Below are positions 1 through 46,022 of a stretch of 46,022 nt of DNA, in pieces. Position 1 is the first letter of the stretch. Each line of letters starts with the position of its first letter. A program made the position numbers and the translations under genes. This DNA comes from Spirochaetota bacterium (GTDB lineage: Bacteria > Spirochaetota > UBA4802 > JAFGDQ01): NCBI GenBank assembly GCA_034190085.1, contig JAXHTS010000045.1:1-46022 (forward strand). Direction: 5' to 3'. A model generated the notes under the pieces. The model saw nothing but the letters and a program-made list of their open reading frames with translations. It was not told the origin of the DNA and did not search any database.

Positions 1-200
1 TTGAATATCTTGGTTTGCCAATGAATATTATCTAAGCATAGTTTGACCCCAGGCAGCCATGCCGAACCCTTGGTAGCCTTAGACCAGACGGCCTTTCGTA
101 AGTAATTAAGCCTTGGGGATCGCTTCTTCTCTGCCCACCACCAGTATTCTCGGGCATCGTATAGTTCTTTCTCGCTCTTCTCTTTTGCAGTCTGTTCCAT
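1..200 (-). CDS. Second glycyl-radical enzyme, N-terminal fragment (runs off window)
   Basis: Only the first 66 codons are inside the window; the gene continues past base 1. The translation starts MEQTAKEKSEKELYDAREYW and matches the N-terminus of the complete glycyl-radical enzyme at 2010-4499 almost residue for residue, while the DNA is clearly more diverged. This makes it an old tandem paralogue and not a recent duplication. The start at 198-200 has a GGGAGG ribosome site about 9 bases upstream. It follows the small iron-sulfur subunit gene by 60 bases, so the two probably form a subunit pair. The active-site cysteine and glycyl-radical loop lie outside the window, so activity cannot be judged. 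Confidence 0.85.
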   Translation of the reverse strand, partial: MEQTAKEKSEKELYDAREYWWWAEKKRSPRLNYLRKAVWSKATKGSAWLPGVKLCLDNIHWQTKIF

Positions 201-260
201 ACCTCTAACCTCCCAAAAATATTTTGTAACTAATAAGCTAAGCTGTTAAGCCCCAAAAAT

Positions 261-494
261 TTATTTTTCATCAAACCCTCTGGCCATTCGGATCTTTTGT
301 CCAAATCCAAATTCAGAAACATTCGTTCTAATTCGATCCTCTTCCTCAAATTTTGGACAGTCACCCACTTCTGCATAGATATTAACCTCTTGACCTAAAC
401 CATCCTCATCCAGAATACCTTTGCACATTCCAATACTGGCGGCTGAATTTGCTGCTTGAGGAATAAAATTTTTACAATCTCCACATCTGGGCAT
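261..494 (-). CDS. BssC-like small iron-sulfur subunit of a fumarate-adding glycyl-radical enzyme
   Basis: This 77-residue protein has four cysteines in the pattern C4-x2-C7 ... C23 ... C46, with the flanking 'CxxCxxF' and 'CPKF' seen in the small subunits of benzylsuccinate and alkylsuccinate synthases. In that family the subunits bind a HiPIP-like [4Fe-4S] cluster and tune the large radical subunit. A strong AAAGGAGGTGAT ribosome site precedes the ATG. It lies directly upstream of the second glycyl-radical enzyme gene (1-200) and downstream of the DctP gene. The fit rests on size, cysteine spacing and context; a different small Fe-S protein cannot be excluded. Confidence 0.65.
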   Translation of the reverse strand: MPRCGDCKNFIPQAANSAASIGMCKGILDEDGLGQEVNIYAEVGDCPKFEEEDRIRTNVSEFGFGQKIRMARGFDEK

Positions 495-603
495 TCCATC
501 ACCTCCTTTTAGTCTATTAAAATGATTCCTTTATTTATATTATCCGGTACTGAATGATTGATCTCCTGCTTTATTGCAGAATGAGAATAAGATTTTGCTC
601 ATG

Positions 604-1647
604 TTATCTCTTTTTAACATTCTTTGCTCTGTATACTCTTAAATGATATGAAAGGTCATCTAAAAGTTTTTTAGTATACATCTTTCCGACAAGTTTATTC
701 CATATTGGCCTTGTTTTATCCTTGAATACATCAATCTCTTCAGATGACATTTTTACATCCTTGAGTCCATATTTAATCATTGCGTTCAGACAATCCCTAT
801 TGATCTTATGTGCTATTTTGTTCATATAACTCTGAAGGGATGGTAATTCTTTATTAAGGGCAATTCTATGCTTCTTTGGAAGTTTTCTCCAATTTTTATT
901 TGTAACTACAATTGTTGCTGGTGAATATCTAAAAGGATACGCATTGACAAACTTAGTAATTGTATAAAGTTGGGAACCCAACCACCATAAAGCTGGAGAT
1001 ATAACAGTATCACATACACCTGCCCTAAATGAAGGAACCACCTCAGGAACACCTACTGGTATTGGACTTGCGCCAAGGGCCTTTATTAACTCAATCTCTA
1101 TTCTACCAGCATGTGTCAAAAACCTGCTCTTTTTGAAATCTTCAGGGGTTCTCATCTCATATTTAGTCGAATATATCTGATCAAAATCCTGATCAACCCA
1201 TACCAACAATTTGTAACCATTTTTTTCATAAATTTTAGTGAATCTCTCACCTAAATTTTTTCTAATATATTCAATTTCATCATAATCATTAAACATAAAG
1301 GGAAGCTGCAGAACACCCATTTCCGGACATGCCATAAGCACCCCACCAACTGATAAGATACAACCATGAAGTTGATCAAAACGCATCTTTGCGATATAAT
1401 CCTCCTCATCTCCCATTATTCCACCCCAGTACATGGTAATAGTAAGTTCACCATTAGTTACTCTCTCAAATCGTTCCAATATCACATCTCTAAAAGCTTC
1501 AGAGAGATAAGCGGCATCTGGCGCAACCGTTGCCATCTTCCAAACATATTTTGCCTTTTTTTTAGCTTCAGCTTTGGAAAATCCTATCACCCCAATACAT
1601 AAACCCAATAAAATGATAAATAAAACATAGACACTCTTCTTTTTCAT
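604..1647 (-). CDS. dctP: TRAP-type transporter solute-binding protein (DctP family)
   Basis: This is a periplasmic receptor of about 347 residues. It begins MKKKSVYVLFIILLGLCIG, a typical signal peptide with a probable cleavage after the A-E-A near residue 28. The mature part opens WKMATVAPD and has the DctP fold signatures: a long alpha/beta domain, 'LPFMFNDYDE', and 'RAGVCDTVISPALWW' in the ligand pocket. An in-frame ATG at 1662 exists, but its codons form the GGAGG ribosome site for the ATG at 1647, so 1647 is preferred. DctP proteins deliver carboxylates to a DctQM permease; no permease gene is in the window. The gene sits between two glycyl-radical enzyme genes, which suggests it captures their substrate or co-substrate. 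Ligand unknown. Confidence 0.85.
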   Translation of the reverse strand: MKKKSVYVLFIILLGLCIGVIGFSKAEAKKKAKYVWKMATVAPDAAYLSEAFRDVILERFERVTNGELTITMYWGGIMGDEEDYIAKMRFDQLHGCILSVGGVLMACPEMGVLQLPFMFNDYDEIEYIRKNLGERFTKIYEKNGYKLLVWVDQDFDQIYSTKYEMRTPEDFKKSRFLTHAGRIEIELIKALGASPIPVGVPEVVPSFRAGVCDTVISPALWWLGSQLYTITKFVNAYPFRYSPATIVVTNKNWRKLPKKHRIALNKELPSLQSYMNKIAHKINRDCLNAMIKYGLKDVKMSSEEIDVFKDKTRPIWNKLVGKMYTKKLLDDLSYHLRVYRAKNVKKR

Positions 1648-1814
1648 AAACAATTCCTCCATTATTATAATAAAATCTCAATATACACAAAGAAGGAATG
1701 GGGCGTAATGATATAAGTTATTGTTCAAGATTACTTTAATTACCTTATCTTGTTACCCTGCTTAGCAAAGCTCATCTAATGTTATTAGCATGCTTCATCT
1801 TTTAAACAGAAAAA

Positions 1815-1873
1815 CGTCATGATACACACCTCTTCACTTCTAATGAAAATGCTCTCTTGTATGCCTCATGACG
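1815..1873 (-). terminator. Stem-loop followed by T-run between the glycyl-radical enzyme and dctP
   Basis: CGTCATGA (1815-1822) and TCATGACG (1866-1873) are perfect inverted repeats, with a shorter nested ATACA/TGTAT pairing inside. Read on the minus strand the hairpin is followed at once by TTTTT. It lies after the stop of the enzyme gene and before dctP. It could end part of the transcription, or protect the 3' end of the enzyme mRNA so that enzyme and transporter are made in different amounts. Confidence 0.45.
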
Positions 1874-2009
1874 CTATTTGATATTACAATTTTATCATTA
1901 CTACAAAACTAATCCCCGATAGCCTCTAAATGTAAGTCATTCAACAGCCATTTAAAATTTTGCTTTTCCCTCACAGAAACAAGCAAGTGGGATATCAATT
2001 ACAATTGGT

Positions 2010-4499
2010 TTACATTTCCTGCACGTTACGAGCAATAATAGCATCCTGAGTTATCTTATTCATCTCGACAAAATGTGCGCTATATCCCGCAATCCTCACC
2101 AACAACTCACTATACTTTTCAGGGTCCTTCTGAGCTGAATACAATGTGTCATTGTCAACCATATTGAACTGGACATGACCTATACCCAATTCATGCCAGG
2201 TTTTTATATAGTCTCTCCATAACCTAAAACCCTTCTCGCCCTGGAGTTGAGCAGGAGACAATCTCTGATTCAACAGCGTTGCCCTGCATGAACCTATATG
2301 ATCCAGCTTGCCAACTGATTTCAGCACTGCAGTTGGCCCCTTCTTATCTAGACCAGCCCCAGGAGAACATCCTCCATCATAGATCGGATCACCCAACCTC
2401 CTGCCGTTTGGCAAAGCGCCTATATTTGTAGCAGCTGCTATATGTGTGTTTACGCTTTCCGGCAGTGTCGGCCAGGGCGAGCCGCATATATCCCGCACTG
2501 ACCAGGACATCTTCCCCAAGTCCTCATACATCCGAACCCAAATCTGATCCACATAATCATCGTCATTGCCCCATTTGGGCGCTTTGACAAATTCCATCCT
2601 CATATCCTCATAGCCAACCCAGTTTGCATCCAGCGCAGCCTTTAAATCGCCAATAGTATATTTTTTCTCATCATACACCAGCTTCTTGACTGCTGCCAGG
2701 CAGTCCCCCGTGTCACCAAAGGCAAAGAGGGTAAACCACAAACTGCTCCTTTCTTTTGAGCGTGCGCTATTTTCGCCTGTCTCCACACAACGCTCATAAA
2801 GTGCCGTTGTCATAGGTTTGGGATACAACTTGGCCTCTATCTCCCTATTCTTATGCTCCTGAGATGTTGCCCTCTTAAAGCCCGTTTTTATCTGTTCATA
2901 CCAGGCATTGTAAAAATCATCAAAGTTCTCAAACGTCATGCAATCTCCAGTCTTTGCCCCTGTCTGCATCCCGGATATGGGATCAACGCCATTATTAAAG
3001 GCCAGAACTATTGCCTTGGCCCCTGTGGCTATTGAGGCCTGAGGATATCTCAAGGCCGGAGCACCCATCTTTGTATCCGGAGCCGGAGCCATACAGGCCT
3101 GATGAACCCAACGCCTTGCCTCCTTTAATGGATGACCAAACCACTGTATGAGATTAGGAATAAGCACATCGTCATTCCTCAGGGATGGATAACCAAGACC
3201 ATGACGTATGCAATCAAAAACCCTTTTGAGCGTCACAGTGCTCGCATTAGAGTGATAGCGAAAACTAAATGTAGGATCGCTCACTCTGCTTATCATTGCC
3301 GCATCGAGATAACAATCAGTGAGATCGTTGCACGCATCGCGACCCTGCTCGTCAACGCCTCCAATTGTCCATACGTAAGGCCCTGGACTTCCCTGCAGAA
3401 CCTCCCTGCCGCCCCTGAGCCATGACTTGCCTATGGTATATCCTGCTATCATCCACTCTGCGCAATATTCGACCACCTCGTCCCTTGTCAGGTTCTTCTC
3501 TTCAAACACATCCTTTTGGTAAAAGGGCCAGTGCCAAAAATCCTGACGCCATGGCCATGCCGCATTGTGCCACTCTAACCTGTATGCTATCTGCACAAAA
3601 TGATCAAACTGCATAGCTTCCCATATATGCTCCGGTGGACGCGCAGGCACCTTCTCGCAGGTTTCGCTTATCTGCAGTAGTTCCTGACGCCTGTTTGGGT
3701 CCGTTTCAAAATTATCCGCAATTATCTTGGCCAGCTGGCTAAAGCGCCTGGCATACCTTATTGTCGCCTCCAGACATATCTTCATTGCTCTCCAATTAGC
3801 CAACTTTTCCATGTATGATATCTGTTCCTCCGCTGTGTTAGCATCACGCACTATCTTTTCTGATTCAGATATCTTTTCATCAATTGACTCAATTATTGAG
3901 TCAAAACCCTGATACATCCAGTCTGGTTGTGGGGTGACATAATCAAAAGCAGTCATCTCCCTCCCAGCCCCTCCAAAATCAGCCAGCATTAGGGATGCCT
4001 GCCTCTCCTTGCGAGTATAATTCTGTTTACAAACATCCTCATAGGTCCTACCATTCCAGAACTCAACCATCTCTCTTACCTCTTCCAGATCCTCCTCAGG
4101 AATAATATTTGTTCTGTCATTGTATAAGTCGTCATTGATCATTGAGGATGCTGTGGGAATCCAGGTAATTAGATGCGGGGCACCCCCTGGATATCCCTGA
4201 ATACGTGAATAATCAGTGATAAAGATGGGCATATTATCAAGCACCGCTGCCAGGGCTCTGGCCCTGGTTAAAATAATTGGTTCCGATGGAGGGGCTTCCC
4301 TGAATATCCTTGTATGCCAGCGGATATTATCAAGGCATAGCTGCACTCCCGGCAGCCATGCTGAACCCTTAGTCGCCTTTGACCAGACTGCTTTTCTCAA
4401 ATAGTTGAGTCTGGGTGATCTCCTCTTCTCAGCCCACCACCAGTATTCACGAGCGTCATATAATTCTTGTTCACTCTTCTCCTTTGTTACCTGTTCCAT
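2010..4499 (-). CDS. Glycyl-radical enzyme, fumarate-adding (benzylsuccinate/alkylsuccinate synthase-like) large subunit
   Basis: A complete 829-residue glycyl-radical enzyme. The C-terminal radical loop is RIAGY with the radical glycine at residue 805. The thiyl-radical cysteine is C469 in 'HQACMAPAP', a context I associate with fumarate-adding enzymes (BssA, AssA/MasD, NmsA) that join fumarate to a hydrocarbon carbon. 'GCSPGAGLDKKGPTAVL' is the usual pre-loop segment. Length fits that family. GGGGAGG lies 8 bases before the ATG. A partner-type small Fe-S subunit (261-494) supports this class, but other classes such as arylacetate decarboxylases or C-S lyases remain possible. The substrate cannot be read from sequence. 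The gene looks richer in G+C than its neighbours, hinting at acquisition. The activating radical-SAM enzyme is not in the window. Confidence 0.75.
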   Translation of the reverse strand: MEQVTKEKSEQELYDAREYWWWAEKRRSPRLNYLRKAVWSKATKGSAWLPGVQLCLDNIRWHTRIFREAPPSEPIILTRARALAAVLDNMPIFITDYSRIQGYPGGAPHLITWIPTASSMINDDLYNDRTNIIPEEDLEEVREMVEFWNGRTYEDVCKQNYTRKERQASLMLADFGGAGREMTAFDYVTPQPDWMYQGFDSIIESIDEKISESEKIVRDANTAEEQISYMEKLANWRAMKICLEATIRYARRFSQLAKIIADNFETDPNRRQELLQISETCEKVPARPPEHIWEAMQFDHFVQIAYRLEWHNAAWPWRQDFWHWPFYQKDVFEEKNLTRDEVVEYCAEWMIAGYTIGKSWLRGGREVLQGSPGPYVWTIGGVDEQGRDACNDLTDCYLDAAMISRVSDPTFSFRYHSNASTVTLKRVFDCIRHGLGYPSLRNDDVLIPNLIQWFGHPLKEARRWVHQACMAPAPDTKMGAPALRYPQASIATGAKAIVLAFNNGVDPISGMQTGAKTGDCMTFENFDDFYNAWYEQIKTGFKRATSQEHKNREIEAKLYPKPMTTALYERCVETGENSARSKERSSLWFTLFAFGDTGDCLAAVKKLVYDEKKYTIGDLKAALDANWVGYEDMRMEFVKAPKWGNDDDYVDQIWVRMYEDLGKMSWSVRDICGSPWPTLPESVNTHIAAATNIGALPNGRRLGDPIYDGGCSPGAGLDKKGPTAVLKSVGKLDHIGSCRATLLNQRLSPAQLQGEKGFRLWRDYIKTWHELGIGHVQFNMVDNDTLYSAQKDPEKYSELLVRIAGYSAHFVEMNKITQDAIIARNVQEM

Positions 4500-4714
4500 A
4501 ACAAACCTCCCCGAAATTATTTATATATTTCTTTCTCTATAGAACAAAATTCTACAAACTTGCTTCACATCCTCTATATTACTCAAAGATACTTCTATAT
4601 ATCTATGTTAGAAGCATAAAATATTCTCTAGCACATGAGAGGTATACTTAGTCGCCATGCCCTGCCATCATTATTATAATTGATATTACTAATAAAGTGA
4701 TAGAGCAAGGACGC

Positions 4715-5134
4715 CTAGGCAAGCCTTTCACCTGCAATCGGTATGGTTAATGCATAAACCTCTGTCACCTTAATCGTTGCCACATTTAGAACCTTGCAAT
4801 TAGCTCCCATCATCTCAAGGGCAGGGTTTATTTCAGAAGAAAATTTATCAAAAAGCGCTCCTGAATCCTGCATCTTCAAAAACGTACCCTTTACCTGATA
4901 CCCCTCTCTCATCGGTTTGAATATCGCAATCGCCACCCTTTTTCGTCCAGCCTCCAAATTTTTTGTGGTTTTACCATTAAAGCAACATGCGTAGGCTAAT
5001 GTATCATCATTAATAACCTTTAATGAATTGATTGGCACAAGATTCATACCGCCATCCTCATCCACAGTCGCAAGGGTGCAAAACTTAGCATCTCCTTCTA
5101 ATGTCTCCAATACTTCCTCAGGTAGTTTTGCCAT
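4715..5134 (-). CDS. Pyridoxamine-phosphate-oxidase-like flavin split-barrel protein
   Basis: A small protein of about 139 residues with the layout of FMN-binding split-barrel proteins: 'FCTLATVDEDGGMNLVPI', a strand-turn-strand core, 'GKTTKNLEAGRKRVAIAIF', and 'EGYQVKGTF'. Such proteins often bind FMN or F420/heme and act as small reductases or chaperone-like factors. An ATG at 5143 directly abuts AAGGAGG with no spacer; the ATG at 5134, nine bases further, has proper spacing and is preferred. It is a distant paralogue of the next gene upstream (5162-5563) and precedes the glycyl-radical enzyme. A role in flavin redox chemistry or oxygen protection for the radical enzyme is a guess from context. 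Confidence 0.65.
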   Translation of the reverse strand: MAKLPEEVLETLEGDAKFCTLATVDEDGGMNLVPINSLKVINDDTLAYACCFNGKTTKNLEAGRKRVAIAIFKPMREGYQVKGTFLKMQDSGALFDKFSSEINPALEMMGANCKVLNVATIKVTEVYALTIPIAGERLA

Positions 5135-5161
5135 TTTACTCATCCTCCTTTATGTTTAGAG

Positions 5162-5563
5162 CTAAGCAAGCTTTGTGCCTGCATTGCTTAAACTTGTACA
5201 ATATACTTCTTCCACCTTGCCTACAATTATCCCCTTGGGTTGAAGCTTAATCTTTTGGTATATCTGCTCACAGTATTGATCTGCAACCTTGCTCCTCTCC
5301 TGATAACTATTGAAACTGCACTTTATCTGATAGGACTCAAGGGTTAGCTTGAGAACGTTTACAGTAAATTTTTTAGTTTCAAGTATGTTACTCTTTGTCT
5401 TCCCTAGCCTTAAATCTGCAAAGCAGACAGTGCTCTTATCTAATGCTGAAGTTGTTGCTATCATTACTGCATTTGGCATACCCGATGAGTTGACACTAGC
5501 TACCATCTTTAACGTATAAAAATCTGTCAGAGCCTCATACACTTCATCTGGCATCTCTACCAT
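5162..5563 (-). CDS. Pyridoxamine-phosphate-oxidase-like flavin split-barrel protein
   Basis: A 133-residue protein resembling its downstream neighbour at 4715-5134: an N-terminal 'KMVASVNSSGMPNAVMIAT', then 'VCFADLRLGKTKSNIL', then 'ESYQIKCSF'. This is the pattern of small FMN-binding split-barrel proteins of the pyridoxamine 5'-phosphate oxidase superfamily, which commonly form homo- or heterodimers; the pair may assemble together. AAGGAGT sits 6 bases before the ATG. The genes are only 18 bases apart, as in an operon. No catalytic function can be assigned. Confidence 0.65.
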   Translation of the reverse strand: MVEMPDEVYEALTDFYTLKMVASVNSSGMPNAVMIATTSALDKSTVCFADLRLGKTKSNILETKKFTVNVLKLTLESYQIKCSFNSYQERSKVADQYCEQIYQKIKLQPKGIIVGKVEEVYCTSLSNAGTKLA

Positions 5564-5686
5564 CTCTAAACTCCTTTTATCACTCAGTATTTAACTTCAC
5601 ATTCGTAAAATCTCTACTTTCTATCAGTAGCGAACCTCACCACCCATGAATACTTTTATAATAGGATGATGGATGATAGCTACCAT

Positions 5687-5875
5687 CTATACAATTACGC
5701 CAGGGACTTTACCCTGTACACTCGCATCTGCCATTTCACCCTTTACCTCATCAACTATAATCCAACCAAAGCACTTCGGGCACTCACGATTTGCTGTAGT
5801 CTCCTCTATTCTAACGTTATAGAGGTACCTAAAGGATTCCATCGGTCCCTCATAATCACAATGAAGACATTTCAT
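5687..5875 (-). CDS. Small four-cysteine (zinc-ribbon or rubredoxin-like) protein
   Basis: 62 residues with two CxxC knuckles, C3-x2-C6 and C32-x2-C35, as in zinc ribbons and rubredoxin-like metal sites. It shares the pattern 'YEGPxxxFRxLY' plus 'CPKC' with the 79-residue protein at 6069-6308, so the two are paralogues. AAGGAGGTGA precedes the ATG by 8 bases. The gene lies upstream of the flavin and radical-enzyme genes on the same strand. It may be an accessory electron carrier or an extra small subunit of the radical enzyme; this is inferred from position only. Confidence 0.6.
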   Translation of the reverse strand: MKCLHCDYEGPMESFRYLYNVRIEETTANRECPKCFGWIIVDEVKGEMADASVQGKVPGVIV

Positions 5876-6068
5876 CTCTCTTCACCTCCTTAATAAAAAT
5901 AATATTGTTTATACTTACCACAAGGCCTTAAGCCTGCCTTGTTTTATCCCTATAATTTAGATTTTTACAACCCGAAAGACATATAGATGGAATCAATCTA
6001 TTCTATATAGAACATTAGTATTCCAATTGCATAATATGTATTTATTCTTCATCATCATGAACAATGTT

Positions 6069-6308
6069 TTACATATTATCCTCATTGACATTTTTGCGTC
6101 GCCTGAAAACCTTACCCCGAAGCGAACTAATTCCCCAAATGTCATTGGTCGAAGACTCTTCATCCTGTTGTAATTCATCGCTATATACCATCTGCTTACA
6201 CTTAGGACATTGCCTATAAAGATCCGGTCCAGGATCTGAGGCACGATATAAAATACGAAACTCATTTCTTGGACCCTCATATTCACATTTGTTACACTTT
6301 AGTGACAT
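6069..6308 (-). CDS. Small four-cysteine (zinc-ribbon or rubredoxin-like) protein, paralogue
   Basis: 79 residues. Cysteine pairs 'KCNKC' near residues 5-8 and 'CPKC' near residues 34-37 form a probable metal-binding ribbon. A charged tail (RRRKNVNEDN) follows. It matches the 62-residue neighbour at 5687-5875 in the stretch 'YEGP...FR.LY'. GAGGT precedes the ATG by 8 bases. It is the first gene of the minus-strand set and faces the glycogen phosphorylase gene across about 670 bases. Function unknown; possibly a small subunit or redox partner for the radical enzyme. Confidence 0.55.
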   Translation of the reverse strand: MSLKCNKCEYEGPRNEFRILYRASDPGPDLYRQCPKCKQMVYSDELQQDEESSTNDIWGISSLRGKVFRRRKNVNEDNM

Positions 6309-6978
6309 TTAACAGACCTCACATTATTTCATATAAAGATTGCAACCATTCAATAATCAGAGAAGGTTAATCCTAACCATTTTACTATGGAGGAATTATT
6401 GATAACCTAATTATACTATTAACTAAAATAAATATATTAACTTAAGAATATCTGTTATGCAAAAATTCTCAAAACATGGGTCCGACTGTACATAGGTTGT
6501 AATTGTGATATTTGATACTGATATACTCAGTTTGTAGATTAATTAACATTATCTGTATTATAATTAAAAGAAAATGTAATAATACCTTAATTAAGCTAAA
6601 GGTTAGTGAAGATTATGGGTATAAGATATTGTGGAATACATTTTTCCCTTAGATATAGATAGAATATGAACCGACCAGACGGTTTTGTTTTTTTGGTAAC
6701 TTATATTTAAGCTAAACTAATAAAAAGAAGTTGTTTCCCACTTGTCAAGAAATTTAAAAAAAATATAAAAAAATTAGTATTATCTTAAATGAAAACTGCC
6801 TCTTGGCCTGCAACTGATATTAAAGGGCTTCTTCTATTTATTATGAGTTGCATTTTTAACACATTTCATTTATAATAAAACTGAATAGATCATAGCTTTT
6901 CGGATTGTGTTTTCAATTTTATCTGATATGAAATAATGGGGCTTAATCTAAATGATATAGTCCTTTATGGAGGATGAT
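6309..6978. other. Long divergent intergenic region
   Basis: About 670 very AT-rich bases between the minus-strand radical-enzyme locus and the plus-strand phosphorylase. It must hold promoters for both directions. Apart from the 16-base inverted repeat at 6669-6684 I see no gene, RNA motif or long repeat in it. Confidence 0.5.
6669..6684. promoter_or_regulatory. Possible operator (TetR-like inverted repeat)
   Basis: AACCGACCAGACGGTT is an inverted repeat (AACCG-6-CGGTT) in an otherwise AT-rich divergent intergenic region. The form resembles operators of TetR-family repressors. A T-rich tract follows on the plus strand, so a short terminator is an alternative reading. No regulator gene is in the window. 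Confidence 0.3.
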
Positions 6979-9543
6979 ATGTTTAAAATTCAAAAATATC
7001 GAGTATTGCCATACTTACCCGAAAACTTGAGACCTCTTATGAATATTGCTAGTAATTTTTGGTGGGTATGGAATTATGATGCTATTGATTTATTTAGAAG
7101 ACTTGATGTTGATCTTTGGCGAACAGTACAACATAATCCGATTAAACTATTGGGATCGATTTCGCAGAAACTTATAGATGAGGCGGCTGAGTCTGAAAGC
7201 TTTATTGCACATATGGAGCGAGTTGAAGAGGAATTAGAATTACACTTAACCAGAAAGACATGGTTTGATGAATTTAATATTAAGAAAAGGGATGTTGAGA
7301 TTGCATATTTTTCAGCTGAATTCGGTATTCATGAATCCCTTCCCATTTATTCTGGGGGACTTGGGATATTAGCTGGCGATCATTTGAAGTCATCCAGTGA
7401 ATTGGGTATACCGCTATCCGGTGTTGGATTGTTATATAGACTCGGTTATTTTCATCAGTATCTGAATATTGATGGGTGGCAGCAGGAGATATACCCGGAA
7501 ACGGATTTTTATAATATAGCAGTAAGCCTTGTAATGAATGACGAGGATCAACCATTATTAATTGGAGTGGAATTTCCTGAAAGGATTGTATACGCTCAAA
7601 TTTGGAAGGCTCTTATCGGAAGAACAGAATTATATCTTTTGGATACAAATATTGATAAAAACTGCGATGAAGACAAGAGCATTACCGATGGATTATATGC
7701 TGGAGACATTGAGATGAGAATCAAGCAGGAGATGATGCTTGGTATAGGGGGAACTAGAGCGCTTAAGGCTATTGGCAAAGAGATTACGGTCTATCATATG
7801 AATGAGGGGCATTCTGCCTTTATGGGGATTGAGAGAATACGAACCGCAATGAAGGATTATAATTTGAGTTATGCAGAGGCATTAGAGTTCGTCCGTTCAA
7901 GCAACATATTCACAACCCACACCCCTGTGCCTGCGGGTAATGATAGGTTCTCTCCTGATCTGCTTGAGGAATATATGTTTCACCATTATAATGAGATGGG
8001 AATGACTGTGAAGGATTTTTTGGCACTTGGTAGAGAGAATCCTGATGATGATATGGAAACCTTTTGTATGACAGTTCTAGCAATAAAAACATCATCATAT
8101 TATAACGGAGTATCTTTGCTTCATGGTGACGTTTCAAGAAAGATGTGGAAGGGTCTATGGCCCACACTGCCTATTCACGAGGTGCCAATCAGATACATTA
8201 CCAATGGAACACAAATGCTGTCATGGGCCTCTGACGAGATTATGAGACTCCTCAATAGATATTTAGGACCCCGCTGGATTGATAATCCTGTTGATAAGGA
8301 CATTTGGCAGAATATTGATTCAATTCCAAATACAGAACTTTGGAGATGTAGGGAGAGGATGAGGGAGATCCTTGTTGGATTTGCAAGAAGAACATTGATG
8401 GATCAGCTTATAAAGAGAGAAACGTCAAAGAATGATGTGGAGATAGCTGATACAATTCTGGACCCTGAGGCTCTTACAATAGGATTTGCGCGGAGATTTG
8501 CGACCTATAAGCGAGCCACCCTAATTTTTAGGAATATGGACAGATTAGAGAAGCTTTTATTGAATAGGGATAGACCCATTCAATTCATATTTGCTGGAAA
8601 GGCTCACCCAAGGGATCATGCGGGCAAGGAGTTAATTAGGCATATCATTCATCTTGCAAGGGATCCGAGGTTTAGGAATAAGATCGTATTTATTGAGGAC
8701 TATGACATCAATATTGCTCGATATCTTGTTCAGGGTGTGGATGTATGGCTGAATACACCTATCAGGCCAATGGAGGCCTCAGGAACCAGCGGTATGAAGG
8801 TTGTTCCAAACGGAGGTTTAAATATAAGCATATTGGATGGCTGGTGGCTGGAGGCATACAATGGCAATAATGGTTGGGCAATAGGTTCGGGCGAGGATTA
8901 TGATGATCATGATTATCAGGACGAGGTTGAGAGCGAATTTTTATACAATATTCTTGAAGAAGACGTTATTCCGATGTTTTATAATAGGGGAACTGATGGA
9001 TTGCCCAGGGCTTGGATTGCAAGGATAAAGGAGTCAATGAAATCGATATGTCCCACATACAATACTAATAGAATGGTAAGAGAATATATAGAAAATTTTT
9101 ATATCAATGCCCATAATAATTTTAAACTACTCTCTGACAATGATTTTAACGAAACAAAAAAATATTCATTATGGAAAGATAAAATTAATAAAGTATGGAA
9201 AAATATTAAAATTAAAGATTTAAATATCAAAGAGGCCAAATCAATAATTGTTGGATCCGAGATGAAGATTGAGGCAATTATTGACATTAGCGTTCTGGAG
9301 ACTAAGGATGTGATCGTTGAGTTGTACAATGGTAGTCTTAATTCAAAGGGGGATATAGAAGAGGGATCCGCATTATCCATGACTTTGGTTAAACACCTTG
9401 ATAAAAGCACTTATCTATATGAAGGTTCGATCCCCTGTCAAAAGACGGGTCAGTTCGGCTTTACTGTTAGAGTTGTACCCAATCATCAGAGGATGATAGG
9501 GATATATGAACCTGGATTAATTACCTGGGCTTCAGTCACCTAA
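6979..9543 (+). CDS. glgP: Alpha-glucan (glycogen/starch) phosphorylase
   Basis: Releases glucose-1-phosphate from glycogen by phosphorolysis in the cytoplasm. The roughly 854-residue protein belongs to the short bacterial/archaeal type with the extra N-terminal DUF3417-like domain ('LRPLMNIASNFWWVWN'). The PLP site is seen in 'EASGTSGMKVVPNGGLN', with the Schiff-base lysine at about residue 607. 'ISAEFGIHESLPIYSGGLG'-like text (here YFSAEFGIHES) marks the catalytic core, and 'RFATYKRA' the phosphate region. An ATG at 6967 lies upstream, but its codons supply the GGAGG for the ATG at 6979, which is preferred. It is followed by a debranching enzyme gene, completing glycogen breakdown. Confidence 0.93.
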   Translation: MFKIQKYRVLPYLPENLRPLMNIASNFWWVWNYDAIDLFRRLDVDLWRTVQHNPIKLLGSISQKLIDEAAESESFIAHMERVEEELELHLTRKTWFDEFNIKKRDVEIAYFSAEFGIHESLPIYSGGLGILAGDHLKSSSELGIPLSGVGLLYRLGYFHQYLNIDGWQQEIYPETDFYNIAVSLVMNDEDQPLLIGVEFPERIVYAQIWKALIGRTELYLLDTNIDKNCDEDKSITDGLYAGDIEMRIKQEMMLGIGGTRALKAIGKEITVYHMNEGHSAFMGIERIRTAMKDYNLSYAEALEFVRSSNIFTTHTPVPAGNDRFSPDLLEEYMFHHYNEMGMTVKDFLALGRENPDDDMETFCMTVLAIKTSSYYNGVSLLHGDVSRKMWKGLWPTLPIHEVPIRYITNGTQMLSWASDEIMRLLNRYLGPRWIDNPVDKDIWQNIDSIPNTELWRCRERMREILVGFARRTLMDQLIKRETSKNDVEIADTILDPEALTIGFARRFATYKRATLIFRNMDRLEKLLLNRDRPIQFIFAGKAHPRDHAGKELIRHIIHLARDPRFRNKIVFIEDYDINIARYLVQGVDVWLNTPIRPMEASGTSGMKVVPNGGLNISILDGWWLEAYNGNNGWAIGSGEDYDDHDYQDEVESEFLYNILEEDVIPMFYNRGTDGLPRAWIARIKESMKSICPTYNTNRMVREYIENFYINAHNNFKLLSDNDFNETKKYSLWKDKINKVWKNIKIKDLNIKEAKSIIVGSEMKIEAIIDISVLETKDVIVELYNGSLNSKGDIEEGSALSMTLVKHLDKSTYLYEGSIPCQKTGQFGFTVRVVPNHQRMIGIYEPGLITWASVT

Positions 9544-9643
9544 ATAGCCTTGAATACCTAAAATATGTGTAAACATAAATTCACTCATACAATGCATACT
9601 TCAGTTATAATTTTGGATCACATTTCGTAACAAGCTTGGGCGG

Positions 9644-9657
9644 GAAGATATATCTTC
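9644..9657. repeat. 14-base perfect palindrome
   Basis: GAAGATATATCTTC between glgP and the debranching enzyme gene. It has no T-run, so it is more likely an operator or mRNA hairpin than a terminator. Confidence 0.3.
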
Positions 9658-9693
9658 TCCTGTTGGAATGTCACTGTATATTAACTATAATTA

Positions 9694-12600
9694 ATGAATG
9701 AATGGAAAAAAGCCATGGAACAGCCTATTCACTCTATTCAATACACACCTAAAGAATCCTTATGTAAACCTGCATTTAGCATTTTCAGTCTCCGGGTCAC
9801 TATTATTAAAAAAGAGCCGTCTTCGTCTATCAATTATAAAGTTAAAATATGCACAAACCTCGGACAGGCGGGTAGGATAAGATCGCAGATAATTCAGAGA
9901 GTAGAGGAGGGTTTTAGTCATCAAAGGGATTTCTATGATATCCCCTTGAGGTATGATAGTAAGACAGGTCAATACTGCCTCGATTACCTCCTTGATCAGA
10001 TTGGATATTTTCAGTGGAAACTCTGGGTCGGTAGTGAAGATTCCCGGAATCCATGGATATATTGGGCCCCGGGATCCAATCATGGTATAAGTGTATTCCC
10101 TGCTTCATATAAGAGAGGGAATGCGATTTATTGTGCCTTTCTTCGGCAGTTCAGAGAGGAAAGGAATACATCAAAGGGCGAAACCCATGATATACAGGAT
10201 AGGGTAGATGAGCTTGAAAAAATAGGCTGCACTGTAATACAGCCCTCTGGAAAATTTGATGAGTTCAAAAAGAGGCTGCGCTTTATCATAAAGGACCTAG
10301 GAATGAAGACCATACATCTTCTTCCAATAAACCCTGTGCCTCAAAGCTATGGCAGGATGGGAAGATATGGAAGTCCCTATGCGAGTCTGGATTTCTATGC
10401 AATAGATCCTGTTTATGCCACTTTTGATCGTTTTCGCACCATTGAGGAGCAATTTATCGATTTGACCTCTACTGTACACTGTCTTGATGGCAAGGTAATG
10501 CTCGATATGGCTATAAATCATACTGGATGGGGCTCGAGAATATCTTCGGTTCATAGTATATGGCAGGTTAGAAAATCTGATGGTGAATTTGTATCACCTG
10601 GAGCATGGGGGAAGATTTGGGAGGATCTTGTTGAGCTTGATCATAGTAGAAAGGATTTGTGGATCTATTTAGCCGAGATGTTCATCATATGGTGCAGACG
10701 GGGGGTGGATGGCTTTCGCTTGGATGCAGGCTATATGGTTCCACTCTCATTATGGCAGTATATTATTGCAAGGGTTCGGGAGGAATTTCCTGAGACCTTT
10801 TTCCTGCTTGAGGGTTTAGGTGGAGCCATGGAATGCACCAGGGAACTGCTTCAGGAAGGTATGATAAACTCTGCATATAGCGAACTCTTTCAGAACTACA
10901 GCAAAGATGAGATTATTAACTATTTACGTCATGCAAATAGGGTAAGCAGTCAGGAGGGCATTCTCGTTCATTATGCTGAAACCCACGATAATAATAGGCT
11001 CGCCACAAAGGGAAGAAGCTATGCCCTTATGCGCCTATGCCTCAGCGCTTTTACAAGTTATTATGGAAACTGGGGCTTTACAAACGGGGTTGAATGGTTA
11101 GCTGATGAAAAGATAGATGTTCATGGGAATGGCGCTCTTAACTGGGATTCACAGGATAATATTGTATCTGAGATATCAAGAATCAATAGAATACTCGATA
11201 GAAATCCCTGCTTTTGGCTCAATGATAATATAGAGGTAATAGACACACCCTGGCCGAATATATGCACCTTTTATCGCGCATATAAGTCGAGACGTAATTT
11301 CATCCTAGTTATAGTAAACCTTGATTGTGAGAATTCTGCATCAATAAGCCTCTTGTTAGATGAATTGGGTATTGATCCACCCTTTAGCTATCCCTTTGAG
11401 GCGGTAGATATTCTTGGTGATTCAACATATAGAATGGATGGCAGGGGTCTGATATTAGATATTACACAAGGCCAGGTCCTTGTGCTTCGTTTTCAGGAGC
11501 TTGGAAAGCCATATGAATTATTTCTTTTAAATAGCGAAAAGCGACCTATTGATGAGATAGATACTGTATATCGAATTATGCTTCAGTATTATGATAGGCA
11601 TGAGGTTGCTCAAATTGACCAAGAGATGCTTCTCTCCTTCTGGAATCCCTACAGGGGGCTCATCGCCTATGCCGCTACACACCCTTTTGATGCCTTCTTC
11701 AATCCAGATTTTAAAGAGGAGATAACTCAACTTCATCAGTTTTTATTAGAGGAGTACTCAGAGGTGTGGGAGTTCACCAATAAGAATAAGGATTTCCTTC
11801 TTGAAAGTCATAAATGGCTTATCACATCCACTGAGCTAGCTGCAAGTGTTTTTTTGAATGATAAGAGAATAGAGACAGTAAATGGAGATGATGGTTGTGA
11901 TTGGGCCATATTCCCCCCAATTGAAGAGCATAGGAGATCTCAATTAACCTTTCATTGGGTTGATATACTAAATGGAAAGATTAATCGAAGATGGGAGAAC
12001 GCATATTATCCTGTCTATTCGCTTCCAGATTATAAAGGATTTAAAAGGGAAATGGAGGATTTCCATCTTACCCTTAATCAAAGCGATATCCTTAATGATT
12101 GGATGTGCTTTATCCTTGCCAATGGAAGAGGATCCTTTGTCAAAACCCCTCTTGTACCTGGAGAGGTTCATAGCAAGTATGACGCCCTTCTGATGGCCAA
12201 TTTTTCCCATGATTACCCGGAGGATAGGGTAGTGCTAGTTAAGTGTTCCTATGATTCCCTTCTTATAAATGATAGGATTTATCGGCTTGATGCCAGGGAC
12301 TGTGTGCAGTTTAAGCGCTACCCTGTTCCGACATGGCGGTTTATTATCGAAGACTACGACGCACGCTTTGTGCTTACAAAGCAGATCCACCTTGTAAGGG
12401 ATGAAAATACAGTTCTTATTCAGTATCGTTGTATCGAGGCGACTGAAGAAATTTTACTAAAAGTTGAATTTTGTCTTGAGTGGCGTTCCTATCACTATCA
12501 CTCCAGCGCCGTTTATCTGGAAGGTAAAGGTGAAAAACCATTTACCGTGATAGATGATAAGACGGGATTTTATTATCATCCATACGAGGAAGAGAGGCTT

Positions 12601-14121
12601 TTCGTCAGCACGGGCAGGGGTCAGTTCGCGACCCAACCTCAATGGATCAAGGATATAGGTCACCCTATGGATGCGACTAGAGGCCAGGAATCCAGTGGGG
12701 ATGCCTTTAGTCCCGGTTATTTTCTTGAAACCATGACTGAAGGCGAGAATATCGATTTTTTGTTAACAACTGAAAGGGATTCCTCTCATAGAAATTTTGA
12801 TAGTCAAGTCTCAGGGGAGGCGAGGCGACAGCATGAGCTTTTCAGGAGAATGCCGCTAGCGCTGAGGGATGATCCTATTGCTAAATCATTTATGTTGGCT
12901 CTGGATCAATTTGTTGTGAAAAGGGGTCGGGGGTTCACTGTAATTGCAGGGTATCCCTGGTTTTTGGATTGGGGCAGAGATACCCTCATTTGTGTGCCTG
13001 GTTTAATCGCTGCGGGTTTTAACAATGAGGTAGCTGGCATTTTGACTGAGCTTGCGCAGTTCACCAGGGATGGGATGGTACCCAATACAATTTATGGCGA
13101 GAGCGCCGGTAATTATGATACAACTGACGCGCCCCTATGGTTTATCGAGGCAGTGAGATGTTATGTCGAAGGGGCTATCGAGGATTATAACTTTCTGTCA
13201 AAGCCTCTTCGTGCCGATGGCACAACAATGCTCGCTGTGCTTCAGGGCATAGTGGAGGATTTTGCCAGGGGCACAGGGAATAATATTCGACTAGATGAAG
13301 AAACAGGCCTCATCTTCTCTCCATCGCATTTTACATGGATGGACACTCAGCATCCCGCTGGCACACCCCGTGAGGGATATCCGGTAGAGATTCAGGGATT
13401 ATGGATAAATGGATTGAGATTCCTTGCCAATAATATTGATAGTGAAGATACCAAGGAACGCTATTTATCATGGGCTGCGCAGGCTGAGGAATCCCTGTGG
13501 GCACTATACTGGCTTGATGATAAACAATACTTTGCTGATGGAATTTGGAGCTCTAATGGGGCAAGGGCGCAAGGCTCGATCAAGGATACATCTCTTCGAC
13601 CAAACCAGCTAATACTGCTCTACCTCAACCTAGTTCCAAGAGATAGGGCTAGACTTATGCTCAGAGAGATACAGAAGGAGCTTGTGATACCCGCTGCAAT
13701 TCGCTCCTTAGCTGACAGGCATATAGAAGAGCCCCTATATATCCGTACCCTATCCGGTGAACTGCTCTCTGATCCTCATTATCCCTACCAAGGCGAATAC
13801 AAAGGCGATGAGGATACCTCCCGCAAGGCAGCCTATCATAATGGCACAGCCTGGCTTTGGCTATACCCATACTTTGTTGAAGCCTTTGCCTTTGCCTATG
13901 GGGATAACATTGAGTCAGTGAGAAGGGCGCTGAATTTTCTCGCTCCTTCTGTGAGACTCTTAAGAAAGGGCGCGGTTGGAAGCCTGGAGGAGATACGGGA
14001 CGGCGATTATCCCCACACCCCGCGCGGATGCTTTGCGCAGGCCTGGTCTGTCGCTGAGCTTATGAGAGTCTATCTAAAACTCAGATTGAGGGAGATAGAG
14101 TTAACGAAGGAAGGTGAATAA
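9694..14121 (+). CDS. Bifunctional glycogen-debranching enzyme: GH13 domain plus GH133 amylo-1,6-glucosidase
   Basis: A 1475-residue protein. After an N-terminal beta domain (about 20-150) comes a GH13 alpha-amylase-type barrel (about 180-600) with the complete triad: nucleophile D344 (FRLDAGY), acid/base E373 (LLEGLGG) and D432 (ETHDNN). A second part has a beta-sandwich region (about 750-1040) and an alpha/alpha-barrel of the amylo-alpha-1,6-glucosidase type (about 1055-1470; 'GYPWFLDWGRDTLI', 'DGMVPNTIYGE'). The order matches the two activities of eukaryotic debranching enzyme. With glgP upstream it would clear branch points left by phosphorylase. No good ribosome site precedes the ATG at 9694; the ATG at 9715 is an alternative. 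No membrane or signal segment. Confidence 0.85.
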   Translation: MNEWKKAMEQPIHSIQYTPKESLCKPAFSIFSLRVTIIKKEPSSSINYKVKICTNLGQAGRIRSQIIQRVEEGFSHQRDFYDIPLRYDSKTGQYCLDYLLDQIGYFQWKLWVGSEDSRNPWIYWAPGSNHGISVFPASYKRGNAIYCAFLRQFREERNTSKGETHDIQDRVDELEKIGCTVIQPSGKFDEFKKRLRFIIKDLGMKTIHLLPINPVPQSYGRMGRYGSPYASLDFYAIDPVYATFDRFRTIEEQFIDLTSTVHCLDGKVMLDMAINHTGWGSRISSVHSIWQVRKSDGEFVSPGAWGKIWEDLVELDHSRKDLWIYLAEMFIIWCRRGVDGFRLDAGYMVPLSLWQYIIARVREEFPETFFLLEGLGGAMECTRELLQEGMINSAYSELFQNYSKDEIINYLRHANRVSSQEGILVHYAETHDNNRLATKGRSYALMRLCLSAFTSYYGNWGFTNGVEWLADEKIDVHGNGALNWDSQDNIVSEISRINRILDRNPCFWLNDNIEVIDTPWPNICTFYRAYKSRRNFILVIVNLDCENSASISLLLDELGIDPPFSYPFEAVDILGDSTYRMDGRGLILDITQGQVLVLRFQELGKPYELFLLNSEKRPIDEIDTVYRIMLQYYDRHEVAQIDQEMLLSFWNPYRGLIAYAATHPFDAFFNPDFKEEITQLHQFLLEEYSEVWEFTNKNKDFLLESHKWLITSTELAASVFLNDKRIETVNGDDGCDWAIFPPIEEHRRSQLTFHWVDILNGKINRRWENAYYPVYSLPDYKGFKREMEDFHLTLNQSDILNDWMCFILANGRGSFVKTPLVPGEVHSKYDALLMANFSHDYPEDRVVLVKCSYDSLLINDRIYRLDARDCVQFKRYPVPTWRFIIEDYDARFVLTKQIHLVRDENTVLIQYRCIEATEEILLKVEFCLEWRSYHYHSSAVYLEGKGEKPFTVIDDKTGFYYHPYEEERLFVSTGRGQFATQPQWIKDIGHPMDATRGQESSGDAFSPGYFLETMTEGENIDFLLTTERDSSHRNFDSQVSGEARRQHELFRRMPLALRDDPIAKSFMLALDQFVVKRGRGFTVIAGYPWFLDWGRDTLICVPGLIAAGFNNEVAGILTELAQFTRDGMVPNTIYGESAGNYDTTDAPLWFIEAVRCYVEGAIEDYNFLSKPLRADGTTMLAVLQGIVEDFARGTGNNIRLDEETGLIFSPSHFTWMDTQHPAGTPREGYPVEIQGLWINGLRFLANNIDSEDTKERYLSWAAQAEESLWALYWLDDKQYFADGIWSSNGARAQGSIKDTSLRPNQLILLYLNLVPRDRARLMLREIQKELVIPAAIRSLADRHIEEPLYIRTLSGELLSDPHYPYQGEYKGDEDTSRKAAYHNGTAWLWLYPYFVEAFAFAYGDNIESVRRALNFLAPSVRLLRKGAVGSLEEIRDGDYPHTPRGCFAQAWSVAELMRVYLKLRLREIELTKEGE

Positions 14122-14479
14122 GGGGGCATGCCAGGGTTCTATCTATCATCCTTGGTGAATGCATAGATTCCATCCTAACGCTCAATAATTTCTTCGTAAT
14201 CCTCAGTTGCCCCTTTGTAATCCTCAGTTGCCATCTTCGTAACCCTCAGTTGCTCCTTCGTGACACTCGGTAATGTACATCCATTGACCAGAGGTTATCA
14301 TCCACGCTCCTTAGGACTTCTCTAGTGTAAACTGCTTGTTATTGACTTCTTCATTAGTCAGATTATCATATGAAGAATAAAAAAAAGTTTACAATATAGA
14401 TGTGCTAAAATAGCATGATATCAATGTATGTAAAATCAAATATCCATTGATAGAAATCATGTGAATAATGGAGTTACAA
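14122..14479. other. Intergenic region with short tandem repeats
   Basis: About 350 bases between the debranching enzyme and the lipoprotein gene. Apart from the tandem repeat at 14192-14275 I see no gene or RNA. The last 120 bases are AT-rich and probably hold the promoter of the next gene. Confidence 0.4.
14192..14275. repeat. Tandem repeat, ~21-base unit, about four copies
   Basis: Units related to CTTCGTAATCCTCAGTTGCC start at about 14192, 14212, 14234 and 14255; the last is degenerate. They are directly adjacent with no spacers, so this is not CRISPR. No reading frame covers them. Confidence 0.7.
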
Positions 14480-17400
14480 GTGTGTACTTCATCCCTTTCA
14501 AACACGATCTGTAATTATATAATTTCATTATTTATTATTTCAATACTAAACCTCTCACTTGTCAGCTGTCCGGACACCAACAAGGAAATCGAATTAACGG
14601 ACACCATGACAACGCCTCAAGAGGATGAGACCTTTGGGCTCAACTTAATAGAGGATATGGAGGTTGATATTACTGATCTGGCTGAAAACTTAGACTTAAG
14701 AAAGAAGAGTGATAATATTAGAAAGGTATCTCGAAAATCTATTAAGAAGAGGGGGAGCACAAGTCATCCTGATAATAAAGGGATCACTCCTAACCCTATT
14801 GGTGATAAGCCACTCCTCACAGATATTTCCAATCTCCCTAGCTCGGGTCAGCCCACAGACTTCTCCTTTATCGGAAAGAGGAATAGCAATGAGATGTATT
14901 CGCTCTGGAAAATAGAAAAAATAGTCGAGGATTACTTCTACATCGGCAACACAAAGGATGGACTCGATAAATTCATGACAGATTCAACAGCTATTTATTG
15001 CCTCTTTAGCGAGGATAGTGCCTATGAGCTAATCCACTTTAATAATAAAGATCCCTACTACTTAATAGATGATTCAGTTAAGAGGTACACCTTCAATAGC
15101 ATTACCAATGAGATAGCCCAATCTAATCTACAGAATGGAAGATTTACAATCATCGAGGATAATGCCTACTACTCATATTTTTGCAGCGATGATGGGAAGT
15201 GGTATATGATGAAATTGATTAGGATTGATTCACTGAAAGGAAGGGTGTCTTCCATAAACGAAGATCACCTCAAGGTAAAATCGTGGAACAGCTATGTTAG
15301 TGAACAACTTTCAAAGGGCGATGGAAATTCTGAGGGGAGCATCAACCTGACAATAAATTACAATGGTAACCAGGGTGTGAGCGAACAGAGCCCAATAGTG
15401 GCCCTGCTGATGAGGGATGATGATAACAGCGACCTAGCGATTGCAGGAAACCTCATCACCTCTATTAAAGATAATAAAAAATTGTTAACAGGGATCCCTG
15501 ACGGTCGTTACTATCTCTTTGTGATTCGCTTCAGTGACATAGCAAAAAGCATGGATCCGGTGCATGGCGATATCTATACGATCTATGATGGCAGTTACTA
15601 TGGCGGCCCTGATCCTACCTATATTGAGATCCTTGGTGGGTCTTCTAAGAATATTTCAGTTGACCTTGATGATACTCATACCCTTCCGGCTGAATCTAAA
15701 GGAATCCGGTTCTGTGACCTCAAAGAGGCAGGATGCTTGTTCGATGAGAAGCAAATACATGTCACTGTTGATCTAAGCACCAGCAGTTTCAATTTTGATC
15801 CTTCAATATGCGCATATCTATTCTCTCCGGAATCCTATAGATATAATCGAGCCAGGTTTGATAAAGGCCAGGTGATTGAGCTGAACCTTAACAGGAAGGA
15901 TGGAACCGACATCTGGGAGGGGACAACCGCCCTGCAGGACTTTTGCGAAAGCGGCACATGGAAGATGGGAATGATACAGATAGATGGAATCATCAATAAT
16001 ATAAAGAGGCTCATCGGTTACACAATGGAGCACAAGGGGATTATTGATAATACATACTGGTATAATGATTGGTCTGAGGAAGAAGAGGATATTGAGCTAA
16101 AGACTGAGGTGCCTGTGCCGGAATTCACTTTTCACTCCTCAGATCCTGACACCTCAGGTCCGGAGCTTCTCTTAATCGAGGTTGATAAGAGCGCTGAGAA
16201 TTCTGTTAAAATATCTGTAACCATTGAGAACATCGGCTCTTCAGGACATCGTATGGATGATTTTACGATGAACCGCTATCCTGTTGAAATGTATTTGCAT
16301 CCTCACAATAATGTCTATTATAATATTGACAATGCCTATCTGCTGGAATTCAGGGATATATCATATTCAGATGACAATTATGCCACCTATACGTCCACAA
16401 TTCACTATAGCGATCTCCCGGAACATGGCCTATGGGACATTAAGGCAGTACAACTGATCGATCAAGCTGGCAACATTTCATACTATTTTATATATGACCA
16501 GGACATCTACAATGGGGAGCACAACTTCTGGGGCAATGAGGGCACCTATTCTCTCTTCAACTTTGGCCCGGAGTATCCGGTGTCAACAGAAATAATGATG
16601 GTTACCCTTAACGTGCCGATTACGCCAGAGATATATGTTGCCGGATTCTATAACATGGATTCAGGGTTGTCTGAGAGTGGTGACGATGAACATATCCCGT
16701 GTCTATGGACAAATGAAGGGATGATTGAGTTAGATAGGGGTTCTAGGGCCTATGCCTCCCCTCAATCTATTTTTGTTACTGAAAATCACGTTTATCTTGC
16801 AGGATATTCTTATAATGGAGGCGATTCGCAGAGAGCTGGAGAGAGAAGTGATGTCTCAGCATGTCTGTGGAGGGATGATGAGATCCTATGGGTCGATGAG
16901 AACAGCCACTCAGTGGCCTATTCTGTATTTGTATATGGGGATAAGGTTTATGCATCAGGGTACTACTGTAATGCTTCAAGTCAGTATGTGGCTTGCTACT
17001 GGTCCTTGTCCAATGAGACTGTTACGAGAACAGACATATTCGCAGGATCCATAAAATCAGGACTTCCAACGCTGGCTAAATCGATTTATATCACTGATGA
17101 TATTATCCATGTTGCAGGGAATCGTTCAGACGGATCCGGGAGGAAGGCCTGTTACTGGAAATATAATAAGTATAATGAACCCCTGGAAGAGATCGAGCTG
17201 GTGATGCCTGAATATAGCGATAATTTCGCAAATTCAATATATGTATCTGGCAATGATGTATATATTGCTGCCAATTATCGAAGCAGCAATCGATCAACCG
17301 GATTAGCGGGTTTATGGTTGAATGGAGAACAGAATTCTATTATAGAAACATTGTCCCATGGTGTGAAGGATATCTATGTCTCGGCCAATGATGTCTTTAT

Positions 17401-17680
17401 ATGCGGACAATACCAGGACAACTCAATGAAGAATAAGGCCTTTTGCTGTCAGATTTCTGGAGAGAATATTGAGATTACAGATCTGCAGGCTCCGGGAGCA
17501 GCTAAGGTTCATGCTATTCATGGTGTTGGCGGGGATCTATATCTATCTGGGTGTTATAACACAGAAGTTGAGGGAGTAATCAGGAAAGTAGCCTGTTACT
17601 GGAAAAATGATCAGATTGAGATGCTTACCGGATATAAGGACCATAATGCAGAGGCTACAGATATTTTTATAATGGAATGA
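14480..17680 (+). CDS. Putative lipoprotein with C-terminal seven-repeat beta-propeller
   Basis: A large envelope protein of about 1066 residues with no enzyme signature. The N-terminus has a hydrophobic stretch ending in LSLVSC, a plausible lipobox, so it is probably lipidated at that cysteine. The middle (to about residue 700) is beta-rich and acidic. From about residue 720 to the end there are seven repeats of roughly 50 residues with the pattern 'SIYVsgndVYvAGyy ... ACYWkn', the expected make-up of a seven-bladed propeller. A GTG at 14480 has GGAG at 6 bases and is preferred over the ATG at 14468, which lacks a ribosome site. Surface binding or adhesion is possible, but no function can be assigned. 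Confidence 0.75.
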   Translation: MCTSSLSNTICNYIISLFIISILNLSLVSCPDTNKEIELTDTMTTPQEDETFGLNLIEDMEVDITDLAENLDLRKKSDNIRKVSRKSIKKRGSTSHPDNKGITPNPIGDKPLLTDISNLPSSGQPTDFSFIGKRNSNEMYSLWKIEKIVEDYFYIGNTKDGLDKFMTDSTAIYCLFSEDSAYELIHFNNKDPYYLIDDSVKRYTFNSITNEIAQSNLQNGRFTIIEDNAYYSYFCSDDGKWYMMKLIRIDSLKGRVSSINEDHLKVKSWNSYVSEQLSKGDGNSEGSINLTINYNGNQGVSEQSPIVALLMRDDDNSDLAIAGNLITSIKDNKKLLTGIPDGRYYLFVIRFSDIAKSMDPVHGDIYTIYDGSYYGGPDPTYIEILGGSSKNISVDLDDTHTLPAESKGIRFCDLKEAGCLFDEKQIHVTVDLSTSSFNFDPSICAYLFSPESYRYNRARFDKGQVIELNLNRKDGTDIWEGTTALQDFCESGTWKMGMIQIDGIINNIKRLIGYTMEHKGIIDNTYWYNDWSEEEEDIELKTEVPVPEFTFHSSDPDTSGPELLLIEVDKSAENSVKISVTIENIGSSGHRMDDFTMNRYPVEMYLHPHNNVYYNIDNAYLLEFRDISYSDDNYATYTSTIHYSDLPEHGLWDIKAVQLIDQAGNISYYFIYDQDIYNGEHNFWGNEGTYSLFNFGPEYPVSTEIMMVTLNVPITPEIYVAGFYNMDSGLSESGDDEHIPCLWTNEGMIELDRGSRAYASPQSIFVTENHVYLAGYSYNGGDSQRAGERSDVSACLWRDDEILWVDENSHSVAYSVFVYGDKVYASGYYCNASSQYVACYWSLSNETVTRTDIFAGSIKSGLPTLAKSIYITDDIIHVAGNRSDGSGRKACYWKYNKYNEPLEEIELVMPEYSDNFANSIYVSGNDVYIAANYRSSNRSTGLAGLWLNGEQNSIIETLSHGVKDIYVSANDVFICGQYQDNSMKNKAFCCQISGENIEITDLQAPGAAKVHAIHGVGGDLYLSGCYNTEVEGVIRKVACYWKNDQIEMLTGYKDHNAEATDIFIME

Positions 17681-17685
17681 TATAT

Positions 17686-17702
17686 ACCTGAATATCTCAG
17701 GT
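17686..17702. other. Short hairpin after lipoprotein gene
   Basis: ACCTGA-5-TCAGGT lies 5 bases after the stop. It could end the transcript, but no T-run follows, so it may just stabilise the 3' end. Confidence 0.25.
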
Positions 17703-17924
17703 TCCGCAAGTATTTATTATAATATGTTAATAGAACTGCTTCTTTATAAAATCACTTAAGAGGTCAATACCTCATGCAGCCAACAACCGCGCTTCCTGCT
17801 GGGTAATATTTTATTCGTAAATGGATAAATATAATTCATTTCCCTGAGCTTGTCAGTGTGAAAATAATATTCTGATTATCCTCTGGAATTTATATGAAGG
17901 TATAGGCTAAGTTAGGAGAAATAA

Positions 17925-19154
17925 TTGAAACTAGAAAGGAAAATAGTAATACTGGTAGGTGATGGGATGGCAGATTATCCCATTCCGGAGCATGGCAATA
18001 GGACGCCCCTGGAGATTGCTGCTACGCCGCATATGGATCATATCGCATCTAACGGGATTATCGGTTTGGCAAAGACCATACCTGATGGCATGACGCCTGG
18101 GAGTGACACTGCTAATCTCTCTATATTCGGTTATGATCCCAAGAAATACTTCACAGGCAGGGCCCCACTGGAGGCCCTAAATATGGGAATTGAGATGGCG
18201 CCCAAGGATGTGGCATTTAGATGCAATCTTGTTAATATCGATAAGAATGACATTATGATGGATTTCAGCGCGGGTCACATTGATACAGATTTTACAAAGA
18301 TTATCATAGAGGAATTGAAAAATAGTATTAGTTTCAAGGATATAGAGATTTATCCAGGAGTAAAATATAGAAATATACTAATTTGGAGAAATTTCCCCTA
18401 TGATACAGTTGCTGACACAACCCCTCCACACGATATACATGGCGAGAAAACTAAGAATTACCTGCCAAAGGGTGATGGAGCGGATTTTTTAATACATATC
18501 ATGGATGAGTATAGTAAAATAATCAATGGATCAGACCTAATAAAGGATTCTAGGGATAGATTTCAGGGGGATCCAACCTCCCTATGGCTTTGGGGAGGGG
18601 GTAAGAAGCCTTTCATGGATTCACTGGAATCACGATTTGGGCTGAAGGGTTATACTATATCTGCAGTTGATCTTATTCATGGTATTGGAAGGGCTGTGGG
18701 TCTGGCTCCAATCCATGTTGAAGGAGTCACTGGTTATCTTGATACCAATTACGAGGGCAAATCCGATGCCTCGATAAAGGCCCTAAAGCAGTCAAATTTT
18801 GTTTTTTTACATGTAGAATCCCCTGATGAATCGGGTCATGAGGGGAATCTGGAACATAAGATAATGGCTATTGAAGACTTTGATAGCAGGGTAGTTGGAA
18901 GGGTGCTGGAAGGTCTTAAGGATTATGATGACTACACAGTGCTTGTTATATCTGATCATCCAACCCCAATTAGTCTAAGAACACACGTTTCTGATCCTGT
19001 GCCCTTTTGCATATTATCCAGTAGAGGATTATCAGTTGATCCTTACACTTCAAATAATATCTCTGGTTTTAATGAGGGGTCAGCCCTAAAAACAGGACTC
19101 TTCATAGAAGAAGGGCATAGGCTTGTTGAGATAATGATTAGCGGTAGAATTTAA
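17925..19154 (+). CDS. apgM: Cofactor-independent phosphoglycerate mutase, archaeal type
   Basis: Interconverts 3- and 2-phosphoglycerate in glycolysis and gluconeogenesis. The 409-residue protein has the alkaline-phosphatase-superfamily metal sites: D13 in 'LVGDGMADYP', the phospho-acceptor S60 in 'TPGSDTANLS', and the C-terminal 'DHPTPISLRTH'. 'DTTPPHDI' and 'DESGHEG' are further family markers. The reading frame starts with TTG at 17925, preceded by TTAGGAG with a 6-base spacer; no ATG fits the conserved N-terminus. Archaeal-type enzymes occur in scattered bacteria. It is followed after 22 bases by the SH3-domain gene. Confidence 0.9.
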   Translation: MKLERKIVILVGDGMADYPIPEHGNRTPLEIAATPHMDHIASNGIIGLAKTIPDGMTPGSDTANLSIFGYDPKKYFTGRAPLEALNMGIEMAPKDVAFRCNLVNIDKNDIMMDFSAGHIDTDFTKIIIEELKNSISFKDIEIYPGVKYRNILIWRNFPYDTVADTTPPHDIHGEKTKNYLPKGDGADFLIHIMDEYSKIINGSDLIKDSRDRFQGDPTSLWLWGGGKKPFMDSLESRFGLKGYTISAVDLIHGIGRAVGLAPIHVEGVTGYLDTNYEGKSDASIKALKQSNFVFLHVESPDESGHEGNLEHKIMAIEDFDSRVVGRVLEGLKDYDDYTVLVISDHPTPISLRTHVSDPVPFCILSSRGLSVDPYTSNNISGFNEGSALKTGLFIEEGHRLVEIMISGRI

Positions 19155-19176
19155 AAATCCAGGAAATGCATAAAAG

Positions 19177-20649
19177 ATGAAATTACAACCTATTATAATT
19201 GTTTTATTAACAGGTGTTTGTATTCTCTTTATTAGTCTCATTCTATTTAAGGATAAGGATGTTGAGAGTGCAATAGATAGCTTTGAGAGGGGTGAGTATT
19301 TAGATTCTCTAGAGGTACTAAATAAATTGTCAAAAATATCAGATTATGAAGGGAGAGAGAAGATACTATACTATAGCGTAAAGTCCATAAACAGGCTTGC
19401 GGAAGAACTTGATGGGGAATATGAAGAGGAACTCAAAATCCTTTCCACCGAGATTGCCGACAATTTCAAAAGGGAGAAGGCGAGGAATAGAGTTGAGGAT
19501 AGATTGAAGTATATAAACAACAGGATCAGCGGGGAACTTGAGCTTGTGATTGATAAGAAGATTAGCAGGATAATCCCAAATGGAAAATTGTATCATGATT
19601 TTGTTTCAGGATATAAGGGAAGCAAATTGATAGAAGATTTGGATTTTGAGTTACTTCAAGAGATTGAGCGCACAGAGGGAGATAGGCTAATAAACGCAAT
19701 TGTTAATTATAAAACCAAATATCCCAATACCTATAATCTTCCTCAATTAGTGAAGATGTTTATAAATAGACTTAATAAGGAAAATATCAATCTAAATGAA
19801 AGGGAATCCTTTTTTCAGGATCTCATTGAGGAATATGGGATAAGATACCCAACAAGTCCTGAAATGACCAGAATACATCTATGCAAAGGAGAAAATGTCA
19901 ACATAAGAAATTCTCCAGGAGTCGAGGGGGAGGTAATCGGCAGGCTATTAAAAGATGAGTATTTAATTCAGTTAGAGAAATCAATGGATACATTTCAGAT
20001 TGGCGATGTTAGAGATTATTGGTATAGAGTAGCAAACCTTAAGGGTTTGAAGGGGTGGGTCTTTGGAAAATTTTTAGCTCCCCTAAATCTTAAAAAGCGA
20101 CCAAAGGACAAATCAATTGTGGATTGGGCTCTTGAAGACTACTTTATAGATTGGATAGACTCAAATACCCCAAAGAACTGGATTCATATTGAAAATGCTG
20201 ATAAAGGCGCAATTAGTTTTTCTGTGAATGAAGACAAGAGGATTATTAGGCTCAACTCAATCAGGGGTAAGTCGGCTGGTCTTTATCGAAGGGTTCTATC
20301 TGCCTATTCCTTTGTCATACAATCAAGGGCTAGGCTGATTGCTGGAGATTCCTTTACGCTCTTTGCCTATAGCTTGGGTAATGGTATAGCATATTATCTG
20401 AAGCTCAATAATGAGGAGATTGAAGTATCTGGAAGAAAAATCCCAATATCAACTTCTGATTGGCATGAGTATCATCTTATTAGCGATGGCGAGAGGTATG
20501 CAAAGTTATTAGTGGATGGCGATATTATTCTGGGTAAAATTCCCCCAATGGAAAATGATGCTTTTATCACCAGAGGATTATATTGCCTCAATTCTACAGA
20601 GGATGAGCACTCGCTTGGCGAAATGGAGTATATTAAAATAAAACACTGA
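19177..20649 (+). CDS. Membrane-anchored protein with bacterial SH3 domain
   Basis: 490 residues. An N-terminal hydrophobic segment (about residues 4-23) anchors the rest outside the membrane. Residues about 25-220 are helical and charged, resembling a TPR-like or coiled region. A bacterial SH3 domain follows at about 230-305 ('VNIRNSPGVEGEVIGRLL' to 'GWVFGKFL'), typical of cell-wall or peptide binding. The last 170 residues are beta-rich with a laminin-G/jelly-roll look ('HEYHLISDGERYAKLLVDG'). It is close behind apgM and probably cotranscribed with it. A structural or wall-associated role is likely; function unknown. Confidence 0.7.
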   Translation: MKLQPIIIVLLTGVCILFISLILFKDKDVESAIDSFERGEYLDSLEVLNKLSKISDYEGREKILYYSVKSINRLAEELDGEYEEELKILSTEIADNFKREKARNRVEDRLKYINNRISGELELVIDKKISRIIPNGKLYHDFVSGYKGSKLIEDLDFELLQEIERTEGDRLINAIVNYKTKYPNTYNLPQLVKMFINRLNKENINLNERESFFQDLIEEYGIRYPTSPEMTRIHLCKGENVNIRNSPGVEGEVIGRLLKDEYLIQLEKSMDTFQIGDVRDYWYRVANLKGLKGWVFGKFLAPLNLKKRPKDKSIVDWALEDYFIDWIDSNTPKNWIHIENADKGAISFSVNEDKRIIRLNSIRGKSAGLYRRVLSAYSFVIQSRARLIAGDSFTLFAYSLGNGIAYYLKLNNEEIEVSGRKIPISTSDWHEYHLISDGERYAKLLVDGDIILGKIPPMENDAFITRGLYCLNSTEDEHSLGEMEYIKIKH

Positions 20650-20735
20650 GTCCAACAATCAACATCAGTTAGAATCCCACAATCCAACAAAAACAGAAAC
20701 CTGATCTTATTTGAATTCTTCAGATTATAATTCTA

Positions 20736-21413
20736 TTACCAATCGTCACTCTGTCTATCCGTATATTTCTCACGGACCATAGCTGTTATATCATCAATAT
20801 AGAAATAATGCCAAACCGGATCACGGCCTCGTGATCCAGGTTTATATATTAATTTCATTATCTCTATATGCTTTTCCCTAGTTAAATATTTATCTTGTTG
20901 AACAATGCTATCAGGAATTCTAAATATAAGTTTTCTCCAGCCAATAAAATTAAGTTTCCCTAATATTATGCGATGATTATTCCCATCCGCATCCTTCAGC
21001 AATATGGATAGCTCACCTGAAAAGTTTTTACCAAAAATCCATATAGAAATGGACCTACAGAATTTGTCTATCAACAATTTTTTTGCAGGACGAATCTGGA
21101 GAACATTTCCAAGCTTTCCATAAAGCTTTAAACCTAAATATTTTTTTGAGTTTTTTATTGGCGCAGGGTAGTCTTCCCTAACTGCTATTCCTGCCTTCTC
21201 TTCAATGGATTTAGTATAATAATGAATGTTCTTCTCGTTATATTCTGTATTCTCAAAGTCCTCAATAGTGATTTCAAAATATGTCTGATCACCGATGGTG
21301 ATTTTAGTTTTATCCGTTGTTGTGGTTTCACCCTTCTCAGCATTCTCTTCCTGTGAAATACCAGGTATAGCTATTAACAGAGCTATTAGAGTAAATAGGA
21401 TTATATTTCTCAT
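20736..21413 (-). CDS. flaA: FlaA-like periplasmic flagellar filament outer-layer protein
   Basis: 225 residues with a signal peptide (MRNIILFTLIALLIAIPGIS, probable cleavage after I-S-Q or nearby). The mature part is a beta-sandwich ending in 'DPVWHYFYIDDITAMV', which resembles the C-terminal signature of spirochaete FlaA proteins that coat the periplasmic flagellar core. The middle 'NVLQIRPAKKLLIDKFCRSISIWIFGKNFSG' and 'GWRKLIFRIPDSI' also fit FlaA. It is shorter than classical FlaA (about 320-350 residues) but close to the shorter FlaA2 forms. GGAGG precedes the ATG by 8 bases. The gene stands alone and converges with the SH3-domain gene. This assignment is the main reason for proposing a spirochaete host. 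Confidence 0.65.
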   Translation of the reverse strand: MRNIILFTLIALLIAIPGISQEENAEKGETTTTDKTKITIGDQTYFEITIEDFENTEYNEKNIHYYTKSIEEKAGIAVREDYPAPIKNSKKYLGLKLYGKLGNVLQIRPAKKLLIDKFCRSISIWIFGKNFSGELSILLKDADGNNHRIILGKLNFIGWRKLIFRIPDSIVQQDKYLTREKHIEIMKLIYKPGSRGRDPVWHYFYIDDITAMVREKYTDRQSDDW

Positions 21414-21698
21414 CTAAATATACCTCCAATTTGAATGTCAGCTACATACTATTAATTAATGATGATATCTTTGACTATACTGATAAATGTAAATTGAATA
21501 TTGTAATAAAAATGAATAACAATACTTTAATTAGCATATTGTGTTATAATTATAATGTCAATCAATTTTATATAATAAATTGCATGTAAGATGTAACAGC
21601 CAAATAGCTTTATTTATAAAAAAGTAAGGTGGGATTCGTCAATTTTCCTATTAATGTTAAAAAGGTACTCAATAATCCTGTAATATAATAAATGATTA

Positions 21699-21728
21699 TT
21701 GACAAAAAAATGCCATAGATAAATTATT
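21699..21728 (+). promoter_or_regulatory. Probable promoter of the B12-riboswitch transcript
   Basis: TTGACA at 21699-21704 is followed after 17-18 bases by AATTAT/ATTATT (21722-21728). A start near 21734 would place the first base just before the riboswitch P1 stem, which supports the assignment. Confidence 0.5.
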
Positions 21729-21735
21729 TATTGTC

Positions 21736-21916
21736 ATAAACAGGTGTATTATATTATTTCCTAAATAATTTTAATATTAAGAGGAAAGATGGTGAAAATC
21801 CATCGCAAGCCAGTCATTGCTGTAAGCGGGGACGAAAGTTGTCTTAAGCCACTGGGAAATCCTGGGAAGGCGCAATCATTAGAATGATCCGCAAGCCAGA
21901 AAGCCTGCCTGTTTAT
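21736..21916 (+). promoter_or_regulatory. Cobalamin (adenosylcobalamin) riboswitch
   Basis: All main elements of the B12 aptamer are present. The P1 stem pairs ATAAACAGG (21736-21744) with CCTGTTTAT (21908-21916). Then come the GATGG-tgaaaat-CCATC hairpin, the B12 box AAGCCACTGGG, the GGGAAGGC segment, and the 3' part GATCCGCAAGCCAGAAAGCC. It lies about 335 bases upstream of the TrpD-like gene on the same strand. B12 riboswitches normally shut genes off when cobalamin is plentiful, so the unit at 22251-24635 should be expressed when B12 is scarce. Confidence 0.95.
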
Positions 21917-21967
21917 ACTATCCATACATAATAAAAGCTGTATGGCCTAGGGATACCAAACTGGGAG

Positions 21968-22022
21968 TTATCCATTAATAATTAAGCTATGGGAATATAC
22001 TAGGTAGCTTGAAAATGGATAA
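21968..22022 (+). promoter_or_regulatory. Nested hairpin in the riboswitch leader
   Basis: TTATCCATT (21968-21976) pairs perfectly with AATGGATAA (22014-22022), enclosing a second perfect stem AAGCTA/TAGCTT. It lies between the aptamer and the first gene. No T-run follows, so it is not a plain terminator; it may be part of the switching region or an mRNA stabiliser. Confidence 0.5.
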
Positions 22023-22250
22023 ATCTATAACCGGATTGGTACATACTTCCATAAATCTTGACCTTATACTATCCATTTTCTATCTTAGCAAATCTACTCT
22101 AATATAATGAATTCTATACTATTGTAATGCCCATTGCTTAATGGCACAATTGCAATGCCGATGCATTGGTGAATAAGCGATTCAAAAATAATAGTGAATT
22201 GCTAACTTATGTAACGGTGGAATATAATCTCATATGGACTGGAGAGAATT

Positions 22251-23351
22251 ATGTTAACAGAAAATGATAAAGAATTTGGCAGTATCATAAATCGAATCAT
22301 TCTGGGTGAAGACCTCTCATATCAGGAAGCAAAGGGCACATTTAATCTAATCATCTCTAACCAGGTAACGGAAATGCAGCAGGGAGCATTTCTATCTGCA
22401 CTAACAGCAAAAGGGGAAACCCCTGAAGAGATCGCTGGATGCTGGGAAGCGATCTATGAACTTGATACTATCCATGTATCTATTGATGATAACACATCTA
22501 TTGTTGAAAACTGCGGTACAGGAATGGATTCATTTAAAACCTTTAATATCAGCACTGCCGCATCCATACTTGCTGCGGCAGGTGGTGTTAAAATGGCCAA
22601 GCATGGTGCAAGAGGCATTACTTCTGTATGCGGTACAGTTGATATTGCAGAAATTCTTGGTGTGGATGTGGAATGCAGCGCACACATCGTTGCCAGGAGT
22701 ATTGAGAAGGCAGGAATTGGCCTTTTTAATGGGATGAGCCCTGAGATACATCCAAATGCATTAGGTAGAATCCTCTCAAAAATTGCATTTGGATCAACTC
22801 TGAATATCGCCGCCTCATTAGCAAATCCAGCATCTCCTCGGTTAGCTGTAAGAGGGGTGTATTCAAAGGAAATGATACTGCCGGTTGCTCAAGTTATGAA
22901 TAAAATAGGATATAACCGGGCGTTGGTTATTTATGGAGAAATTGAAGGCTCTGACAAGGGAATGGACGAAGCATCGGTATGCGGAACAACTCAATGTGCT
23001 GAACTAAAAGAAGATGGGAGTATCCATGAATATTATTTTAGACCAACTGATTATAATCTGAAAATATATGATCCAAATATGCTTATACCATCCCAGAATA
23101 TTGAGTCTGAAGCTAAGACATTTATAAGGATTATATCCGGCAATCAAAATGGTGCTAGACGTGATGCAGCGGTTTTAAATGCTGGTTTAATCTATTATAT
23201 ATCAGATAAATCTGCAGATATATTCGAAGGAATTGATAAAGCGTCCGAGACTATCAATAATGGATCAGCCATTAAAACACTTGAAAGCTGGGTATCCTTA
23301 CAAAACAGAGATCCGGTAAAAGGAATTAAAAGACTAAATCAGTTAATCTAG
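22251..23351 (+). CDS. TrpD-family phosphoribosyltransferase under B12 control
   Basis: A 366-residue protein with the anthranilate phosphoribosyltransferase fold: an N-terminal helical domain, then the PRPP loop 'CGTGMDSFKTFNIS' (residues 88-101), and 'KHGARGITSVCGTVDIAEILG'. The TrpD hallmark KHGNR reads KHGAR here (A120), and the region where TrpD has RRELG-x-RT reads 'ILSKIAFGSTLN'. Both positions contact anthranilate in TrpD, so another acceptor is likely. No other trp gene is nearby, and the gene sits behind a cobalamin riboswitch. GGAG is placed 6 bases before the ATG. It may add phosphoribose to an aromatic base, for instance in cofactor lower-ligand supply; that is a hypothesis. True TrpD remains possible. 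Confidence 0.8.
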   Translation: MLTENDKEFGSIINRIILGEDLSYQEAKGTFNLIISNQVTEMQQGAFLSALTAKGETPEEIAGCWEAIYELDTIHVSIDDNTSIVENCGTGMDSFKTFNISTAASILAAAGGVKMAKHGARGITSVCGTVDIAEILGVDVECSAHIVARSIEKAGIGLFNGMSPEIHPNALGRILSKIAFGSTLNIAASLANPASPRLAVRGVYSKEMILPVAQVMNKIGYNRALVIYGEIEGSDKGMDEASVCGTTQCAELKEDGSIHEYYFRPTDYNLKIYDPNMLIPSQNIESEAKTFIRIISGNQNGARRDAAVLNAGLIYYISDKSADIFEGIDKASETINNGSAIKTLESWVSLQNRDPVKGIKRLNQLI

Positions 23352-23363
23352 TGGGGCATTTTT

Positions 23364-23570
23364 ATGGTACTTTTGGTAATAAAAAGTAAAGAGGATTATT
23401 TTTGCATAAAAGATGGTGAATATCATAAATGTCATATTGACAAGGCAAGCGTATATCCTCTTGATAAAATAGATACTGTAAGATCGCATATCGATAATTT
23501 AATAAAAATCGGAGAAGAAGACGCTTCTCTTTATAAACTTACAATTAGTGAAGAACCATGTAATATCTAG
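23364..23570 (+). CDS. Small protein of unknown function in the B12-regulated unit
   Basis: 68 residues, starting MVLLVIKSKEDYFCIKDGEY, with three cysteines (near residues 14, 24 and 66) and no membrane segment. I do not recognise the family. It begins 12 bases after the TrpD-like gene, behind GTGGGG, and precedes the zinc dehydrogenase-like gene by about 85 bases, so it is probably part of the same transcript. The start of the protein is beta-strand-like and the end helical, which would suit a small subunit or binding partner. Confidence 0.6.
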   Translation: MVLLVIKSKEDYFCIKDGEYHKCHIDKASVYPLDKIDTVRSHIDNLIKIGEEDASLYKLTISEEPCNI

Positions 23571-23654
23571 GGATTATTCTTAATCGCTTAATATTAAATA
23601 GAAATTTTTCTGATTGTAATATTCAGAAATTACTTTAAGCGTATTCTTATAATT

Positions 23655-24635
23655 TTGGCAAACAAAATGAGATTGATATTAAAGGACTTAAGGAATCTCA
23701 TACTCCAGGATGATGAGAAACAGACTAATTTGGCTGGTTACAAATGGCTGAAGGTTCAATACTGCGCAATTTGTAGAACTGACGCCAAGATGTGGGACCA
23801 AGGTCATAGAGATCTCGTATTACCAAGGGTATTAGGTCATGAAATGGTAGTTGCCGATTCACTCGGGGGAAAATACATAGTCTGGCCTGGTGACTGTTGC
23901 GGCACATGCCGTTATTGCAAAAGCAATCGTGAAAATCTATGCGATGAGATGAAGATCACAGGATTCCATCATGATGGTGGTTTTTCAGATTATGTTCATG
24001 TTAAAGAAGAGAGCCTGATCCCACTTCCGATAAGCATTCCCCTGCAAATTGGGACTTTTGCCGAACCTGTAGGATGTGTGTTTCATGCCTTAAACAAGGT
24101 AAATCTTAACAGGGATGAAAGAATTATCATTTATGGCGGCGGTACCTTGGGAATAATTACTGCATTGATTGCAAAGGAAATGATGGTCAGTCCTATTGTT
24201 ATTGAAAAAAATGAGGAAAAAATTGATAAAATAACACCTTTTCTCGAATTCATTGGTGTCCCCTGTGTAAAGAATATAGATGAGAGTGAATTTGATGTCG
24301 TTATAAATGCATGTCCTGATCCCATTGCTTTTGAATTAGGAATAGATAAACTTGCTAAAGGAGGTCGCTTTTCATTTTTCAGCGGACTCAATAAGAATCA
24401 GTTGATTGGAAGCGACCGGATAAATCTTACACATTATAAAGAAAATGTACTTTATGGCTCATATGGACTTACACGAAAAAACATGTACCAAGCAATTCAT
24501 TACTTAAATAAATTTTCCATACTATTTGAATATCTTATTGAGGAGATTATCACTCCTGAAAAAGTACAGAAGGCATTGGAAGATGTTCTCCGAGGAATCT
24601 CTTATAAATATATTCTTGATTTTACAGGACAATAG
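23655..24635 (+). CDS. Zinc-dependent alcohol dehydrogenase-family protein (MDR) in the B12-regulated unit
   Basis: A medium-chain dehydrogenase/reductase of up to 326 residues. The catalytic zinc ligands appear in 'CAICRTD' (C37) and 'GHE'; the structural zinc lobe is complete ('CGTCRYCKSNRENLC'). The nucleotide-binding glycines are in 'IIYGGGTLGIITALIA'. The frame can start at TTG 23655 or at ATG 23667; neither has a clear ribosome site. It is shorter than most family members (about 340-350), mainly at the N-terminus. The family oxidises alcohols or sugars with NAD(P); the substrate here is unknown. As last gene behind the riboswitch it probably acts with the TrpD-like enzyme. Confidence 0.8.
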   Translation: MANKMRLILKDLRNLILQDDEKQTNLAGYKWLKVQYCAICRTDAKMWDQGHRDLVLPRVLGHEMVVADSLGGKYIVWPGDCCGTCRYCKSNRENLCDEMKITGFHHDGGFSDYVHVKEESLIPLPISIPLQIGTFAEPVGCVFHALNKVNLNRDERIIIYGGGTLGIITALIAKEMMVSPIVIEKNEEKIDKITPFLEFIGVPCVKNIDESEFDVVINACPDPIAFELGIDKLAKGGRFSFFSGLNKNQLIGSDRINLTHYKENVLYGSYGLTRKNMYQAIHYLNKFSILFEYLIEEIITPEKVQKALEDVLRGISYKYILDFTGQ

Positions 24636-24822
24636 TATGTTAGAATACTTTTAACAAAAAAAAAATACCCTAAACATCATTTATTTAGAGAGTAAAACTA
24701 AAACTTGTTAATCGGTTTAAAGATCGCGTTATCATGGTTGTCGCATTAAACGCTATATGAGATTTCATTATAGTTCACAAGGCAGGTAAGGGTGTATGAA
24801 AGACTGAAAATTATCGGAGAAT

Positions 24823-24852
24823 AAAAAAAAGCCCCAAGCTGCTACTTGAGGC
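24823..24852 (-). terminator. Intrinsic terminator of the candidate small RNA
   Basis: An eight-pair GC-rich stem with one G-U pair, a six-base loop, then T8 on the minus strand. It could also catch read-through from tsaC. Confidence 0.75.
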
Positions 24853-24898
24853 CAGGGTTTGGGGTTACCCTAAATTGACATACAAAGTCATATAAGTG
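24823..24898 (-). ncRNA. Candidate small RNA with own promoter and strong terminator
   Basis: On the minus strand a near-perfect promoter (TTGACA 24933-24928, 17 bases, TTATAT 24910-24905) would start a transcript near 24898. About 76 bases later it meets an intrinsic terminator: GCCTCAAG-6-CTTGGGGC plus eight T. Upstream AACCCCAA (24866-24859) can pair with the 3' arm TTGGGG instead, an arrangement like an attenuator. No gene follows on this strand for 3.4 kb, so an independent RNA is the simplest reading. It does not match tRNA, SRP RNA, 6S or tmRNA by eye. Confidence 0.45.
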
Positions 24899-24937
24899 TA
24901 TACAATATAATATAAACATGGTGTACGTGTCAATTTA
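24871..24937. promoter_or_regulatory. Face-to-face promoter region bounded by inverted repeats
   Basis: TAAATTGACA (24871-24880) and TGTCAATTTA (24928-24937) are perfect inverted repeats, each holding a consensus -35 box. The minus-strand copy has a good -10 at 17 bases; the plus-strand copy has TATACA at 18 bases. The minus promoter would drive the small RNA; the plus one would point at no plus-strand gene. Confidence 0.45.
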
Positions 24938-24992
24938 AAAAACCAATTTTTTATAGAAAAAAAGGGAAAAATTGTACAAAAAATTTAGAAAA

Positions 24993-25020
24993 ATTCACAA
25001 TAATACATATTATTGTGAAT
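24993..25020 (-). terminator. Palindromic terminator after tsaC
   Basis: ATTCACAATAAT-acat-ATTATTGTGAAT is a perfect 12-base stem. On the minus strand it is followed by TTTTTCTAAATTTTTT and lies about 110 bases after the tsaC stop. The AT-rich stem is weak, and an operator role is possible. Confidence 0.5.
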
Positions 25021-25133
25021 CAATATTACACATTTACACTACATTTAGATCTATTCAGCATAAATGAAAGCAGCGTTCTTTTTCACATTATCACTTATTT
25101 AATCGAATCGAGTGGCTAACTTTACTATAAGAA

Positions 25134-26126
25134 TCAAAAATTGGAATTTGAAGCCCTTTGTAACCTATCCATGATCGCTCTTCCAAGACCTACTTCTGGC
25201 ACTGATTGAGCATAGATTATATCAACCCCTGATGCATCCAATCTGTGGAGAAGAGGAAATAATCTAGCCGTTGCCTCTCTCAGATCACCGTTAGGGGAAA
25301 GGACTTCTATATTTGCATTGGGAAGGTTATTTTGCAGAGCCTTAAAGGCTAAAATTCCTATTCTTCTGCCATTAGGCTTAATAGTATCGATATTTTCAAT
25401 TATTTTCAGTGGTGTTTTTGGTGAATAATGATAAGGTAGTAGACCTGGTGATTCTGGTATTATCTTATCCATCTCTGGTATTCGTATCTTCCCAACCACC
25501 TTTTCAATTTCCTCAAGTGGTAAGCCACCAAATCTCAATAAAAGGGATTCAGATTCATCTATTTTTATTATTGTTGATTCAATACCTACAGTGCACTCAC
25601 CCCCATCGAGAATCATATCTATTTGGTCTCCAAGATGTTTTTTTACATGTTCAACCCTGGTAGGGCTAAGATATCCAAATGGATTGGCGCTGGGAGCCGC
25701 TATCAGGGTTTCAGATTCCCGGATTAGTTCAAGTGCAATCCTGTTAGAAGGAATACGGATTGCTACTGTTGGGAGACCGGCAGTAACAATGTCTGGAACA
25801 ATTTTGGATTTTGGAAGTACAATTGTAAGGGGTCCAGGCATAAATTTTTTAACAAGTCTTTGAGCTATCTTGTTAAAATTATCCGTAAGCGCTTCAAATG
25901 AAGATGGAGAGGCTACATGTATGATTATGGGATCAAAGTAGGGGCGATTTTTAACCTCAAATATCCTTGCTACAGCCATGGGATTTAAAGCGTCAGCACC
26001 AAGTCCATATACGGTCTCAGTTGGGAAGGATACCAGGCCTCCTCCTTTGATAATTTTTGCCGCCTTTTTAATCTCTTCATATTTTAGAAAGGGATCAGAT
26101 CTATTCGTCATAAATACATTACTCAT
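25134..26126 (-). CDS. tsaC: Threonylcarbamoyl-AMP synthase (Sua5/TsaC, long form)
   Basis: Makes threonylcarbamoyl-AMP from threonine, bicarbonate and ATP, the first step of tRNA t6A modification at ANN-decoding tRNAs. The YrdC core (about residues 15-200) shows 'GGLVSFPTETVYGLGADA', 'KNRPYFDPIIIHV' and 'APSANPFGYLSPT'. The remaining 120 residues match the Sua5 C-terminal domain ('SPGLLPYHYSPKTPL'), so this is the long Sua5 type. No clear ribosome site precedes the ATG at 26126; the ATG at 26111 is an alternative. It stands alone and is followed by a palindromic terminator. Confidence 0.92.
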   Translation of the reverse strand: MSNVFMTNRSDPFLKYEEIKKAAKIIKGGGLVSFPTETVYGLGADALNPMAVARIFEVKNRPYFDPIIIHVASPSSFEALTDNFNKIAQRLVKKFMPGPLTIVLPKSKIVPDIVTAGLPTVAIRIPSNRIALELIRESETLIAAPSANPFGYLSPTRVEHVKKHLGDQIDMILDGGECTVGIESTIIKIDESESLLLRFGGLPLEEIEKVVGKIRIPEMDKIIPESPGLLPYHYSPKTPLKIIENIDTIKPNGRRIGILAFKALQNNLPNANIEVLSPNGDLREATARLFPLLHRLDASGVDIIYAQSVPEVGLGRAIMDRLQRASNSNF

Positions 26127-26220
26127 ATAAAAATGATGTGTAATAACAGTAAATTATTACTGAATTCAGTACTTGTATATTCAACTGCCTATCAGAAATT
26201 GTGATTTTCAAATTAGATGA

Positions 26221-27438
26221 TTATGGTAGTAATTGTCTCACAAAGTCTTCACATTCCTTTTTATTCATCATTTTAGGTACGGGATAATATGGGTGAGCTT
26301 CATATAACACACGTTCAGCAATTAATGGAATATCTTTCTCTTTCAGCTCTTTAACGGTTGTTGGAATGTTCATGTTTTTATTCATCATCTTTATTCTTTC
26401 AATGAATTTGAGTGATAATTCTTCCCTCGAATCACCTTCATTCCCAATCTTTGCGGCAATAGCAAGTTTGGCCAATTTTTTTTCAGCTTTTTTTCCATAA
26501 AATTCTAGCACGTAAGGTAAAATTATTGCATTTGCCAAGCCATGCGGAACACCATAAAGTCCGCCCATGTTATGAGCCACAGCATGTACATAACCAACTG
26601 ATGCTCGTGTGAAAGCTGCACCAGCGTAAAATGAAGCTAGCGCCATATCATTGCGTTTTTCAAGATTGGAACCATTCTTATATACATCCTCTAAAGTATC
26701 AAATATAATTCTGGTGGCATTTTCCGCATTCTCATTTGTGAATTTACTTCCATTCAAACCAATATATGCTTCAATAGCATGAGTTAATGCATCCATGCCT
26801 GTTGTTGAAGTTAGATGAGGTGGCAATCCAAGCATTAATTCCGGATCCAAAATTGCTACTGGTGGCACTAACTTAAAATCGGCTATAGCGAATTTTTCAC
26901 ATGATGAAGCATCGGTTACTACAGCAGCCACGGTGGTCTCCGAACCTGTTCCGGCTGTTGTGGGTACTGCAAATAGAGGTGGTAATTTTTTACCAATACC
27001 TACTTTAAACAATCCCCTCATTTTAATAACTGGACGCTTCCTATTAGCAAATCGGGCTGCAATAATCTTGGCACAATCCATTGGCGAACCACCACCAAAA
27101 GCAATAATACCCTGGCAGTTCTTTTCAAGATAAAGCTCTAGCCCATCTTCAATATTATCAATAGTCGGATTGGGCTGAACCTTATCAAAAATTGTATAGG
27201 TAATATTTTTTTCTTTAAGTCCAGTAAACAATACTTCTAGAAGCCCTGTATCCATAATCCCCTTATCCGTTACTAACAAAACGTTCTTAATCCCCTTTGC
27301 TAGTATGATTTCAGGTAACCCTTTTATTGATCCTGCTCCAGCGTGTAACTCCGGTACAGGCATTGGAACAATTGGTAAGATTACTTTTCCCACTCCATGA
27401 AAGAGCCGATATAGTGCTTTTTTTAATAACCAAATCAT
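26221..27438 (-). CDS. Iron-containing alcohol dehydrogenase
   Basis: A 405-residue group III alcohol dehydrogenase that interconverts an alcohol and an aldehyde or ketone with NAD(P)H. Nucleotide-binding 'GGGSPMDCAK' and 'TTAGTGSE' are intact. The metal ligands are visible as D in 'LDPELMLGLP' onward, H in 'DALTHAIEAY', H in 'YVHAVAHNMGG' and H in 'GVPHGLANA'. About 30 extra N-terminal residues precede the family start ('VPMPVPELHAGAGS'). GGGAGG sits 7 bases before the ATG. It lies alone; the substrate cannot be told. Confidence 0.9.
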   Translation of the reverse strand: MIWLLKKALYRLFHGVGKVILPIVPMPVPELHAGAGSIKGLPEIILAKGIKNVLLVTDKGIMDTGLLEVLFTGLKEKNITYTIFDKVQPNPTIDNIEDGLELYLEKNCQGIIAFGGGSPMDCAKIIAARFANRKRPVIKMRGLFKVGIGKKLPPLFAVPTTAGTGSETTVAAVVTDASSCEKFAIADFKLVPPVAILDPELMLGLPPHLTSTTGMDALTHAIEAYIGLNGSKFTNENAENATRIIFDTLEDVYKNGSNLEKRNDMALASFYAGAAFTRASVGYVHAVAHNMGGLYGVPHGLANAIILPYVLEFYGKKAEKKLAKLAIAAKIGNEGDSREELSLKFIERIKMMNKNMNIPTTVKELKEKDIPLIAERVLYEAHPYYPVPKMMNKKECEDFVRQLLP

Positions 27439-27850
27439 TATAAACCTCCCAATTAAAATAATTATGTTACCTTGATACTCTGCTTCTACGCTTAGTATCT
27501 ATGTTGTCAAGGATTTGAGGATTTAAGTGAAAAGACGAATTAAATAATTTTTATCACTATAATATCGATCCTTTCAGTTGCAAGCAAAAAAAATCCCTAA
27601 CTAAAAGATTGAGATTATTCATGTAAATGAGAGATAATGGGTTCAAATAATAAAATATTTTTTTTTTGATTTTTTTTAACTAAGCATTTATAATCATATA
27701 ACAAATAAATGAAAAAACTAATTATCTTATTAAGAACTCTAAACAATAATACAAATCAATGTTGTAAGCAATTAAACATGAACACTATTTATACAAAATT
27801 TAATTACAAAATATTAGCATAATAGTTTTATATAACAAGGAGAAGAAATA
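27439..27850. other. AT-rich divergent intergenic region
   Basis: About 410 bases between the iron dehydrogenase (minus) and the first chemoreceptor (plus). Very AT-rich with several A and T runs. It must hold promoters for both, but I see no gene, RNA or clear operator. Confidence 0.4.
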
Positions 27851-29023
27851 ATGAAGGATTATTTAATAATGGGAAGTGTTTTTGTTATTATAAGTGCTGT
27901 AATAATCACATTATCATATGTTAAATACAAATGGTTTATTATTACAAAATTATTATTTATTTTACTCCCTACAGTAATTATAGCTGTATTTCTTGGGTTT
28001 ATGTTGGTTGACATCGCTTCCATTACCTGGAGATTGGCCGTCTTATCAACCTTTGGAGTCCTGATTGCATTTTTAGCGATGAAGTCAATCAATAGAGTTG
28101 TTAATGATCCGATTTTAATAATGCAAAAAGCGGTGAGGTTTCTGGGGAATGGAGATTTGACTAAAAGGATAGATTTTCATTCTGATGATGAAATGGGAAG
28201 TTTATCAGCAAGTATGAATAATTTTGTTAGCAATATGCACAAAGTGATTTCGGAATTTATAAATTTTGCTAATCAGTTATCAAATTCCACTGAAGAGATT
28301 AATTCAACAGCTCAAAGCCTTAGCCAGAGCGCAAGCGAACAAGCTGCTAACATTGAAGAGATATCATCATCAATGGAAGAGATTGGAGCTACCATTTCAC
28401 AAAACACAGAGAATGCTAGGAGTACTGATCAGATAGCGCAAAAGACCTCTAAGCAAGCGGAAGAGGGAGGTAGGTCAGTAGAGGAGACAGTTGCTGCAAT
28501 GAGAAAAATTACAGAGAAGATCAGTATTATTGAAGACATAGCCTCTCAGACCAACCTATTGGCGCTGAATGCAGCTATTGAGGCGGCAAGGGCAGGAGAG
28601 CATGGTAAGGGTTTTGCGGTAGTTGCTGGGGAAGTAAGAAAACTTGCTGAAAAGAGTCAAACAGCAGCTAAGGAGATCAGCAGTTTAGCAAGTGCAAGTG
28701 TTGATGTTGCTGAGCAAGCAGGAAATCTACTGAAAGAGATTGTTCCAAGCATTAAAAAGACTGCTGATCTTGTACAGGATATTACTTCTGCATCTGAACA
28801 GCAGGATACAGGAGTAAATCAGATAAACAACGGGATGGATCAGTTAAATCAGGTATCGCAACAGAATGCAGCATTTTCTGAAGAACTATCTGCAACATCT
28901 AATGTTTTACGGGAACATTCAATTTTTCTGCAGAAGGTTGTAGCATCCTTCAATGTTGAAAAACAAATTTTAGATGAAACCAATGAGAAAGAAGCGATTC
29001 CTGAGATTGCATATACTGCTTAA
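27851..29023 (+). CDS. Methyl-accepting chemotaxis protein without external sensor domain
   Basis: A 390-residue receptor. Three hydrophobic segments (about 4-23, 31-52 and 59-79) are joined by short loops, so there is no periplasmic ligand domain. A HAMP region (about 80-135) and a long signalling coiled coil follow. The signalling tip is canonical ('[20 protein letters not shown]'), so it should couple to CheA and CheW. AAGGAG precedes the ATG by 8 bases. With no outer domain it may sense the membrane state, or depend on partner proteins. First of three receptor genes ahead of cheW. Confidence 0.9.
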
Positions 29024-29120
29024 TCTTTATGTATAACATTACGTTAGATTATTAAGTATATTTCATTCCTATGAATATAAAACAACCACTCAATAAACTA
29101 TAATACAGGTATATGTTTTT

Positions 29121-30794
29121 ATGAAGCTGTCATTGAAGAATATGACACTAATGAACAAACTACTAATCCCGGTAATATCAATAATACTATCTTTTATTGT
29201 GTTTTATATCTGCTATTTGCTCCCCTTAGTAAAAGAAAAAGTTATAGATGAGAAGAAGGCAAGGATAAAGGGAGTAGTGGAGTTGGGTATTTGTACATTA
29301 GAAAAATATAACGAAAGACAGGGGAGGGGGCTTGTTACCCCTATAGCAGCAAAAATAATTGCTAAAGAGTTACTTAAGAGCGCTAGGTTTGGTAGAGATG
29401 GAAACGATTTTCTCTGGATCAATGATTATCATCCTAAAATGATAATGCATCCCTATAATAATAAATTATATAAGAAGGATTTATCTAATATAGCTGATAC
29501 TGATGGTAAGAGTGTCTATATTGAAATAGTAAAAATATGTAAAAAAAATGGAAGTGGCTTTGTTGAATATAAGGGACAATGGCTTAATGAGAGGCATAAA
29601 ACTGTGCCAATAGTGTCTTTTGTTAAGGCATATGACCCATGGGGCTGGATTGTTGGATCGAGTTTTAATTTAGACAATGCTCAACAGGAAATAAATGCCC
29701 TATATTACAAAGGAACAATAATTCTATTAGTTGGGATGTCATTATTTTTATTAATAATCATATATACAAGCAGGTTGATTGTTAAGTCTATTCAGTCTAG
29801 TCAGAAATATGCACAAAATATTGCTAAGGGAGATCTGTCAGTTGATATAAATATAAACAGCAAGGATGAAATTGGTCAATTAGCATCTTCTATGAGAGAT
29901 ATGATTGTTAAGTTCTCAAAGGTGATAAGAGGGATTGTTGAGACAGTTAAAGCTCTGACAGATTCCACAAATAGTATAAGTACTACAACAAAGGATTTGA
30001 GTCATTGTGCTGGTGATCAAACAACCAGCATTGAAGAGATAAGGGTATTCATGAAGGAGATAGGAACTATAATTTCACAGAATGCAGAAAATGTAAAAAA
30101 TACTGATAATATAACCCAAATGACAGCCTTGCAGGCAATGGATGGGGGCAAAGCGATAGGGGATACCCTTGATACCATGAGGATGATAACAAAGAAGATA
30201 GATATAATTGAAGATATCGCAAGCCAAACAAACCTACTAGCGTTAAATGCAGCAATTGAGGCTGCAAGAGCGAGTGAACATGGAAGAGGTTTCTCCATTG
30301 TCGCATCGGAGGTTAGAAAGCTTGCAGAGAAGAGCAAACTAGCGGCTAAAGATATCAGCACGCTTGCAATAGAGGGTGTGTCAGTAGCGGAAAGAGCAGG
30401 GAAGCTTTTTGGTGAGATTGGTCCAAACATCCAAGAGACAGCGAAGCTTGTTCAGGTTATTTCTGATGCTTCAAAACATCAGAATATAAATGTTCAGCAA
30501 ATTAATTACAGCATTGAACGCTTAAGACAGCTTACACATCAGAATATAGCATACTTTGAGAAAGTTGCATCCTCTACACATGACATATCCACACATGCAG
30601 CGAGGTTGTTTAAAATCATAGGTTACTTTAGAATAGGAAGAAATTTATCTTCTCCAATGGGAAACAAAACCTCGAAAGTGTTATTGAGTAGAGATATGCC
30701 TGTTACTGATTCAGATTATAAATTATTAGAGAGTAATGTGACATTGCAATCAAATATCATTTCGCATTCAAATAAAAAGATACCTAAAAGATAG
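29121..30794 (+). CDS. Methyl-accepting chemotaxis protein with Cache-type sensor
   Basis: A 557-residue receptor with two membrane segments (about 13-35 and 195-217). Between them lies a single Cache-like domain: '[17 protein letters not shown]' and '[18 protein letters not shown]' are typical of sCache_2, which often binds small carboxylates. A HAMP and a signalling coiled coil follow. The tip is intact ('[20 protein letters not shown]'), but flanking parts diverge from the other two receptors here ('[17 protein letters not shown]', '[15 protein letters not shown]'). No good ribosome site before the ATG. The tail after the coil (about 60 residues) is polar and unique. Confidence 0.88.
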
Positions 30795-31154
30795 TAATCA
30801 ATTTAGAGGGATGGATTGTGTCTCTGATCAAATGCTATAATTAAAGGGGCATAATACGATTAATTTGTTAAGTAAATATTTTTAATATAATGAATTAATT
30901 TTTCTCTTTTTTTTTCAAAAAAATTCGGTTATAATTTAATTTATCACTTGGATGTCAAATTTGTCGAAAAAATCGTATTTATTAATTGATATGTAACAAT
31001 GTATGCCATCTCTCTTAATCTTTGGAGGGAGGGAAATGCCACTAATAATATACATGAATCCCCATAAAGATGGATGGAAGATGAGGAATTATGTATAAAA
31101 GTTAATATGATAGTCTATATATCTATTAATACAATTTAAGGAGGCGAAGGAGAT
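30795..31154. other. AT-rich region between chemoreceptor genes
   Basis: About 360 bases with long T and A runs, probably holding the promoter of the third receptor. The only coding candidate is the 20-codon frame at 31036-31098. Confidence 0.4.
31036..31098 (+). CDS. Possible 20-residue leader peptide
   Basis: ATG behind GGAGGGAGGG opens a frame for MPLIIYMNPHKDGWKMRNYV ending in TAA, 56 bases ahead of the third chemoreceptor gene. The strong ribosome site is the only support. It may be a leader peptide or chance. Confidence 0.25.
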   Translation: MPLIIYMNPHKDGWKMRNYV

Positions 31155-32852
31155 ATGAGAATCTTAAAGGATGGCATTTGGGGAAGGATAAAATTATTAT
31201 TTACTGGCACCATAGGAAGCAAAATTTATACTATTGTTGGAGTGATGTCTTTAATGGCGTTAGTAATGGTGCTTTCTGCAATATGGTTTGCCAACACCCT
31301 CAGTTTGGCAACTGACATTGTGAGGATGGAAAGGGGACATACTGTAGCTTTAATTGGCGCGAAAAATAGCATGTATAAATATTTACAGACTAAAAGCAGA
31401 AATTATATACCTGAATTCTGGGAATATTTTAATATCGCCAATACTTATGAGATGATATTTTCAACACTTCCTGATGTAGTCTCAAATAACTCAGCTGATG
31501 ATGCTGCAAATATAATTGATAGTACTTTTGCAGAGATCAGTAATGAAACGGCACATATTATGGTCAGTAGACTCAAGCTACTCTCCGGTAATGAGATTGT
31601 GAAAAAGCTGATCTCAACAATTGCAGAAGCTAGGCAGGCCTCTGAAAGGTATGAGGAGTTGGCAGGAAATATCTTCAGAGAGAAGAATACTATAAAGAGA
31701 ATGAAGATAATCAATGAAATAGGTAAGGTTGAAAAGGAATTAGCCGATATTCCAATAAAGTTTTCTGAAGCAATTGCTGAGTTTTCAAAATATTCCACTA
31801 CTCTTGTAAAACAGGCTTTATGGATTATCTGTATTGTATTAATAGCAGTCTGTTTATCAATTTCTATATTTATTGTACGATCAATAACGAGTTCCTTGCG
31901 CACGGTTACAGCAAGCTTAAAAGATATTGCTGAGGGTGAAGGCGATCTAACTGTGCAATTAGAGGTAAAAACTAGCGATGAGATTGGAGAACTGTCATCG
32001 AATTTTAACAAGTTTATCACAAAAATTAGAAATATAATTACAAAAGCTAAAATGAGTTCGCATACTTTTGCCAGTGCCTCAGAACAAATTAAGGCAACTT
32101 CTCAGAGCTTGAGCCAGAGTTCGAATGAGCAGGCGGCAAATGTGGAGGAGATCACCTCATCCATGGAAGAGATTGGAGCAACAGTTTCACAGAATGCTGA
32201 TAATGCCAAGAATACTGATGTTTTGGCTCAAGATACCTCCAAGCAGGCCGAAAACGGGGGAGAGGCTGTTCGCGATGCTGTGAAAGCCATGAAAGATATT
32301 GCTGAGAAGATAAACCTTATTGAGGATATTGCATATCAGACTAATCTTTTAGCGCTTAACGCTGCCATTGAAGCAGCGAGGGCCGGGGAACATGGAAAGG
32401 GTTTTGCCGTTGTTGCAGTGGAAGTGAGGAAACTCGCTGAGAAGAGCCAACTGGCGGCTCAAGAGATAGGTGGGCTGGCATCAAATAGTGTTATTCGTGC
32501 AGAGAAAGCCGGGGGGCTAATCGATGAGATTGTGCCAAATGTAAAGAAGACTGCAGATCTTGTTCAGGATATTTTTAGTGCATCAGAACAACAGGATTCT
32601 GCAATAGGGCAGATAAGCAGCGGCATGGAACAGTTGAATGAAGTAACACAGCAGAATGCGGCATCCTCTGAAGAACTCTCATCAACAGCAGAGCTTCTAA
32701 GTGATCAGGCCTCTGCAATGCAGGAACTGATGGGTTTCTTTAAGACCGAGACAGGGTCAGATGCATCTTCATCTGCAGGAAATATTGCAATGCAATCAGA
32801 TACGATTGAGGAAGAACCTTATTCTAACCTCAATACTGCATTATTGGAATAG
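31155..32852 (+). CDS. Methyl-accepting chemotaxis protein with helical sensor domain
   Basis: A 565-residue receptor. Membrane segments at about 25-45 and 222-242 enclose a helical periplasmic domain of about 175 residues, similar in outline to four-helix-bundle sensors but not recognised by motif. A HAMP ('[26 protein letters not shown]') and a full signalling coil follow, with the tip '[21 protein letters not shown]'. AAGGAGG and GGAG precede the ATG. It ends with a polar tail. About 70 bases later cheW begins, so the receptor and the coupling protein may be cotranscribed. Confidence 0.9.
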
Positions 32853-32925
32853 CATATTGATATGAATTGAGAATCGTCTAATAATATAGTCATTGTTAAG
32901 CGTAATAATTATTGATGGAGGGGCT

Positions 32926-33486
32926 ATGGAGAAGGAGCGATCTGAAGAAGCAACGCAATGCGAAAATGATATTGAACAGTATCTAACCTTTCATCTTGGA
33001 GATGAATTATATGGTTTTAAGGTTAACAATATTAGAGAGGTTATAGAATATAATCAAATTAGCAGTGTAACCCAAATACCCTTAGTCCCGGAATATATTA
33101 AAGGAGTGATAAACCTGAGAGGAGAGGTCGTGCCTGTAATTGACCTTTCAATGAGATTTTATAATCATATGAATGAAATAACAAGGCGTACATGCATTGT
33201 TATGATTGAAGTTGAGGATGAGGGTGAAATAATTCTTGTAGGAGCAATGATCGATGCTGTCAATGCTGTTGTTGATATTCTTCCAGATGATATAGAGAGC
33301 ACAATGGGATTTGGAGCTAAAATACGATCAGATTTCATCAGCGGTATTGGAAAGATAGATGATGATAAATTTGTAATCTTGCTGAATCTCAATAGGGTAC
33401 TGAATATCGATGATATCTCCAATTTTGGAGAATCTGATACAGACCTGAACACATTGATGTTATTAGGCAGCGCTAGTTATTCCTGA
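32926..33486 (+). CDS. cheW: Chemotaxis coupling protein CheW
   Basis: Links chemoreceptors to the kinase CheA. The 186-residue protein shows the CheW fold: 'TFHLGDELYGFKVNNIREVI', 'QIPLVPEYIKGVINLRGEVVPVIDL' and the second barrel with 'GAMIDAVNAVVDI'. A longer frame opens at a TTG (32893), but the ATG at 32926 has GGAGG 4 bases upstream and fits the family N-terminus. Followed by a 260-base gap before cheY. Confidence 0.93.
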   Translation: MEKERSEEATQCENDIEQYLTFHLGDELYGFKVNNIREVIEYNQISSVTQIPLVPEYIKGVINLRGEVVPVIDLSMRFYNHMNEITRRTCIVMIEVEDEGEIILVGAMIDAVNAVVDILPDDIESTMGFGAKIRSDFISGIGKIDDDKFVILLNLNRVLNIDDISNFGESDTDLNTLMLLGSASYS

Positions 33487-33745
33487 TGTCTTAGTTCTTC
33501 AGCAATATAATAGTAAACAAATTGGATGAGATGGAGTTTTGGTAGGATGAAATAATATGAAATTATTTAAATAACAATATATGAATTGTTCACCTTTCGT
33601 ATTCAAAGACTATTTCTATTATCGATCAAAATTAGAACCGATATCTTGTAAATTGTAAATAATTGGAGTTTAAAAATATAAAGAATGGAGAGATTTATTA
33701 TATCGCTTCATAAATAACGATTATATTTTCAATAGGAGTATCGTT

Positions 33746-34120
33746 ATGGGAAAGACAATTTTAGTAGTTGACGATGCACAATCTGTTCGTCAGGCTGTTG
33801 GATTTACGCTACAGGAGGAGGGATATGATATTGTTGAGGCTGAAGATGGGGTGGACGCATTGAATAAGTTAGATGGCCAGCATGTAGATATGATAGTATG
33901 TGATGTTAATATGCCGAATATGGATGGGATTACCTTTATTCAAAAGTTAACTAGCGATGAAGCCTATGCGTCTTATAAATTTACTCCATTGATAATGTTA
34001 ACAACTGAATCTGGTGAAGATAAAAAGGCAGAGGGGAAGAAGGCTGGGGCAAAGGCCTGGTTGGTTAAGCCATTTAAGCATGAACAACTTATCAGCGCAG
34101 TAAAAAAATTAATGTTATAA
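33746..34120 (+). CDS. cheY: Chemotaxis response regulator CheY
   Basis: A single receiver domain of 124 residues. Acidic pair D9/D10, phosphoryl-accepting D53 ('IVCDVNMPNMDG'), switch T86/T87 and K108 ('VKPFK') are all present. No output domain, so it should act on the flagellar motor switch or on partner proteins. AGGAG precedes the ATG by 7 bases. First gene of the group cheY-STAS-cheA-cheB. Confidence 0.92.
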   Translation: MGKTILVVDDAQSVRQAVGFTLQEEGYDIVEAEDGVDALNKLDGQHVDMIVCDVNMPNMDGITFIQKLTSDEAYASYKFTPLIMLTTESGEDKKAEGKKAGAKAWLVKPFKHEQLISAVKKLML

Positions 34121-34173
34121 GGTTGGATACACGAATAGACCTTTCATTTATAGCAAGGAGGGGAGCGAGGGAG

Positions 34174-34461
34174 ATGGATATACATATTAAGAGTGATGAT
34201 TCCAAGAAGACTTCAATGGCTATAGAAGGAGAGATGACGATATACTCAGCAGGTGAAATAAAAAATGCACTAATCGAGTATCTTACTGATTGTAATGAGA
34301 TAAATATTGATCTTTCAATGGTTAGTAAAATTGATACATCTGGATTTCAACTTTTGCTTCTTGCTAAAATAGAATCTCAGCGAAGAGATATCCCATTTAA
34401 GATTTTGGATACAAGTCAGGAAGTTGAAAATATATTTAATCTGTTTGGTGAATCCTACTAA
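34174..34461 (+). CDS. STAS-domain protein (anti-sigma factor antagonist-like)
   Basis: A 95-residue single STAS domain. 'VSKIDTSGFQLLLLAK' carries the serine that is phosphorylated in SpoIIAA-type proteins. A TTG at 34123 would add 17 residues, but the ATG at 34174 follows a purine-rich AAGGAGGGGAGCGAGGGAG and fits the domain start. Set between cheY and cheA, it may regulate array activity or connect chemotaxis to a phosphoswitch; no kinase or phosphatase partner is in the window. Confidence 0.85.
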   Translation: MDIHIKSDDSKKTSMAIEGEMTIYSAGEIKNALIEYLTDCNEINIDLSMVSKIDTSGFQLLLLAKIESQRRDIPFKILDTSQEVENIFNLFGESY

Positions 34462-34477
34462 TTTTTGAGAGGAATGT

Positions 34478-36709
34478 ATGGGATCAAAGAAAAAATATGA
34501 CATGCAGGATGCAATCAATGCTTTTTTTCTGGATTGCCGGGAAATGCTTGATGAGATGGAAAGTTCTCTTTTGCAGCTTGAAAAGGATATCAGTGATGAA
34601 GAATCCATTAATTCATTATTTCGGGCAATTCACACAATAAAGGGCGCATCTGGGATGTTTGGTTTTGTTGAGATAGAGAAGTTTACACATATAGTAGAAA
34701 ATATGTTAGATGATGTTCGAAAGGGTTTAATACAGGTTGATAGTGATCTTATTGCTCTTCTTCTGAAATGTCATGATTATGTTGATAAGTTAGTGGTTCT
34801 TTTTGAGGACTCAAAGGACAACGTGCTTGATAAAGAGATGACTGAAACTGGTGAATCTTTATATCAAAAATTGAATACATATCTATCTACCTCATCGAAA
34901 TTATCTGATAGCAACACATCTAAAAGGCCGGAATTATCAACTGACACCCTTCAATCAGATGGGAAACAGGTTTTAAATGAATGCTGGCATATATCAATAA
35001 GGTTTGGTGAAGATGTCTTTAGAAACAGATTGGATCCAATGCCCTTTATAAAATACCTTGGAGAGATAGGCGAGATCGTTAACATTATAACCGTATGTGA
35101 TAGAATTCCAACTTTGGAAGAGATTGATCCTGAGAGTTGTTATCTGGGATTTGAGATCGATTTCAAGGGCAATGTGGATAAAGAAATATTAGAGGATGCT
35201 TTTGAATTTCTGATTGATGATTGTACCTTGAGAATTCTTTCTCCAAAGAGTTCAATATCTGAGTATGTTGAGCTTATTCAGAATTTGCCTGAGACCCCCC
35301 AGCGTATCGGAGAGATTCTAACGAAGATCGGCACATTGACTGAATTGGAGCTTGAAGAGGCGATTCGATTGCAGGAGGCCTTAAACAAGGTTTCGGATGA
35401 AGATCAAAAAAAACCACTAGGCGAGATTGTTGTAGAAGAAAAGATGGTACAGGAATCTGTAGTAAATGCTGCCCTTGAGAAACAGACACAGGTAAAGAAG
35501 AATATACGTTCTATACGTGTAGATCCTGAAAAGCTTGATCACTTAATCAATTATGTTGGCGAACTCGTTATTACAGGCGCAAGCGTTAAACAGCTATCAG
35601 AAAAGCTGGGAGATACAGAATTATTAGAATCGGTTTTACAGATGTCCAAATTGATCGAGGATATTAGAGATAGCACGATGAATGTGCGGATGGTTCAAAT
35701 CGGAGATACATTTAGAAAATTTGAACGCGTTGTGAGAGATTTGAGTCATGAGAGGGGGAAGGAAATTAAACTTATAATAAATGGTGGTGAGACAGAACTA
35801 GACAAAACCCTGATTGAGAAGATCAATGACCCACTAATGCATCTGGTGCGAAATGCAGTGGATCATGGAATCGGCACACCGGAGGATAGAGTAAAAAAGG
35901 GTAAGCAACCTCAGGGGACCATATTATTAAACGCATATCATGGAACAGGAAGCATTATAATTGAGGTTAGTGATGATGGTGGCGGACTTAATCGAGAAAA
36001 GATACTGAATAAATCTATTGAAAAAGGTCTGATACAACCTGGCCAGGATATATCTGACAATGAATTATATCAACTAATTTTTGAGCCTGGATTTTCTACT
36101 GCTGAAAAGGTTACCAACATATCAGGACGTGGCGTAGGTATGGATGTTGTAAAGAAGAATATACAATCCTTAAGGGGCAATATCACTATTGATAGCAAAG
36201 AAGGGATTGGCACTACAATGAGAATTCATCTACCACTAACCTTAGCCATTATTGATGGTTTTATGGTTAAGGTAGGCAGTGTCTTTTATGTATTGCCATT
36301 GGACATGGTGATAGAGTGTTCAGAAATAACAGCCGAGGATATCAGCGGAAGCGATGCGTATAACTTTCTGAATTTAAGGGGAGAAATTCTTCCCTTTTTA
36401 AGGCTTCGGGATTTTTTTAATGTTACTGAAGGGAAAAAAGAGCGTGAGAATATTGTTGTCGTCGAATATAATCAGAGAAGGATTGGCCTGGTAGTGGATA
36501 AGCTGATCGGAGAATTTCAAACGGTTATCAAACCATTGGGTAAAATCTTTAGAAAACTTCAATGGGCTATAGGTGCAACAATACTGGGCACTGGAGAGGT
36601 CGCTTTAATACTTGATGTGCCAATTCTTATTCAACACTTACAATCAATCGAAAGCAAAGGTGAAATATCTAAAGAAGTTATGAGAGAAGTTGCTGGAGCA
36701 ACATTTTAA
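34478..36709 (+). CDS. cheA: Chemotaxis histidine kinase CheA
   Basis: 743 residues. P1: phosphotransfer H52 in 'RAIHTIKGASGMFGF'. Residues about 170-265 form a middle domain, perhaps in place of P2 ('WHISIRFGEDVFRN'). Residues about 270-340 hold two repeats of the form 'iGEIL ... lteleleeAi ...Q', also seen in the DnaJ-like protein at 40921. Then dimerisation helices, the ATPase core (N-box 'HLVRNAVDHGI', 'SDDGGGLN', 'GRGVGMDVV') and a CheW-like C-terminus ('PLDMVIECSEI'). All key residues are intact. A GAGAGG ribosome site precedes the ATG. It phosphorylates CheY and CheB. Confidence 0.95.
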   Translation: MGSKKKYDMQDAINAFFLDCREMLDEMESSLLQLEKDISDEESINSLFRAIHTIKGASGMFGFVEIEKFTHIVENMLDDVRKGLIQVDSDLIALLLKCHDYVDKLVVLFEDSKDNVLDKEMTETGESLYQKLNTYLSTSSKLSDSNTSKRPELSTDTLQSDGKQVLNECWHISIRFGEDVFRNRLDPMPFIKYLGEIGEIVNIITVCDRIPTLEEIDPESCYLGFEIDFKGNVDKEILEDAFEFLIDDCTLRILSPKSSISEYVELIQNLPETPQRIGEILTKIGTLTELELEEAIRLQEALNKVSDEDQKKPLGEIVVEEKMVQESVVNAALEKQTQVKKNIRSIRVDPEKLDHLINYVGELVITGASVKQLSEKLGDTELLESVLQMSKLIEDIRDSTMNVRMVQIGDTFRKFERVVRDLSHERGKEIKLIINGGETELDKTLIEKINDPLMHLVRNAVDHGIGTPEDRVKKGKQPQGTILLNAYHGTGSIIIEVSDDGGGLNREKILNKSIEKGLIQPGQDISDNELYQLIFEPGFSTAEKVTNISGRGVGMDVVKKNIQSLRGNITIDSKEGIGTTMRIHLPLTLAIIDGFMVKVGSVFYVLPLDMVIECSEITAEDISGSDAYNFLNLRGEILPFLRLRDFFNVTEGKKERENIVVVEYNQRRIGLVVDKLIGEFQTVIKPLGKIFRKLQWAIGATILGTGEVALILDVPILIQHLQSIESKGEISKEVMREVAGATF

Positions 36710-36718
36710 TATTCAAAA

Positions 36719-37795
36719 ATGGAAAAAAAAATAAAAGTAATGATTGTGGATGATTCCGCCTCGGTTCGCAAGGTTATTGGCGAAATTATCGACTCAACCC
36801 CAGATATGGAGTTGATGGCTGCTGCGCATGATCCCATTATTGCGATGCACCATCTCAAGAATCAATGGCCTGATGTGATGATTTTAGATATAGAAATGCC
36901 TCGCAAGGATGGCATAACATTCTTAAAGGAGATAATGAGGGATAGACCTACTCCTGTAATCATATGTTCAACACTTGCTGAAAAGGATGCAGAGATCACA
37001 ATGGAGGCCCTCTCATCAGGCGCTGTTGAAGTTATTACAAAACCAAAGGTTGGAATAAAGGACTTTCTCAATGAGTCTATTGTTACAATCACGGATGCTG
37101 TACGATCAGCCTACAATGCAAAGGTAAGTAGACTAACGCTAAAGTCCAGTCAGAAATTATCGGCTCCTCCTAAACTTACTGCTGATGTTATACTGTCTCC
37201 ACGAGCTGAGAAAAGTGTTGTAACCAGCAAGGAAAAATTTGTAGCGATAGGGGCATCAGCAGGTGGCACTAACGCGATAGAGAACGTGTTAAAAGCATTA
37301 CCTAGTAGTTCACCGGGCATAGTTATCGTTCAGCATATGCCAGAGAAGTTTACCAATGCCTTTGCTCAACGTTTAGATAGGCTCTGTGACATTGAAGTGA
37401 AAGAGGCAAAGGATGGCGATGAGGTTCGAAATGGCTGTGCAATAATCGCACCCGGTAATCGCCATATGCTTATTTCTATAAAGGGTAAAAATTTATATGT
37501 TCAAATCAAAGACGGACCACGTGTATCCCGTCATCGACCTTCTGTTGATGTCCTTTTTCGATCTGTGTCTAAGGTAGCTGGGAAAAATGCTCTTGGCATT
37601 ATTATGACCGGCATGGGTGATGATGGAGCAGCTGGTATGATGGAGATGCATAATGCTGGAATAAAAACCATAGCCCAGGATGAAGAGACATGCGTTGTCT
37701 TTGGTATGCCTCATGAGGCAATTAAACTTGGCGGTGTGGATGAAATATTGCCATTGAATAAAATGGCGGATGCTATAATTAGTTATTGTAACTAA
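36719..37795 (+). CDS. cheB: Chemoreceptor glutamate methylesterase CheB
   Basis: 358 residues. An N-terminal receiver with D57 ('LDIEMPRKDG') is joined by a linker to the methylesterase domain with the catalytic triad S180 ('GASAGG'), H206 ('QHMPE') and D302 ('GMGDDG'). It demethylates or deamidates receptors when phosphorylated by CheA. The start is 9 bases after the cheA stop, without a clear ribosome site, suggesting coupling. No cheR is in the window, so the methyltransferase must be encoded elsewhere. Confidence 0.95.
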   Translation: MEKKIKVMIVDDSASVRKVIGEIIDSTPDMELMAAAHDPIIAMHHLKNQWPDVMILDIEMPRKDGITFLKEIMRDRPTPVIICSTLAEKDAEITMEALSSGAVEVITKPKVGIKDFLNESIVTITDAVRSAYNAKVSRLTLKSSQKLSAPPKLTADVILSPRAEKSVVTSKEKFVAIGASAGGTNAIENVLKALPSSSPGIVIVQHMPEKFTNAFAQRLDRLCDIEVKEAKDGDEVRNGCAIIAPGNRHMLISIKGKNLYVQIKDGPRVSRHRPSVDVLFRSVSKVAGKNALGIIMTGMGDDGAAGMMEMHNAGIKTIAQDEETCVVFGMPHEAIKLGGVDEILPLNKMADAIISYCN

Positions 37796-37815
37796 AAAGA
37801 AACAGAGGTGAGTAT

Positions 37816-38997
37816 ATGAATCATCAAATATTCGAAAATTTAAGAGAGAAGGCTGATGAATTCGGTTCTATAGCTAAAAAGGTAAATGAATCTTCAAAGA
37901 CAAGAAAAGCATGCTCTGAGAAAGCTATGGAATATATCGATAAATCCCTAAAGATTGGTGAGGTCTTAAAGAAAGACCTTGAAACAGTTGCAAATACGAA
38001 TATTATAATGAGAGACCAAGATAACGTTGTATTGAATACATGCGTAATTCTCAAGTCAAACATCAATGAGCAAATTGATATGATTAATGATCTGAAGAAG
38101 AGTGTTTCCATTAATGCTGATATTATTGAAGACTGCATATCAAAAATTAACTATCTGTCTGAAGCGATAGATGATGCCTTATCAAATATCCAGAAAATAA
38201 TTAAAATGGATAATGAAATAATCCTTATAGATGATAAGATCTTAATGTGCAAACAATTACAGCAGGATTCTCTAAAAACATTAAAGGAGATAACAAAAAT
38301 TAGCCTTCAGGATGCAAAGAAGGCTATCAAGGGTTCATCCTCTAATTTGGAACGCGGTCTGCAAATGGTGGAGAAATTTCAAAATGTTCAGCAATTGATT
38401 GAGGATAATAATCTCTCTGAATTGAATAATCTCATCAAAGAGGCAAGAAAGGGATGGAATATCGCTGTTGATGTAAATAAGAGTTCATCATCACAATATG
38501 AGTTTGCAGAAAAGGTAAATAACTTTACTAAGCAACTGCACAGAGATTCAATCTCATTAAGGGATATGGTTGTAGAGAAACATAGAATTTTTGAAGAGAA
38601 TCTTCAATACATTACTGTTCTTACCGTAATACTATCGCTTAAGTTTAAGAAATATCTTCAGATTGAAGAGTCGCTTGATAAGATGGAATATAACGGCGAT
38701 ATTCATGAATTAATTAATCGAATTATGATCAATGTAAAAATAGCCTGTAAAGACATAAAGAATGTGAGTTCCCTAAACTATGATATGGCTGACAGCAGCC
38801 ATCTCAATAATGAGATTGAGGATAAAGCGGTAAAATCTACAGAAAAGGAAATTGAATATTACGACAGCACAGCAAAGGAAGTTGGGGTTATGACTGAAGC
38901 AACCAAATATCCAATAGAGGGTTCAGGCAAGAATATTAAAAATGGACAAATTCTAGAAGATTATCTAAAAAATCTTCTAGATCAGGAGAAGCATTGA
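37816..38997 (+). CDS. Coiled-coil chemotaxis-linked protein with duplicated GS motif
   Basis: 393 residues, almost all helical, highly charged, without membrane or signal segments. It is directly behind cheB (20 bases; AGAGGTG ribosome site) and so probably part of the che operon. Two copies of a motif 'A/P-I-x-G-S-x-x-N-I/L-x-x-G' occur, at about residues 172-184 ('AIKGSSSNLERG') and 366-378 ('PIEGSGKNIKNG'). The second half before the motif resembles a degenerate chemoreceptor hairpin tip ('VILSLKFKKYLQIEES'). I do not recognise the family. A soluble receptor-like or array-scaffold protein is an inference. Confidence 0.7.
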   Translation: MNHQIFENLREKADEFGSIAKKVNESSKTRKACSEKAMEYIDKSLKIGEVLKKDLETVANTNIIMRDQDNVVLNTCVILKSNINEQIDMINDLKKSVSINADIIEDCISKINYLSEAIDDALSNIQKIIKMDNEIILIDDKILMCKQLQQDSLKTLKEITKISLQDAKKAIKGSSSNLERGLQMVEKFQNVQQLIEDNNLSELNNLIKEARKGWNIAVDVNKSSSSQYEFAEKVNNFTKQLHRDSISLRDMVVEKHRIFEENLQYITVLTVILSLKFKKYLQIEESLDKMEYNGDIHELINRIMINVKIACKDIKNVSSLNYDMADSSHLNNEIEDKAVKSTEKEIEYYDSTAKEVGVMTEATKYPIEGSGKNIKNGQILEDYLKNLLDQEKH

Positions 38998-39039
38998 TTA
39001 AGCATATATTTTAATAAATAAAGGAAGATTGGATTGCTT

Positions 39040-40749
39040 ATGAGTGATGTCCAAAAAATAATAGAAGGCATATCAACCATTGTTAATGAGATAACGGAGA
39101 CAGCAAGATATGTGAATAGTGATTCGCATAAGAGAAAGAGTATTACCTCAAATAGTCTATCATTAATTGAAAAATTGATTGAAGAGAGCGGGACCCTGAA
39201 AACAAAATTTGGGGAAATACTCCAATATCTAAAATCCTCATATAATGGCATTGATAGCAATTCAGGGGAATTTAAATCAAATGTTGAACATTTTTCAGAT
39301 ATTCTTTTAAATCTCGATAATATTAAGAAGACATTGAATACCCTTGAAAGTGAGATAGATAATCTGAATAATATAATCGAAGAGATTAAGAACGATACAG
39401 AAGAGATTTTTTTATTAGCGATAAATGCATCAGTTGAATCTAGCAAATATTCGCATAATGCAAAGGTATTCGATGTCCTTGCCAACAAATTAAATGAGAT
39501 GTCGAATTTTATTAATCAAAACCTAATTAGCATAGTAGATGTTGTGGACCCGATTATCGATGGCATTGGAAAATTGATCAATGAAAATTCAATTATTCTA
39601 AATGATATTACTGAGGGCCATAAAAACTTCATAGAATTTACGGACATACTTGATAAACAGAAAAATGCGGTTAATGAGTTGATGTTAAAGGTAAATACAT
39701 CAGCGGAAAAAATAAATGACCAGAAAATGATGCTTGAAGATATAAACGAAAAAGTAGGTCAGATGGATACAGATGCAATTGGAGCGATCACGGGTTCTGG
39801 AAATGTTATAAAAGCCGGAGAGGATCTTCAATTAAAAACACAGGAGGTAATCTCAGCATATAACGCTAGCAAGGACTATATGGAAATAATTGATCATATT
39901 CATTCTCAATCCTCTTCAATATGGCAAACAGCTGAGGGTGTGAATACTAAATCAAAGAGTCAATTAGAATTTTCTTTAAGCTGTGTCGCTTTTTGTGACT
40001 CAATAATATCTGAATCAGCTGAGTTACAAAAAACCACTACGATTGTGAAAGAACAGTCAGTCAACAATAACAATACGTCAAATTATATGTCACAGGCTTT
40101 AGGTAAGCTTATTTCTCAGCTTAATGAAATTGAGAAAAAAATTGTATACTCAAACAACGCCATACAGAAATTTATTGAGGATTATGAACAAATTAACAGT
40201 ATAGTTAACTTTCTTAAAAGCATATTAAAGTCTATGAAGGTTATTGGGATGTATTCTCGAATTGAATCTTCTCGTGATCCGAATGAATTTGAGGGATTCA
40301 TGACAATTTATGAAAATATAAATCGATTACAGAACCATATACAAAAGAATGTTCCTAAAATTGAAGAGAATATAAATTCAACTCAAGTAATAATTGAAAA
40401 AATAAATCTCTTTCTCCAAAGTATCTCTTCTGTCTTTTATGCAATATCAAATAATTCAAATAGCATCATTGTAAATCTTAAAGAGATTACAAATTTAAGT
40501 GCTGAAACGGAGAGTGTTGGTCAATCCATAGTTGAAAAATCGATTGAGATAGACACATTATTAAATGAATTGAGGGGTTTTTTACTTGAATTGACTGAGG
40601 TTGTGAAAAAACCCATTGAAGGATCTGCGGCAAATATTACAAGAGGCAAAACAATAGAGAGTAAATGTATTGAGGTTAAGGAATTGATAACTCAAGATGA
40701 GATAGCTGATGATGTAGTTTATGAAAATCAGCTTCAAGCTTCCTGTTAG
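39040..40749 (+). CDS. Coiled-coil chemotaxis-linked protein with receptor-tip-like segments
   Basis: About 569 residues, helical, soluble, related to the upstream neighbour. The GS motif occurs at about residues 247-260 ('AITGSGNVIKAG') and near 524-537 ('PIEGSAANITRG'). Before each copy there is a segment recalling the chemoreceptor tip: 'IFLLAINASVESSKYSHNAKVF' (compare [20 protein letters not shown]), and 'IGMYSRIESSRDPNEFEGF'. The tip arginine region is altered, so normal CheA/CheW binding is doubtful. TTG at 39034 has AAGGA at 8 bases and is an alternative start to the ATG at 39040. It is the last gene of the che group. Confidence 0.7.
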   Translation: MSDVQKIIEGISTIVNEITETARYVNSDSHKRKSITSNSLSLIEKLIEESGTLKTKFGEILQYLKSSYNGIDSNSGEFKSNVEHFSDILLNLDNIKKTLNTLESEIDNLNNIIEEIKNDTEEIFLLAINASVESSKYSHNAKVFDVLANKLNEMSNFINQNLISIVDVVDPIIDGIGKLINENSIILNDITEGHKNFIEFTDILDKQKNAVNELMLKVNTSAEKINDQKMMLEDINEKVGQMDTDAIGAITGSGNVIKAGEDLQLKTQEVISAYNASKDYMEIIDHIHSQSSSIWQTAEGVNTKSKSQLEFSLSCVAFCDSIISESAELQKTTTIVKEQSVNNNNTSNYMSQALGKLISQLNEIEKKIVYSNNAIQKFIEDYEQINSIVNFLKSILKSMKVIGMYSRIESSRDPNEFEGFMTIYENINRLQNHIQKNVPKIEENINSTQVIIEKINLFLQSISSVFYAISNNSNSIIVNLKEITNLSAETESVGQSIVEKSIEIDTLLNELRGFLLELTEVVKKPIEGSAANITRGKTIESKCIEVKELITQDEIADDVVYENQLQASC

Positions 40750-40818
40750 CTGAAATAGCCAGCATCTAATCTTACTTTATCGTCTTCTATTTTGTAATTG
40801 TAACTTCACTTTCAGCTA
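40747..40818. repeat. Inverted repeat between convergent genes
   Basis: TAGCTGAAA (40747-40755) and TTTCAGCTA (40810-40818) are perfect 9-base inverted repeats separated by 54 bases, starting at the stop codon of the coiled-coil gene. It may form the shared 3' structure of the converging transcripts; there is no clear T-run. Confidence 0.35.
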
Positions 40819-40920
40819 TGAGCGATTATTATAGCTCTATGTTGAAAGTTAATTGGATGGATGTAAGGCAGTCTTAATGAGAACAGGGAGTTAGTATTGG
40901 ATTATCCAGAGCAGTGATTA

Positions 40921-41670
40921 TTATTCTCCTAGCCTTACCCTCCTGTTATGCACTTGTAATCTCTTTACCATAGACTCCATATTTTTTGAATTTACAAATC
41001 CATTTTGGATAAAATATTCTCCAATGGGTCGCTGAAGATTACGCTGCTTTCCCATAATTGCCATATACTCAAATAGACTGATATAATCATTACGAAGAGC
41101 ATATTCTCCAATTTTATCCTTATAGGTTTTTACCTGTAAAATCTCTCTAATCTCTTCTTCCGAAAGGATGTTCCAATCAATAGCTATCTGTCCAAAAAGT
41201 GGTCTTTGCCTTCTCTGCCAAACTATTGCCTGAATGAGGGTTCCCCAGGATATATAACCAGAATAGTAGATGAATTGGCCTATCAGAAGCTCCATATTCG
41301 GGATAATACCATTATAAAAGGGATCAGAAGCCCATTTTTTTCTTTTACTATTACTTTTGTTAGAATTATGGTCACTTTCTGATGAATTTATATTGTTAAG
41401 GCTGCTTAAATTGTTTTCTAAAAAGGAATATAACTTTTCATAAGCAAGATTTACTTGTTTAAACCTCTCTGCCATATCCGATTCGCTCTCGCCGATTGAT
41501 TTGGCTCGGTCTGGATGAGTCTCGAAGGCCTTTTTTCTATAGGCTGTCTTAATCTCTTCCTGTTTTAATCCACTTATCAAATTTGGAGAGACCTTCCTGA
41601 TGGGATCAAAAAGCAATAAAAATGCGTTGATAATCTCATCATCAACGGGTTTATGTGATTTGCCATTCAA
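40921..41670 (-). CDS. DnaJ-domain protein with repeated C-terminal modules
   Basis: 249 residues. A J-domain at about 15-95 carries the HPD motif at residues 52-54, needed to stimulate Hsp70 ATPase. There is no G/F region, zinc domain or substrate domain, so it is not DnaJ itself. After a polar linker, residues about 125-245 hold repeats such as 'LFGQIAIDWNILSEEEIREIL' and 'PIGEYFIQNGFVNSKNMESMV', like those in the middle of CheA here. Start is TTG at 41670 with only a weak ribosome site. Possibly recruits Hsp70 to a specific complex. Confidence 0.75.
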   Translation of the reverse strand: MNGKSHKPVDDEIINAFLLLFDPIRKVSPNLISGLKQEEIKTAYRKKAFETHPDRAKSIGESESDMAERFKQVNLAYEKLYSFLENNLSSLNNINSSESDHNSNKSNSKRKKWASDPFYNGIIPNMELLIGQFIYYSGYISWGTLIQAIVWQRRQRPLFGQIAIDWNILSEEEIREILQVKTYKDKIGEYALRNDYISLFEYMAIMGKQRNLQRPIGEYFIQNGFVNSKNMESMVKRLQVHNRRVRLGE

Positions 41671-42202
41671 TTTCTCTTATTACCTGTTTACCCTGTATGT
41701 TCCTCTTCATGCATTTCTATAGATATAACTAATAATACTATTTTAATTCGGATATTAATGCTGCATTTTGGTTAGTATTGGATGAATATAAACTAAAAAT
41801 ATTAGTTCAATTACACTAACATATATATAATTATAAAGAATTTAGGATAAATCATCAACTATATTTATTCAATATTTTTAATTTTTCCCCCTTTGTGAAG
41901 TGCTTTTATAGAATCAGAATTGAAAATTTCTCTTGCTATTCCTGTTGTGCTATGATTCCCTTGTTAAGGATTATTTTTAATTTTAATGATCAATTTTTTT
42001 GTATTTCAAAGTTTAGGAAATAATGATTTTCATCATAATGAGCAAATAAGTGAAAGTGAATCTTAGGAATAAACTGAGGGAATAGAAATTGATATCTATA
42101 AAATTGTAAGAATATAGCCCATTTAAAAACATAAGTAGGAAAAATTATTGTGAATAATATTGGGAAAATGAATATAAGCCTTACATTTAAGGGGGCAAAA
42201 GT
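41671..42202. other. Very AT-rich divergent intergenic region
   Basis: About 530 bases between the DnaJ-like gene (minus) and the sirtuin gene (plus). It contains nested short inverted repeats at 41771-41820 (GTTAGT...ACTAAC around ACTAA-TTAGT) of unknown meaning. No gene or RNA recognised. Confidence 0.4.
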
Positions 42203-42955
42203 ATGGAAGAATCTTATGAAAGGGCAGCTGGAATAATAAAGGAATCCAAGTGTTTAATTGCACTAACGGGCGCAGGAATATCAGTGGAGAGCGGTATACC
42301 AGATTTTCGTAGCCCGGGAGGTCTATGGGAAAGATTTGATCCCATGGAATATGCAAATATCAATTCTTTTATGAATAATCCCCGAAAGGTTTGGGATATG
42401 TTTTTTTCAATGAAGGATATAATAGGAAACGCAAAGCCCAATCCCGCTCATTTTGCGCTTGCGAGATTCGAGGAGATGGGCATCTGTAAGGCTGTTATTA
42501 CCCAGAATGTAGATAATCTTCATCAGGATGCTGGCACACAGAATGTTATTGAGTTTCATGGAAATTTTAGCAGGCTTGAATGTCTCAATTGTGGGAGCAG
42601 TTTTAGACGTGATGAATTTGAGTTGATTGATATGCCACCTGAATGCAGGAATTGTGGCAATATATTAAAACCAAGCGTAATCTTTTTTGGCGAGATGATA
42701 CCTCAGAATGCATTGATTGAGTCTCATCGTTTTGCTGAATCCACTGATGTTGTAATGGTGATCGGTACCTCTGCTCTAGTATACCCTGCGATGAATATAC
42801 CCTATATTGCCAAACGTGTAGGCGCTAATATTATTGAGATGAATATTGAGCATACCAGTTTAACAGAATCAATAACCGATGTTTTTATTGAGGGAGAGAT
42901 CGGCACAACCCTTGCAACGCTACAGAGTCATATCGAAAGGTTGATATTGCATTAG
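42203..42955 (+). CDS. cobB: NAD-dependent protein deacylase, Sir2 family
   Basis: A 250-residue sirtuin that removes acyl groups from lysines using NAD. Seen: 'LTGAGISVESGIPDFR' (NAD loop), 'TQNVDNLHQDAG', catalytic H in 'EFHGNF', two CxxC zinc pairs ('CLNCG', 'CRNCG'), 'KPSVIFFGE' and 'VIGTSALVYPA'. The Y and R that mark desuccinylases (as in SIRT5) are not evident, so simple deacetylation is more likely. AAGGGGG precedes the ATG by 7 bases. Confidence 0.92.
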   Translation: MEESYERAAGIIKESKCLIALTGAGISVESGIPDFRSPGGLWERFDPMEYANINSFMNNPRKVWDMFFSMKDIIGNAKPNPAHFALARFEEMGICKAVITQNVDNLHQDAGTQNVIEFHGNFSRLECLNCGSSFRRDEFELIDMPPECRNCGNILKPSVIFFGEMIPQNALIESHRFAESTDVVMVIGTSALVYPAMNIPYIAKRVGANIIEMNIEHTSLTESITDVFIEGEIGTTLATLQSHIERLILH

Positions 42956-43067
42956 GGTGGTTTATTAATCCTATTTCTCATAGAAATTTTTGGATAACCC
43001 CTTTATTCTAGCCTTCTTTGCAGTAAGTTGGTTTTTAAATAATATTATTAATTTCGGATAACAAATT

Positions 43068-44885
43068 GTGAATAGAATAATCGCCCTTCCTGATTCAGTT
43101 AAGAGGATGATAGCAGCCGGTGAAGTAGTGGAGGGCCCTTTCTCTGTAATAAAGGAGTTGATGGAAAACTCAATTGATGCAGGTTCCACTAACATTGATG
43201 TTGAAATATTTGATAGCGGTTTTAAAAGAATGGTTGTCAGGGACAATGGTGTCGGAATATATAGAGAGGACCTGCCTCTTACAATAGTTGATCATGCTAC
43301 AAGCAGGATCAGCGATATTAGTGATATAAATAAAATAACCTCATTCGGATTCAGGGGGGAGGCTCTTTCCAGCATATCCTCTATTTCAAAATTGTCAATA
43401 CATTCCAGATCGAGAGAGGAGGATGTGGGCGCTAAGTTTGTTAGCTTTAATAATACAACGGACATTAGTGACTATGTAGGAAGGATCGGGACATCAGTCA
43501 TAGTTGAGAATCTATTCTATAATACACCAGCAAGAAAGAAATTTTTGAAGAGCAAAAATTATGAGTTGAGAAAAATTAGAGAGGTTTTTTTTAAATTAGC
43601 ATTCCCAATACCTGAAATAGCTTTTTCGTTGAATGTTGACGGTAAACGGGAAATAACGCTTCCTGCTGTAGGAAGCATTGATGATCGTATCCATCAGATA
43701 TACGGTAAAACCATCATGGGTGATCTCTATTTTGAACGATTACAAGACCTAAAGATCGAGATATCTGCCTATTTATCTAAACCACACTTTATGAGATCAT
43801 CCCGTTCGCTTCAGCTATTATATGTAAATAGGAGGTCAGTGGAATATCGATTCCTAGGCTTTCTTCTATCAAAGGCATATGAGGGACTAACCCAGAAGGG
43901 CAAACACCCAGCGGCTTTTATTCTGTTATCAATAGATCCACAATTGGTTGATATTAATATACATCCGGCCAAAAGAGAGGTTAAGTTTTTCGATCAGGGA
44001 TATATCAATAACCTTATACTTGGTATATCAAAGAGGGTTCTTGGTAACCAGGCGCATAAAATTAGTTCGAATTTTTTGAAGCATGGGGAAGAAAAGGATA
44101 AAGATAATGATATTTCAGTAGAAAACCCAATCAATACGATCAAACCGGGTTCGGTGAATGACATTTTTCTATCAGACCATGTTGAACATGCTGATAAGAG
44201 TATAAAAAGCAGTAGGGGAGGGTGGCATGAGGGGGTTCCCAATCCAACTAATCGATTGAGATACCTAATTGATGATGTAGCAGGGTTGAGCAAGGAGATT
44301 GAGAAGCATAGCCAAGGGGATGATATTAAGTTATTGGGTATTATTTTTGATACCTACATCATGGCCGAAGAGGATGAAGCAGTCTATATTATTGATTTCC
44401 ATGCGGCTCATGAAAGGTTTATCTATGATTCAATTATTCAGGAAGATTCAGACTTTGAAATTCAGACGCTTATATTTCCTTCAGTGATTGAACTTTCTAT
44501 TGAAGATTACCAAATAGTGATTGAAAAGAAGGATTTTTTCAAAAAAATAGCCTTTGATATTGATAGCTTTTCTGATAATGCAATTATTATAAGGGGGATA
44601 CCTGAGAATCTTGATCTTGATCTTGATGTTGAAGATTTTTTTATTGAGGTTGTTGAATCCCTAAAAACGAATGGAGAATATTCAAAAGACATTAAAACTA
44701 TCATTGCTGAAAAGATTGCTTGTCATTCCGCAAAGAGATCAGGGGATACAATCTCTCCAGATGATGCCAGGATGATAGTTTGCAAGGCCCTGAAGGGAGA
44801 CTATGAACTAAGATGTCCCCATGGAAGGCCATATATTCATAGGCTTGAAAAGAGGGATCTTGAGAAAATATTTCATAGGATATGA
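43068..44885 (+). CDS. mutL: DNA mismatch repair protein MutL
   Basis: 605 residues. The N-terminal GHKL ATPase has all motifs: 'IAAGEVVEGPFSVIKELMENSIDAG', 'DNGVGI', 'GFRGEALSSISS'. The C-terminal dimer domain carries 'DFHAAHERFIYD', 'ACHSAKRSGD' and 'CPHGRP', the endonuclease-type set, though the usual DQHA reads DFHA and the final E of that motif reads D. Start is GTG at 43068, fitting the family start 'RIIALPDSV'; the ribosome site is weak. It overlaps coaC by 4 bases (ATGA). mutS is not in the window. Confidence 0.93.
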   Translation: MNRIIALPDSVKRMIAAGEVVEGPFSVIKELMENSIDAGSTNIDVEIFDSGFKRMVVRDNGVGIYREDLPLTIVDHATSRISDISDINKITSFGFRGEALSSISSISKLSIHSRSREEDVGAKFVSFNNTTDISDYVGRIGTSVIVENLFYNTPARKKFLKSKNYELRKIREVFFKLAFPIPEIAFSLNVDGKREITLPAVGSIDDRIHQIYGKTIMGDLYFERLQDLKIEISAYLSKPHFMRSSRSLQLLYVNRRSVEYRFLGFLLSKAYEGLTQKGKHPAAFILLSIDPQLVDINIHPAKREVKFFDQGYINNLILGISKRVLGNQAHKISSNFLKHGEEKDKDNDISVENPINTIKPGSVNDIFLSDHVEHADKSIKSSRGGWHEGVPNPTNRLRYLIDDVAGLSKEIEKHSQGDDIKLLGIIFDTYIMAEEDEAVYIIDFHAAHERFIYDSIIQEDSDFEIQTLIFPSVIELSIEDYQIVIEKKDFFKKIAFDIDSFSDNAIIIRGIPENLDLDLDVEDFFIEVVESLKTNGEYSKDIKTIIAEKIACHSAKRSGDTISPDDARMIVCKALKGDYELRCPHGRPYIHRLEKRDLEKIFHRI

Positions 44886-45421
44886 TGAAAAAAAAGGTAA
44901 TATTAGGAATTAGCTCATCTATTTCTGCGTATAAGGCCTGTGACCTCATTCGTCTTTTTGTTAAGGCTGATTATTCGCTTTACGCAGTTTTAACTGAGAG
45001 GGCTACAAATTTGATAACACCGCTTACGCTGGAGAATCTTTCCGGTAATCCTGTATATACAGATAGCTTCGCAGTCGTTAGAAGGGATATGGCTCACATA
45101 GAATTGAAGGAGAACGCCTCCCTCATGCTAGTGGCCCCTGCAACTGCAAATATTATAGGTAAATTCGCAAATGGGATAGCAGATGACCTTTTGAGCACAA
45201 CATTTTTATCAGTAACCTGTCCTGTTGTAATTGCTCCAGCCATGAATCCCAATATGTGGAATCATCCTGCCACTCAGAGGAATATACAGAGACTCAAATC
45301 ATGGGATATAGTATTTGTTGAGCCAGAAATTGGCGAGGCGCTCTGTGGTGATGAGGGTAGGGGCAAGCTTGCAGATATACAAAAGATATTTGAGGTTTCA
45401 GTTGGAGCCATTAAGGGATAG
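44882..45421 (+). CDS. coaC: Phosphopantothenoylcysteine decarboxylase (CoaC domain)
   Basis: FMN-dependent decarboxylation of phosphopantothenoylcysteine in CoA synthesis. The 179-residue flavoprotein has 'GISSSISAYKACDLIR' (FMN site), the active-site H in 'DMAHIEL', 'PAMNPNMW' (substrate motif PxMNxxMW) and the flexible lid 'CGDEGRGKLAD', in which the usual R-M is K-L. It starts within the mutL stop (ATGA overlap), so the two are translationally coupled; a second ATG follows at 44885. In most bacteria this domain is fused to CoaB; here the frame stops at 45421 and CoaB goes on in another frame. Confidence 0.9.
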   Translation: MMKKKVILGISSSISAYKACDLIRLFVKADYSLYAVLTERATNLITPLTLENLSGNPVYTDSFAVVRRDMAHIELKENASLMLVAPATANIIGKFANGIADDLLSTTFLSVTCPVVIAPAMNPNMWNHPATQRNIQRLKSWDIVFVEPEIGEALCGDEGRGKLADIQKIFEVSVGAIKG

Positions 45422-46022
45422 AAAGATTATTGTTACCGGAGGCCCAACCCGTGAGTGGCTTGACACCGTGAGATTCCTATCAAATCCTTCCTCAGGGAAG
45501 ATGGGAGTTGCTATTGCTGATGAGGCCAGCGCTAAAGCAAGGGAGATAGTCTTTATACATGGCGCAATGGATAAAGCCCTATTAGCGAATAAATCCTATA
45601 GGATGATCGATATTGATACAACAGTTGATCTTCTAAATGCTGTACTCTCAGAGATAAGGGATAATTCTGTTTTGATCATGGCTGCTGCCCCTGCTGATTT
45701 TACCCCTATCAATAAATCAAAAACAAAGATTAAAAAGGAAAATGAAGAGCTTGTTATTAAACTAAAGAAAAATCCAGATATTCTCAAAACTGTAGCTAAA
45801 ATTCGTGCTGAAGGGGGTATTGATAATCTCTTTATTGTAGGTTTTGCCGCTGAGACAGAAGATATGGAGTTCTATGCTCTACAGAAGCTTAGAGAGAAGA
45901 ATCTGGATATGATATGCCTTAATGATGTAAGCAGATGCGATGCAGGATTTGGAACGGATACGAATGTTATCACGATATTTACAAGGAATAGGGAGCGAAT
46001 AGAGCTTCCCCTCCTATCAAAA
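45402..46022 (+). CDS. coaB: Phosphopantothenate-cysteine ligase (CoaB domain), partial at window end
   Basis: At least 207 codons, open to the last base. It joins cysteine to phosphopantothenate with CTP. Motifs seen: 'VTGGPTREWLDTVRFLSNPS' with 'SGKMG', 'MAAAPADFTP', 'KIKKE' (catalytic lysine region), 'KKNPDIL', 'GFAAETED' and 'CLNDVS'. The best start is TTG at 45402, with GAGGT 5 bases upstream, inside the end of coaC and in the +1 frame relative to it (20-base overlap). Either CoaB is a separate coupled gene, or a coaBC fusion carries a frameshift here; the ribosome site favours the first. Confidence 0.85.
   Translation, partial: MEPLRDRKIIVTGGPTREWLDTVRFLSNPSSGKMGVAIADEASAKAREIVFIHGAMDKALLANKSYRMIDIDTTVDLLNAVLSEIRDNSVLIMAAAPADFTPINKSKTKIKKENEELVIKLKKNPDILKTVAKIRAEGGIDNLFIVGFAAETEDMEFYALQKLREKNLDMICLNDVSRCDAGFGTDTNVITIFTRNRERIELPLLSK

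Follow-up and report, generated by a model that had tools for sequence, protein, structure and literature searches.

The window, a 46,022-nucleotide stretch of Spirochaetota DNA (contig JAXHTS010000045.1), carries a cobalamin riboswitch aptamer followed, in this order, by genes for a TrpD-like phosphoribosyltransferase, a 68-residue protein and a zinc dehydrogenase (Table 1). The genome to which it belongs is a MAG of Spirochaetota type, 96% complete.

Table 1. Features of the riboswitch-headed locus, in window coordinates
Feature	Positions	Strand	Evidence
Putative sigma-70 promoter, TTGACA-17-AATTAT	21699-21727	+	10/12 consensus match, ahead of aptamer
Cobalamin riboswitch aptamer, RF00174	21725-21926	+	Rfam cmscan, 98.6 bits, E 1.5e-23, model 1-189 complete
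Leader, putative expression platform	21927-22250	+	TATCCAT repeats, one ATGGATA partner at 22014-22021
TrpD-like phosphoribosyltransferase, 366 aa	22251-23351	+	Pfam Glycos_transf_3 / 3N
Conserved 68-residue protein, [KQ]ASV[FY] motif	23364-23570	+	Alignment of 16 homologues from the unit
Zinc-dependent MDR dehydrogenase	23667-24635	+	Pfam ADH_N, 53 bits

A conserved three-gene unit behind a cobalamin riboswitch

A reading of this DNA from its letters alone (the sequence-only reading) had recognised a textbook cobalamin aptamer, and the Rfam covariance-model search bears it out: the RF00174 model, whose gathering score is 31.5 bits, is matched completely and is the sole Rfam match within the whole window. 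Cobamide binding and control of expression are the functions predicted for this aptamer. The promoter that had been called well placed is present ahead of the aptamer, but promoter-like sites are no commoner in the region than in shuffled sequence (20 against 18.7, sd 3.7), so that it is plausible, not proven. No intrinsic terminator was found on the + strand between the riboswitch and the first gene, nor any + strand terminator in the gaps separating the three genes. The leader folds better than its shuffles (z -2.6), and this fold, together with the TATCCAT repeats competing for a single ATGGATA, makes translational control possible, if unproven.

With both spirochaete proteins as queries, a scan of 84,980 genomes gave 35 loci at 49-67% identity (one of them a short fragment, at 53%), distributed over Desulfobacterota, Firmicutes, Synergistota, Spirochaetota, a Sabulitectum MAG and a Salinivirgaceae MAG. 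The three-gene unit is conserved in at least five phyla, namely Desulfobacterota, Spirochaetota, Firmicutes, Synergistota and, in one MAG, Bacteroidota, and a genome of the same family as that of the window (G002) has the same locus. When neighbouring ORFs were clustered, the only recurrent neighbours of the TrpD-like gene were the dehydrogenase and the small protein; the neighbour survey gave no other recurrent enzyme able to supply an unusual precursor. Of the 33 loci searched for one, 26 have a cobalamin riboswitch ahead of the unit, among them all seven from Firmicutes, the three distinct ones from spirochaetes and most of those from Desulfobacterota; this recurrence excludes chance association. 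The survey of the three-gene order behind B12 riboswitches thus finds the genes kept together across phyla. In a sample of 297 genomes from the phylum to which Desulfospira belongs, about 3% have the TrpD-like gene.

The small protein has no relative in Pfam, NCBIfam or the PDB, and its AlphaFold model has a pLDDT of 97. It had been taken for an orphan, wrongly, because its homologues occur in the same unit at 16 loci or more. The dehydrogenase reading frame opens at TTG 23655, and the starts of its relatives align with ATG 23667. Over 36 homologues from the unit the catalytic residues C39, H61 and E136 and the structural residues C81, C84, C87 and C95 are conserved, some of these positions at 90% or above instead of invariantly. 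Asp42 and Lys44, which follow the catalytic Cys, are invariant; we take the Lys44 position to be equivalent to the proton-relay His51 of liver alcohol dehydrogenase. The best PDB relatives of the dehydrogenase, all at low similarity, are zinc, threonine and sugar-alcohol dehydrogenases.

A phosphoribosyltransferase outside the TrpD clade

The AlphaFold model of the TrpD-like protein (pLDDT 92) has the fold of anthranilate phosphoribosyltransferase (AnPRT), and the PDB structures that it matches best are AnPRTs (TM 0.82-0.85). The NCBIfam trpD model TIGR01245 gives the window protein 258.2 bits against a cut-off of 199.05 and matches all 33 aligned members of the unit, labelling each of them trpD. 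This label is apparently a systematic misannotation, and by tree, residues and context the name is very probably wrong for the unit clade. In our tree, a quick one made without bootstrap and with very long branches for the YbiB and DeoA outgroup rows, the 39 unit proteins form one clade (SH-aLRT 100) that lies outside all the TrpD included and has a stem length of 1.11 changes per site. Set against both TrpD and TrpD2/YbiB, the unit proteins therefore stand as a single, fully supported clade apart from true TrpD.

The active-site residues were compared using the assignments in a review of AnPRT (PMC9835598), for the PRPP-Mg ligands as well as for the roles of N138 and R193 of the Mycobacterium tuberculosis enzyme. 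The PRPP-Mg ligand set (NxST, the Asp-Glu pair and the Lys/Arg of xHGxR) is kept in the unit clade, and N99, S101, T102, D239 and E240, which correspond to such ligands, are invariant over the 33 aligned members. The sequence-only reading had noted that the PRPP loop is kept, and the alignment confirms the two peculiarities that it pointed out, KHGAR in place of KHGNR and the missing RRELG-x-RT segment. The anthranilate-binding residues, on the other hand, are replaced in the same alignment, N138 by Ala or Ser and R193 by an invariant Leu. R193 holds the anthranilate carboxylate, and substitutions there impair catalysis (PMC9835598). With these residues lost and the clade outside TrpD, the suggestion that anthranilate is probably not the substrate gains in weight. 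What is more, a separate fused TrpGD is encoded in the window genome, and at one distant locus (L188) the unit is directly preceded by a complete trp operon that has its own normal TrpD. On the tree, the residues and the separate TrpGD we reject a true TrpD. We also considered a base pocket like that of thymidine phosphorylase, in which R173 and S189 would match R171 and S186 of the E. coli enzyme; this was an idea drawn from motif spacing, and it was dropped as the alignment superposition was not clean.

Association with CobT and cobamide genes

A fusion of the dehydrogenase to CobT, the enzyme that activates the base, is present at 18 loci. That of G002 has 704 residues, and its C-terminal half scores as CobT with 419 bits against a cut-off of 319; additional frames of fusion length are found in G063, G089 and G090. 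The distant members L188, L189, L191 and L192 have the arrangement dehydrogenase, TrpD-like gene, CobT, with CobS or CobS-CobD-CbiB added in some. In the Salinivirgaceae MAG the unit lies within a full cbi/cob operon running from CbiA to CbiB, and Fuchsiella has, one after another, the riboswitch, the dehydrogenase, the TrpD-like gene, two BzaA/B-like genes and CobT. The GEGTG motif is kept in all compared CobT domains. By its position, the unit very probably serves the supply or the attachment of a lower-ligand base. Of the two hypotheses offered by the sequence-only reading, the one that placed the enzyme in cobamide lower-ligand metabolism is strongly supported by the fusion and adjacency to CobT and by the embedding in cobamide operons; the other, a bypass of a B12-dependent reaction, found no support, the neighbours being cobamide pathway genes. 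The TrpD-like enzyme could either activate a finished base or help to make one; that the fusion partner is CobT speaks for the second, base supply.

The window genome has six cobalamin riboswitches, the others lying before a CbiR-CobT pair and beside genes for a CbiK-like cobaltochelatase and TonB receptors. It encodes CobT (in a single copy), CobS, CobD and CbiB. The remodelling enzyme CbiR takes the first step in removing a lower ligand of foreign origin (PMC7733943), so that the bacterium probably swaps lower ligands. BluB (TIGR02476) was not found over the cut-off in this genome, nor in any of 40 genomes with the unit. A search of the window genome for the Bza pathway found neither BzaF nor BzaA with BzaB, its one ThiC-like protein falling outside the BzaF clade, and tandem CobT homologues, as in the ArsAB route, were not found there. 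With no BluB and no bza, no known benzimidazole-base route was found in this genome, at 96% completeness.

Twelve of 34 unit genomes also carry bza genes (a BzaF-clade protein in ten, BzaA/B in two), and we therefore reject the idea that the unit strictly replaces bza. For several of these ten BzaF genomes a CobT lies next to BzaF and is distinct from the one fused to the dehydrogenase. We take this to mean that each base route may keep a CobT to itself, on the model of the BluB/CobT2 fusion (PMC4657239). Halanaerobium with the unit has no ThiC-like protein at all. Many of the unit genomes are MAGs, so the absence of a single gene from one of them is weak evidence.

A proposed lower-ligand module and its relation to known systems

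The best explanation, which we hold as a whole at about even confidence, is a cobamide lower-ligand module acting together with CobT. The riboswitch would permit expression of the unit at low levels of cellular cobamide. Judging from fold and motifs, the TrpD-like enzyme would move phosphoribose from PRPP onto an N-nucleophile other than anthranilate, and the zinc dehydrogenase, presumably NAD-dependent, would oxidise the phosphoribosyl adduct; the small protein may be an accessory subunit. The oxidised product would be, or would become, a base that CobT, a C-terminal domain of the dehydrogenase in many species and the product of a separate gene in the window genome, would convert to the alpha-ribotide of the cobamide nucleotide loop. 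In the proposed sequence, phosphoribosylation, then oxidation, then CobT, our confidence is even at best and perhaps somewhat lower. It is rather unlikely, though conceivable, that the unit forms a third base route, independent of both O2 and bza, in which the TrpD-like enzyme, as a type III phosphoribosyltransferase not acting on anthranilate, would join PRPP to a diamine or N-heterocycle and the zinc dehydrogenase would oxidise ribose-derived carbons, ribose C1' entering the base ring. Carbon would then flow much as it does with BluB, where C2 of DMB comes from ribityl C1'.

Three unit-bearing Synergistaceae genomes in which CobT was not detected, in data of MAG scale, count against the CobT-partner scheme, because a base alone would be useless there. 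Two of the three have CobS, and one has a CblS-like kinase. These genomes may be incomplete, may salvage alpha-ribazole or may activate the base without CobT. Salvage as the common thread is rejected, a clear CblS-like protein being present in only 4 of 29 unit genomes. Within the family, CobT occurs in only 3 of 53 genomes and never coincides with the unit, which makes it too rare there to decide whether the unit strictly replaces CobT.

The same three genomes, two of them with CobS, provide the case for the rival that survives best, although we think it improbable: activation independent of CobT. Here the TrpD-like enzyme would form a beta-ribotide from PRPP and a finished base; the dehydrogenase would then invert C1' through transient oxidation of the neighbouring hydroxyl to yield the alpha-ribotide without NaMN, a role in keeping with its zinc MDR group and with sugar-alcohol dehydrogenases among its best matches. 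Such an activity would be redundant in most genomes, in which the dehydrogenase is fused to or lies beside a CobT with GEGTG, and CobT is missing from 50 of the 53 Synergistaceae regardless.

Two further proposals appear to us still less probable, and equally so. The tight linkage of the unit to CobT would also be expected if the TrpD-like enzyme made or recycled NaMN or another phosphoribosyl donor, since CobT consumes NaMN and releases nicotinate. However, NadC, which makes NaMN, scores over its cut-off in 29 of 39 unit genomes, that of the window included, the dehydrogenase would be left without a role, and the AnPRT residue that binds the substrate carboxylate is lost in the clade. Alternatively, the unit could modify or handle 5-hydroxybenzimidazole made by BzaF or BzaA/B, as the Fuchsiella operon and the bza genes of the 12 genomes would allow; the remaining 22, among them the 96% complete window genome and Halanaerobium, have no bza, and in several unit genomes BzaF has an adjacent CobT of its own. 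Least probable by far is that the unit bypasses a B12-dependent reaction or duplicates a tryptophan enzyme: the trpD model is exceeded (258 against 199 bits) and B12 riboswitches can control B12-independent isozymes, but the clade lies outside TrpD, tryptophan synthesis has its own TrpGD in the window genome and its own TrpD beside the unit in L188, and the surroundings are cobamide pathway genes and not bypass genes, a context that contradicts the bypass.

In the cobamide and cobalamin-riboswitch literature naming TrpD or anthranilate phosphoribosyltransferase we found no description of the module, and the riboswitch papers that name trpD do so only in other settings. Few subscription papers were covered, so that the module is likely, not certain, to be previously undescribed. 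Which microbes can make use of a cobamide depends on its lower ligand, and a genetic marker for a further base-supply route would therefore alter forecasts of how B12 is shared in anaerobic communities. In a published survey, no gene for benzimidazole synthesis or phenolic attachment could be assigned to 42% of the predicted cobamide producers (PMC6461909). Because Desulfospira, Desulfogranum, Fuchsiella and Halanaerobium, all culturable isolates, carry the module, the proposal is directly testable.

Compared with known enzymes, the TrpD-like protein shares with TrpD, a type III phosphoribosyltransferase, the fold, the domain architecture, the NxST and DE Mg-PRPP ligands and 30-37% identity. 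It differs in having GTGMD for GTGGD, [KR]HG[AS]R for KHGNR and Leu at the R193 position, in a two-residue insertion (FNGMS) and a deletion (HP..), and in its place outside the TrpD clade and its cobamide context. With TrpD2/YbiB it has the superfamily in common; YbiB lacks the PRPP motif (our alignment; PMC9835598), whereas the unit enzyme keeps GTGxD and NxST. As for pathways, the BzaABCDEF system resembles the unit in that base genes lie beside or are co-transcribed with CobT, in anaerobes and in a cobamide context, but the unit has a PRPP transferase and a zinc dehydrogenase and no ThiC-like radical-SAM enzyme. Phenolic-base activation by ArsAB similarly employs CobT homologues for a special base; ArsAB are tandem homologues, whereas the window genome has one CobT and the CobT of the unit keeps GEGTG. 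A precedent for joining a base-maker to CobT is the BluB/CobT2 fusion of Propionibacterium (PMC4657239). No flavin-destroying BluB belongs to the unit; the likeness would lie in the fusion of a base-forming enzyme, as we propose the dehydrogenase to be, to CobT.

Cobalamin riboswitches of the window genome

The genome carries five cobalamin riboswitches besides that of the window, spread over contigs C83, C19, C68 and C47. One of the five precedes CbiR-CobT, a tandem pair lies close to a CbiK-like cobaltochelatase, a TonB receptor and a CobN-like protein, and TonB receptors are found near two more. Of the riboswitch-associated sites in this genome, only the unit in the window lacks an already known B12 gene.

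The TrpD-like proteins and their annotation

The curated NCBIfam trpD profile TIGR01245 matched all 33 aligned unit TrpD-like proteins, and a spurious second trpD is therefore to be expected in annotated genomes. The deep-branching relative at locus L186 retains GPLLNP but has RHCAR; it possibly represents a third TrpD-like activity. No cobamide genes were found on its short contig. The adjoining gene encodes a 737-residue protein that, by eye, resembles a molybdopterin oxidoreductase.

Coordinates of the features discussed
Feature	Location	Strand	Basis
Deep-branching TrpD-like relative	L186:6333-7448 (genome G116)		
Glycyl-radical (PFL-like) enzyme cluster	window 604-5563	-	Pfam
Long chemotaxis cluster	window 27851-40749		by eye, from translations
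ADH-CobT fusion, second CobT directly after	L058:10266-13374		

Other gene clusters

The PFL-like enzyme carries a glycine-radical domain. Its cluster also contains a gene for a DctP TRAP solute-binding protein and a pair of small, related ORFs, of which one is PNPOx-like by Pfam. With this gene content, the cluster probably serves anaerobic substrate uptake and degradation. The chemotaxis cluster comprises several methyl-accepting proteins and CheW-, CheY-, CheA- and CheB-like ORFs. Tandem CobTs, as at locus L058 of another genome, could pass for ArsAB in genome surveys.
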